Assembly (NCBI GenBank): GCA_021234155.1
Contig: JAJEKV010000058.1
Location: 5,156,600 to 5,220,599 of the forward strand
Source of the DNA: Isoetes taiwanensis
Lineage: Eukaryota; Streptophyta; Lycopodiopsida; Isoetales; Isoetaceae
Reading direction: 5' to 3'
Length of the DNA stretch: 64,000 nucleotides
The notes beneath the pieces are model-generated. The model saw only the letters and a program-made list of their open reading frames with translations, did not search any database and was not told the origin of the DNA. Shown here in pieces: positions 1 through 64,000 of this stretch; the first letter of the stretch is position 1, and the number at the start of each line of letters is the position of its first letter. A program made the translations under genes and the position numbers.

Positions 1-197
1 GGTTTAAGAAGAGAAAACTGACCAAAAAGAGATGAATTTGATCTGGCTAGCTGGGAAAAACCCCAGTCGTGGTCTACATATATAATAGATGAGGGATACA
101 AAAACCGAAATATTTGCCATGGCTTTTCCCCTCGAAACTCCCCTCGAAAAATTAATTGTCGCTTGTTGTGTTGAAGCCTGTTAGAATACCAATAGAT

Positions 198-536
198 TTA
201 TTTTATGATACAAATAAGAAATAATATGCATATTCTAATGGTTGATGCATAATAGATAGATAGATAGATAGGTAGGTAGGTAGATTGACTAGCCAACAAA
301 CCAAACAAGGGAGGATTACTAACCTGTCCCTCTGGTGGAGCCAAATTGTAAGGTATACCAAAACGACTATAAAAGTTCTTAGGAGCTTTCCAATCGGTAT
401 CAAATGACTTAAGATGCCGCTCAATCGTCGTAGGCAATCTATTATGTTGGCCGACACAAGATGCACACCAACATACTTCAAACTCATTAGCACAATGTCT
501 TTTAGGAGCTCGTGATATTGCACCAGGATCTAGCAT
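198..536 (-). other. possible fragment of a DNA-transposon N-terminal zinc-finger region
   Basis: A 112-codon open stretch contains CWCASC, then GQHNRLP and an RHL helix, a Cys-x2-Cys...His layout. It resembles the N-terminal region of proteins encoded by some plant CACTA/En-Spm-like transposons (pattern CWCxxC-G-R-P-HL). Only about 50 residues look protein-like, and the C-terminal part runs into a GATA/GGTA microsatellite and low-complexity sequence. No transposase core or terminal repeats were found nearby. It could also be a chance reading frame. Confidence 0.2.
248..285. repeat. GATA/GGTA microsatellite
   Basis: About five GATA units pass directly into GGTA units. It is a simple tetranucleotide repeat. 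Confidence 0.85.
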
Positions 537-1674
537 ACTTGCGTCAACAAGCTATTTCAATCTTCTTCTCCTAGTGCTTGCAGGCAAATCTGCAAATAGA
601 TCATCCTTGACGCCTAGGAGGGAAGTTCAATGCCAGCGCCTAGAAGAACTCAAATGGCAACGCTATATTTACTAAAAATCTTCGTAACATGTTACAAAAT
701 AGTAATATTTGTCACATGTTACAAATGAAACTTATAGCGCGTTACAAATTTTAATGCTTGTCACACGTTACAAACAAGTCTATACAAATTTTAGTAACAG
801 GTTGTAAGTATAGGTGGTGTACCACACGTTATAAAATACAATGTTTTCTATCACGTGTGACAAATCTAAAATTGCATTGCAAATTAATATGCGTTACAAA
901 CCCCCATTAGCCCTTGTATTAATGCTGGTTAGTTACAATTCATCCCCAGAATGCAGGTAAGATCCTCGAGAATGCAAGTAAAATGGTAGAATGTGGGGTA
1001 AAAACACAGAACGTTGGGTAAAAACACAGAACGCCCGATAAAAACACAAAGATGTTCATGCTTTAACATTCCAAGAAATAACAGGTGCCATGTTACGCGG
1101 GTGAATTACGTTTTCAATAGGCATGGACTCGCTTACTTTTCTCAACCGCTTCTTTTTAGATCAAAATGTGTCCATCAAGGATACTTGAAAAAATGAAATG
1201 ATGGGATGCTTAAAAAAGCCCTGGGATTAAAGGCATGGCTCCATCGCTCCTTTAGTTAGATCAAGATCTAACGATGTCTAGAGAATCCAACTTTTTTTTT
1301 AATACACATGGAAGACTAGTCTTTAAGATGATGTGACACTTCTGTCGCGCTAAGAAATGTGTGTAGATTAATCCAGTAGAGGCCTGTTGGGTTAAGTGAA
1401 AACTGATGTGTCATTCGATGACATAATTCTGATTTGTCATTCGATTGCAAATTCTTTTCTTCCAAACGCTAATTTAATGTTTTGACGCAATTACAATCAG
1501 TAGAGCATCATGCCAATTGCATCCCAAATAGCAAGTTGAAACCAGAGAAGCGGTTTGTCTGTATTCCAGCTAGAATCTTAATACGTTGAGCATATTTATT
1601 TTAAGTTTACATATGATTAATCTGCCAAATTATATACCACATATTCACACAGTATGTACCACAAATTGACATTT
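537..1674. other. non-coding stretch with two motif clusters
   Basis: I see no gene. From about 680 to 910 the motif GTTACAAA and near variants (CACGTTACAAA, CATGTTACAAA) recur every 30-40 bases, about seven times. From 948 to 1050 there is a 20-base minisatellite of about five units (core AGAACGNNGGTAAAAACAC). A TTTATT at 1595-1600 is AATAAA on the minus strand, about 75 bases past the stop of the protease gene at 1675, and is a candidate poly(A) signal for it. Confidence 0.5.
948..1050. repeat. 20-bp minisatellite, about 5 units
   Basis: Successive units begin AGAATGCAGG, AGAATGCAAG, AGAATGTGGG, AGAACGTTGG and AGAACGCCCG, and the last three continue with TAAAAACAC at a strict 20-base spacing. 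The array grades from diverged to well-conserved units. Confidence 0.75.
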
Positions 1675-3012
1675 TCAAACGTCATTGCAGTTTTTTTCGA
1701 GAAACGAAAGCTTCATCTCGGTAATATCATGGGCAACAAGGTAATTCTGCTGCAATATGTTCCCAATAATTCCCAGACCATCATCTGCAGGAGTGAGCAA
1801 CAAGCACTTGATGGTCTTAGCAGAATCAACAAAAGCCAAGTAATTTGTCTGAGGAGGGTTCAATAAGGCCCCATCAAATTGGAAGCTGAGAGAAGGGAAT
1901 TGCACAGAAGAAGAAACCCCTGACATATTAAAGCAGACATCAAAATCGTGGTAGTTGAGCAACACAGGAAGATGAGGCAAGGCATGGACGAATGCATCTT
2001 TCACATAATTGAAGATATTAGTGTCCAAGTATGTCAAGGTAGTTCCAGAGTCAAAGATGGTGCCTGCAGAATTGATGTCTGCAGAGGAAGAGGCATTGGA
2101 ATGGCAGATAAGAGTGTCACCTACAGTGATGCTCTTGAGTTTGACATAGTAAAGCTGGCTTGAAGATTGGAGGATAGGAGTAGAGCTAACTGAAGGATCT
2201 GAGATGGCAGAAGAATTGCCAAGGAGCAAAACACTGTTGTTGCTTTCAGTATAGCTAGTGAGGCAGTAAGAGAATTTTCCATTCAGTGAAGAAACTTGAG
2301 ATATCAAGGAAGAGGATCCCATCCCAAATCCAACCAGCCCATCTGCACCACTGAAGTCCCCAGTGAGTGTATGAGCACAACCTAGAACCACATCAAAAGG
2401 TTGCGAAGGACCGGAGTCGGAAAGCAAATCAAGAGCTTCTGATACATACTGCCCATTGTTGTATGACCCATCTGCATATCCATAGTGGTATTCACAAGTA
2501 TTACTTTCAACTTCTGAACATGTTCTTACTTCAGGCAGATAAGAACATTGTGTTGAATTGCATGGTGATGGTATAGCAGAGAAAGAAGTTGACTGGGAAT
2601 AATCTAGCACAGTTGGAGGGCATGAATTGCAAGAAGCAGAATCCGCGCTTTCGCAGGCGCTGCAAGGGTTGCATTTAAACCAAACTATATCACTTCCTGT
2701 GTCAAGAATTGCTGTGAACTTCTTTGCTGGAGTTCCTACTAGCACCTCCATCAAATACTCCTCTGCATATAAAATTTTGGATCTGTATGTAGTATCTAAC
2801 TGCCTCCCATGAAGGCTGGACGTTGTGAGGCTAGATTTTAGAGCCTCCAACCTCTTCTGGCTCCTCGATTTTGCATTGCTTAGCTTCTCAGGTATTGATT
2901 TGCCTGCATCTATATGTCGCAAACTTGCTCTGCCTGAATCGGCAATTGCTGGGCCTGAATTTGCTATATTCAGTACTGCAATTATCACAAAGACTAGAAG
3001 GCATTGCCCCAT
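1675..3012 (-). CDS. nepenthesin-type (A1 family) aspartic protease
   Basis: This is a 445-residue pepsin-family (A1) endopeptidase of the plant nepenthesin/CDR1-like group, predicted to be secreted or vacuolar. Residues 1-24 form a hydrophobic signal peptide, followed by a prosegment of about 60 residues. The first catalytic motif is DTGS (Asp104) and the second is DSGT (Asp321). Between them, around residues 114-175, lies the Cys-rich nepenthesin insert (CNPCSAC...CNSC...CNSTQC...CSEV...C). The flap region YGYADGSYNNG and the C-terminal GIIGN motif are present, as is a late Cys (442). The length is typical and there is no intron, as in many of these plant genes. A TATA-like CTAAATAG (plus coordinates 3068-3075) sits about 55 bases before the ATG, and AATAAA follows the stop (plus 1595-1600). 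A close paralogue lies at 17655-18986 on the opposite strand. Substrate is unknown. Confidence 0.93.
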   Translation of the reverse strand: MGQCLLVFVIIAVLNIANSGPAIADSGRASLRHIDAGKSIPEKLSNAKSRSQKRLEALKSSLTTSSLHGRQLDTTYRSKILYAEEYLMEVLVGTPAKKFTAILDTGSDIVWFKCNPCSACESADSASCNSCPPTVLDYSQSTSFSAIPSPCNSTQCSYLPEVRTCSEVESNTCEYHYGYADGSYNNGQYVSEALDLLSDSGPSQPFDVVLGCAHTLTGDFSGADGLVGFGMGSSSLISQVSSLNGKFSYCLTSYTESNNSVLLLGNSSAISDPSVSSTPILQSSSQLYYVKLKSITVGDTLICHSNASSSADINSAGTIFDSGTTLTYLDTNIFNYVKDAFVHALPHLPVLLNYHDFDVCFNMSGVSSSVQFPSLSFQFDGALLNPPQTNYLAFVDSAKTIKCLLLTPADDGLGIIGNILQQNYLVAHDITEMKLSFLEKNCNDV

Positions 3013-4211
3013 ATTTTTATTTCGCCACTGGTTTGAATGAATGGTGTAACTGCAAGATCACACGGCTCTATTTAGAGATATTGAGTTATTCTAGCGTGAA
3101 GCTTCCAATGCCTAGGCTTTTTGACCCACCAATGGACCCCCAGGAATTGGCCAACACGTCTCAAGAATGAATATTTTTTGTCCTAATTGATCCACTTCCT
3201 GTTATTAATGGACAGCAGATAATGTGTTAGCCCCTTTTGGCTAACGCGTTATAACATTACTAACTCACTAGTTACGAACTGATCTAGGCTGTTGGATTAG
3301 TTTGATCCACGACATACACTAAAACCTTATAGTAGCGTTGTTGGGCAAATGGCGAGAACATGTCAATGAACTTTATTAACGTCAAGATAAGTGGATGAGC
3401 CTTCTATCATTTTCTTGAATCATTCTTTTGCAGAATGACAAATCGCCTCAAGGAAACCTGCAGAATCCGGTCAAGCTTACCTTGACGTAGTGCAATGGAA
3501 AGGGGTCAGGCATTCTTGCCAGCCCCCTGACCTACAAAATCCGGCTGGCAAGACTGCTTGACCCCTTTCAATTCCACATAACATGAGGTCTTTTATCACA
3601 CATCCAAACTTAATAACAATTTGCTATGACCAAATGCATGCTAAAGCAAAAAGAGCATAAGTAGGTGTGTCTATATGGTACTTTATTTACTATGATAGCA
3701 AAAAACCTAAATAGTGATATAGGAAGCAAGTCAATGTAGTTAGTGTTGTTGGGCTAAAGTTGGATAACATGTAATCAAAATTTTGTATGCATTCTACATT
3801 AAATTGTTGTTAAGAAAGATGTGTATGTTCCCTAATGTCTAAGTTTATATTTTAGCATATGAATTGTATGTTAGAACTATGCAATGCCATTGTATTTTTT
3901 ACATGTCTTCTTTCCCCTTGCATTGAATAAGTTTAATGGCCCAGATAAAATGTGAGAAAGAAGTTAATTGATGCGGTGTAGCAATCATTTGATAACTTCT
4001 TAGATTGGAAAGTATTAACAGTCTCTTTCTTATTATTCCAACTGATAGTTTATTTTGATTCGATTGAATCTAGTTGGAATAAATAGTGAACCATAATAAT
4101 GAATTGTGGCTTTTTTTTTTGCTCTTATGGCAAAACCATTTTGTTTAGAAGTTGAATTAACTATGCTTTTCTAAACAATCTCACATGGTGTGTTGCTATT
4201 GTAAGGATGGT
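3013..4211. other. non-coding stretch
   Basis: It begins with the promoter side of the protease gene. An imperfect inverted repeat is seen around 3492-3570 (GGGGTCAGGCATTCTTGCCAG against CTGGCAAGACTGCTTGACCCC), which could form a hairpin. No gene was recognised. Confidence 0.4.
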
Positions 4212-4460
4212 GATCATACACACATTATCACTTTGTTGAGCATCATGGGGAAAATGGCCCAGCACCATCATGAGTAGTTATTTTCATGTTTCAAGATTGT
4301 GATCATACACACATTATCACTTTGTTGAGCATCATGTGGAAAATGGCCCAGCAACATCATGAGTAATTCTATTTTCATGTTTCAAGATTGTGATCATACA
4401 CACATTATCACTTTGTTGAGCATCATGTGGAAAAATGGCCTAGCAACATCATGAGTAGTT
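4212..4460. repeat. 90-bp tandem repeat, 2.7 copies
   Basis: Units start with GATCATACACACATTATCAC at 4212, 4301 and 4392, giving periods of 89 and 91. They continue through TTGTTGAGCATCATG and GGCCCAGCA to TTTTCATGTTTCAAGATTGT. Copies differ by only a few bases. Confidence 0.9.
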
Positions 4461-5051
4461 CCAACAACAATAATTTACAGTGCAACTAAGAGCTTTTACA
4501 CAACTTACTTCTGTTTCTAGCAATGAACGACAATCCTTCTTTTCGTTTTTTTTTTCAAAGGTCGGCATTTAGGCCAGACCCCATGATGATCTGCTAGCAT
4601 AAAAACAAGAGCATCACCTTCTTGAAGATCCAAGCACTAAACTTTGCTTAACAATAAATTCCAACATGTAAGGACCTAACAGAGCTAGGAAACAAAGAGA
4701 AAGCGTAGACTGAACCAATTTCATGCTAGTTCTGAGCAGAAATAGCTATAATTGCAAAAAAGGGATCATGGAATTGAAAAGCCTAAACAATCAACTCACA
4801 CATGCCGAAGCTGCATGCTTTTGTTCAGTAGATTCATTGGTAAATGGTTCATAAAGTTACAATATAAAATGGTAGTAAATAACACTTGAAATTTGAAAAT
4901 GCTAAAATCACGTAGACGCTGATTGGCCGCACAACATGCATAGCTATAGTACATGATAATTTACAAAGCCTAGAAGCATGTCTAAATATTTTCATATCTT
5001 CTGCTTGTGAACACTTCCAAATTTCATTAAAACAATACACAATTTAAATCA

Positions 5052-5250
5052 GCCAACAATTCAAACTAGTTAATCCCGTTTGAGACATTAAGAAGAATGC
5101 AAACCTTCTTAAAAGTCATAAGCATGATATTTTGACACACTATGTTGTAAAGAATATCGCCAACAATTCAAACTAGGTTAATCCCGTTTGAGATATTAAG
5201 AAGAATGCAAACCTTCTTAAAAGTCATAAGCATGGTATTCTGACACACTG
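5052..5250. repeat. direct duplication, two copies of about 92 bp
   Basis: The copies at 5052-5142 and 5159-5250 both begin GCCAACAATTCAAACTAG and end TGACACACT, with a handful of differences. They are separated by about 16 bases. Confidence 0.85.
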
Positions 5251-6197
5251 GTATTCAAACTAGAAACAAATCTGCCAAGGACTGGTAAACAGAAGATTGT
5301 TAGATACATCTTGGTCGATAATGATAATGCGGGAGAAGACACAATTTTATAAATGAGCTAACTGACCTTCATCTATGTCTATAGCCACTTGTAGTCATTC
5401 TGAAATACAGGAATTCTCCAGTACAAGTTACGACTAAGTCCTTAATGGATCTGCAAACATAGTGTATAACCATGTTTTCAGAGGCAGAAAGCATGGCCAG
5501 GTCTCCAAATACCGACTCACCAAGTACTCCTTTGCTGGACCTAGCAAGTATACTAAATTTACCTTGCCCATTCACGTTTTGCAAATCTGGATGATCTTGC
5601 TCTCCATATTGTACAATACATATCAAACTGTTCGACTTTTGCATCAAATGATTTACATTAGACAGTGCTAAAAACTTGATCTTTCCATGTTTCCACATTT
5701 TGTGTGCATGTTTTAGATGTATACATGCAAATCTTCATAAAGGGAGCCTTTCCGGATGCTTGATGTCAACAGGGTATTCACATTTCCTGCATCAAGCAAT
5801 AACTCCAAGCTAAAGTTTGCTTATAGCAAAAGAAGAATAAACAGGGCAAAGCTTTAAAATCACATACCTTGTAACAATCTGTCATGTGGGCTTTATATGC
5901 TCTGCTTGGCACAAAAACCCTCTGCACAAAACCCAAATTATTCAGATAAGACATGACCTTAAGAAAAACTCGAGACTTAAGATATGTTGCCTTCAAAATT
6001 GCAGCATGTGAATGGCTGCCAGTCCTTGCACTTGCTCTGCCAAGCAAACCCAATCATATTAGGATTTAGTACGATTTTAGAATTTAGAGAAACTCAAAAG
6101 CATACACTGACCTCTTCTTGCGACAACTCTCTGGAGACTTCAAAAATTAGACTCGACCTTGCATAAATTACCACCAAAACTTATTACAATTCCATGC
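5251..6197. other. non-coding stretch
   Basis: I recognise no gene here. A minus-strand open stretch at 5369-5698 (109 codons) has no recognisable motif and no codon-level support. This may be intron sequence of the decayed gene whose exon fossil lies at 6201-6302. Confidence 0.3.
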
Positions 6198-6395
6198 TCA
6201 AGTTTTAAATTCCGCATATCCAAGCTCGGGATTCATGTGAATAGACCTTCTGATGCCCTTAACCCATTCCCTGATAGGCGTTTCCTTTGCTTTGTCCAGC
6301 AAAACCTGATAGGCATGACAATTTGCAACACAGCAATGGGCACACGCAGGAGTCCTACCGGAAGCAAAGCCAGGCAAGTCCAACGCCATCATCAC
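6198..6395 (-). pseudogene. exon fragment of an IAA-amino-acid hydrolase (M20 peptidase, ILR1-like)
   Basis: The stretch 6201-6302 read on the minus strand gives AKETPIREWVKGIRRSIHMN followed by PELGYAEFKT. This matches the start of the M20-type amidohydrolase domain of plant IAA-amino-acid hydrolases (general pattern W-xx-IRRxIHxNPELxxEExxT), which free auxin from amino-acid conjugates. In the intact family the next residues are a conserved S-x-L-I/V helix. Here the frame meets TGA directly after the Thr codon with no GT donor at that point. No downstream domain (metal ligands of the CGHD type) was found within 5 kb. It is probably a dead or transposed first exon. Confidence 0.6.
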
Positions 6396-6587
6396 ACTCT
6401 TTCTTCTTGTTTTATGGTAAAAAAAGGGTGAGTTTCTCAGATCTGAATCGTTTAACTTTTAACGGAAATCTAGGCCGTTCGATCTAGGGCGTGGTTCACG
6501 ACACACCTTATCACAACATATATAATTGAGTTTGCCATTTTCCATTTTTGTTCCCATAATTTTTCTGCGCCGCAATTTAAACCTCCT

Positions 6588-6915
6588 TTTTGTTGCCACG
6601 TTTTGGATAGTTTTTGTTGCCACGTTTTGGATAGTTTTCTCTGCACGCAAATCCGAAACCTCTGTTTCTTTGCCACGATTTAGATGGATTAGAACAAGTC
6701 TGGCTGGGTAATCTGTCGTTTCTACACGCAATATCTGTAATTTTGTGGATAATCTCTGCACACGAATCCGAAATCTCTGTTTCTTTGCCACGTTTTAGTT
6801 AAGAATAGTGGTTTGGGTAATCTGTTAATTTTTCGGTGCAACATCTGTAATTTAGATGGATTAGAACAAGTCTGGCTGGGTAATCTGTCGTTTCTACACC
6901 GCAACATCTGTAATC
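6588..6915. repeat. compound internal repeats
   Basis: Three repeat sets are interleaved. TTTTTGTTGCCACGTTTTGGATAG is tandem twice from 6588. A block with AATCCGAAA(C/T)CTCTGTTTCTTTGCCACG occurs near 6647 and 6764. A 60-base block starting TTTAGATGGATTAGAACAAG occurs at about 6679 and 6851. The pattern indicates successive segmental duplications of a short sequence. Confidence 0.75.
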
Positions 6916-8390
6916 ATCTGCAACATAGCTTGACGAATATAAAAGGGATACTTACTCTAATTCTGATAATGTAATTCTGAGATTCTCCTGGAAGTGGCTC
7001 TGCACCGGCTTTCCTGTAAGTTCACATCTTTGTTGTTTTATTGTGGAAACGTTTCCTGTTTGATGTTTCTCTGCTATGGCCGCTGGCTGTAAAACTCCTT
7101 TCCTAATAGTCGTTTCCCTGAACGCGCATTGCTTCCGCTTTTTTATTCTCATTAGCTCATGTCAATAGGCCTAGAAACCTCTGCCGACAGACGAGGTCAA
7201 CAGAAGAAATCTCTGCGGTTGCATGCCTAGATTAAACAACATGGATGGAAGAACTGAATACCTCTTGCCGAATCCAATATAAACTGGAGATCGCCGCCCA
7301 CAATCTGCTCTGGTGCTGCCGAAATCAACAAATCCAGCTCTTCCATATACCTTTCTCATGCCTGCATTTCCAAGCCCTTTTCTACATTAATGGGTTCTGA
7401 TTTCGGCTTATGGCCGGACCTTTGTTCCCCTTCCTGAATCTTAAATAGGTCTTCCCAGCCAGTTGCAGAGATTCTCCCCTGTGTGTCTACCAGATTTCCT
7501 TGCTTTTCCGCATTGATCTGGGCGAACAGAAAAACAGTGAAAAGGGACAAATCCTTTTTATTAGGTCGAACGCGCCTTAAACGGCTGGAACGGGGTTAAT
7601 GCGGGCAGTATTCTTTGCTGATTTTCATTTCAATTTAGAACTTCCGCACTGGTTTACAACATGTAAAACAGATTGTGAAAAAAACAAAATCTTTACAGGC
7701 TTGGACTGCCATGATAAACTCTGCAGACTAGAAGATAGAAGCGCCAAAAATTTTGCAATTCGTTTTGCATTCGGGCCATGTGCTTAATGATCACAAAAAA
7801 CTCTGCACTGCGAATTAGCCTCTTTTGCCAGGGAGCCGGAGGGCAAACCAGTGCATAACCCATTTTGTTTCTCCTTCTTGGGCGTTTTAGGGCAATCTGG
7901 CTCATTTTCTGAATTATTCTGGAACAAACTTAAAATCGAAATCCCCTTCACTTTCCTTTCCTCTTCATCGCCAGTATCAGAATGCTTCAAACGTCTAAAA
8001 GTCTAGTTCATCATTTTACCTTTCCACATATGCAGCATTACCAACAGGAGCAAACATGAACATCAACGGATTCAACCCCCTGCACAAACAGCTTTTGATA
8101 AGTTAAAGCGATAAAAATATCATTTTTTTGTTGATAGAATTCAAGATAGTATGATACTCTTTTTTCTGGATATGTTACACGATGATTGAATAAAAATGGA
8201 ACTTTTTTATTGGTAGGTTATAAATTTCATCTTCCTTTGAAGAGAGTTACCCAACTCTTTTATGTACACTCGACTTCCCACACAATCTACTTTGGGGATT
8301 TTTTTCTTTTGCTATAATAACCATTAATCACTTAGCAGCGTAGAATCGTGCATTAGAAACTGCTTTCTCTAATTAGTGGCATGCGTCAAA
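6916..8390. other. no assigned gene; some coding-like minus-strand stretches
   Basis: Minus-strand open stretches at 7784-7990 (EEERKVKGISILSLFQNNSE...), 7356-7550 and 7171-7359 have polar, protein-like composition, but I recognise no family. A GT donor-like AAG|GTATAT occurs at the junction near 7350. These could be remains of an unknown gene or chance frames. Confidence 0.2.
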
Positions 8391-8616
8391 CCAGATCATG
8401 GTTTGTGGCTTACCACAGAGTCGATTGATTATTCCAGACCATGGTTTAAGGCTTACCACAGGCTCGATTGATTATTCCTTTCCCTTTTTTTTACCTATGG
8501 ATAAAGGGCATGTGTCAAACCATGTTGTTAAAGTACCAAGCACATGTGTCAAACTATGGATTTTTTTATGCTCGGATAAAGGGCATGTGTCAAACCATGT
8601 TGTTTAAGTACCAAAT
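8391..8616. repeat. two tandem duplications side by side
   Basis: A block of about 49 bases (CCAGATCATGGTTTGTGGCT...GATTGATTATTCC) is duplicated near 8391-8479. A second block (GGATAAAGGGCATGTGTCAA...GTACCAA) occurs at about 8499 and 8574. Both share the CAAACCATG motif, which also recurs at about 8660. Confidence 0.7.
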
Positions 8617-9722
8617 ACATATCAAAATATTGGCATAGTGAGCACATCACTAAGTGCCAAACCATACATAATTAAGCATACTCGCTACACCTAGGACTTT
8701 GCCTCCTACATGAGTTCCTTTCCATTTGTCCTTCCTAATTTGTCCTTAGTAAATCTTTATTAGTCTTTAACGATGTCAACCTCAAGTCATTTTGAAATTG
8801 CTCAATTGTAGTAATTGACATTTTTTAGAGCGGCCATTTATTCTATTTGTCCATCTCTTTGTGGCTTATGTGTGTCACTATTTCTCTCAAGCATTGCTAA
8901 ATAGAACCTTAAGGTTGTTGCCTAGATTAGTGAATCAAAAGAGTCATTGTTATAGCTTTTGTAGAGCCTAGCAATGTATTAAAAATCAAAACAAATTCAC
9001 AAACGCCCCAAACTTCATTGTTATTGATGCCTCTAGGCTAGATCTTGGGAACAATCAAGTATATGACACTATGCCTATTGAATATCTCAAAGCTTATTTG
9101 CTCGATGTGCTACACATATGCCTTCACGCTTAAAGTGAGATAATATCCAATGGATATTCGCGTAATTTAGAAAAGGTATCTTGCATGCTAGTAATGGAGG
9201 AACCCTGATGCACGCACCTTTGCCTTGCTCGTGCTCAAATTGCAAGATTGTTAACATGACCCAATGGAATCATGACGGAGATGCGCGGCTCCAAACCTTT
9301 AGTATAGAGCTTTACCTTGCCTTTAAGTTTGGCATCGTAAGCCCATAGAAATCTACTCAGTATCCATCTAGACATACCACGTGATATAAATTCAAGTCTA
9401 TCTTTCAACCTCAAATTATCTAAGTGCATTTATTCTAGGCTACTTTGGTTGACAAATTAGAGGGAAGAGATGTTAGAATGATGGTTAAGAATATCTCAAA
9501 TTTAGTACCTACATTTAGGATTGTAGATTGTTATTGAAATTTTTGATCCTTCGTGTTCAAGTTTGAAGAAGAGGCCTTTGCTACTGGTTGAAGTGAGTTT
9601 GGAAGAAGAAACGTGGACACAATGGTACCAAGTAAGTTAAAATCCCACGTTACTCTTTTGTTTGAAAGTCGGGGCTTCAATATTCCCATATGTCAGTTCG
9701 AGTTTCCCTAAAGTAAAAGACC
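8617..9722. other. non-coding stretch left of the Helitron
   Basis: I see no gene. The Helitron 5' terminus (TC dinucleotide) should lie at the right-hand end of this stretch, but I could not place it with confidence. Confidence 0.3.
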
Positions 9723-10634
9723 ATGGAGGATAGTGATAGGATCGCACAAGGTGATCTGGCTGAGAGATATAGAGAGAGAGCACGACAGAGAGAAAGAGAG
9801 CGCTACGCAAATTTGAATGAGGAGGATAGAGAGAGAATACGAGAAAGAGCTAGAGAACGTGCCAGACAACGGCGAGCTAGAGTAGCAGAAGAAAGAAATG
9901 CGTAAACACACGTACTTCTGATTGTGGATCGGCAAAATATTACTGCAAATTTGATTGGTCCGACTGAAGAGTGTTACATAAAATCAGTTGAAGAAGGTTC
10001 AGAAAGAAGACGGTATAAGAGAAGGGAACGTTATGCCAACTTATCAGAAGAGGATAGAGAGAGCATACGTCAAAGAGAAAGAGAGCGTTATGCAAACTTA
10101 TCGGAGAAGGACAAGGATCGAATACGATGTAGAAATGTAGAATGGTATGCTAAACTATCAGAGGATGATAGAGAGAGCATACGACGAAGAAAGGTAGAAC
10201 GCTATGCAAGTTTAACTGAGCATGATAAATCTAGAATGAGAGACACGGCTAGTGAGCGCTCAGGACGATCCCACTCTATACCTGTACCACAAAGAGATGC
10301 AACCTTTGAAACTGTGGATGTTACATCTGAAACTGTAGATACCATATCAACATCGTCAAACCAAACACAAATTCTAGGAAATGGTACTATGGGAGGGGTA
10401 GCATTAGAGGCTTCGGCACATTGGCGATCTCGTGCGCGACAAATGAATGTCGCAATTAGTCGAACATATGCTATGTGCTCTTGGATTAAAAAATGCACAT
10501 ATTGTCAAATCCCGTTGCTCAACGTGGAGAATGATGGATTCTGTTGCAATAAAGGGAAATGGTTATTGCCTGTCCTACCCCTTTACCCACAAAGATTGAA
10601 CAACCTATACGATGTGCAAGAATTTGCGGGTTAG
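9723..10634 (+). pseudogene. Helitron STPR-repeat and zinc-finger protein region
   Basis: The peptide is built from units of about 24 residues (RERYANLSEEDRESIRQRER, then ERYANLSEKDKDRIR..., EWYAKLSEDDRESIR..., ERYASLTEHDKSRMR...). This is the STPR (24-residue peptide repeat) domain known from Helitron-associated proteins and some DNA-binding proteins. Downstream, CTYCQIPLLNVENDGFCC then KGKWLLPVLPLYP matches the zinc finger and linker that precede the Helitron N domain. One stop (TAA at 9903-9905) splits the region in an otherwise continuous frame, and another (TAG) ends it at 10634. Its proposed role is DNA recognition by the transposon. Confidence 0.75.
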
Positions 10635-11385
10635 CAAGAAAATGAATAGGTTATTCTCGCTCAGCGTGCTTGGAGTGAGTGGTGGATTAAGAATTTGGAT
10701 TTTCCTTCATCAGTAACTATTACAGGCTTAACATATCATCGAATACGGCCGACCACGTAATCGGGGCATCCAATACATTGGTATGTGTATGACGAGTTTG
10801 AAAGATATGAACAAGGTCGAGAGAAGCGGCAAGTACCATTCCAATGGATTGCTATTGTCGGATTCGATCCTTGATCAAGTCAACCCATTCATTCAAAACC
10901 TTCGAACTATGGGAAGCATGCATGTACCATCGGCATACATTACAATTCAAAGGGGCTATTATGAGTAATCTAAATAGCGACCATTGCTGACGCTTAGTAA
11001 TACGGCTACAGATATTTGTCCTCGAAAGTAGCTGGTTTTGGGTTTGAGTGAAGGAGAACCAACTTTCATGAACATCCTAGATCCTATGTATGAACCGCTG
11101 CAATATCCGCTTTTCTTCCCACATGGTACTATTGGATGGGGGCTTGGAAATGAACATGGCCTTACACAATTGCAGTGGTACAGGACTAGATTGCTACGAG
11201 GAGGCGCTTTCTTCAATTAGGTCGTCTATGCGCGGAGAATATCCGGTCGACATGTATTCTAGGGTAGAGGACGCCGATTAAACTACTTTTAACGCCATCA
11301 TTAGGAATAGAAGAGTGCAATATGATGAGGACTATTTCAACGCCGAAAATGATGCTCGAGTGACATTATTTTACCATCGTCATTC
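10635..11385 (+). pseudogene. broken Helitron-like N domain region
   Basis: Family-typical pieces appear in shifting frames: VTITGLTYHRI and WYVYDEFERYEQ near 10700-10810, then LDQVNPFIQNLRTM near 10868-10915, then NILDPMYEPLQYPLFFPHGT and LTQLQWYRTRLLRGG near 11070-11205. Together they are what lies just ahead of the HUH domain in Helitrons, scattered by several frameshifts and stops. Confidence 0.7.
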
Positions 11386-14300
11386 TTGGGGTGTCAGAGA
11401 TGGTGCTCTGTCCAAGTCGCAGATGCATTAGCACTGTCTAGATCAAAAGGTCGTCCAACATTATTCATCACTATGACTACGAATACTAATTGGCCAGAAA
11501 TACAAGCCCGACTAAGACCAGGACAAAATGCATCCGACATTCCTATGATTGTCGTTCGCTGTTTCCATGGAAGATTACAACGTTTAAAGGAGCTGCTTCA
11601 TAAATTCTTCCAATGCATATCATATGTGATAACGGTCATAGAATTTCAAAAGCGTGGATTGCCGCATGCTCATCTCGTTTTGCGCACTGAACCCGATATA
11701 CCAATCGAGTGCATAGATGAGATTATCTCAGCTGAATTGCCTACAGATCCCATTCTTCGAGGACAAGTTCAAAAATTTATGATGCACAGGCACACCGAAA
11801 GGTGTTCTCCAAATGGCAGTCCTTGTTGCTATAAATATCCAAAAGATGTCAACCCAACAACGCATCTTGATTCGAAGGGTTACGTACAGTATAGACGGAG
11901 AACTATAGACGATGTATGGGTGGTTCCATACAATGCCTTCCTCCTACATGAATTGGATTGTCACATTATGGTGGATGTTGCATCGACAGTCCATGTATTC
12001 TCCTACCTTTATGGTTACATTTACAAAGGATTCGACACTGCTAATTTTCAAGTAAGCCAAGAACGGCACTCGGCTTTCATACCACCGTCCTTAAACAATC
12101 AAGATGAAGCGGCTGCAGAATCCTCGTCAAGAAACAATGGTCAAAGAGGAAATACCACATGCCAACTATCAGGGCATGCACCATCTGAAGAAACCGCTAG
12201 CCGACCTCCTAAAAATGAAATACAGGATTACTTGAGGGCGCGTTATCTATCGGCAACAGAGGCGGCGTGGAGAACAATGTCATATGACATAACAAATAAG
12301 TCTCCTGCCGTCAAATGCTTGCCCCTACATATGCCACATCTGAACACGAGGTCACTATTAGATCGATATTTCTTGCGTCCTCTGGATCTCGAGTTTGATG
12401 CCATCACATACATCCAATACCATGAACAATACACGTTGTCTATATACAACCCGACATTAGGAATTGAATTTGGAGCCCACGTGGAACAAGAGCGGGAGGG
12501 ATTCACGAGGAACGTAGTGAGGAGGAGGTTAAGGCAGCCAATTATATGTAGGATACGTTTGTTATTGCCTCGAGTGGGAGAGGCATTCTACTTGAGACAA
12601 ATCCTGTTGCACCGCCCTGCGAGGACATGGGATGAACTGAAAGTCGTTAATGGACAACAATATGAAACGTACCAACAGGCTGCAGAGGCAGAAGGGCTGC
12701 TTGCAGCACATAACGAGAGTGTGTTAGTGATGGAGGAAGCTGTTTCCTTATCATTGAGTCCCAAACAACTACGATTTCTTTTTGCCATGGTACTGCTGGA
12801 TCAAGGTCCAGCGATTGAACTATGGAGCAGGTTCAAAGCAGCAATGAGTGTCGACATGCTAGACGAGTACCCAAATGAAGAAACAATCGCCTTTAATGAA
12901 TCCCTTCATTTAATCAACAACATTCTAATGCAACATAGTACCAATATCATGGCATTTGGTCTCCAGCTACAGCCTCGTCTTGGAAGAGATGTCATGCATG
13001 AATTGCGAAAATTCTCGAACCATGGACAGTACTTAGATCAAGTAATGCAAATGACGAGCATAATGAAAAATGACCAACAAAAGATATACAACTTCGTTCG
13101 AGAATGGCTTGAATCCCCAGAAAGCAACCAACCTTTGTTCATCGATGGAAAGGCAGGCAGGGGTAAAACATTCCTACTAAATTGCATATGCCTGTTGATA
13201 CGAGGCAAGCAAGGTATAATTCTCCCATGCTGTATGCGGCACGAAAGATTAGCAGGTCTTCAAGATTCAGGGAGGATCTAGCGGCACACTCGTTGTTCCA
13301 AATCCCCGTAGAAGAAAATAATGCAGGGCTTCATTCGATGATAGAACATGATTCTGGAGCAGCAGAGCTGCTCATTGCAGCTAGAGCCATCATCTGGGAT
13401 GAGTTTCCAATGGCCAATAAAGCTGTCATAGAAAGTGCCCATCATCTAATGCAACGACCGCGGCAGAACAATCTTCCCTTTGAGGCAAACATTTCATTGC
13501 TTCGAGATTTTAGACAAGTCGCACCTGTCGTAAAAGGAGGGGGAAGAAATGCCGCATATAACGCATCCATAAAATCCTCGCCGTTGTGGCAAACTTTTCG
13601 TGTGATGAGATTGGAAGAACTGATACGTAACGCAGATGACCCTGAACTAATGAATTTTGTCGATCATATAGGAGAAAATTGGGAGGAGTCGACGGTCTCA
13701 CTAGATATATTCAATATAACTACTAGCGTAGAAGATAGCGTTGAATTTTTGTATCCGTCTGACGTATTGCGCAATCCAGCTTCATGCAAGACACGAAATA
13801 CATTGTCGACAATTAATAAGAGTGTTGATAGCTTCAACGATCGCATTCTTAGTAGAGTTCCTAATCATGACAAATTGTATTATAGTCACGACCACATCAC
13901 GGAGCAAGATGAAATCATACATGACCACCCTTATGCAACTTCAGATTTTCTTAATCACTTCACACATTCTGGAATACCCAACCACGAACTGAAGCTTAAA
14001 GTAGGGGCCATATGCCGCATTATGAAACGATTGGACATGGAAAAGGGCCTGGTAAAAAATGCGAGAGTTATGGTCGTGTCAATGCACGCAAAATTTGTCA
14101 TGGTGAAAGTACTAGACGAGGCATCCCAGGACGATGCATGTACATACCCGATTTCTAGAACTGACTTTTTCTATCAACCGCAGAATCGGCCCCGACCATT
14201 CACGGGCGACAATTGCCACTCGTTTATCTTATTCGACCACCTTCAATAGCCGCCGTGGGTCGACATTGATCGCGTTGTCATTGACCTCGCGTGACGGATG

Positions 14301-14430
14301 TATTTGCACATGGCGGTTATACACGGCTCTTACTCGGATGCGGAAGAGAGAAGACGCACTCATCCTCCTCTCACTAGAGAATACATCGAGGCGTACAAAA
14401 AATATCGTCTATAAGGAGCTCCTCTATTGA
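11386..14430 (+). pseudogene. Helitron RepHel: HUH endonuclease plus Pif1-type helicase
   Basis: RepHel nicks and unwinds DNA for rolling-circle transposition. The first frame (11386-13281) carries the HUH motif in IEFQKRGLPHAHLVL (His94 and His96 of this frame), the C/H-rich stretch HTERCSPNGSPCCYKYPK, and the tyrosine-rich Rep motif SYLYGYIYKG (catalytic Tyr pair candidates). It also has the conserved DYLRARYLSATEAAWR block and the helicase Walker A motif GKAGRGKT near 13150. The helicase continues in another frame (about 13270-14249) with motif II-like IIWDEFPMA, FRQVAPVVKGG and later FNDRILSR. A third frame holds the C-terminus (TALTRMRKREDALILL...NIVYKELL, to 14430). At least two frame changes break it, the first with probable sequence loss after Walker A. 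Confidence 0.88.
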
Positions 14431-14470
14431 TAAGGTATTTTTTTAGCTCTTCTTTGTAGTGTTCACAAAG

Positions 14471-14640
14471 CATGATATAGCAGTGTATCGTCTGCAAGGA
14501 GTTAAACTCCAAGTAAGGTATGTCCTCTGCCTTTCGTATGTATGGTATTGTATAGTTTACAAAAGATGATGTAGCAGTGTATCGTCTGCAAGAAGTTGAA
14601 CTTTAAGTAAGGTATGTCTTTTGCCTTTCACAGGTACCAT
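14471..14640. repeat. direct repeat, two copies about 95 bp apart
   Basis: TAGCAGTGTATCGTCTGCAA and the following GAGTT(A/G)AACT...AAGTAAGGTATGTC occur twice, first near 14478 and again near 14572. They lie between the helicase end and the candidate Helitron terminus. Confidence 0.8.
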
Positions 14641-14897
14641 TTGATGTGATGATCCTCTTATCTCCAGATAAATTGTCTAGAACAAATTGTGCTAACGTGT
14701 GTTTTCTCTGGCTACTATTTAGACAGGTACAGACGACTTCTTTAGTCCTCTTCTATAGATGACACCATTCGGAAGTTATTCAGATAAGGTATGCCAAAGA
14801 AAAAAAAAAAATCCCTCCCCTGCCCATACGATAGATGACGTGCTATCTGATTACCATGGGATTCCCTCTCATTGAAAAGAAAGGTAACAAAGGAATA

Positions 14898-15215
14898 GAA
14901 TAAATAACCATCGCGGATGCCGACCCTAGTGGTCAAGCTATTGGTAATAGGTGACCCCTATCCAAAGCCCAAAACCCACTGACTGTCATTAGATGCAAAA
15001 AATAAATGAAAAGAACATCCATCGCGGTAACAGCCTAGTGGTCAAGCTATTGGTAATGGGTGACCCCCATCCAAAAGCCATATCCCACTGACTGTCATCG
15101 GATGCAAAAATAAATAAAATAAATGTCCATCGCGGTAACAGCCTAGTGGTCAAGCCGTCGGTAATGGGCAATCCCCACCTAGGCCCAAAACCCACTGGCT
15201 GTCATCGGATGCCAA
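14898..15215. repeat. 110-bp tandem repeat, 3 copies, with tRNA-like A-box motif
   Basis: CCATCGCGG occurs at 14908, 15019 and 15127 (periods 111 and 108). Each unit continues with a CCTAGTGGTCAAGC segment that resembles the A box of a tRNA/SINE polymerase III promoter, then GGTAAT(A/G)GG and CCCACTG(A/G)CTGTCAT. Confidence 0.8.
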
Positions 15216-15243
15216 AAGAAGAGATGGGACACACAATAAAGGG

Positions 15244-15331
15244 AATCCCATGGTAGTCGGTTATAGCACCTATCTATCCTCTGGGCACAAAACAAACGGC
15301 AATAATGCAGGTTCAACTCCTGCATGTTCTC
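15244..15331 (+). other. degenerate tRNA-like or SINE-head segment
   Basis: TGCAGGTTCAACTCCTGCA at 15305-15323 has the form of a tRNA T-arm: a GCAGG/CCTGC stem around TTCAACT, with a B-box match GGTTCAACTCC. A possible A box (TAGTCGGTTATAGCAC) lies at about 15253. I could not pair an acceptor stem or find a normal anticodon arm, so this is not a working tRNA. A SINE head or tRNA relic is more likely. Confidence 0.3.
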
Positions 15332-15414
15332 TCGCACCTCAAGCATGTCCAGAACTGAGATCTATTCGACTTATCACAAAAGTTCTTTTGCAGCGGGTTG
15401 GACAAAAGAAATGT

Positions 15415-15449
15415 TCGCGGCGGCCTTGGCCGCCGCGATAAATTTCTTG
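15415..15449 (+). other. GC-rich hairpin, candidate Helitron 3' terminus
   Basis: TCGCGGCGGCC at 15415-15425 pairs perfectly with GGCCGCCGCGA at 15428-15438 over a two-base TT spacer. Helitrons end in a short GC hairpin a few bases before a CTRR terminus. Here seven bases separate the stem from CTTG at 15446-15449, which only partly fits CTRR. The site is about 1 kb past the helicase, a plausible distance. Confidence 0.45.
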
Positions 15450-17500
15450 TAACATTATAATATAGGACACTAAAACCTAATACTAATCTAGTCCACATTT
15501 TTACACGTCATCAATTAAACGAAAAGAGAAAAAGAAAAAGACTCGGTGTGTGCTTTTGTGCATAGAGTATATGTCGTATGATTTTCATCATAGCCAGATC
15601 CCTCCACTTTGCATCAGAGGAAGTTTTCAAGTTCTGCTTTGAGTTGCCCGCACACTCAACTACTTTTGGGAATCCAAAGCGACCTTTCTATTTCTGCCAA
15701 AACGTCTAAATCGACTTCATTCCTCTATCCCTTACATGGAAGGTTGTCCACTGATGAGTTCTTTGTACCCTGTGCAACAGTTCCAATGCATTCCCATGCA
15801 CTAACATTTGGCTTATCCATTCCCCGATGCCCCTGGCTTGCTCTGTCTCCATTCTCTCTCTAAACCCTAAAATTCCAAGGCACTAGGGGCTTCCATCCAA
15901 CTCCCTTTGTTCCTTGCAATTCTAATAGTACAACGTCTCAGCTCATTCTAAAGAGATCGTGTAAAGAAATAGAGTTACAATTGCATCCATAAGAGGTTCA
16001 GTTGTAGCAAAGGAGTATAGCATTATAGTAAAGGTAGAATTAAGGTTTGTTGGAGCATTAAAGATAGAATGAGCCATAGTGTTAGAATTAAAAGCATGCC
16101 ATAGGTGCGCCATAGGTTCAGTTATAGCAAGTATGTCTAGCATCATATGGGGGATAGAATTAAAGTTTGTTGTAGCATTAGAAATGGAGTAAGCCATAGT
16201 GTTAGAATTTTAATCAGACCCCAAGATCAATTTAAAGTCAGTCCTATCATTGATGTATATCAAATGGCCCAAGGGACCTAGGGATTTGAACACTTGATAT
16301 TAAGATTGGGTCAATCCACAAAGAACCTTATGGCCAAAACTTATGGTCCCATGGTCTATTGGTCTCCGTGGACATTAAAAGGTCCGTTCTATTCTATTCT
16401 TTCATCTTTCTATTGTCTGCATTCTAAAACTCAATGCTTATATGAACTTTGAGGTTTGGAGGCAATCCTTACATCATGAAGAGTTATATAATGTCCTTGT
16501 AAGTCTGCCCCATGCTTTGCTAACCCTAGGACTTTGAAAGCATGGTACATATTCTTCCCAAGTTTTGCCTGATTCTAATATGACCACATTCTATTTCTTG
16601 CCAAGACATTGCCTTTGTTTTTGTTTCAATTGTGATTTTTCACAATTGAAAATAAAATTGTGGTCGATGACTCGCAAGTTCCATACTTTTATTTTGAAGT
16701 TCGATCAAAGCCCCCTTTTTGTTTTTACCTTTCCTTTTTTAATCCACCATTTCGTCAACTTTTACCGTTGAAACTTGTTAGCCAAATATGTTTTAAGAAA
16801 AACCCGTACATGATCTAAACAAGAGATGCATTTTTTCATAACGTTGTAAGCATTATCAAGCTAGCACATTGTGGACCAAAGCCATAGTAACAATTAAGTC
16901 TAAGTATTTGGGGTATTCAATAAACCATAGTCCTTGCCTTACTTGTTTTCTTGCCGTAACGAAACTCAGAGTGATTTCTTTTTTTTTTTTGCAATTGGTC
17001 TCCTTCACATACCTAATCAAAACTCGATCATGATTCCTATATATCATCAGAATAGACATGTTGATTCTGCAGTTATGAAGAAGGAGCACCACATAGATTC
17101 GTTCTCACTTTTCCCTCGTTCTTATCTAGCATAATATTAACAGGTCTAATAGCAGATAAACTGCTTGGGCTAGATATTCTTCTTCTAGTCTATTATACTC
17201 TCCAAGAAAGCTTCCAAAGGGTTCTATGTCGGCTAGCATGTAGAGAGGGTCATGTCTTGGTCGCACTAGATCCTCCCCCTTCTCTTTTTGTCCACGTGTC
17301 ATTGTCTGAATATAACGATTTCCGGTTGGTTAAAAATATAATATTCAGAATCTCAAAAAAACCAGAAGAAGATGAAAAATCTTCCAACATGGGGAGAAAA
17401 AAAGACGAACCCTTTAACACGGCTGAAGGGTCAAGGGTCTAGACGAACTGGGCACTGGCGGTGGGTCAAGTCACAAGTCGATTACGTGCGAATCGCAAAG
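15450..17500. other. non-coding stretch with one tandem duplication
   Basis: I see no gene. Copies at about 15999-16091 and 16119-16210 (GTTGTAGCA/GTTATAGCAA...GCCATAGTGTTAGAATT) form a direct repeat with period about 120. At 16350-16400 a LINE-like 3' end is visible (see separate entry). A poly-T tract lies at 16979-16990. Confidence 0.5.
16350..16402 (+). other. LINE 3'-end relic with TTCTA pentamer tail
   Basis: ATTGGTCTCCGTGGACATTAAAA is followed by GGTCCGTTCTATTCTATTC. The same arrangement (TTGGTCTCAGTGGATGATAA, then repeated TTCTA) appears on the minus strand at 52962-53012, so this looks like the 3' tip of a LINE family with a short tandem tail. Confidence 0.4.
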
Positions 17501-17507
17501 AGCAGAT

Positions 17508-17515
17508 TATATAAA
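17508..17515 (+). promoter_or_regulatory. TATA box of the second aspartic protease gene
   Basis: TATATAAA stands about 140 bases ahead of the ATG at 17655 in an otherwise gene-free promoter. That predicts transcription from about 17540 and a leader of about 115 bases. Confidence 0.7.
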
Positions 17516-17654
17516 AGTAACCAGGAAGCTGCGTGTGAGGATTTTATTTTCTTAACATATAATTGGGCCCCTGCAAAACGCGCATGAACAAGTAGTTCAC
17601 ATTAGATCACAGGACCTGATCGTCAGTTCTTGCTCATTCATTCATTCAAACATT

Positions 17655-18986
17655 ATGGAGAATGCACAAATATGCAGATCAACACTTATGTCAGCAATTC
17701 TATTGATAATAACTGTAATTGCAAAAGCTAACGAGCATGAAGGATGTAGAGCAAGCCTGCATCACATAGATGTAGGAAAATCATTGCCAGAGAAATTAAG
17801 CGCGGCGGCGGCGCGAAGCAAACAGAGAATAGAAGCTTTTCAATCAGGGCTGAGAGTAGCAAATCTGCATGGAAGGCAACTGGATGATGTGAGGACAAGT
17901 CTATGGCAATCTGCAAGTGCAATAGACTACTATGTGGAGCTACAACTAGGGACACCTGCAAAGAAATTCACTGCAATAATGGACACAGGGAGCCATCTGA
18001 TCTGGGTCAAATGCAGCCCCTGCAAGTCCTGCAGCAAGGAAGGAAATTCATGCACTTCATGCCCTGCCACAGTCTTAGATCCATCTCAGTCTTCTTCATA
18101 TGCCAGCTTAGGATGTGATGCTCAGGCCTGTGGAACCCTGCCCAATTCAGTTTCAAACTGTTCTTCAACTTCAACATGTGGCTACACATATGCATACCTT
18201 GATGGATCCAACAATGAGGGTGAATATGGCACTGAGAAACTGTCCCTTGTTTCCACATCTGCTACCACCCTGCAGTTTGATGTCTACCTTGGCTGTGCTC
18301 ATACCATTGGTGGCAACTTCGGCGGCGCCGACGGCCTCGTCGGCTTCGCCATCGGATCTACCTCTCTCATCTCTCAAATTCCTTCCTTCAATGGAAAATT
18401 CTCTTACTGCCTTACCAACTATGGTGAAGATCTACCTAGCCCTTTTTTCCTTGGCTCTTCCTCCTCTCTCTCAGACCCTTCACTTGCTTCTACTCCAATT
18501 CTCTCCTCCACAGTTGGCCTATACTATGTCAACTTACTCAGCATTTCTGTTGGATCTAAAACAATATCCAGGACTGATTCTTCCCCTCTTAATTCTGCTG
18601 GCACCATATTTGATTCTGGTACTTCTTTGACATACTTAGAGACTTCTGTTTTTGATGCAGTGAAGGAGGAGTATATCAGTGCCATGACAGGTTATACTGC
18701 TGTTAGTTATGCAGGATTTGATTTATGTTTTGATGTTTCGGGCGCGACGGGTAATATTGTTGTTCCTAAGATCAAGCTGCAGTTTGATGGAGCTTCCATG
18801 GAGCCTCCTCTCTCTAATTATCTTGAGTTTGCTAATGCTGCTAGAAGCATCATCTGCCTGCTCATGGCTCCTTCTTCTCAAGGCATTGGAATTGTGGGAA
18901 ACCTCTTTCAACAAAACTACCATGTTGCCCATGATACTACCCAAATGATACTTTCCTTTGCACCCACAAACTGTAGCACAATTTGA
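17655..18986 (+). CDS. nepenthesin-type (A1 family) aspartic protease
   Basis: This is a 443-residue intronless pepsin-family endopeptidase, paralogous to the one at 1675-3012; both share blocks such as LHGRQLD, LGTPAKKFTAI and NGKFSYCLT. Residues 1-26 form a signal peptide, then comes a prosegment. Catalytic motifs are DTGS (Asp110) and DSGT (Asp320). The Cys-rich nepenthesin insert spans about 120-176 (CSPCKSC...CTSC...C...C...C...C). The flap reads YAYLDGSNNEG, slightly different from the usual Y-x-DGS-x-x-G. GIVGN and a terminal Cys (440) are intact. The ATG is the first in frame after the TATA box at 17508, and AATAAA follows at 19047. The product is expected to enter the secretory pathway and mature by prosegment removal. 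The substrate is unknown. Confidence 0.95.
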   Translation: MENAQICRSTLMSAILLIITVIAKANEHEGCRASLHHIDVGKSLPEKLSAAAARSKQRIEAFQSGLRVANLHGRQLDDVRTSLWQSASAIDYYVELQLGTPAKKFTAIMDTGSHLIWVKCSPCKSCSKEGNSCTSCPATVLDPSQSSSYASLGCDAQACGTLPNSVSNCSSTSTCGYTYAYLDGSNNEGEYGTEKLSLVSTSATTLQFDVYLGCAHTIGGNFGGADGLVGFAIGSTSLISQIPSFNGKFSYCLTNYGEDLPSPFFLGSSSSLSDPSLASTPILSSTVGLYYVNLLSISVGSKTISRTDSSPLNSAGTIFDSGTSLTYLETSVFDAVKEEYISAMTGYTAVSYAGFDLCFDVSGATGNIVVPKIKLQFDGASMEPPLSNYLEFANAARSIICLLMAPSSQGIGIVGNLFQQNYHVAHDTTQMILSFAPTNCSTI

Positions 18987-19046
18987 AATGGCCCTCCTAT
19001 GTTGGACCATTCAAATTAAAAGGACAAACATTAGTAAGTTCTAGAT

Positions 19047-19052
19047 AATAAA
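19047..19052 (+). terminator. candidate poly(A) signal AATAAA
   Basis: AATAAA lies about 60 bases past the stop codon of the protease gene, at the spacing common for plant near-upstream elements. Confidence 0.5.
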
Positions 19053-19486
19053 GTTAAAGCTACCGCCATATGACTTGAGAATAAATTATAAAAAATGTTT
19101 CCGATAGTGGAACGTATGGCACACGATTTTACGTGTGGGACACGATGTTTTTGGCAGTTTTCTATGCAAGACTCCATCCATCGTTTGCTCTAGTATGTAT
19201 GTACTTTTCCTTGCATATTATTTTGCTTTGAGTTGCAAGAAAAACACCACCTAGGTTGCAAAATGAAGTTTCACATATAGCTATTCAAACTTTCATTATG
19301 GATATTCGTACAAATAATTCATAGTAAAGGTCTAGATATTGGAAGGTTTAGTATGGATCCATAAAGCTAAAACCATCGCCATAGGAATTTTGAGTAGAGC
19401 ATATATTAAAACTTCTATTGCAGCATAATGTTCGGTTAGAAGCAATTACAACCTAATCTATTATAGGCCTACTTTATTTGTGATAA

Positions 19487-20072
19487 CTTTCCCCATCATA
19501 CATCATCTCGCAAAACTCATTGCAGATCTTGCCACGTGGCCACCTTCCTCCAATCTAACGGGTGTAATCACATCTCTAACACTAAGTTAGGAAATGTCCG
19601 CACACATGCCCTTATGTGGGGCTCGAGCTAAGCTCACATTAACAGGCTCGCCATACCCTTATCCCACATAAGGACATATGTGCCTTATTCCCAAATAGAC
19701 TTTCGTTACATTATCACACTTATGATGTTGACTCAAGAAGGGTAGGCCCCACCTTTAGGACGAGGAAATTGATGTGTAATGCCTAAGTAATGTCAAGTAG
19801 GCCCTCCCCTATTAATCAAAGCTTCCCATCAAAACTAAATACCAAACATGCAAACAACATCACTACATGGACTTTTTTGATAGATTGAGAATTGCTTTAT
19901 CTAGTGGAGTTTTTGTTGGTTTCTCGACCACAAATGGTAGAAGTGATGACTCTTATACTACTTTCAAATGGCATATCTTAACGTAATAACTGTTTGCTTA
20001 AAAGTCTACCAGTGTGACTGATGTGACCAGTCGTAAAGTTCTGCTGTGTGATTGTTGTTCTGCATTGTATAG
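19487..20072 (+). repeat. dispersed repeat, left copy of an inverted pair
   Basis: This block, running from CATCATCTCGCAAAACTCATT to TGTGATTGTTGTTCTGC, recurs in reverse orientation at 34854-35863. Shared landmarks include GCCACGTGGCCACCTTCCTCC, GACGAGGAAATTGATGTGTA and CACTGGTAGACTTTTAAGC-like ends. There is no protein-coding content. The right-hand copy contains an extra inserted element. The family and mechanism of spread are unknown. Confidence 0.85.
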
Positions 20073-20229
20073 AAAGCCTTCCAATCCGCCGTCACAATAC
20101 AAGTATCCCAACATGTGGCCCGGAGGATGCATCTATGAATCATAATTTAGACAATAACATTACATAGGTAATGTTTAATATCATTCACAAGAATCCTTTA
20201 TTATAAAGTTTTAGTGTATGTCGTGCATC

Positions 20230-21214
20230 AAACCCTAAAACTTTCGACGGTCCAGATTTGACGAAACGGATGGTGAGGATGATGCCATGTCACAAAGTTT
20301 TAGGGTTAGAGGAAGGAAAAACGCACGGCTAGCAAAAGCTGCAGAGGCGCAGAGATTAGCTTCCGGCAGATTGGCAGCATTGCAGAATGGCATGCATCAA
20401 CAGAGCTTCAAAACTCGGTAATCGCCATAGCATCATTCCGTTGGTTTGTGTTTACCACAGATTTGAAGAGGGTAGGGTTTGAAGAGGATATGGTTTGCTT
20501 CCTGTAACTTCTTGAATAGCATCCTAGGTCTGCCGGAACTGCTTGAAACTCAGAGCTAAGGTAAGATTTATAGAAAACGTCCAAGCTATTCCAAGCCTTT
20601 TCTAACTGTACTAGGTCCAGATAGGTAACGAAATGACCCTGGATCAAAAGCTCAACGGAGCTGTGCAATTCCGTTCATGTTTGCCCCCAGATCCAAAACC
20701 CTTGGGATTAAGTCTTCACGATTTTTTAGGTTTTACAAAGCTTTTGGCCGATAGAAATGGAGATCTCGCTTCATCACTTCGTGCTTTATGGCGGCCTCCA
20801 GGTTTCATACTATTTGTCTTTTATAAAATACAAAGTTGCATCTGATTCCGTTGCAATAGATATGAAGCGGCAAATCAGAAGCTCCCAAGCATCATTGTAA
20901 ACAGTGCGGAATGCCATTCCTTTGCAAAAAATTGTCTCCAAGCCAGCAAGGATGCGTTTTGCTTGGGGGCTCAGGTTCATCGTTATTATGTTCTTCGGAT
21001 CAACAGGATCCAGATCTGTTCCTGTGCCAGAGCCAACACAGGTAAGATGCAGAACTTAGGCTAAAATTTCTTTGTAAGTAATGTACATGAGTACATTTAT
21101 GAGATTGTTCATATATATTTTTTATCTTTATAGGCTTCAGACTGGCATGAGGCATGCTTTTTCAAAGCCCTGAGGGACCTGTACAAGAGTCCTATAATCT
21201 ATTTAAAAAAGTAG
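20230..21214 (+). other. coding-like stretches, possible spliced gene of unknown function
   Basis: 20242-20421 is open and polar (RFDETDGEDDAMSQSFRVRG, then RKNARLAKAAEAQRLASGRL...), ending at TAA. A two-exon model is also visible: ATG at 20952, exon to 21041 (30 codons including the hydrophobic RFIVIMFFGS) followed by donor GTAAG, then acceptor TTTATAG and an exon 21134-21214 encoding ASDWHEACFFKALRDLYKSP and a stop. Splice signals and phase agree, but I recognise no protein and other frames are also open. Treat it as a hint only. Confidence 0.2.
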
Positions 21215-21853
21215 AGTTGTGGATCGCACAACTCTGGAAGTAAGTATGTATTCAAATTTGTTGGGATCTTCTTGTGGAATCCGACCTAGCTTTTCACGTT
21301 GCCTTGCAATTCATGAAACAAGTAGTAAGGGCCTCAACCCTCATGTTATTGATTCTCCAGCTGAGTTTTGTAGAGCAGGAGAAAGAGGGTTAGCTTTTGA
21401 AGCATTTAAACCTCTCAATGCAGTTGGACTCTATTCTGACATCTTGATAAACTCTCTCTGCAAAATATGACGTCGTCATGATAACCTCTCTCTGCAAAAT
21501 ATGGAACTGATAAGGCACATGATCTTTCTCTGTAAATGGTTGAGATTCGCATGTTCAATGGATTTTTAAAGACAAAGATTTTAAAAAGATCTACTGTGGT
21601 GTGGTGAAATGGATGTATGCCTGAATGTACCTTGCATATGAAGAAGTTTAAAACATGTACTCTGTTGGGCAATATCATATATGGTGCAATAACAGAAAAC
21701 AATTTCTGTTTGGCAATATATCTCTGATGTGTGCCAAATGATATTTGTTATTAAAAAACACAAGTACAGTTGGCAGCTGAAGCTAAATGGGACATGTCCA
21801 TTACTTATTCTAAGGAAAAAAGGTTGTATTATATAATAACAACTTACTGCACC

Positions 21854-22005
21854 TTCATTATCTACTGCACCTTTTGGCAAGCACCATTTGGCATGGTAAT
21901 AAGTTTGCAAGGCATTATAAAGCTGCACATTCATTATTCTACTGCACCTTTTGGCAAGCACCTTTTGGCAAGGTAATAAGTTTGCAAGGCATTATAAGGC
22001 TAAGG
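21854..22005. repeat. 77-bp tandem duplication
   Basis: CTACTGCACCTTTTGGCAAG occurs at 21862 and 21939, and both copies continue through GGTAATAAGTTTGCAAGGCA. There are few differences. Confidence 0.85.
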
Positions 22006-23392
22006 CTGGATTGATTCTTGGCAATGAGGCTTCAAATGCTAGAAGCATCCGATCCAAAGTTCTTAGTGATGCTTAGCAACCAAGGTAGATTTATAAGAAA
22101 CTAGCAACTAAGTAAATACCAAGTAAGTAAAGTGAGACATTTCTCTTACAATTTCCTCACTCATAATTCAAGGCTATGATATAACTGGTTTCACTCTGTT
22201 TTTTTGGAACCCAATTAACACACACAAACAACTATTAGGTGTCTAACACGTATTATTCTCTTGAAAGCCCCATGGAATATCTATTACATAACATAGATAT
22301 CCATAGGGCTGATATATATAATTACTCCCTCTGTCTTGAACATAGACAATTGCCTATGCCCTATATTAGGGCAAAGGCGTTGAAACATGCCCCTACATAA
22401 ATAAAAAATCAATATTGACACACAATCTATGTATTCTGCAACGTGCAACTGCTATCCCCTACACGATCATGGCGCGTATTCCATATCGGATTTTCTCAGA
22501 ATGACCAAATTTAAAAGAAGGAGTTCCTTATTTCTCATTTTTTTTTTCAAGAAATGTTTGAATGTGCGTGTCTTCAATGAAAGTGATCCAATGGTCAAAA
22601 CTTGATGTTGCAAAATGCTCAAGATTCCACGCTAGGCTTAAGGTTTAGATTTGTTGCAGTTTTAAGTGTGTGCGATGTTGACAGTCGATGCATGCGTGTG
22701 TATTATCTATATATTTCTAAGTAAAACCCAACAATTCATGCGTGTCTCTCAACGTTGAGCATCGTTATTATTGCATACTTTTCTCATTGCAGCCAAAATA
22801 TCTACACGCTTCCAACTTATGCCCAGCAACGCTGGGCACCGTTACTAGTTAGACATAAGGAGTTACATCCTTACCACGGTTTAGTTAACATCTTAAATAA
22901 GCATTACCTTGGAACCCTACATGATCCATGTTGGACTCCTTTAATGCATGTAATTAATCACCTTAAGGTAACATTCCCACTTTAACATTATAGTAATATT
23001 GGATATATTGGTTCCAATCGTATTATATTTAACCAACGGTTCTATGATAACTTTAAGACCTTTAAAATATACCTTTCCTCAATTATTTCGAGGCAATAAT
23101 TCTAATTTATAAAATATTTTGTTTATTTATCATATAGTTAGGGTTCTTTATCATCAGGTCCAAGTGTTATAAGCGTGCAACTCTCGTACGCCACTTGGTG
23201 ATGCTTGAACTTTACAGGTATATACTTTACAGTTGCTATACTTAAATTCTGATTATATTTACAAGGACCTTGAAGGTTATTTACATGCCTTTGGAAGGAA
23301 TTACATCCTTACGAAGGTTTGATTAACATGTTATGTAAACATTATCTTACTTATCTGAGTACCAAGATATCTAGACAAGATAAAACTTTGTG
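22006..23392. other. non-coding stretch
   Basis: I see no gene. A short motif (ACATCCTTAC followed by GTTTAGTTAACAT or GTTTGATTAACAT) is shared between about 22866 and 23305, suggesting an old duplication. Confidence 0.35.
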
Positions 23393-23574
23393 TAATTACT
23401 ATATTAACATTAAACTTATCTCAACGAGACATATTAAAGATTGCAACACATTTTCTCATGTGGATTGCCCTAAATGCATGCCACAATTACTACATTAACA
23501 TTTAACTTATCTCAACGAGACATATTAAAGATTGCAACACATTTTCTCATGTGGATTGCCCTGAATGCATGCCG
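23393..23574. repeat. 91-bp tandem duplication
   Basis: AATTACTA(T/C)ATTAACATT starts at 23393 and at 23484. Both copies run on through CTCAACGAGACATATTAAAG and GATTGCCCT, with very few differences, so the duplication is recent. Confidence 0.9.
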
Positions 23575-24009
23575 CAATGATATAATTTTAGTTTATATAT
23601 TTTATGTGGTTTTAAGGGGTCCATATCCTTGATTTATTTAACTAAGAGCTACGCTACTAGCTCATTCCTAGATATGAATGCGTGTATTTGATTACATTGT
23701 AAGGAAATTATGCTTTTCCTATCATGGCCGATAATTTCATGCGTCCTATCATGCCTACCCGATTATACACATGTAGAATGCCTATACCTGTTACTGAGAT
23801 GGCATGAGGAATGGCGAGATTCCTGTCATGGCCATTGGTACAGGTATTTTTCATATCATGCATCCTATGACAATTAGTAGATGATTTTTCTCTCCCCACC
23901 TTGGCTCACTGGCCTCTTACAACTACAACGCATCTATCTATCGAGGCTATGTTGACTAACCTGAAGGTGACTTGGCCGTTGCATTGCTTCTATGAATTCC
24001 GAAGGCTGG

Positions 24010-24145
24010 GCAGTGAGGGGACGACCCGACCCCTGTTAAAGAAGAGCCTCCCCGTGCGTTTCTGGATTGCCATCTGTCATCCATCAGGAGATACGAATAA
24101 AGGACAAATATGCCCATTCGACAGCTCTCGATGCCCGGAGTAATC
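24010..24145. other. nuclear scrap of a mitochondrial group II intron
   Basis: The stretch with CCCCTGTTAAAGAAGAGC, CCCCGTGC and GGATTGCCATCTGT matches 36525-36605, which sits in the intron part of a mitochondrial cox1 insert. Both copies share CATCAGGAGAT/CACCAGGAGAT downstream. This points to a second nuclear insert from the same organelle intron, or to a duplication of the first. It ends without reaching an exon. Confidence 0.55.
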
Positions 24146-25111
24146 CCCCGTGTGAATATGCACCCAAACCAAAGGGGGTATCAGGGGGATTTTAATTTGA
24201 AAGTGTTAGATTTAATGGTTTGGGCAGATTAATGTTAATGTTGGTTGTTATATTAAACAAGGTGCTGCGCACGGAGGGTTGCCCTCCGTGACCCGAGAGT
24301 GAAATGGCTTAAATCACACTTCAAAGTCATGTTTTCGAGCATATACTAACATATACTTGGAATATGCCACAAACCCACATGGATGAGGGTAAATATAATA
24401 TAGCTGGCATAGGATCTGTAAGACCACAAGGAAAGCTATACCTCAAAGCCAATCAACTCTCAGTCTCCAGGATGGATGGATGGATGGAGCTAAAAAAAGG
24501 TAGCAGTTAAAAGAGCAGCCAAGCCAGTTGAAACTTTTGGCATAAGATGAAGTTTAAACTTTTTGTGGCATGCGATGTAGTTCTTGTTTTCCTGGCAGTG
24601 GAAATGGCATTAACTATATCTAAAATTTGTCGTTGAAGTACTTGAAGCAATAATCAAATGCTTCAAGTACTTGGTAGTAGATTGTTCATCTGTGTCAATC
24701 ATACTATTGTCCAGAAATATTTGGCATCCTAGGAATTGGTGCCCTAGTGGTGCATCGCTCATCTCTCAATAACCAAAATCTTTTCCTAGCTGTTCTCATC
24801 ATTGTTGTTATGGATAAGGTATGTCTGGTTGCTTTTGTGTATCTATGGAAGCCCGTGTTACTCTCTGTGCTGGGTGTTGCTAATATTTCACAATTGCTAA
24901 TTGAGCCCATGATATTGTAATAAAAATTATACTTATTTTTCTATGATGTCGAAATGTCACACAAATCCTCTATACATCATCACATGTACATATATGCTAT
25001 CGCATCTACATAGATGCTATGTAGACAAAATGAATTAATCATCATCCACAAGACTAAGGGATATTGCAATCACCACAATGAGCAAGGACTTTGCGAATAA
25101 AACAATAAGTC
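24146..25111. other. non-coding stretch
   Basis: I see no gene. A GGAT microsatellite lies at about 24472-24488. A 60-base motif (GCATATACT...AATATGCCACAAACCC) near 24337-24397 also occurs near 28165-28210. Confidence 0.4.
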
Positions 25112-26175
25112 TCAATTCAATATGAGCCAGATCTGATCAACCTGTTTTGCATTTTTACATATGTTCACTTTGGGCTTGTTAATGATGCATTCTACAACTA
25201 ACGAATGTATCCAAGTGAAACCCAGCTTCCAGTGCATGGCATGAATCAACTTTCCGTGTCCCAAGGCTGAAGTATTAGTGCAGGCAATCAAAATCTCAAC
25301 AATAGTAATTTTATCTGGTTTCATATTTTGCAGTGGCATTTGTTTAAACAACCACAAAGAGGTCTTTTCATCGCTGTTATGAACATATCCCAAGATCATA
25401 ATATTCCATGGCACAACAGAATGTATTGGCATCAAAATAAATTCTTGAGAGGCCTCCTTTATCCCCCCACATTTGGCATACATGTCTATTAGATGGCATG
25501 GACCCATTTCCCCTCCTACATAGATAACATGGAGTTGCATGCTCCTAGAAGATTCACAATTGTAATATGTTCTGGTTTCATATTTTCTTGCTGCATCTGA
25601 TGAAATACCATCAAAGCTGTCTTTGCCTTGCCATGCGGAACATATCCTCCAATCATTAAGTTCCATGATACAATTGTCCTGTAATTCATTCTGTCAAAAA
25701 CATTGCGGGCATCTTCGAGAGTCGCACATTTAGCATACATGTCAATTAAAGTGCTTGTGACAAATGCGTCACCTTGACATTCAGTCTTAAGATGCTTGCA
25801 TGTATATGTTTTCCATATTCAACACACTAGCAAAACTAACATTATCTGGCTTCGAGAAAAAGTTGCAATGATTCCTTGCTGTTTGACTGCTGCACATATC
25901 TGGTAATTAATGCCGTATAGGTAAACACATACCTCATTTGCATATCATTGAATACGTTGCGAGCATCATGTATACTACCACATTTTGCATACAGAGTAAC
26001 TAGATTATTGTAAATGAATTGATTTACTTTGCATCCGTTTTTTACTAAATAGCAGTGCACCTGCTTTCCCTTTGCCATAGATTGTAAATTAATACAAACA
26101 TGTAACAGGCAAGCATAAGCCTCTAAAAGAGCCTAGGTGCCTTGACGTTCCATTGTATCCAAAAGCTGGAGACCT
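25112..26175 (-). pseudogene. pentatricopeptide repeat (PPR) protein pseudogene, PLS class
   Basis: Minus-strand translation shows successive PPR-like units: KGKQVHCYLVKNGCKVNQFI, YNNLVTLYAKCGSIHDARNV, then MYAKCATLEDARNVFDRMNY with IVSWNLMIGGYV, then LIDMYAKCGGIKEASQEF and PWNIMILGYV. The MYAKCG and SWN-MI-GY signatures belong to the plant PLS class, whose members bind organelle RNA and often act in C-to-U editing. The pieces lie in three different frames (about 26078-25842, 25740-25516 and 25666-25112), so at least two frameshifts are present. Homology seems to extend upstream to about 26175 across a stop. No E or DYW tail is found. It may be a degenerate retrocopy or decayed gene. Confidence 0.88.
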
Positions 26176-27404
26176 ACATCTAAATTCCTTTCTTTGCATG
26201 ATTTTTTAACCCGTCTTAAATATACAGGTGTTTCCATCTCCCTGAGATCGGCTTCTCCTCAACTTTTAATCACCAGGGATTTCTGATTATGTGTGTGGAT
26301 GGATCTGAGACAACTAAATGCCCTTGAGTTTTGCTACCGCAGGTGCCATTCTTACAAATGTACGAATCTGAGTTGCTTGCAAGTTGAAGGTTGACAAAAA
26401 AATGTTCTAAGGAGGATGTTTGATCAAGCAAGTGAGAGAAGAAGATGAACATAATAAACTTATACAAAATACGAAATGCCAATTATTTATACCAATAAAC
26501 CCTGGAGGCGGCATTGCTATTTGAAATCATAGCTTGGGCTCATGAAATATGTACAGGTCTGAGCGAGATTCCATGCGACTTATGCGACTTTAGCAGTGCG
26601 AAATTTTAGATCAGCTATTAATACTTGCATCTGGCTGGGTGTGCCTCCTGAGGATACAACATTGCAACGCAGACTAAGTTCAGAATTACAGTTCAGAATT
26701 GCCAATGACTCTCATCCCTGCAATATGCACATATCTATATACATAACAGAACGCTAAACAACCTTTTATGATGATAGCAAGGCCTACCATTATGCTGGTT
26801 GTTTTGGATCTCAAAAATGTCACTGCGATTACAGGGTAACGACCCCATGAGAATGGTCTAGGTTATGTTCCACCTCCTCGAGGAGGCTATGGGTGACTGA
26901 GATGCCCAAGAATCAATGAAAGATATAATTGTTACCATACCTGCAATGTCATCCTATATGCTTTCTAAAGCCGCATATCGCCACGAAATAGATCCGGAAG
27001 AACCTGTGAATATTAGCACTTAACACCCCAAATATTTTGGAGTTACAATAGCTAGATTCACACACACCTCAACTCTCTTAAAAAGAGTTGCAAGGACAAC
27101 AATCCACTCACGAAAACCAACTGTACACATATGTGCAAGAGGAAATTCAGCATCTAGCCGGTTCTGTAAGATATCCATGTCTAACTATGAAAGATACTCT
27201 TTGATCAGAAGCGGAAAATTTTGATCAACTCAGTAATAAACCTTTTCAGAAATTGTCAATAAGGCTGATGGCAGTGCCTCGAGCTTTGCAGATTTGTCCT
27301 TCTCCCTTTGCAAAAAGTTCTGAAAAATTGCCTTTCAAATTATTAGGACCATTAGGAAAATGTACAGGCTTAAAATATTGCCTAGTGGCGTGACGTTAAA
27401 ACTA
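26176..27404. other. non-coding stretch
   Basis: I recognise no gene, RNA gene or repeat family here. Confidence 0.35.

Positions 27405-27463
<59 letters not shown>
27405..27463. repeat. CTAT microsatellite, about 15 units
   Basis: An uninterrupted CTAT run of about 59 bases. It is long enough to be polymorphic. Confidence 0.95.
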
Positions 27464-27547
27464 ATAAGGTCATTACCTGCAAATGTAGTCTTCTAAAAAT
27501 GCTAGTGAATTCAGCTAATTCAATCTAAAGGACATGGAATTGTGTAG

Positions 27548-27678
27548 CTGTTGTTGCATGGGCTGCAGGGGAGCCAATGGTTATTGAAGAAACAGGTCGA
27601 TCCTCCACAGCCCAATGGAGTTCGTATTAAAATTACTCACGCTTCCCGCCGGACTGACCTTACCTTTTGGAAGGCCAT
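27548..27678 (+). pseudogene. alcohol dehydrogenase exon fossil (N-terminal exon)
   Basis: Translation gives VVAWAAGEPMVIEE and, after a one-base frame change, QVDPPQPNGVRIKITHASRR and TDLTFWKAM. This matches the N-terminal catalytic region of plant class P/III medium-chain alcohol dehydrogenases (pattern [36 protein letters not shown]). The catalytic zinc-ligand Cys of the SLCHTD motif is replaced (ASRRTD), so the product could not bind zinc normally. An acceptor-like GTGTAG precedes it and GTGAG follows directly, matching the family's intron positions around this exon. No other ADH exons are recognisable nearby. It is probably a captured or decayed exon. Confidence 0.65.
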
Positions 27679-29596
27679 GTGAGTTTCACTACTTAATTTG
27701 TCAACAGTATAAATCATCCAAGAACAGAGTTTCATTAGTCAATTTCTTAACAAATTATAAATCATCCAATTGCACAACACAAGATGGTTATCCAAGAATG
27801 AAAATCGAAAATCATGAGCAAATTTGCACCTACCAGAAAATTAGAAAATTTCTATAATGCGTATGATCTCCGGTTTAAAACTTTGCGTGGCGACCATTTG
27901 GCATACTTCGTCTTCTAGTCTAAATAGTCCGGCAATGCAGAGGCAACGTTTTTTATTGAGAAGAAAATAGATGAAAAAAAAACCCTACTGTTTTACTGCA
28001 GAGCCAAGAGATGGCTCGTGACCGATGGAATTGGGCTTGCAGAAATACTCGCCATCTGCACAAGAGGAGACCTCTCCGGTTGGCCGGTTTCGAGAGTGGC
28101 TGCCCACTAACACAAGTGACCTAGCATTTACAGCCAATAATGGTTTTTTAGCAGTCATCGGTATATTCTGGGCATATACTCGCATATACCTAGAATATGC
28201 CACAAACCCCACATAAACAAGGGTTTGCCCCCTTAGGGGCAACCCAAAAAAACTAGCAAAAGCAAACATAGGTAAATTTGAAGAGCTTAAATACTAATTA
28301 CTAAGAAGCTTGGATGTTCTAGTTGAGCTGAAATGAAAAGGTTTTATACTTTTAGTTGGCAAAACAAGGTTGATTTAAAACTTTAATCTAATTGTAAGCT
28401 AAAGAATGACATAAAAACACGCAGTGAAACCCTATAATCACAACACTTATGCCCACCCATACATTTCTTGTTGTAAATTATAGAGCGCAAGTCTCCATAG
28501 TTTACTCCAGCCTAAATATCACATTCTGATAGGTGGAGGATGTCCCTTAAATTGTAAATTTGATGTTGCCGTGCATATGCTATCCCTTAAATTGTAAATT
28601 AGATGTTGCATACATATGCTAGACATGTGAGAACATGTGTTGTCATCCACAAGACCATGCTTTGCCATGGCGAGCATGCTTTGCCATGGCAAGCATTATG
28701 GTGCATGCGTAAAACATGTGTTAATTGCATTCCGAAAAAGAGGACGCACCAAGCAAAAGGTGAAGGCAGCAACAACTGTTACATTGTATTGCTAGATATT
28801 GGAATCAAAGTCCATGAGCTGCAATATCTATCATATATATGGCTAGTTTTGTTGTTCATATGCAACATTGCATCTTTGTTCTGAGTCGTCTGCATAGCAA
28901 AGACACCTCACACTTGAGGTACTATAAACGTCCACCAAAAAGACCTGGATATATGCCTACAAACTACCTCAACGCAAGGCATCTATATTCTGCCAATCAT
29001 GGACAACAATATTTGTAAGAAGAGCACAGCAATAACCTGTATTGGGTAAACCAGAGCAAAAAAAATCACAAGGACTGTAGGATGGTAGAAAATGTTTTTC
29101 TTAGTAGAAATAAGGTCGTGTGAAAAAGCTCATAATATTTACTCAGATACTAAACATATGATCAGAAAGAAACCCTGTACTCACATAGTAAACCTATGAA
29201 CAGTGAAGATAAGAAAAGTCCAAGAAGTTCCAAATGTATCTTGGCTCCATCTGGACCTAGATACTAGTGGATGTTGTGCTGAGAGACAAAATGGTCTTCC
29301 TTTTCAGAAAAAGGAAGCTTCTTAGTTGGATTTCAAACAAAAAATGAACTTACATAGTCAAAGATTCAAATATGTGTTAAAATGTGTGCCTAGTTGTGGC
29401 CTTATCTCCGGTGTTGCATATCCCTGCTTCATCTTAAGGGAATGAGGGAGAATACCATCAGCCAAATGAGATAAAAGAGCAAGGTGAGCATGTATGTTGT
29501 GACATATATGCAGCAACAGACTGAAGAAAACTGAAGTCATGGCAGACCTCGTTAGAACAACTTGCAGAAGAACCTTGCCATAACACCGTGTCAACC
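27679..29596. other. non-coding stretch with short tandem duplications
   Basis: I see no gene. ATCCCTTAAATTGTAAATT is duplicated at about 28544 and 28583. GCTTTGCCATGGC-AGCAT is tandem near 28658-28692. Confidence 0.4.
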
Positions 29597-29791
29597 CATC
29601 TGTGCTCTTTGAGCTTCCCTAGATGCCTCATTTGCTGTGAGATCTGCAGAAACCATCTACGCAAAACCATCCATGCAAAACCATCTGGAGAAACCATCCG
29701 TGCAAAACCATCTGCAGAAACCATCCGTGCAAAATCATCTGTGCTCTTTGAGCTTCCCTAGATGCCTCCTTTGCTGTGAGATCTGTAGAAA
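29597..29791. repeat. nested minisatellite flanked by a 139-bp-period duplication
   Basis: CATCTGTGCTCTTTGAGCTT through GAGATCTG(C/T)AGAAA occurs at 29597 and 29736. Between the copies a shorter unit (AACCATC...GCAAAACCATCTG) is repeated about five times. Confidence 0.8.
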
Positions 29792-29966
29792 GCTTTATGA
29801 ACCAGCAGGCAGGATCTCAAAAAATTAGATTCCATGCAAGCGGACCTGCAGAAGAGGCGTTGCAGCATTTCTTCAACCCTCTGCACAAAATCCTGCCCTT
29901 CCCTGTTATGTTGCCGATTCTGGGGTTCGGAAGCCCTTTTCCTATGCAAACATTGATTACCATGTG

Positions 29967-29991
29967 TTTTTTTTTTTTTTTTTTTTTTTTT
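29967..29991 (-). other. 25-base poly-T tract, possible retroposon tail on the minus strand
   Basis: The tract reads as poly-A on the minus strand and is followed on the plus strand by TGAAGGTAAGAG. A similar T-run followed by TGAAGG starts the LINE fragment at 44995. No retroposon body was identified here. Confidence 0.3.
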
Positions 29992-32900
29992 GAAGGTAAG
30001 AGTCTGCCCAAGACAGAAAAGCACTTCCCATGCTTAACTGCTCAGACTTTAATGACATTTACAAGAAGTAAATTCGATGCAATAGCCTTCTCAACATCTT
30101 CCCTTCATGAAGGGTACTATAAGAGTTAGCTGCCCTCTTCACTACAAGGTAGGTACTAGCAACAGCTTCCTCAATATCTTCTCCTACATGATGGTACTAT
30201 TGGAGGAAGACTACTACTTCTCATAGCACTCATGTAATTGCCTTCAAAAAATATTGACCTACGATAGAAAGTGTCAAGCACATGCCTTGAATGTCATCCA
30301 AACCACAATACAACCATGGAGAAGCAATGATCCACTGCTAGATACCGGTGCAAAAGTCCGATGACATTCCTCTTCCGAAAGCAGCAATCCTGTCAGTCCA
30401 TTGTTCAATCTACTAGACCATAGATTTCGTCATTTCAAGACCTTGTTTCCAACCGCGCGAGGTTGGAGGTCCCTATTTTTAAAAAACCTTGGGGCTATCA
30501 GACCTTGCAATGCATAACATGACTGCCTCTAGACCCAAATACCAACATCAAGCCCTTATGCATGACTACTGCAAGTCTTGCCTCTTGCAAGTTGTCAAGT
30601 GTAGAGCTTATCCAAAGTCTCCCGCCTTTGGGGCCCGTGGCTTCAACATGATTGAACCCTAGATCCTACAACAAATCAAGGCCCCCCCAGCTGGGATGGG
30701 GAATCACGACCAAACTGAAATCCTTCAAGCTACCATTCCTGTTCTAGTAAATTCTGAGATAAACTTCCCACATCTGTAATCAATGAGGAGCAAGCAAATT
30801 GGTTGAAGTGAATGAACCAGTACTTTGAAGGGGACTACGATTTTCTTCTTCCATGAAACATTACTACAAGGGAAGTACCCAGTTCCACTGTAGACAGAAC
30901 CATAAAGCTCCCCACCTGAAGATATATCTGCCTCAATGTACCAAGGATTAATCCACACCATCTTCTTGCTCCATAGAGTACTATAAATAGTAATCACATT
31001 CTTTCCTGAATATCCTTCCCTTTAACCACAGAAGCCCATCTTGATTATAAAGATAGGACAGTGTATCTATAGAAGTTAATCGCCTCCATGGAACCAAACT
31101 AGATACCTTAGAATGAGCATAGATGGACCAGCTAATGAGGGCTACAAATAGTCTAGAGCCAGCAACACAGAAGCCTCTTAGTTATGTGACCATAAGCCCC
31201 TTAGTTATGTGGCCAAAAGAGAGTGAATGGAAACAAAAAGAAAGGGAAAATGGAAGGGCAAAACAGAGAGTCGAGAAGAAGAAGCAGGCAGGACCGAGGA
31301 ACAGCATATATAAACAAAGAAATAAGAAGTATGGAAAAGATGAGAAGAACAGGGGAAAAAAAAGGATGGGTTTGCAAGATATAAAACATTAAATCGAAAG
31401 GGGTAAAGCGGAGGAGCATGATAGAAAACAGAAGCCAGGAATGTAATGAGAGGCAAGATACAGGATGTAATAGAAATTCTAGAACTACTAGGTGTGGAAA
31501 ACATATGGAAAGAACCACCTCCATGGGCATCTCTTAAACAACACAAAACAGAATACATGATGGGCATCTCTTAAACAACACAAAACAGAATACATCAGAA
31601 TACATGCTATGCTTGAATCAGTGAAGCCATTATAATCGGGATTAAAAAACCTCGCCCTTTCGGGTTTTCGAGGAAAAACCCTGATCATAATAGGATCACT
31701 AACCAGGCTAGATTTCCAAAGATGAAAATAAAATACCCTCAGGCCTACCAGCCTTGTTGGGATGAGCACACAGAAATACTACATACAAGCTGGCAATAAG
31801 AAAAGAATAATGCTCGCGCCAAGTTCAACCGCAACAATCTCGTAACAAGAGTGTAGGCTCCCTTTCCAACTTGGTAGATCAACTATCGGTTCCCTTCAGC
31901 TTGATATCTGCAAAACAACAAGAAAAATGAGGTAAAAAAGGCCCATCGGGCTCATCCAGGCTCTAGGGCCTTCCACAGGCACAAGGCCCACCATGACTCT
32001 AGGGTCACCAACCAGGCACGGGGCCTCCATCCAGGCACTAAGGCCACCAACTAGGCATGAAAGCCTCTAATTGTCACAAGGAAAAAACAAGAAAACTCCA
32101 CTTAAGGCTTAATGGTAAATAAAGGGTGGGTGGGTGGGGCTAGACACTCCAAGGAGAAAGAGATGCTCGTTGAGGAAGCTGATGGAGGAAAAGCTGCGAG
32201 ACAAGGGACCTAAATAGGAGGATCTCACAAAGGACAAAATAACTGTCGAGCAACTACCTAGTAGTTCAAGAACTTCATTTACCTTCAATTCCTTGAAAAT
32301 GAAGGTAAATGTCATAAATACTTACTGGTCTACCAGAAGTAGAAAGCCACAGAACGAATTCTTGTGAAGGCTGAAAATTTTGGCCAGACTAATGGTAGTC
32401 CTCCGTGTGCTAGCAGAGTAGAAGATATCCTTGAAGCCCAACTCTGCAGCACACTACTCCTCCAGCCCCTAATCCGTCTCTCAAAAGATCCATGTGTTGC
32501 ATGTGTAAAACATGTTTTAAACTCCAAAAAGAAAAGCACCAACACAAAGGTAATGGCAACAACCAGCTTCTTTTCCCTGTCCATTTCACTCATAATGCTT
32601 TTTCTGTCCATTTCACATCATATTAGTACATACTGGAATTAAAGTCCATGGACTGCGTCATGCATTCGTCACGTAAAGCAACACAGTTGTTGCCTTCCAG
32701 CTGATTTGAGAGTTTATTTGCAATTTCTCATCATGTAACCATAGAAAGGAAAAGGTCGATATTTGTAGGTCCACTTATACTAGAGAAATATTGAAATTTA
32801 GAATATTATAAAAAATAAAAAATAAAAAATAAAAAAGCTATGGTGAATCGGATTAAGAGGTTAGAGTCAATTTGGCCATTGAGATGGGTAAAGGGAAAGA

Positions 32901-33097
32901 GTCCATGCAAAACAATAGGGCAAAAACCAGTTGGATTGTTTAAGCTTAATCTAAATCAACGTTCCAAAAGAGATGCACTCTAGAAAAACTATTTAGTATG
33001 CCCCAATGAATACAACACTAAAATCATACGAAAACTATGCCAAAAAACGTATAAAATTATAAAAATAACCCCTTGTTATTATACTAGATACTAACGT
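29992..33097. other. non-coding stretch
   Basis: I see no gene. A 37-base tandem duplication lies at 31524-31597 (TGGGCATCTCTTAAACAACA...). A degenerate GGC-rich minisatellite (AGGCACNAGGGCC type) spans about 31935-32065. An AAAAT run lies at 32805-32838. An inverted pair TTTACCTTCA/TGAAGGTAAA sits near 32278-32312. Confidence 0.4.
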
Positions 33098-34856
33098 CTA
33101 AACCTACAGTAAATATATGATGAACTTATAAACCATAAACCATAAACCATAAACAAAGGCTCTATAACCAAAAAAACCACGGCAGGTCATATTGACAAGG
33201 TCAATGGAACAACTGGAGAGAATGGCCTATGTATCAACAAATAAAGGGAAAATGAGGGAGGGAGGGTGGGTGGGTAGGGAAATGCACACAGACGCATTGA
33301 TGTAAGAAAACTAAATGCTAAGCTACAAATAAGCGAGGGTCTGGCAGTTCCTAACTACCTAGGCCACTTGTCACCTAGCTCTAGAAGTGCATTTACCATC
33401 TATTCGTTGAAAACGAAGGTAAATGTGACCTCTTGTTTGGGTCTATGTATAGGATGAGATCCAAGAAATATAGGCATCTAAGGAAACAGTTTCTACAATG
33501 AGGATATTGCGAGGTTAGAAGGCCATTATCTTTTATGCATGTGGTAAGCTTTGTTTGTACAGCTTTATGATTTCATTTGAAAGTTGATCATAGCAATTTG
33601 AGCCATGGAAGTTATTAGTCCGATTGGCAAGTTTATGATGGGGGATATCTTTGACGTGAGCTGAGTTTTATTTCATATTATATAACATTGTTTGCATTGA
33701 AGGAGACCAATTCACTAAGACAGAATCATACATATTCACTCCAAGCATGCATCTGGAATAGTCCGAGCATTCCACTGTGAAGTTGAATCGAACTATGATT
33801 GGAATGTTGTCTAGGCTTTCGGAATGATTGCAACCTAAAGAAATTGGATGCAAAGTCAATCAAACGATGAATAATATATGTGTCCATTCCCATTTAAACA
33901 ATGATTTTCGATTAACCTTTGAAGTTGGACATATACAATTGCTATATTCAATTAATAATGGCATAAGGAACTTCCATAGTTGGATAGGATATTTACAAGG
34001 TATACTATTTGCAGTTGTGTGATAATTTCAAGTGTGGAATAATCTGGTCAGCACCTTAAATGATTTGGGGTTACCTAATCAATGCATTTACCGTTGAACA
34101 TTTCACTGAAACTGAATTTATTGAAATTAAACTTCAAATGCTAGGAAATTCATAAGCATACATCCTCTATAGTTGGTTGCCTTACATTTATGAGAACTCC
34201 AATATGAAGTTAATCAACCTTAGTAAATTGTGATAATTTAAAAAACCTTGAAAATGCCTTTATCATTTGCAAATATAATGCCATACAGGAATGATCATGC
34301 TTCTCATCTTGCACTTAAGAAATTTTGACATGTTACACTTAAAGAACTTGAATAAAATTGCATTGATATTTTGATGCCATGAACTGATCTGCAAATAGAT
34401 ATTTTTTAATATTCAATAGAGCTCATGGTACAAAGATTATAAAAGGTAAAATGTTGATTTTGTCCATGAATCTCATTTTATTCGTTATGATTATACTTGT
34501 AATTCAATTTTGGGATGAACTGCAATTTTATTCTATGAACCAATCCCAAGTATATCGAACTATTGAACGACTTATTTCGGATTGGATTCGAGGCACAATA
34601 TACTTCCAACGTTACATCACAACATGGAATGGTACTGTTAATTGAGCAAAATTGGACATGGTTAAAGTCTTCTTATTCCTTGAACTTTCTTGAATGGTGT
34701 TTTTTTTTTTGTTAGCAGTAACTTGATTTTCATTTCTTCAATATGTTTTTGTTTTGAATATATTATCTCATACAATGAATCCATGTATAAGTATGGAAGG
34801 GGGAGGGTGTAAATTTCTAAAATTATGAAGTCGCATGTGAGGGGTTTTTTGACAAG
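33098..34856 (+). repeat. large direct duplication, copy A
   Basis: From about 33431 to 34856 this segment matches 36753-38183 base for base with scattered changes (shared blocks: GATGAGATCCAAGAAA, GGAAGTTATTAGTCCGATTG, GACTTATTTCGGATTGGA, CGCATGTGAGGGGTTTTTTG). A further short match (GTCTAAACCTACA, then TATATGATGAACTTA) lies at 33098-33130, so copy A has about 300 extra bases. A CCATAAA run (four units) lies at 33128-33154. No coding content was found. It may be a non-autonomous transposon. Confidence 0.85.
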
Positions 34857-35863
34857 AACAACAATCACAGAGCAGAATTTTACGACTAGTCACTTTAGTC
34901 ACACTGGTAGAGCCGATGCTTCTTTTATGCAAGATTTGTTACGTTAAGATATGCCATTTAAAAGTAGTATAAGAGTCATCACTTCTATCATAGATTCTTC
35001 TTATGCCCTTGTGGTCGAGAAACCAAGAAAAACTCCACTAGATAAGGCAGGGTATTAAAGAGTGGCTAAAATTCGTCAAATGGCTATTTTTTAGACCTTT
35101 AGTCAAATTTTGTGGCTAAAGTTAATAAAGATAATTTTTTAAGGAAAAAAAGAATTTAGCCATTCCAAAAGGGGGAAAATTTTGGATGCCTAAAGTTTAG
35201 CCAGTATTGGCTGCATCATGGTATGCTAAATCGCCTTCTTTAAAGCTGATTAAGCGCAGCCTGATCAATTCAAATAGCCATGTTGAATCTATTCAGGTAA
35301 TTTAGGAATCGTCATAAGCTATATCAATCATGCTTTGATGGATATTGAATGTGAATCTATAAGTTGTTTAGGTCAAAGTCACACAGATAAGGCATTCTCA
35401 ATCTACCAAAAGTCAATGTATTGGAGAAACCAACAAAAGCTCCACTAAATAAATCAATTCTCAATCTACCAAAAGTCCATGTACTGATGTTGTTTGCATG
35501 TTTGATATTTACTTCTGATGGAAAGCTTTGATTAATAGGGGGCCTACTTGACATTACTTAGGCATTACACATCAATTTCCTCGTCCTAAAAGTGGGGCCT
35601 ACTCTTCTTGACTCAGTATCATAAGTGTGATACTGTAACGAAAGTCTATTTGGGAATGCTGCGAAAGGCACATATGCTCTTATGTGGGATAAGGGTCTCG
35701 CAAGCCTGTTAGTGTGAGCCTAGCTCGAGCACCATATAAGGGCGTGTGTGCGGACATTTCCTTACTTAGTATTAGGTTAGATGTGATTATACCTGTTAGA
35801 TTGGAGGAAGGTGGCCACGTGGCAAGATCTGCAATGAGGTTTGTGAGATGATGTATGATATAT
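34854..35863 (-). repeat. dispersed repeat, right copy of an inverted pair
   Basis: This is the reverse-complement counterpart of 19487-20072. The copy is longer because a separate element is inserted at 35050-35384, and because a piece containing TCAATCTACCAAAAGTC is duplicated next to it. It abuts copy A of the direct duplication on one side and mitochondrial DNA on the other. Confidence 0.85.
35050..35384. mobile_element. 335-bp non-autonomous insertion with 10-bp target duplication
   Basis: AGATAAGGCA occurs at 35040-35049 and 35385-35394, flanking a 335-base block that begins GGGTATTAAAGAGTGGCTAA and is absent from the inverted copy at 19.5 kb. A second, similar block lies at 52558-52883. 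No long terminal inverted repeats or poly-A are seen. A 10-base duplication would suit a Mutator-like MITE or a retroposed SINE. The class is undecided. Confidence 0.8.
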
Positions 35864-38183
<2,320 letters not shown>

Positions 38184-38299
38184 AAAAGTGTATACAGAGG
38201 TGTTTTAGCTAACATTATGCATTGTGTGAGCTAGTAAGTATGTAATTAAATATATAGTAAAGCTAATGCAGGATTTCAAGATGAGAAGACTCTGGGGAA
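38184..38299. other. short stretch ahead of the split LTR
   Basis: It ends in the purine-rich AGATGAGAAGACTCTGGGGAA directly before the LTR start at 38300. That would suit a polypurine tract if the LTR is a 3' LTR, but nothing else of an internal region is recognisable. Confidence 0.35.
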
Positions 38300-39686
38300 T
38301 GTGATGTTCCATCATAATATACGATATAAATAAGTATATTATATTGCCACATCACTAGTACATGTCGACTACAACGACATGTACACGGTGACCGTAAAGG
38401 GTTGTATCATGGGCACAACCATTAGAACCCATTATATTGCACATGTTATGCAACATGTTAATATATTCTATATTGCCACATGGCAATATCCCATATGAGC
38501 CATATGGCCTATTAGACCCTAACCCTAAAACGTAGGCATAAAGAGGCAGGAACACTAAAAGTGCCCTCTTTTTGGATTCCAGCATCAGGAACGTGCATTA
38601 CTCAAGTGCCCGACTCATTCCAGTCTCCTAGCAGCAGTGAAGCTCACGTTCTAAAGCGGATCGTCAAGACTCCAGCATCGCAGCCCTGACAGCATGGACG
38701 CATTCTAAGGACCTGGAGCGAGCCAAGAATCTGGTATGTGGTTGATCTGTTATGCAACGCCAGCTTCCCGACTGGCATTATGACAGATTTGCATCTATTC
38801 TTAGCTATAGATTACCTCTAAAGCCTAAGAACCCTAGTCACTAATGAATGAATCTAACCATGTATGATTAGAGTAGATAGATTAGATCTTTACTCTGTTA
38901 TTTCAGTTCAATGGATGATATTGTATTGCTCTGTGCGCATCTCTTGTGTATTGGGAAGGGGGGTAGAGATCCAGAGCCTTCGTAAATGATGTTCCTAGAT
39001 AGTCTCATTAGTACCCAATAAATGCGGCATGTGCATAGGAGCACGCCCGGCTGTGGGTGGCGGGGTAAAACCGGCTGATAAGGAAGGCTTTTCCAGCTAC
39101 AGTTGACCCCTCTGCTTCGTTGCAATGGCCGAGGATGTTGTGGGCTAGGCCTAATAGTTTGCCACTAAATGTGGGCAAGGTATGGGCTCGACAGCTCCTA
39201 GGTGATGCGTCGCCTTAGTGGGGTTCAAGTCGTAGACGAGCAGTGTCTTTCTAGCTCCCTTGTAGTTGGCATGGATCTTTTGGAGGGGAATGATCCCCTC
39301 CTGCCTCATCGGGACAGAGGAGATGCAATCCAGGAGTAGCCCCTCTAACTATGCACCCGGCAGGCTACGGTCACATCTCCAATACTTTTCAGCCTATCTG
39401 CAAAGTATGCATAGGAGGGGCAGATGAAGTAGACTACCCAACGGCCATGTTCTTATGCCAGCCCAATCCATTTGCTGTGAATTTTGTCTGTATTGACTTC
39501 TGGAGATCCAAGCCGTCAGTCGATCCCCATGTGTATGCGCCTTGGGTAGGATTTCTCCTTATTGATGTTGTTGTTGTTTGCTAGAATATGATGTTGTTAT
39601 GGTGATCCCACCCTTCGAGGTGGTTACATATTTGATGTGATGTGATGGTTTGTGCTTATATTTATGCGCTTCCACAACTTGGTATA
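38300..39686 (+). repeat. LTR of the histone-H3-carrying family, left part (interrupted)
   Basis: It begins TGTGATGTTCC and is alignable, with many differences, to the LTR at 53376-54880 (shared: GTATTGGGAAGGGG, ATGGGCTCGACA, ATCGG-ACNGNGGAGATGCAA, TTTTCAGCCTA). The right-hand remainder is 50258-50430. The 39682-39686 bases (GTATA) are the target duplication of the Ty3 element that split it. It is a solo LTR or one end of a lost element. It is clearly older than the Ty3 insertion. Confidence 0.8.
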
Positions 39687-41600
39687 TGTTGACCCTCAAC
39701 CTGGCTAGAGAGTCAACCACAAGAAGCCAACTTGAATTTATGCTCAAGTTGGGGTTAGAACCTCCAGATCACTTAAGGTGATCAGTCTACACAAGAATTT
39801 TTCAAAGAAAAAGCTCAATTATCAAGTATTCATACCTTTCCCAATTCAAGAATATGGAACCTTCACTCAAATTGATGTAGTTCTCATAGGTGGATGATTT
39901 TCAAGGTCAAATGATTGTGACTTGTGTAGAAAAGTTATAGGCATGCAAGGGAAAAGATCTTGACCAAGTCTGAGTTATAGTCTGCAAGATATTCGATCTC
40001 AAAGTTGAGTCAATTTTTGGTCAATACCAGTCAAAGCCACAGACAGATCTCAGAATTTTGTAACTTGAGTTGCAGAGGGAATTTTTGAGAAATTCCAAAA
40101 CTGAGATGAAGTATAGGTCCCAAAGGTATGGGGCATGCAATCAAATCCTATTTTAGATCACTAAAACTATTTTTTTGGCACTGTTTTGTGGATAACAGTC
40201 TAAAATTGTATCAGACAGAATGCAAAAAATGATAACTTGAGTTTGGAATGGTTTTTTTTCGAACCTTTTGTGCACGCAGGTGCAAATATGATGGGAAATG
40301 AGGGGCAAATGGTCATATGCAAGAAAAGATGGTGGAATATCTTACTGTAAAAATGTTTATATGGCAGAAATACTAAAAGATCATGACAGTCAATTTTTCA
40401 AGCACTTGACAGGCAATTTTCATTGATATGAAGGTAACACAAGATGAATAGAAGTCTCAGGATCATAAATCAATCATCAAAATATCTCAGAAGGTCATAT
40501 AACAAAATCATAACAGGAATATCAATCCAATTTTCTCAAATCGAACTGTGGAATGCTCAGATACTTCATAAACGTCTTTAGATCATGCTCAGCATGTATC
40601 AATGTTGAGGTTTGATGCGTCTGGGCCTTCAAAAAACTTCTGTCATTGTTTCCCCGGTATATAGATTTAGATTTAATGATTCCGTCATCTTAGGACTTAA
40701 TTTTAGGCTTAATGAGATGCTAATGAGCAGGAATCCAGAATAGGTAGTTTTTATGGCTTAAGATCCCAATTCTGGCATGATTCGAGCAAGTTTCCAAGTT
40801 TAGGGTTCTTCAACTGCATTTTTCCAGAAATTTCGCGATACGGTGGCCGTATTTTTTGAGGTATAAACTGAGAATATGCTGTATTTAGCAATTTCGAGAA
40901 GCTAGGCCATGGTTCAAATGATATCCAAAAAACAATTATGAAGCTTGGATCACTTGGGTCTATGGCAACCCTAATATTTTGGGGAATATACTAGGTAGAT
41001 ACCATGACTGGAATATTCCATGGGGGATATTTGTGTGACATGGGTATTTAGGGCACATTTGGTAAATGAAGTAAGGGGGCATAAGAAATTGCAAATAAGG
41101 GTTAGGCTAGGGGCATTTGCAAGGGTGAAATATGGAAAAAATGAGAAAAAGGATATGGAATGGGAAAATCATCTTTTGAGATGGACAAATGGCATTTAGG
41201 AAAAAAAGGACTTAGGCAAACATGGTGTGATTGGCAAAAAGGTGAGCATGGGGGGATATAGGTATAAGAGAAATATGTCTAGGAAAATTTCAAAATGGGG
41301 GTAGGAATATGGATAAAAAATGGCTAGGAGGTGGAATCAAATACCATGGGGTCTTCCAAACTTTGTCTTCCAATCTTCAAAAAGCATCTTCCAATCTTCT
41401 CAACCCAGAATCTCATAAAGCATCCTTTGACTATCTTTGACCTCAAATATAGTATCTTCCATGGGAGTTGACCTTGAATATTTGTGTTGACCTTTGAAGA
41501 TTGATATTGTTTGACCTGCACATCAATGTTGACTACCAAACTCTTTTTTGGTTTAATTCTTCCAAAATGACTTGACCTAACTTCAATACATGAACCAACA
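39687..41600 (-). repeat. Ty3 element 3' LTR
   Basis: It runs from TGTTGACCC to ACCAACA (TG...CA on the plus strand) and is near identical to 48379-50252. It is about 40 bases longer than the other LTR near its right end. Confidence 0.92.
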
Positions 41601-42508
41601 GTTAGTATGTTGCCCTTTGGGGGCAACATCTCGCCAAAACAAGAAAATGGCTGGTCCTCTCAGCCATAAGGGGTCTTCATTTTTGTACCAAAGTGTCTAA
41701 GTGAGAATTATGGTAGAGAGAGGGTGTAAAGTGCAAGTGTTGATGTAATAGAGGTGAATATGGTGGTGTGAGGATGTGAGTGGGATATGATGAGGGAAAA
41801 GAGGTGAGTATGAGTGTGAATATGATAAGGTGGTGATGGGAATGGAGTGTATGAGGGTGGGGTGAATGTGCAAGTGTTGAGATCTCGCCAAAACAAGAAA
41901 ATGTATGCCTCCCTGATCCTTAAAAATGCAACTCTGCTATGATGGTGAAGCTGAATTGCAGAGTGCTTTCTTTTGGGAATGAAAACAAGAATAAGGAGTT
42001 TAAATGGATGGCAGGACCACTTATGACAGATGAATAAAGATGGAGAAAGGATGCACCTGTCATGGAAACACACAAACTAGTTAATTTTGACCTTTGCAAC
42101 TCTGCCATGATGGTGAAGCTGAATTTGCAGAGTGCACATTTAGGGAAATAAAATGAAGAATACATGGCTAAATGGAGGGCAGGACCACAATGAGACAGAT
42201 GAATGAGAATGGAAGAAGGGTGATCCTGCAAATGACACTTGGCAATTCGTTAGTGGAAATCCTTGTTTTGGAGTAGTTTGATAGTTCATTCTTCATTCTG
42301 CCTAACTGCAAACATGAACTCAATGAAAACATTAATTCTAAAATCAAGACAAAGTGAAATCTAACCTATCTAGTCTTAACTTCAACTCTAACTTATCTAA
42401 GTTCTAGAGCATAAAAAGGGACAAGCATATATGCTGATCCCAATACCTTTTCAGATGGATGGTGTTGATGGGATTTGGAAGTGGCACCCCTGAAGTTAAT
42501 TCCTTTAA
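41601..42508 (-). other. Ty3 element: non-coding stretch between integrase and 3' LTR
   Basis: It holds internal repeats. GCAACTCTG(C/T)(C/T)ATGATGGTG with the following GAAGCTGAATT-GCAGAGTGC occurs at about 41929 and 42096. TCTCGCCAAAACAAGAAAATG occurs at about 41628 and 41881. Between them is a GTGAGTATGAGTGTG-rich tract. There are no coding signs. Confidence 0.7.
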
Positions 42509-43484
42509 TCAATAAGAGTTGGTGCCGGCAGGTTCCAGCACCTCATAGGGACCTTCCCAAAGATTTTCAAACTTACTTGCTGAGTCTTCCCTTGATTTGT
42601 TCCATTTAAGAACTAACTCTCCTGTCTTGAAGGTTCCCTGTATTTTGTGAGCAGCTTTGAAAGCAGCCAAATCCTTGGCTTTTTTTAGCAGATTGGCATT
42701 CTCAGCCTCCATCCTATATTCTTCTAAATGCAGAAGAGTGTCCAGTCTTTCCTGTAAGGCATATTCAAAAGGTAAACATAGCTTGTGAGCTAACCTTAGA
42801 GATGGGAGCTCAAGCTCTACTGGAAGCACAGCCTCAATGCCATAGACTAGGTTGAAGGGTGTATGAGTGGTTGCTGCTTTGATAGTGACTCTATAAGCCC
42901 AAAGGGCATCTACCAATTTGACATGCCAATCCTTTTGATTGTCATCCACTGTTTTCTGCAAAATGCTTTTCAAAACCTTATTAGTAGCTTCATGCCTGAC
43001 CATTACCTTGGGGATAGTAGGAGGAGCTCTTAGTATGTTTGACCTTAAGAATAGTCAGCAAATTAGCAATAACTTCATTCACAAAAGGGGTACCTCTATC
43101 AGAATGCAATTGTAGGGGGATACCAAACCGTGCACAAATATATTCATGTAAAAACTTTGCTGTTGTAATAGCATTGGCCTGTCTTAAAGGAATTGCTTCT
43201 GCCCACTTAGTAAAATAATCTGTGGCTACAATAATGTGCTGATGTTGTCCTGCAGAAGGGGGGTTAATAGGACCAATATAATCCAGTCCCCATATTTGGA
43301 AGGGCCCTGGAGAAATGATAGGATTTAATGCAGCTGGGAGGAGGATCCTTTTGCCAAATATTTGACACTTGTGGCAAGATTTTATAGCAGTATAACAATC
43401 TTTAAATATGGTAGGCCAATAATAACCTGAGATTTTTCTTGGCAGTAGTATCTCCAGCAAAATGGCCTCCACATACTCCTTCAT
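42509..43484 (-). other. Ty3 element: integrase region
   Basis: This is a fossil part. The HHCC zinc-binding region (YYWPTIFKD...CHKCQ) is followed by the DDE core (GLDYIGPI, LHSDRGTPFVN) and the C-terminal region typical of plant Ty3 integrases (LWAYRVTIKAATTHTPF, LVYGIEAVLPVE, then KFENLWEGPYEV). No chromodomain follows. Confidence 0.88.
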
Positions 43485-43779
43485 GCATTTCTCTAATGAT
43501 CAGAGCAGATTCTTCTTCATTGACACACCTCAGTAATAGTCCATCCCTGTTGACTTTACATAGAACATCATTAATCATTTTAAATTGCCTACATTTTTCT
43601 TTAAATCTCCTTTGCTGGCTCGAAGTCAGTCCTGAGGGCATCTCCTTGAATTGTAGAAATTGTTTTATAGGTAACTGCCAATCCTGTTGGTTCTGCTCTT
43701 CATCTTCTGCCTGCAAATAAGCTAAGGCATCCACAAAGTCAACAACCTCTACTGCATCCTCATGATCAAAGAAAATGTA

Positions 43780-44130
43780 AGGTAAATAAAGACTGGGTCT
43801 CTTCACCTGATGTAACTCCTTAATGGAAATGTCAAAGGTTTGTAGCTTACAAGCCCACCTTTGGATTTTTGGTTTGGAAGTAGCCTTACCAAATAACAAC
43901 CCCATTGGATTTTGCTTCATATAAACTTGAACAGAACTCTTCAATAATAGGTGATCTTGTCTGTCAATGAGGAACATAAGAGCAGTAGTACTCTTCTCCA
44001 TTCTGGTGTATTTTTCTTCAGTTGAACTCCACTGTTTGCTGGCAAAAGCTATGGTATGCTTATCCTGTAGAATAGCTAGACCTATGGCCTTTTTAGTGAT
44101 AGTAATATAGACCTCAAATGGCATATCCAA
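43780..44130 (-). other. Ty3 element: RNase H following reverse transcriptase
   Basis: This is a fossil part. IGLAILQDKHTIAFASKQW, STEEKYTRMEKS and YLPYIFFDHED show the standard Ty3 RNase H that trails the reverse transcriptase. Confidence 0.8.
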
Positions 44131-44326
44131 ATCAGGTTTTTTTTAAAAGAGTAGCCTCACAAATGGACTTTATAAGTAACTCAAAAGACTTGGCAATCTG
44201 ATGACCATGTGACAGGGACATACTTGCTCTCAGATCTAGAAATCCTGCCTATCCTTGTCAGTTTAGAAATAGGACTTATAATGTGAGCAAAATTAGGAAT
44301 ATACATCCTAAGACTTTTGACCTGCT

Positions 44327-44968
44327 TCAAATTCTTGGGAGGTACCAGTTTTTTGAGGGCTTCAACCTTTTCTTGTGCCACTTGTATACCATTGTTGGAC
44401 ACCTCCCCAAAAGTTGCCCTTTGGATGCAAAAAAAATACACTTCTTTGGATTAAGGTTGACTCCAGAGTCCCTGCACAAAGAGCATATTTTTGCAAGCAA
44501 TTCCAAATGATTAGTAGGGTGAGATCCTAAGCAAAGGTCATCCAAGTAAACTCTGAATTCTTGAGGAGACATAGGTCTAAAAATAACGTCCATAGCTCTC
44601 TGGAAGGTAGCAGGTGCATTCATTAATCCAAAAGGCATTCTTTTCATTGCATAAGTTCCCCAAGGAGTAATAAAAGAGGTCTTTGGTTGATCTTCTTCCT
44701 TAATGCCAATTTGATTAAATCCCGAAAATCCATCTAAGAATGAGTACACCTCTTTTCCTGCTATAGCATATAAAATTTCTTCTAAAAAAGGCAAGGGATA
44801 GCAGTCCTTGATGGTAGCCTTGAGATCTCGATAATCAATGCAAATCCTTAAGGCACCACTCTTTTTTTCTACAGGTACAATGCAAGATACCCATTCGGGA
44901 TTAATGATTTCAATAATAACACCTGCATCTAGCATTTTATCCAACTCATCTTTGATTAATACCATCAA
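44327..44968 (-). other. Ty3 element: reverse transcriptase region
   Basis: This is a fossil part. LRICIDYRDLKATIKDCYPL, FLDGFSGFNQI, FITPWGTYAMKRMPFGLMNA, PATFQRAMD and the catalytic-site block VYLDDLCLGS are typical of Ty3 reverse transcriptase (Y-L/V-DD motif). Confidence 0.9.
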
Positions 44969-44994
44969 TGAAGCATTAATTCTTCTCAGTTTTT

Positions 44995-45554
44995 TTTTTT
45001 TTTGAAGGATGAAATTAAATAATATTAATATAGAGTAAGTACAAGAAGAGCGATACTAGGGTACCCCTGCCCAAACATGAGCGAGCACCCACACATCACA
45101 TATACCTACCTACGACTCATGGGATAAACCTGCCAATGTTATCTACAATGAAAAGGGTCCTTTCCCAGACTGCTCCTTCCGAGGAGACGCCAGGTACGAG
45201 AGATATAATTTGTACCTTAACTGCGGGATCAACACCCGAGGCTGCACCTCCTCATTCCTGAAGACCTTCATGCGTCGACACATCCAAATGAGCCACACTA
45301 ACCACGCCTTACACAAATGGAAGGCCAGACTCTGCGGCTGGGACCACCCACGAGGATACACCCCCAACAGAACCTGTTGACTCTGGAGCGAGGTGTGAAA
45401 GAGGCGCTGGATCCATTGCCATGCTGGCTGGATATCTGCGCAGAGAAACATGCAATGCTCCAGGGTCTCCGCACAGGCACTACACATTGGACATCTGTCA
45501 CTGATCCGCGGATTGATCCTGTGCACCCATGTATTCACCCTCAGGGACCGGTGC
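44995..45554 (-). mobile_element. 5'-truncated LINE inserted in the Ty3 element
   Basis: AATTCTTCTCAGTTTTT occurs at 44978-44994 and 45555-45571, a 17-base target duplication. The insert's poly-A tail is the T-run up to 45003 on the plus strand. Its only protein content is the C-terminal end of a plant L1-type ORF2 (45556 to 45143, minus): LRVNTWVHRINPRISDRCPM, then C...C...HC, the zf-RVT zinc finger, and WLIWMCRRMKVF. Reverse transcriptase and endonuclease are missing through the usual incomplete reverse transcription. Within the remaining 137 codons the frame is open, so the insertion is fairly young. Confidence 0.93.
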
Positions 45555-45896
45555 AATTCTTCTCAGTTTTTGAAAAACAGGCTTACATCCTTCTTTAATC
45601 TTGATTTCAAATTGGCATACCTCAGCTTTAATACCAGTGAGCTCAGAATAATCCCAGGCAAACACATCCTTCCTTTCTTCAAAAAACATTTGTATGTTCT
45701 CCTTATTTTGGTATTCAATTAAATCTCCAACAAACAGGGTTCTATTCTTACCATTTTTTGTGATTGTAATCTCTTCAGTGTCCTTTTCCTCTGATGCATT
45801 AATGGTTAGAATGGGACAAAGTGCCTTTACCTCACTAGCATCAAGGTCTTCCTCTGGAATAGCTCCCTCAGTTAAATGTGACATGAGAGTTTCTCT

Positions 45897-46259
45897 ACAT
45901 AGGGCATCAGCTTCCACATTTTTCTGTCTTGGTATGTGAGTGATCTCCCATGAAGCAAAACTCGAGAGTACTCCCATTACTTGATTTTTCAAGAGCTCCA
46001 TATCTGCATTTTTTGTTTGATAGTTTCCTGAAACTTGTCTACAAATTAATTGTGAGTCACCATAAATGTGAATGTTGGCAATATCCATAGCTTTGGCCTC
46101 CTGAAGACCTGCAATCAAAGCCTTATATTCTGCTACATTAGATGTCAATTGGGGGAAGATTCTTCCTACGTTAGCGAAAAGTTTGTGAGAGGAATCTTTC
46201 AAAATAGCAGTAGATGATGCCACATTTAATTTTTTAGAAATACCTCCATCAAACCATAA
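45897..46259 (-). other. Ty3 element: additional RNase H ahead of reverse transcriptase
   Basis: This is a fossil part. FLWFDGGISKK, NVAEYKALIAGLQEAKAMDI, HIYGDSQLICRQVSGNYQ and IPRQKNVEADALC carry the D-E-D-D acidic pattern of an RNase HI-type domain of the archaeal-like (aRNH) style. It lies between protease and reverse transcriptase, while a second, ordinary RNase H follows reverse transcriptase. Confidence 0.85.
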
Positions 46260-46639
46260 GAATCCTGATGGCCCTTGTCTGCTGGGGAGTGCACATTCCA
46301 TAATGAGAGGAACCATTTCATATTTCCTTGGTCTTGTATTTTTTATTCTGTAAGATTCCAAAGGTTCTTCAATCAGAATTTCCTTAATAAAGTTTACCTC
46401 TTCATTGGAGCCATAGGAGCCATCTTGATTGTAAATTGTAGCAGTTTGAGACCCATTGGAGATAGTACATCTCCCTTGAGACCAAACTGGCCTAGCATCC
46501 ACAGTGGCTAACCATCTTCTCCCTAAAAGTAGATCATAGATGTCAGATTCATCCCCTATATCTTCAAAAGCTACTACAATAAAGTTAGCAGCTACAGTTA
46601 TGCCTTCTGTATTAACAGGCACTTTAGTCACCACACCAA

Positions 46640-47000
46640 TAGGAGTGATTTTAGCATTATAAAAAGATTTTAATAATATAGAAGCTTTTTTGTCCACCTC
46701 GAAAATACACTTCTTCATAATATGATATGGCATGATGTTTAAGGGGGATCCCCCATCAAGTAACACGTTTGAGAAGGTATAACCTCCTAAAGCAGCTGAA
46801 CATGTGAATGCTCCAGGGTCTTCTTCATTCTGTGCTAAAACAAGGTTAGTGGCATCAGTAAAATTCACACAAGCATTCAATGCCTCACCACCAGATTGCT
46901 GCCATACTCTTTTTCTATAGCTAGGTGCAATCTTTAGCAAGGTGAAAAGGTCCACACTTACTTTGGAGTTTTTGAGCAAAACATCAACTTCATCAAAGTC
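46640..47000 (-). other. Ty3 element: protease region
   Basis: This is a fossil part. GGYTFSNVLLDGGSPLNIMP (active-site Asp near 46757) and, downstream, DLLLGRRWLA are the retropepsin active-site loop and the conserved Ile/Leu-Gly-Arg strand. Confidence 0.75.
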
Positions 47001-47330
47001 TTTATCTTTCTTACCATATTTTTGCTGAGGGGGTGGAGTTATAATCTGAGCAGGTGATTCCACCACAGGTGGTGAAGACCTAACAGTGGGATGTCTACTA
47101 GATTCAACATGTACATGAGCTTCATTCATGCTCCTAGTTTGCACCACCATAACCTCTTCAGATTTGGGAACTTCTGTAGCCTGAATAAATCTTATAGAAG
47201 TACTTGGTTCAGCAAATCTCACAGCAGGTTTAGGCTCTGGTCTCTTTTCTTTTTCCTGCTTAGCAAAATATTCTTTAACAGCACACCTAACATCAGTCTG
47301 GCCCACTTCTTTACAAAAAGAGCAAACAGG

Positions 47331-48340
47331 ACATTCCTTTCCAAAGTGGCCTTTTCTATTGCATTTAGGACACACTTGCCAATAGCAAATTTCTGATGGA
47401 TGAGAATTCCTATTGCAATGAATACATTCAGGGTAAGTTTTACCTGTTCTTGAAGCCTTGAGTTCAACCAATTGTTTGGTTAGTTCTGCTAGAGCTTCAG
47501 TAACCTTAGATAGGTCTGACTTGACCTCTGCAACTTGAGAATTAGCTTCCTCCTCTTTAGATTTCTTCTTTTCTTTCTGTATGGCATAAACTGGAATGGA
47601 AGGGTGATGATCATAATGTGCATCAGTAGCATCAGGGTAAAAAGGATCATGGCTATGGTGAGAAACATGGTGCTTGTCAGGCAAAGTAGAGAGCATCTGA
47701 GTTAGGTCAGTGGTTTTGGAAAAAACTTTGTATATAGAATCAAATCCCTCAGCAGCTTGGATCTTGAGCAACTTCCTTTGGATATCTGGTCTTCTTTCCA
47801 AACCATTGATGAAGGTAGTAACTAAAAAAGGGTTAGGATTGTGACTTGTGCTCTTTGGCATCTGCTCATAAATGTGCTAAATCTTTCTTTGTACTGGTTC
47901 ACACATTCTCCTACATGTATAGAAAAACCTTGCAACTCATTAACCAAATCTTTTGGAGCAGCTAACTTACCAAACCTATCCAGGAACTTCTTGACGAGTT
48001 CATCCCATGAAGTGGTACCCATTAACTTCTCATAAGTTAACTAAGCACCAGCTTCACTCTCTTCTTTGAAACATTTTTCAAACTCTGAAAGCTTGCACCC
48101 TTTCTTGAAGCCATAATCTCTGTAATAATCCTCAAATATTCTCAAAAAGTTGTTAGCACTCATACTGGAATCAAAAGTAGGCAAAGGAACAGGGACATTC
48201 AACTCGAATTGGTATGGCATGTTTTGAAGCAGGCTATTTGAGAAACTTGAAGGCAATGGCCTTTCTCTGCAATGATCTGGTGCATCAACATCTTCTAATG
48301 GTTCTTGTTCTGCTGGAAACTTTTGCTTTGGAGCCATGAG
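47331..48340 (-). other. Ty3 element: gag region with zinc knuckle
   Basis: This is a fossil part. Gag-type helices (NNFLRIFEDYYRDYG, WDELVKKFLDRFGKLAAPKD, LQGFSIHVGECVNQYKERFS, FINGLERRPDIQRKLLKIQA) lead to the CCHC knuckle CPKCNRKGHFGKEC at 47331-47372. Confidence 0.85.
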
Positions 48341-48356
48341 TTCTGAAATCCAGGAG

Positions 48357-48375
48357 GATCTCGGGAGAACCTCCA
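48357..48375 (-). promoter_or_regulatory. Ty3 element: candidate primer-binding site
   Basis: Three bases inside the 5' LTR edge, the minus strand reads TGGAGGTTCTCCCGAGATC, beginning with the TGG that pairs with a tRNA CCA end. It is not the initiator-Met type. The tRNA was not identified. Confidence 0.5.
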
Positions 48376-48378
48376 AGA

Positions 48379-50252
48379 TGTTGACCCTCAACCTGGCTAG
48401 AGAGTCAACCACAAGAAGCCAACTTGAATTTATGCTCAAATTGGGGTTAGAACCTCTAGATCACTTAAGGTGATCAGTCTACACAAGAATTTTTCAAAGA
48501 AAAAGCTCAATTATCAAGTATTCATACCTTTCCCAATTCAAGAATATGGAACCTTCACTCAAATTGATGTAGTTCTCATAGGTGGATTGTTTTTCAAGGT
48601 CAAATGATTGTGACTTGTGTAGAAAAGTTATAGGCATGCAAGGAAAAAGATCTTGACCAAGTCTGAGTTATAGTCTGCAAGATATTCGATCTCAAAGTTG
48701 AGTCAATTTTTGGTCAATACCAGTCAAAGCCACAGACAGATCTCAGAATTTTGTAACTTGAGTTGCAGAGGGAATTTTTGAGAAATTCTAAAACTGGGAT
48801 GAAGTATAGGTCCCAAAGGTATGGGGCATGCAATCAAATCCTATTTTAGATCACTAAAACTATTTTTTTGGCACTGTTTTGTGGATAACAATGTAAAATT
48901 GTATCAGACAGAATGCAAAAAATGATAACTTGAGTTTGGAATGGTTTTTTTTCGAACCTTTTGTGCACGCAGGTGCAAATATGATGGGAAATGAGGGGCA
49001 AATGTTCATATGCAAGAAAAGATGGTGGAATATCTTACTGTAAAAATGTTTATATGGCAGAAATACTAAAAGATCATGACGGTCAATTTTTCAAGCATTT
49101 GGCAGGCAATTTTCATTGATATGAAGGTAATACAAGATGAATAGAGGTCTCAGGATCATAAATCAATCATCAAAATATCTCAGAAGGTCATATAACAAAA
49201 TCATAACAGGAATATCAATCCAAATTTCTCAAATCGAACTGTGGAATGCTCAGATACTTCATAAACGTCTTCAGATCATGCTCAGCATATATCAATGTTG
49301 AGGTTTGATGCGTCTGGGCCTTCAAAAAACTTCTGTCATTGTTTCCCCAGTATATAGATTTAGATTTAATGATTCCGGCATCTTAGGACTTAATTTTAGG
49401 CTTAATGAGATGCTAATGAGCGGGAATCCAAGAATAGGTAGTTTTTATGGCTTAAGATCCCAATTCCGGCGTGATTCGAGCAAGTTTCCAAGTTTAGGGT
49501 TCTTCAACTGCATTTTTCCAGAAATTTTGCGATACGGTGGCCGTATTTTTTGAGGTATAAACTGAGAATATGCTGTATTTAGCAATTTCGAGAAGCTAGG
49601 CCATGGTTCAAAAGATATCCAAAAAACAATTATGAAGCTTGGATCACTTGGGTCTATGGCAACCCTAATATTCTGGGGAATATACTAGGTAGATACCATG
49701 ACTGGAATATTCCATGGGGGATATTTGTGTGACATGGGTATTTAGGGCACATTTGGTAAATGTAGTAAGGGGGCATAAGAAATTGCAAATAAGGGTTAGG
49801 CTAGGGGCATTTGCAAGGGTGAAATATGGAAAAAATGAGAAAAAGGATATGGAATGGGAAAATCATCTTTTGAGATGGACAAAGGGCATTTAGGAAAAAA
49901 AGGACTTAGGCAAACATGGTGTGATTGGCAAAAAGGTGAGCATGGGGGGGTATAGGTATAAGAGAAATATGTCTAGGAAAATTTCAAAATGGGGGTAGGA
50001 ATATGGATAAAAAATGGCTAGGAGGTGGAATCAAATACCATGGGGTCTTCCAAACTTTTGTCTTCCAATCTTCAAAAAGCATCTTCCAATCTTCTCAACC
50101 CAGAATCTCATAAAGCATCCTTTGACTATCTTTGACCTCAAATAGAGTATCTTCCATGGGAGTTGACCTTGAATATTTGTGTTGACCTTTGAAGATTGAT
50201 ATTGTTTGACCTTCACATCAATGTTGACTACCAAACTCTTCCAAAAGCAACA
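48379..50252 (-). repeat. Ty3 element 5' LTR
   Basis: It is TG...CA bounded on the plus strand and near identical to 39687-41600. The right edge is followed at once by the target duplication GTATA. Confidence 0.92.
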
Positions 50253-50257
50253 GTATA

Positions 50258-50430
50258 TCCCGAGGGAGACGGGACGAATGGCACGTCTATTCTTCCCCGT
50301 CAGGTTCTTGCTCACCATCAGGAGCCTGATGATAGGTAGAGGGCCTCGTGTTAGCAGACTTGCGGCGATAGGAGGGATGAACTCCAGTTCTATATGTGCG
50401 GGCCATTGTATACGAGCAAGGGATGTCACA
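50258..50430 (+). repeat. LTR of the histone-H3-carrying family, right part
   Basis: It continues the LTR interrupted at 39686 (GAGGGAGACGGG, GGGATGAACTCC, TGTATACGAGCAAGGGATG) and ends GGGATGTCACA, the counterpart of GGGACGTCACA at 54870-54880. No primer-binding site or matching 5-base flank follows, which favours a solo or truncated LTR. Confidence 0.8.
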
Positions 50431-51340
50431 ACCTCCCAAGCATCTTCTAGGCCTGACGAGGATTGTTTCGAGTGCCCATAGTGTACCCGGCTAATTATGA
50501 CCCTGTACAAATCGAACGACAAAACATCTATGATCTGCAAAATAAAATCCAAATCTGACCAACAATCCAAGAGTTCATCTTCCAAATCATATCATCCTAG
50601 CAAAAAATGTCATGTGCGAGGCCACAACTGGCATAACCATCGCCCAAAAATCAGACACAAATTTCGTCTACAAAAATATGAACCCTGAACCTGGAATAAA
50701 TCTAGAATACCAAGCATATGCAACAACTCCAACCCTAACTGAAAAAATACCTCAATGTCTAAAGGAGAAAAAACCAATAGGATGTTCAAAGTATGTCGGC
50801 CTCACCCTTCGATAGAAACAACTATATTGAATTTCAACCGAAAACTCTACTTGCAAATCAGTTAAGGCATCATGTATGGTAAGGTTATCATATATGGGTA
50901 GAATTTTAAATTCGTGTCTTTGACTGAGAACAAAAGACAGCATCTATCACTTGTCCTAGTTTACTACGTTTGCTTAGTTATTTCCGTAAGATGCTCCTTC
51001 CCAACAATGGTAACCACTTGATCATATCAGATTAAAGGTGAGCTAACTTGACACTCATAAACATGTCAAGGACTTTGGCAATTAAATGTATCTAAGACAG
51101 GATGATGTCGCAACATGATAGATTTCCCTCATTGTACTACGCATTATAAAACGATGCTGATCTTGGACAACCTTGAGCTCCCACGACTCCCTGCTCCTTG
51201 AAATCCCAAAAGAGATTTCCCCACGCCAAGCCCATGATCCAAAGATCAATATGGCGTCTGATATCCTCCAAGTCCTAGGCAACCACCGATTGCTCAATTG
51301 CAATCCAATTGTGTGTTTTCTCAAGCCTCCCATCAAGTTC
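50431..51340. other. non-coding stretch
   Basis: I recognise no gene or repeat family here. Confidence 0.35.
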
Positions 51341-52557
51341 TCCTACATGACTCCTACTTCCTCTATCTTGATTAGGTGGTTGAGCTCCGGAAACGAGGCG
51401 ACAAACCGCTTTGGGAGACCTCCCCCACGCCAGAGATCAGAGGCCGCAACCTTTCCGCGTAACAGATGGTTTGATGCTGAGTGTAAGGAACGCAAACGCG
51501 CACTCCGTCTCATCGTGGATCAGGACACGCGAGCTCAGGCCAGCAGCCATTACCGCGCCTTCCTCAAGGAAAGGCAAGGTACCTGGCAAGGCACCAAGGA
51601 GAAATGTTCGGCCTACTAGACACCCACCCAATAACTTTTGGCGGCGGGGGTATTCCAAAGGCCGCCACGACCTACTGGGGGCACATCCACGGTGGCGAGC
51701 AATGGGAGCAGCGACCTGCAACAACTTTATGATCCGGGGAACACGGACGGATGTGCCCCAACATGGCCCACCGCTGGTGATCCGCGAAAGAAGATGTCGA
51801 AGAGGGGCTGCGATTGCACGGCTAATGAGAAGGCAGCCCGGACTTAGGCGGCCTGCAAAGCGGAGTTGCTCAAGTGGGCGGGGACAGCCCATGGTGATCC
51901 CGGCCATTCCAGACCGCTCAGGAGCCACCGCAAGAGGGTTTTCGGTCATGGACCCGCAGGCGGGTTGTTCGATCTACAAGGCGGGGAGACCCACTTTATC
52001 GACCAATTACCGAACCATCATGGTCATTTCGGTATTTGCCAAGCTGTTGGCGGGCATTCTCAACGACAAGTAACCCCGGTGCAGGCAATCCGGGGGGCAC
52101 TTACCGAGGCGGGGCTTCGACCTGACACCGACCATTGATCACATCTTCACCACGCGAGGGGCCACAGGTCGAGGGGCAACGACCGTCGGGAGGACCTGTA
52201 CTTCTGTTTTGTGGACTTCGCAAAAGCTTTCGACACGGTAGCCGGGAAAAGTTGTGGGCGAGATTGCACCATCTGGGGCTCCCTGTGGATCTGCGTAAGA
52301 AATTAACGCATCTGGTATCTGAGCCGCATTGTGCCGCATGCAACCGAAGGAAGGGCAGATCATTTGCGGCTGGCATTGGAGTTAGGCAAGGTTGTCCTCT
52401 CTCACCCACTCTTTGGACTTTATATTGACCGGTTAGGCTTCGGCTTCTTTGCCAATGGGGGATGGTATCTGACTCTTGCACGGGTCATCCAAACTGACTC
52501 ATCTATGCAGATGATGTGGACCTCTTGGCCCATACATCAGAGGGCATGTGTGACCTA
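51341..52557 (+). mobile_element. LINE fragment (endonuclease end to reverse transcriptase), decayed
   Basis: Plus-strand pieces in shifting frames follow LINE ORF2 order. RWFDAECKERKRALRL near 51462-51510 comes from the linker after the endonuclease. Then come SIYKAGRPTLSTNYRTIMVI (about 51972-52030), YFCFVDFAKAFDTV (about 52200-52242), GVRQGCPLSPTLW (about 52378-52420) and the catalytic LIYADDVDLLAHTSEGM (about 52499-52550). Several frameshifts and stops separate them. Just after the YADD box the sequence breaks off into the 52558 repeat, so thumb and zinc-finger parts are missing. Confidence 0.88.
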
Positions 52558-52883
52558 GGGTATTGAGTGGCTAAAATTCATCAAATGGTTATTTTTTAGA
52601 CCTTTAGTCAAATTTTGTGGCTAAAGGTAATAAAAATAATTTTTAAGGAAAAAAAGAATTTAGCCATTCCAAAAGGGGGGAAATTTTGGATGCCTAAAGT
52701 TTAGCCAGTATTGGTTGCATCATGGTATGCTAAATCGCCTTCTTTAAAGCTGATTAAGCGCAGCCTGATCAATTCAAATAGCCATGTTGAATCTATTCAG
52801 GTAATTTAGGAATCGTCATAAGCTATATCAATCATGCTTTGATGGATATTGAATGTGAATCTATAAGTTGTTTAGGTCAAAGT
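52558..52883. repeat. second copy of the 35050 short element
   Basis: It matches 35050-35380 almost throughout (GGGTATT(A/G), TTAGCCATTCCAAAAGGGG, GATTAAGCGCAGCCTGATCA, GGATATTGAATGTGAATCTA). It joins the LINE fragment directly and carries no 10-base target duplication that I can find, so here it may have been cut by later events. Confidence 0.85.
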
Positions 52884-53375
52884 TTATGAAGAATGTTATG
52901 TAGTGAGCATTTTACGCTCCAACTAATAGTGTTTTATTCTTGCAATGGTTGACCTTAGAATAGAATAGAATAGAATTTTTATCATCCACTGAGACCAATT
53001 GGCCTATGCACCAAGTTAGTCATTTGGATGCATTTGACCCCGACATAAATATGTGTGTTCCCTGAAAAGATGTTGTTTGCTCCTTATGAATTATACTTTA
53101 AACCTTTGTTATTGTTTTGTAATGGAAGCATATTGAAAGTGCTCAAAAGTTGAAGTTAAATAGTTGCACTTTAGCCACCAACCAAGAAAATTTCGCCAAT
53201 ATAAGAATTTCATATCATATAAATTTTACATTTTAGCCAAGTGGGAAGGTAACTAAAGGGTTTTATTTTATCAAATTTCGCCTAATAAAAATCTATGAAC
53301 TTTTATTTTTAATAGGTTTAGCCAACTTTAATTTGAATAGAAAAACATTTAGGACCCTTAAAATTTACCCTGATG
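52884..53375. other. non-coding stretch with LINE tail relic
   Basis: At 52962-52984 a TAGAA pentamer run, read on the minus strand after TTGGTCTCAGTGGATGATAA, looks like the tail of a 5'-truncated LINE. Further right, TTTAGCCA motifs at about 53172, 53253 and 53328 echo the GTGGCTAAA motifs in the 52558 repeat on the opposite strand. They may be the far end of a larger element. Confidence 0.4.
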
Positions 53376-54880
53376 TGTGACGTTCCAGTACGATATACGG
53401 TCCCAAGACGTATACCGTACTGCACCGTCACGCGTACATGCCATCCCAACTGACGTGTACGCCGACGTGTAGCCAAGCAAGTAGCGCCCTAGGGGGCAAC
53501 TTGCAAGGATGCGCACATTTACTAATGCGTGCACTTTAACCCACTAAATATTAAGTGGGCATACCAAGGGTCGTGGAAACCCTAACCCTAACTGATAGCC
53601 TATGTAAGGCAACCAAGCCCTAACTTTCCCTTTTCGTCCACAGCCCTTCAGAGCTCCGTTTCACGCGCTTCAAGAGTCAATCTCGTGCCTGAGCAGTCTA
53701 GCTCGTCAGTTTCCCTTTCCGACCGCATCTCAAAGCAAGACAGCGACATGGAAGCATTCCGAGCAGGAGGAGCAAGCTAGGGATCAGGTATTTCGTCAAT
53801 TCAATAGCCTAATCCGCCTCCCAGACGTAGAGTTAGCAGGTTTAGCCTATTGAATTGCCTATAGCAGCCACCTAGACCTCTAGATAGCGAGCCATAACTA
53901 AAGAACCTAACTTCTGTGATGTAGATTAGATATTATTCTTTAGTTCTTCGATGATATGGATGTATTGATGATCTCTGTGGACTCATTGTATTGGGAAGGG
54001 GAGTAGAGGCCTAAAAGCCTAGTAGTTGATGCTCCTAGATAAGTCCTCTTTAGTGCACTACTAAATTTCGGCCTGTACAAGAGCCACACCTGGTTGTGGG
54101 TGAAGGGGCTAGACTGGTTCATAAGGGGGTTCATGTCCTGACTCATGAGAATGATCCCTCTGGTGTGTAAAGCCTACCGGGATCCCTGGGGACTAGGTCT
54201 AATGGCTTGTCACTGCGTGTGGGCGAGGCATGGGCTCGACACCCGTGGAGTGATGCATCACTCTCCATTGGGTTCAAGTCGGATAAGGGCAGTGGCCCTC
54301 TAGTCACCTTGAGTCAGCATGTAGATCTCTGGAGGGAGTGATCCCTACCTGCCCCATCGGAACTGGGGAGATGCAACCCAGGAATAGCCCCTTTGGCTAT
54401 GCATCCGGCGGGCTACAGTCAGGTCCCAACACTTTTCAGCCTACTCTGTAAAGTGTGCACAGGAGGGGCGGATGGAGCGGACTACCCAATTGCCATGTTC
54501 CTTTGCCAGCCAACTCCACTGTTATTGCACTCTGTCTGCTAGATCTCTGGAGACCCAAGCTTGTCAGTCCACCCTTGTGTCTGAGCCTGGGTAGAACTCC
54601 CTTATGTGATGTACTGATCTTTGTCTATGCAGATATGTGGTGAGCCATCCCTCGTGGTGGTCATATGATATTGATGTATGTGCTACTGACGTGTATATTA
54701 CGCTTCCGCAGCTAGGTAGGCCCTGAGGGAGACAGGGTAAATGACCCCTTCATTCTTCCCACTGGAACATTCAAGGTTGCAGTGATAGTGGAGGGCCCTA
54801 TATTAGCTTGGAGCTGGTATGGGGGATGAACTCCTGTTTGTATACGGTGAGTGCACCGTATATGAGTAGGGGACGTCACA
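53376..54880 (+). repeat. 5' LTR of the histone-H3-carrying retroelement
   Basis: The 1505-base LTR begins TGTGACGT and ends ACGTCACA, a perfect 8-base terminal inverted repeat, followed one base later by a Met primer-binding site. A diverged relative is split at 38300-39686 and 50258-50430. No second LTR is found to the right inside the window. Confidence 0.9.
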
Positions 54881-54881
54881 G

Positions 54882-54893
54882 TGGTATCAGAGC
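54882..54893 (+). promoter_or_regulatory. primer-binding site for initiator tRNA-Met
   Basis: TGGTATCAGAGC is the standard plant retrotransposon primer-binding site, complementary to the 3' end of initiator tRNA-Met. It stands one base after the LTR and fixes the element's orientation as plus. Confidence 0.95.
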
Positions 54894-55083
54894 AATGTTC
54901 TTGGAGACCAAGAGCAAAGCACTGGCCATGCTCCCAGTAATACTAACTTGATAGAAACTTTAGACCTCGAAAAAGTGGGAAAAATTTTTCTCACTCTTTG
55001 TAGTATATGCTAAGCTAGTAACAGTTAGGAGAATTGGAACATAAGAAGACTAAAAAGTTGAGCTAAATTTTTCTAAGGTAAGG

Positions 55084-55156
55084 AATGTCTCACACCATGC
55101 GCCAGAGCACAAACCTAAAATTTAGGTCGAGCCCTGGGCGCATAATGTGAGACATT
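55084..55156 (+). other. leader hairpin 1 of the H3-carrying element
   Basis: The left arm 55084-55105 (AATGTCTCACACCATGCGCC...) pairs with the right arm 55134-55156 (...GCGCATAATGTGAGACATT) with about two mismatches and one bulge, over a 28-base loop. The same left arm recurs exactly in hairpin 2. Confidence 0.85.
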
Positions 55157-55296
55157 AGGCCCTAATCACCTTAATACTTGATGAATTTTAATGAGGTAAC
55201 ATGCTAGATCGAGTTTTAAGGTAAGAATTAGCTAGATTTGTATATTACTCCCCTAGAAATATGCCTAGAAATCATATAATTTAGTCTAAAATCCAC

Positions 55297-55353
55297 AATG
55301 TCTCACACCATGCGCCAGATTAGCTCTGGGCCCCAGCGCATAATGTGAGACAT
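55297..55353 (+). other. leader hairpin 2 of the H3-carrying element
   Basis: The left arm 55297-55318 is identical to the left arm of hairpin 1. The right arm 55334-55353 (CAGCGCATAATGTGAGACAT) pairs with it over a short loop. Two matching structures in one leader suggest a function in the RNA or in DNA binding. It could also be a duplicated small inverted-repeat insert. Confidence 0.85.
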
Positions 55354-55453
55354 GTGCTTAGGAAACTCTGAAATAAGTATATGTTTCAAGTCAATAGGTG
55401 GCTTGACTCATGAAAATGAGCAACTTGGTAGTTGACCTAAAAATTGACCAAAC

Positions 55454-55462
55454 TATAAATAG
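55454..55462 (+). promoter_or_regulatory. internal TATA box ahead of the H3-like region
   Basis: TATAAATAG stands about 100 bases before the ATG at 55563 and about 570 bases after the primer-binding site. The spacing is that of an ordinary plant promoter. It may give the H3-like region its own transcript, or be chance. Confidence 0.5.
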
Positions 55463-55562
55463 ACCTGAACCCCTCTCATTCGCAGACTTCACGTCTAGAA
55501 GATAGCTCCCCACTTCGAGGCGATTTTTGGGCGCCAGAGCTCCGTTTGACGTGAAGTAAAAT

Positions 55563-56813
55563 ATGGCCAGAACCAAACAAACTGCCCGGAAACCCCGACC
55601 AGGCGAAACTCTCCAGCGTCCAAGACGCGAGCCTCATACAGCAGATGCTTCGAGAGAGACTTCTCACGAGAGAAGGACAACCTTCTTCAAGTGGGAGAGC
55701 ATTCCAGATAAGCAGCAGCAGGATACATCCGAGCTGGTGGACATCATCAACCAGCAGCTGGACGAGGAAGAAGAGATTACATCTCCGGCCTCAATAGATG
55801 AAGAGACCGAAGAAGTGTACGAACAGATAGAGCGAGAGATACAAGACGAGGAGAGGGCAGAACGAGAGCGGAAAGCCAAGGAGGCAGAAGAACAGAGGGA
55901 GCCAACTCCAGAGCCAACAAAAGAAGAACAACTAGAGGCCTGGATCAAAATGCATGAGGCCAAGCTAAGGCACTGAGAGAAGAAAAAGGCGGAGAAAAAG
56001 AGGAAGAGGGAGGAAAAGGAAGCAAAGGAGGCCGAATTGAAGAAGAAGCTCAAGGGCAAAGGCGTGGAGCAGCCCAAGAGAAGACTAAAAAAGACTCCTT
56101 TGACAAAGGTTGTCATTCAAGAGCGGCCAGCAGACCAGCCCCCATCATCCTCGGATGACTCGGATGATGAGGATTACAACCCTCATCATCAAGATGGAAG
56201 CTCTTCCAAGCCTCCAGGCGAAGAGCACACAGACCCCGAGCCACAAGTGCAGGCACCCCCGCCTTATCTAACTTGGGGGACAGAGAAGGACTCCAAGAAG
56301 CCGCCGCGACCCGCCAGGGAGTCCTACGTGATAAACCCTATCAGGGTCTATCAGAAGAAGTTCAAGGCGTACCAGGCATACATGAAGAAGCGGGAGGCTT
56401 ATGACTCCTACTATCAGGCGAACAAGGTCACGTACGTCGCAGGTGGACGACCGTCGAAGAAGCAGACTCTGAAGCCGCCTCCTGAGAAGCCCGTTCCTCC
56501 GAAGAAGCCACCAGCGAGGAAAGCCAAGTCAAACCTAGCAAGAGCCATCAGAGAGATCCGACACTTCCGGCGGAGTTTCGGTTTTCTAATCCCTCGTGCT
56601 CCCTTTGCCAGGCTCGTAAAGGAACTCGTGCAAGAATACGACACCAGCATGAGGGTAACTGGCGAGATGCCGCTAGCCCTACAAGAAGCAGCGGAGCAGA
56701 AACTCGTGCAGCATTCTGAAGACGCAACGGCATGCACGGTACACGCAAAAAGGGTAACCTTAATGAAGAAAGATATGCACTTAGCCAGTCATATCAAAGG
56801 AGAGCTTTACTAA
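55563..56813 (+). CDS. histone H3-like protein in the gag position of an LTR element (fossil)
   Basis: The coding region starts M-ARTKQTARK, identical to residues 1-9 of the H3 tail, including the K4 and K9 equivalents, then diverges (PRPGETLQ...). It closes (56544-56810) with an 89-residue stretch that aligns without gaps to H3 residues 47-135. Landmarks are IREIRHFRRS, PFARLVKELVQEY, LALQEAAE, the strongest block HAKRVTLMKKD, and a terminal IKGE. I count about 42 identities. Loop 1 has no insertion, which argues against CENH3. Tetramer-interface residues equivalent to C110, H113, R116, D123 and L126 and the DNA-contact R83 are kept. R63 is Pro and K56 is Arg. Between tail and fold lie a Glu-rich coiled-coil-like part, an SSSDDSDDED patch, a Tyr/Lys-rich helical part and a Pro/Lys-rich linker. 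The region is 1.25 kb against 0.41 kb for a normal H3. It appears broken about once. Its function is inferred only: chromatin docking or nucleosome-like packaging. Confidence 0.85.
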
Positions 56814-56861
56814 AATTGTAAATTAAAAATTTTGTGAATACAAAGTGTTTTTGAGTAGATT
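56814..56861. other. end of H3-like region to LINE tail
   Basis: An A/T-rich strip follows the stop codon and precedes the LINE's 3' tail. The rest of the LTR element (any pol, polypurine tract, 3' LTR) is not seen here or beyond the LINE within the window. Confidence 0.4.
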
Positions 56862-56867
56862 AGAATA

Positions 56868-56889
56868 GAATAGAATAGAATAGAATACA
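56868..56889 (-). repeat. LINE 3' tail, TTCTA pentamer repeat
   Basis: About four to five TAGAA units on the plus strand at the 3' end of the LINE. Similar tails are at 16385-16400 (plus) and 52962-52984 (minus). Confidence 0.7.
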
Positions 56890-57127
56890 TTAACGTCCCT
56901 CAGGCCGTGAGGCCCCCGGACTTATGTAGCATCCTGCGAGCTCCCATAGGGTGCTGCCAGCAAACAGACGCATAGGTTTTATTTAGCCATCTAGTGGGCT
57001 TCACTTGTTCTTTATATATTACCCGCATCGTGTTTATAGCTGGCTTCTTGGCCATACACAAATGCATCGTTATAAACAGTTTTGAACTGTACTTTGTGGG
57101 CTACTCTGATCCGCCTCTCCGTGCTTT

Positions 57128-60100
57128 TCAGATTATTAGCCCTCTCTCTTTGTGCACCCCCCGGTGTCTTATTATCATTTCTTTTATAGCTTTCGCTATA
57201 TCTGTGAGTGTCTCTTCTTTGTCCATCAGTGCTGGGAGTGGGAGGTCCCACCTGACCTTGTTAAATTTGGACCTTATGTCGTTGTAAACCGTGCACTCCT
57301 TTACCATGTGCTTTTCGTCCTCTATTTTTCCTGAGTCACATACTCGGCATATTCTCTCTGCTCTATCTATTTTCCTCCATCTATCTTTCTCAATTCGGAG
57401 GTCGTGGCTACCCATCTGAATCGGCGGCGTTCCCTGTTACTCTTATTCAACATCTTCGCTTTTTTATGCGTGATATGCCCTATCTGTCCCCCCCGGATTG
57501 AAGGTTTCCAATAGCTTGACCGCTTGGGTCCTGTGTCTTGCCGTGCGGCCCCGGTTTCTCATTGCTTTTCCTGTCCATTCTTCGTCCCATCCGATGCGCT
57601 TGTATAATCGACTTAGTTGCATCCCCATATTTCTTTGTCCATTTAAGCCAATTAGTTAAACCATCCCTTGCCATTTGTTATGTCTTTGTTTTTGCTGATT
57701 CATCTATCGCTAGTGGTGACAGTTTGTCCTCTTTCCCATAGCTATTGTCCTTTATTAGGTATCTAACTTCGTTTCTTTCCAGACCCCTCACTTCCATTGG
57801 CTTTTCCCCCGTCTCATATAAGATTGTTGCCAATGATGTACATGTCTTCACGGAATTCTGTCCGTGCCATTGTCTCAGTATGCCTTCTTGTTTTTCCCAT
57901 TTCTTTTTCCTCGACAGGGCTGGCCCCATGTTTCACATCCGTGCAAATTTGTGTTGATGCTACTATCGTCTTTGAATAGGTATGCTTTGATTTTCCAATT
58001 GGTGATCTGTTGTTGTTGCAATAATTCATCATGATGTAATAATTGCCTATTCTTGGAATCCGGTTATGCGCTCCTTTTGACCATCTCCCCATGTGTGTCG
58101 TTACCCTAGATACACGTACCCGTGGCTTCCTCCAGTTCCTCCCCCTTGTATCTAAATGGCCTGTGTTTTATCTTTGTCCCGAAGGTCACTATTTTTGTTT
58201 TTCCCAGGTTGACCGTCAGTCCTGTCTCCTCACAAAATTCCTCTAGTATCTCTAACATTCTGTGCATCCCTTTGGCTTTGGTCGCCATCATACCCAAATC
58301 ATCTGCATATAGCATTATTGGGACTTTTGTTTTCCCTATCATTGGTGCTTCAATATCTCCCTGTCTTTCCCTGACAAATTCCTGTAAAGCATCTATGTAT
58401 ATCCCAAATAGTGTGGGTGATAGTGGGCAGCCTTGTTTAACTCCTGTATCGCATTCTATGGCTTCTCCTCCCTCCGCTGTTTTGGCATACACCTTTTGGT
58501 ATAGCCTTGCGATTGATCCTACTAACCCTTCTGGTGCTCTTAGTCCTATTAGCCTAAGTAGAAGTTTATCTCTAGGCACTGTGTCGAAGGCTTTTTTAAA
58601 GTCCACGAAGCAGCATATGATCTTGTTGTTCTCCTTTGTCTGCTCTATCATTATCCTTAGAGTCACCAAATGGTCCGTAGTCGAGTACTACGGTGAAAAC
58701 ACCGCGACCTTGTGCTCTGAGCTTCCCGCTTACGCCCACATTTTGATTTTTGATCCGCGTTTTCCCGAACCATTTCGCGAATCCGAGCTGACCATAATAG
58801 TCTGTAATTGCTTTCGGTTCCTCCTTGTTTCCTCCTTTGTGGGCGGGATTACCTTGTTAAAGCGCCATCTTTAGGAAGACCCAAATGTACTACCTCATTG
58901 AATATTTACATTTATAATTCCTATTATCTCTGTTCCTCGCGCGCCTTGGCATCTCATTTGTTAGCCCATATAGATCCGGAGCTTTGTTATTTCGCCATTT
59001 TGTTTAATGCCCATGTCACTTCTTCCTTGGAGAAAGGGGTTTGTGTCTACCTACGGGTCCATGATTGGTGCGACTCTGTTTTTGTACAACCGTTCTAGGT
59101 ATCTTGTCCAGTCTATTTCTATTTTCATTCTTCTCCCGTCTTCCCTTTTTGATGTACCCGCTTTTGTTTTTGAGCCTCTTTTCATATTGTTCCAGAACAC
59201 CTTAGGTCTCCTTTTCAGGTCTTCGGCCAATCCCCATTGATGGTTTTTCAGGTCCTGGGTTCTCTTTCTTTTCAGAATTTTCACGTACTTGCTGCGTTCT
59301 TCTTGGTATGCCTCGGTTCCTTTTGCCTGTTTGGCTTTCCTTCTTTGTTCCATGCACCCTTCATCAAACCATACTGACCTTCGAAATGCTATGGCCCTCC
59401 TTCCTCTTTCTCTTTTCCCGAATGCCACTTTAGCTGCTTCCTCCAAGATGTCGTTCATATCATTCCCTCTGTTCTTCATTCCCTCTCCCCATTCCTTCGC
59501 TTTTATTTCCTTTTGTACTATTTTTATGAATGTTCCCACTCTGTTTTTCCTGAATTTAATTGTTATCTCGGCCTGTTTACCTCTTCCTTGCTCGTCATCT
59601 GTTCTTCCCCTTGTCACATTTATTTTGAGCAATATGGGGTGCGTGTCCTTCCCTCCTTCCTGCTCGGCCATTCCCCTAATTCCATCTTCAGATTTCCTTT
59701 ATTGCTTCCTCATTTGCTATCACATAGTCTACTATCTTTGCTCCGTGGGCATTTGTGCTTGTGAACTGGCCTGAATCCTCCCATCTTCTTAAACCATTGC
59801 ATATAATTGTATCTGTCATTTGTACATACCTCCATCGGTGTTTCTCCTCTCATTTGTCGGTTCCATTTTAGTCTCTAGTTTCCGCTGCCATTCCTTCCCC
59901 TCTTATAGTCTCGTGTCCCTTTCTCTCTCGTTGTCTATCCACGCTTTATGTGATTGTTCCGTCCCATCCTTGCATTAATATCCCCACTATGATCAACATT
60001 CCCTTATCCCTATGTCTCATGATGATCTCTCCCATGCTTAATAGTTCAGTTTATCACATTGGGGTGGGATAGTATACTATTAGCAAATACTGATTTACGT

Positions 60101-60400
60101 AATCAAGCAACACAACATTTATAAGCATGTATCTTTTATTAATGTCGTTTTCCAAAATACATGCTTTTCTGATACTGCTATTCCTAATGTAACAGGCTAG
60201 CCCTGTGCTACCCCTTCCTATTTTGTAATTCTTTTCCCTCCAACAGGTGAACAAAGTGTAGCCTGGCTCGTCTGGTAGCCTTTTTGTACTGTGCTCCCAT
60301 GTCTCTACCAGACATATTATATCTTGGTCTCGTGCTTCGTTTAGGCGTTCTCCATCATCCCAAGGATATCCCGTACAATTCCAGTACCAAATCGTTATTT
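57128..60400 (-). pseudogene. LINE ORF2: endonuclease, reverse transcriptase, Cys/His finger
   Basis: Minus-strand order is as follows. The APE endonuclease start (YWNCTGYPWDD, LNEARDQDIICLVETWE) lies at about 60400-60300, with FTCWREKNYKIGRGSTGLAC following in another frame. Next is a Lys/Arg-rich linker (RSVWFDEGCMEQRRKAKQAK, 59671-59051), then a shifted FSKEEVTWALNKMAK near 59030. Reverse transcriptase follows at 58669-58106 (FVDFKKAFDTVPRDKLLLRL, GVKQGCPLSPTLFGIYIDAL, catalytic IMLYADDLGMMA, GLTVNLGKTKIV). The C-terminal finger is RICRVCDSGKIEDEKHMVKE then C (57415-57128). At least four frame changes break it. No RNase H was seen. Confidence 0.88.
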
Positions 60401-60880
60401 CTTCCTTCCTTTCTGCACCCCCTGTCTCCCTGCTGTTCTATTGCGTGTCCCTTCCTCAGCTGTCCTCTCGTTCTTGCTCCCTGATCCCCCACTCTCTCCC
60501 TTGTCAGCTTTATGTTCTTGTCTAGGTCCCTTCCGACCTCTTTTCCGCTTCCCCATCCTAACTGTGTTTGTGTTAGGATTTTAGGGGCTGTTTCTCGGTC
60601 TATTGCCCCGGGTGTTGTTACTTCCCTCATCTGCTTCAGCTGTCCCTGTCCTCTCACTACCTCCGTTTCTTGATTCCCATCTCCCCTCGGCCCCTGTGGT
60701 TCCATCCCATCTCTCTGCGTTGTCGGTTCTTGCGGTGTGTTCTCCGTCCTCTTTTTGGTATAGTTTCCCATTCTTTACCCCCTTGTACTCTTTCATTTCG
60801 GTTCTCGACTTTCGCCCGGAGTTCTCGGTGTAACCCCTGTCTCTGCATGGGTGTTAGGGCCTCTTGTACTTTGAGTCCAT

Positions 60881-61461
60881 TCACGAGTTTGAACCTGCGT
60901 GGATGATTCTTTCTTTGGTTTGCCCGGATCTCTCATAGTCACATTTTATATGTCGCTCTCCCTCTCCAAGCCCCCGCTCTTCTTTGCTTTCACTATCACA
61001 TTCGTGTTCTGAAAAGCGTTCTCCATAATCTCTGCGGTGACCACGAAGCGTGTCTTCGCCGTTAGGCCTCTCGGCTAGTCCTATCAATCTTACATCAAGC
61101 TTAATCCTTTCACGTTCTTTGAACTCCACTATGTCTTGGTTTAATCCTATCAAAACTCGCCGCGCATCTAGATCTATTTGTTGCTTTTCTAATATCACCA
61201 ACCTTTGTATGATTTCCGTTTTTTTTTTCTTTCTCTACCTCTTCCATCCTCTTAGAATTTCCACCTCTCTCTTCCACCACCGCACCCGTTCTTCCACTTT
61301 CCCTATTGCCTCTTTGTTACATTTATCTTTGCCCGCCCGGTGTGTTCGGTCTTCCATCCTCGGGACCACGGCTTCCAGCCTTCGTCCATCATTGCCAAGA
61401 AGTCCTGCCCGGATCTTGCTTGAGTTCTTCCCTGCTCGCCCCGCTCTGCTTGGTTAGCCAT
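60881..61461 (-). pseudogene. LINE ORF1-like region
   Basis: An ATG at 61461 opens MANQAERGEQGRTQARSGQD and so on. Further on, in another frame, 61201-60881 is highly charged and coiled-coil-like (EKQQIDLDARRVLIGLNQDI, VEFKERERIKLDVRLIGLAE), the composition of LINE ORF1 RNA-binding proteins. At least one frame change lies between them. No zinc knuckle is recognisable. Confidence 0.5.
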
Positions 61462-61817
61462 TCTTCTTTCCGTTCTTGTGGTGATTCCGGCAGCGAATTC
61501 CCTTCCCGCCGCCCGCTCTCTCCTGTGCCTACCTGTTTCCTATATCTCTTCCGCGGGCTTACTATATCTTGTTCCTTTATTTATCCGTTCGGTCCTTTTT
61601 CCCCCGTATCCTTTCAGTTTTTGAATTTCAAAATTCGAATCATCCTATCTAAGATATGATTATTGGTTGTTCGCGTCCGCCATTTACTATCGGCGTTTTT
61701 ATGGCTGCCCCTTAGATTCGTATTCAATTCCCCGGCTTTAGTGATTTTCGGTAGCATATGGACTGTTTTTGCTTTCTTTGTATCCTTTTGGGAGTGGGTT
61801 TTTTGTGATTTTGGTGC

Positions 61818-62030
61818 ACCAGCCGGAGGAATGGATCCTCACTGTCCTGGTGTACGGCCGGGGAGTTGCCTCCCACTATCCCGTACTTGGCAACCTCTAT
61901 CTTTCCACTTCCATTTCCATTTCCATTCTATGGTCCGGGTAAGCTGGTGTCTGTTGTTTAGCAGTCGGCACCAGCCGGTGGGCTAATTTCCCACTCTGTC
62001 CTGGTGTATGGCGGGGACACCCGTCCCTCT
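61818..62030 (-). repeat. tandem units of about 150 bp in the LINE 5' leader
   Basis: GCACCAGCCGG, then about 20 bases, then TGTCCTGGTGTA(C/T)GGC(C)GGGG occurs at about 61818 and again at about 61970. LINE 5' leaders often contain repeated promoter monomers. Confidence 0.65.
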
Positions 62031-62040
62031 GTCCCATATC

Positions 62041-63025
62041 TTAGCCTTCCACCCTTTGCACCATCTACTCCTGGACCCCCCTATTTATCTGGTTTCTGTT
62101 CGTCTCTTCATCGTTTTCGTCACGTCTCTCGGGTTGATAGATTAATAGAGTTTCACGTATCTGCCCAACTTCTCCTTTTCACGTGTACTTCTAACAGGTC
62201 TCTTGCGTCCGTCTGCATTAGTATCTATCCTATACCTCCTTGCAATTATATCTATACCTTTCTTAATACATCACTACCTCAATATAACCTGTATGGTACA
62301 TTTACATTTACACGCCTCGTCGTATTACTATATTTCTATTACTATATTTCTTTCGTCCCCTAAGTGGGCCCATACCCGAGGAGTCGTTCCCACCTTACCC
62401 ATACGCCTTCCCTTACCTTCAATCGTATTTCTGCCAACCTGCTATGTGCATCTTCCTAGCTTCATATACCTGTACCCTATGTTTAATTTTGTTAGCTAGC
62501 GATTCCAGTTTGTGCATAGTTTATCTGTAAGCTAGCCACCCCTATTTGGCCTTGTATATCACCCAATATGGTTTCGTATAGTCGCCCCTAGATGTGTGCG
62601 GACACTCCCGCTTACAGCTGTTAGTTCGCTGATTTGGTTATATCCTATTAGTTCACGAAATACAGATATGGGATATGTCTATTTGCTTTAGGGAGAGAAT
62701 AAGCGACATTGGAACCAACTTACTATGGATAACATCCGATGCTATTCTTACTGCAGAAAATTATACATTAACAGGAGAGTTCTTCTCTCACTTACATTTC
62801 TAGCTTTTCAGCCACTCTTATCCAAAATCATTTTTCCTCACACAAACAAGCAGGATTTGTATCCCTTCTGATCGGGATTACTTACCTGCACTGATCTGTT
62901 ACAGTCAGATGCTGATGCCTATTATCTATTCATATTGCTTCCTTGAAAGTTGTTGCAGTTTCTGAACCTACCTGTCTTGAGCAACGGATTGTTTCTGAAC
63001 CGACAACCGAAAAGAGTGGAGCAAG
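62041..63025. other. pyrimidine-rich then A/T-rich non-coding stretch
   Basis: The first part may still be LINE 5' leader. I see no gene. Confidence 0.35.
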
Positions 63026-63080
63026 AAGATAAAAAGATATGAAAGATAAAAAGATAGAAAGATAAAAAGATAAAAAGAGT
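63026..63080. repeat. AAAAGATA simple repeat
   Basis: About six imperfect units of AAAAGATA/GAAAGATA. Confidence 0.8.
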
Positions 63081-63306
63081 GTAACAAAAGGAGAGCATGG
63101 CATGCATCTGCCTGGGCCTCCCCCCTTCTTTCGTCTACTCCCCTGATTTCATGCTTATCAAACTCTTTTCCTGACCATAGCTAATTTTTCAACTTCTTCT
63201 CGGAAGATGGCTCCCCGATTTTTTTAACTTTTTCGAGATTCCTCCCCATATACGCCCGGCACAAAAATCGGCCGGGATTCTTCTCCGTGATAAATACAAA
63301 CCTTAC

Positions 63307-63729
63307 CGAAATCACACACCAGAAGATTGTGCTGATAACTCGAAGACCTTTGTATGGCGGCATGAACCTGCAATCTATTGAAGCACTGCATGGTTCGATC
63401 CATGTCTTGGCGCCTCACCGAGTCGTTCTTGTCGCCTAATACCCCGAGTACTTCAAGCAATCCTAGGGTATATTGGCTATCCGCATGGGATGCGTGATGA
63501 ATTACATCCGCGATCACCGGACAATGCACTTTCGACGCGGTGATGCATGAAGGCAAACCTACGCTTTCGGGCACATACAATTGTCGAAGCAAATGCACCA
63601 CGGATTAAGCTCCTCGAGCTCGGGATTGAATGGCACTGTTAAGTTGCCTGGGGTGCCGGAGTTGGGGCGCTTCTTGCCGGCCTTCTTTTCTTCATCTACC
63701 TCCACAAGAATCTTCTTCCCCCTGTCCAT
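63307..63729 (-). pseudogene. first-exon-like region of an unidentified gene, with one frame change
   Basis: An ATG at 63729 opens MDRGKKILVEVDEEKKAGKK followed by RPNSGTPGNLTVPFNPELEE. Around 63605 the coding signal passes to another frame (VVHLLRQLYVPESVGLPSCI, HCPVIADVIHHASHADSQYT, LGLLEVLGVLGDKNDSVRRQ, NRLQVHAAIQRSSSYQHNLL) and reaches a good splice donor, G|GTAAGG, at 63307/63306. The composition is protein-like and the upstream promoter looks real. However, the frame change means a pseudogene, a sequencing slip or a short hidden intron. I recognise no family. Further exons would lie below 63300 but none was found before the LINE. Confidence 0.4.
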
Positions 63730-63882
63730 ACTTGATCCTGAGCTGGGACGAATGTTGATACTTGCTGGCGCTTCCTTGCTCGGCTGAATTTCTCGGGCCT
63801 CAGGAGTAGGCGCTCAAGCGACCGGGAGAGACTGAGTTCTAAGGGGCGCCTTCACTATTACTCTTTCTCTCGTTGTAACTGT

Positions 63883-63912
63883 TATATATAGTATTTAGGG
63901 TATTTAGGGTTT
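63883..63912 (-). promoter_or_regulatory. TATA box and telo-box of the minus-strand gene
   Basis: On the minus strand AAACCCTAAATACCCTAAAT is followed at once by TATATATA (63883-63890), about 155 bases before the ATG at 63729. AAACCCTAA is the plant telo-box, common in promoters of translation and growth genes, and it normally lies near the TATA box. Confidence 0.55.
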
Positions 63913-64000
63913 ACGAAATCTGTCCGGTTTCCCGCCTACTTAATTCCGGCCGTCCGCCTTAAATGCCAGTCTTGTCCTATCCTGTCCCAAGAGTTTTCGT

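Follow-up and report, generated by a model that had tools for sequence, protein, structure and literature searches.

A histone H3-like open reading frame ahead of gag in a high-copy LTR retrotransposon family of Isoetes taiwanensis

Introduction

Mobile elements that carry histone H3 have been described in fungi. In Pyrenophora tritici-repentis, hAT elements carry H3L (PMC3538342), and a hAT-captured H3 is known from Pseudocercospora fijiensis and its relatives (PMC6710886). In the accessible portions of these two reports, the fungal elements are DNA transposons with inverted repeats and a transposase, their copies are near-identical or RIP-inactivated, and tail and fold are not described as separated by a linker. 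Among plant LTR elements, Ty3/gypsy elements of orchids contain an ORF for an AlkB m6A demethylase (PMC9289625). According to the available part of that paper, its screen comprised 121 angiosperm genomes and 15 uncommon domains, with non-seed plants outside it; the word “histone” occurs twice in its text, in neither case for an element-carried domain, and it occurs 0 times in the main texts of PMC13317346, PMC7264820 and PMC5408684. In the literature searched, which covered few subscription journals, no paper among those listed described an LTR element with a histone ORF.

Here we describe an H3-like ORF within an LTR retrotransposon of Isoetes taiwanensis. It lies in a 64,000-nucleotide stretch of genomic DNA, hereafter the window, and we follow it through the genome to which the window belongs.

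Results

An H3-like frame follows the LTR and the leader

The ORF at 55563-56813 opens with the exact H3 tail MARTKQTARK, continues through a charged linker and closes with an H3 histone fold (Table 1). An earlier note on this DNA had claimed an LTR with a terminal palindrome, a Met primer-binding site, a leader and then a coding region, all of which are present at 53376-56813. The note's ungapped alignment of the last 89 residues to H3 47-135 was reproduced exactly, with 42/89 identities; the note did not mention the tail. The ORF contains exactly one in-frame stop, a TGA. The histone-profile search that the note had proposed gave a match to Pfam Histone at E=1.5e-23 for the part 3' of this stop, and the 89 residues alone gave E=2.9e-23. 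The closest solved chain to the window protein is histone H3.3 (E=1.1e-21).

Table 1. Positions of the features of the window copy and of a related LTR in the window
Feature	Positions	Strand	Remarks
Related LTR, left part	38300..39684	+	72% identical over 716 columns; right end 50330-50430
5' LTR	53376..54880	+	1505 bp, ends TGTGACGT/ACGTCACA; from sequence and from homologous LTRs paired in 5 other elements
Untranslated leader	54881..55562	+	~680 bases; LTR-to-ATG interval; main matches 73-87% identical in 12 fetched 10-kb stretches
Primer-binding site TGGTATCAGAGC	54882..54893	+	begins at second base past LTR end
Leader stem-loop 1	55084..55156	+	arms 90% complementary; fold z -7.3; compensatory changes over 32 rows
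Leader stem-loop 2	55297..55354	+	same motif as stem-loop 1; fold z -4.0
H3 N-terminal tail MARTKQTARK	55563..55592	+	first ten codons; kept in other copies
Charged linker	55593..56543	+	317 codons; in-frame TGA 55974-55976; final part (from ~56439) weakly like H3 12-46
H3 histone fold (H3 47-135)	56544..56810	+	then TAA 56811-56813
Element sequence 3' of H3 ORF up to LINE junction	56814..56865	+	family homology ends at 56851-56865
LINE interrupting the element	56866..62000	-	62000 is a guess for the right end; RT 58109-58687, RVT_1 E=3.5e-25

N-terminal of the fold, a Pfam search found no domain over the cut-off. The linker is 20% acidic, 21% basic and 11% proline in composition. Its last ~35 residues align weakly to H3 12-46, about 4 bits above chains that start later, and this aligned end contains several lysines, including one that aligns with K27. 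Predicted structure models were of low confidence, with a mean pLDDT of 53.7 and 55.1.

The window copy is dead, owing to the single in-frame stop and to truncation by a LINE near 56865. Since family homology ends by that position, where the minus-strand LINE starts, the gag and pol of this copy would lie outside the window. The primer-binding word, which we take to be of the initiator-Met type, recurs in 9 of the other elements that were fetched with that region. The related LTR is interrupted by a Ty3/gypsy element on the minus strand (~39.7-50.2 kb) with direct repeats at both ends that are 98-99% identical; a purine-rich stretch immediately before 38300 suggests that this LTR may be a 3' LTR. 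Elsewhere in the window, 1675-3057 (-) holds a eukaryotic aspartyl protease frame of the TAXi type, to which a frame at 17556-18986 (+) is alike by eye, and 11353-14249 (+) holds Helitron-like helicase ORFs, the first with a Helitron_like_N match (E=4.1e-28) and a weak PIF1 match.

The leader contains two occurrences of a stem-loop motif, and a number of copies have another 3' of the H3 ORF. The motif gave 41 matches with 33 distinct sequences, some of them one place counted in two overlapping loci. With the window hairpin's fold as reference, 32 rows gave a double change at 10 of the 27 pairs and 706 paired cells, compared with at most 703 in 500 shuffles; the outermost and some inner pairs often fail. 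RNAalifold returned no structure for the leader hairpins, and Rfam gave no match in 53300-57000. The stem-loops perhaps serve packaging or translation control.

The ORF recurs in a high-copy LTR element family

We searched the window's own genome (1.66 Gb, 1110 contigs) at the protein level. From 13,869 loose first-look candidates 139 places were scored, all of which match, and at least 139 places, the window included, thus encode the H3-like protein. This agrees with the earlier claim of an H3 gene captured, and then reshaped, by an LTR element. Twelve places, all chosen via the H3 ORF, were fetched as 10-kb stretches. Leader and H3 ORF are present in 12/12, these stretches having been found through that ORF, and a second frame between the H3 ORF and gag, ORF2, was detected in 10/12 by tblastn with the L021 and L026 proteins. 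By tblastn, six of the 12 (L017, L018, L021, L022, L026 and L028) contain gag and/or pol on the same strand, and L025 has gag/pol on the opposite strand; the L021 and L026 proteins found no gag/pol within the 10-kb stretches of L019, L020, L023, L024 and L027.

Downstream of the H3 ORF in L018 and L021, Pfam identified Retrotrans_gag (1.2e-17), Ty3_capsid, RVP_2, RVT_1, RNase H and rve, together with H2C2 in L018. A chromodomain (Chromo PF00385) is located at the integrase C-terminus, with E=2.3e-10 in L021 and 1.2e-7 in L040. In L021 the order is gag at 3933, RT at 5845, IN at 7560 and the chromodomain at 8214. ORF2, for which no Pfam family exceeded the cut-off, runs from 2316 in L021, over 2502-3812 in L026 and from 2499 in L028, with a MATADFRRWYSA-like start.

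Paired LTRs with TG...CA ends were found in 5 elements, one of which (C1071) has an exact 5-bp TSD. This complete element, at 8093837-8109216 of C1071, has the TSD CAATG, a primer-binding site and a purine-rich tract, GGTGGGGAGAA, before the 3' LTR. Its LTRs are 96.4% identical (38 mismatches in 1594 columns), and its own H3 ORF has lost the start codon and the last residues. The family layout is LTR, primer-binding site, leader, H3-like ORF1, ORF2, gag, protease, RT, RNase H, integrase with chromodomain, and LTR. We are all but certain that the element is a high-copy Ty3/gypsy chromovirus with an H3-like ORF1 ahead of an ordinary gag.

In the complete or near-complete copies the H3 region lies between leader and gag and so belongs to the element family, as the earlier note had held. 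Its description of a gag-position protein did not survive: the H3 ORF is additional and lies upstream, and a separate gag with a Ty3-type capsid domain lies downstream in other copies. Because the ordinary gag is preceded by the H3-like ORF1, “gag-position” holds only in the sense of “first ORF”. Replacement of gag by H3 is ruled out by the same downstream gag. A search of the source genome for further copies, which the note had proposed, also disposes of a stray histone retrocopy or a host gene next to an LTR, given these at least 139 places, the complete element and the LTR elements enclosing the ORF. A hAT-H3 transduplication was likewise rejected, as the elements have LTRs, gag and pol instead of a hAT transposase and terminal inverted repeats.

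Signatures of selection on the H3-like protein

We examined 75 copies, namely that of the window plus 74 from the remaining 138 places. The frame is open as far as the fold in 17 copies, 14 of which continue through the fold, 12 of these 14 starting with ATG. Over all 136 pairs of the 17 copies, dN/dS was 0.088 for the tail, 0.23 and 0.18 for the two halves of the linker and 0.074 for the fold; over 8 disjoint nearest pairs, the corresponding values were 0.186, 0.257 and 0.182, and 0.130. Fold differences in 31 disjoint nearest pairs of 63 folds fall on codon positions 1/2/3 in the numbers 188/109/486, and the counts were 120/64/294 in the 21 of these pairs whose two members both lack an intact tail-to-fold frame. 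Sampling relied on protein similarity and in part favoured copies with open frames, which biases dN down in these comparisons. This bias is not readily the source of the synonymous variety of the tail: exact MARTKQTAR occurs in 31/75 copies and is written in 27 different DNA words that use both arginine codon families.

Thirteen copies group by their folds in a single clade with support 100/100, and the median dS among the 17 copies is 1.33, which together fit a single capture followed by long evolution. The H3-like ORF is under purifying selection as a protein, and that protein is very probably functional. A captured H3 fragment carried passively and without function, like many transposon gene captures, would account for the many broken copies and for the stop in the window copy, and has a parallel in P. 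fijiensis, where, in the accessible text of PMC6710886, the hAT-amplified H3 copies are all RIP-inactivated except the original. We nevertheless regard a passive passenger as very improbable, because it would explain neither the codon-position bias, the dN/dS values and the synonymous variety of the tail nor the long history of a single clade at this median dS.

Conservation and change within tail and fold

The tail was located by similarity in 60/75 copies. Among these 60, T3 and K4 are each present in 59, R8 in 56 and R2 in 55. Position 9 varies, with V in 31 tails, K in 24 and another residue in 5. When located instead by the end of the leader, the tail was placed in 48/75 copies, with T3 in 44, K4 in 43, R2 in 40, R8 in 40, exact MARTKQTAR in 23, and position 9 as K in 22 and V in 18; 3 of these 48 places are clearly mislocated and were scored as misses. 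No serine stands at position 10 in the copies inspected. Many copies contain a GG.P(S/T)KKQ-like word near the linker end, possibly left over from H3 12-19, with K14 replaced. The silencing sites thus appear altered, not proven absent, and the lysines of the linker end, one at the place of K27, imply that they may not be fully gone.

For the fold, 72/75 copies were tallied under a filter in which residues 110-120 are disregarded. The kept residues, of 72, are R83 (71), R116 (71), K115 (70), C110 (69), H113 (69), D123 (68), L126 (68), I130 (68), T118 (67), R49 (67) and R69 (65), which presumably comprise the H3-H3' (tetramer) interface and the main DNA contacts in nucleosome structures. The changes, also of 72, are Y99K (72), R63P (70), F84V (70), G102Q (70), L103H (70), A98Q (68), R128S (66) and Q85T (65), and R129 is variable. 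Several of these residues (the set of R63, F84, Q85, R128 and R129) are, we assume, ones that touch DNA or form the C-terminal helix. With R63P, F84V, R128S and Q85T near-fixed and R129 variable, an ordinary nucleosome may not form. The near-fixed A98Q, Y99K, G102Q and L103H would create a new surface.

This pattern bears on two further explanations of what the protein does, for which the earlier note had suggested packaging of the element's DNA, docking on chromatin or competition with host nucleosomes as possible roles. Host factors that read or erase the H3 N-terminus include PHD-type readers, K4 demethylases and an RdDM adaptor that reads unmodified K4. The protein could act off the DNA as a soluble decoy, its K4 tail on a long arm titrating the host readers and writers of the H3 N-terminus, with the fold retained for stability or histone-chaperone binding. 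Such a decoy would suit the preservation of residues 1-8, which along with the fold are best kept (K4 in 59/60 located tails), the long charged linker, and the near-fixed changes at R63, F84, Q85 and R128 if nucleosome assembly were lost. A decoy, however, would need neither a fold with dN/dS as low as that of the tail nor K115, R83 and T118, and we consider it unlikely.

The other explanation gives the protein a role in the particle or the pre-integration complex, where it would coat the cDNA, with host H4 or alone, and help chromatin docking together with the integrase chromodomain. Encoded upstream of gag on the genomic RNA, it could be made and packaged with that RNA, and the chromodomain on the integrase is present as such packaging or tethering would have it. 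By our own reading of the alignment, however, the chromodomain cage is incomplete, with only the tryptophan kept of the three aromatic cage residues, at positions that we take from HP1. Group II chromodomains lack aromatic cage residues, according to the available part of PMC12786077. Given that only one cage aromatic is kept, as in group II, a simple K9 link for the integrase chromodomain is not indicated. The exact conservation of the H3K4 tail would also be left unexplained by a packaging protein or integration tether, which we judge decidedly doubtful.

Relatives of the fold and other H3-ending proteins

In a search of 5.8 billion proteins, the best 120 of 325 matches to the window protein and 120 of 7785 matches to one of the proteins found, P0001, were considered. 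Among the matches listed were long H3 proteins from the fern Adiantum nelumboides and from ENA contigs. This long H3-like set comprises P0001, P0003, P0023, P0045, P0063, P0122-P0126, P0133, P0160 and P0187. In the 12 that were aligned (P0124 was omitted), four start with MARTKQTARK, one with MARTKQTAKK and seven further in. Like the window protein, they combine an MARTKQTA(R/K)K start, seen in the five with the N-terminus present, a linker and the H3 fold, which is full except in P0133 and P0187, where it is cut or altered; several are Adiantum copies. Their linker, in contrast, is shorter (~170-180 residues) and without clear likeness to that of the window. Six Adiantum nelumboides gene models annotated “hypothetical protein” (P0063, P0122-P0125 and P0187) belong to a long H3-like repeat. 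Five of the Adiantum copies are 77-85% identical to one another, and in these five 25/27 arginine changes at conserved columns are to C/H/Q/W, compared with 2/17 in the other seven proteins. Such changes bear the mark of methylated CpG decay and suggest that the Adiantum copies are silenced repeats.

With P0001 as query, the window's genome gave at least 138 scored places from 8,115 first-look candidates. All but one match from residue 134 onward only, and their frames often exceed 400 residues, with a frame of exactly 463 at seven places. One locus, L106 (C1030:16339050-16340540), has a 477-residue frame that ends in a near-canonical H3 fold, its N-terminal part being unrelated and the ARTKQ tail missing; at L107 (C1034:23105480-23105960), the N-terminal part of a 463-residue frame resembles L106 by eye. 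These frames represent a second kind of H3-ending repeat protein in the same genome. The linker of P0001 was found in 0/586 candidates among long proteins (~424-1347 residues). Viral contigs gave 35 pattern matches and no relative, and plasmids no match. Eight loci in bacterial genome bins matched only query residues 111-199 and were taken as contamination by ordinary eukaryotic H3. Foldseek with the low-confidence P0001 model yielded weak matches to histone chains (best E 9.9e-4), to which we gave no weight.

In a tree with the window copy alone, this copy falls beside CENH3 at 83/82, and the likelihood is higher when it is held with the Adiantum group. With more copies, the family falls beside the Adiantum group at 60/87, with an AU p of 0.42 for TE+CENH3. 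Loop 1 aligns without gaps to H3 in the window copy and in 72/75 copies under a loose filter, whereas the CENH3 rows are one residue longer, and this length disfavours a CENH3 origin. It also weighs against a host H3-variant gene, such as CENH3, beside a stray LTR. The window fold is most like a CENH3 (57%) among the tree rows, as such a gene might be, but its loop 1 matches canonical H3 in length, unlike the plant CENH3 rows, and neither the 139 places nor a complete element with a TSD and the H3 ORF inside is to be expected of it. A host gene is therefore scarcely credible.

Discussion

Overall, the best explanation is that a captured H3 was rebuilt into a selected ORF1 that acts as an H3 variant placed on chromatin, a reading to which we assign a probability of roughly 0.4. 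A host histone H3 was captured and rebuilt into H3 residues 1-8/9, a flexible charged linker of ~305-350 residues and the H3 fold. In the mechanism that we propose, the protein would be made from the genomic RNA of the element, its retained fold would pair with host H4, and the resulting H3 variant could be placed on the DNA of the element or around it. There, the exposed tail could carry the active K4 mark. The sites past residue 8 appear rebuilt, with K9 absent from over half of the copies, S10 gone and K14 replaced where alignable, and the surroundings of K27 and K36 seem no longer H3-like. Writing silencing marks on such a variant would then be difficult, and the element might build anti-silencing chromatin of its own.

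This mechanism, an H3 variant on chromatin with a K4-markable tail on which silencing marks are hard to write, we put forward tentatively, as quite possible. The possibility that the linker end is left over from H3 12-46 slightly lowers the odds, and the K9 found in 24/60 tails counts against the mechanism, as an anti-silencing variant would not need K9. A broader version, which we find speculative and rather unlikely as a whole, is that a chromovirus lineage has a working nucleosomal H3 variant, with K4 kept and most silencing sites rebuilt or lost, that builds unsilenceable chromatin on its own DNA, and that other repeat families of this genome, and perhaps of ferns, made their own H3-ending proteins, so that the strategy is recurrent.

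Transposon silencing targets histones, and the retrotransposon lineage described here has long maintained one of its own, as the median dS indicates. The family is a natural experiment on the parts of H3, with residues 1-8 including K4 and the fold kept, K9 optional and the remaining tail rebuilt. It also allows the question whether mobile elements can write chromatin of their own to be put to a direct test.

Among the described systems, plant CENH3 resembles the window fold as a divergent H3 with a replaced tail and some shared residues (LIP, TLMKKD), whereas the window family lacks the longer loop 1, has a high copy number and lies inside an LTR element. The plant chromoviruses with group I/II chromodomains share the gag-pol order and the C-terminal chromodomain of the integrase, as far as the accessible text of PMC3350952 and PMC12786077 extends; these portions mention no histone ORF, in contrast to the two extra ORFs that precede gag here. 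The orchid AlkB elements, the nearest parallel among extra ORFs of plant Ty3/gypsy elements, are, as the available part of the report presents them, likewise Ty3/gypsy elements with an additional, host-derived ORF that could act on host control, but their ORF encodes an RNA demethylase and not a histone. In the fungal hAT-H3 elements, on the accessible evidence of those reports, a mobile element also captured an H3 gene and multiplied it to tens or hundreds of copies. The window family differs from them as a plant LTR retrotransposon in which tail and fold were pulled apart and long-term purifying selection followed. Gene capture by transposable elements, including that of H3 in fungi, and extra ORFs in plant Ty3/gypsy elements are thus already known; what is unusual here is the degree of selective maintenance.
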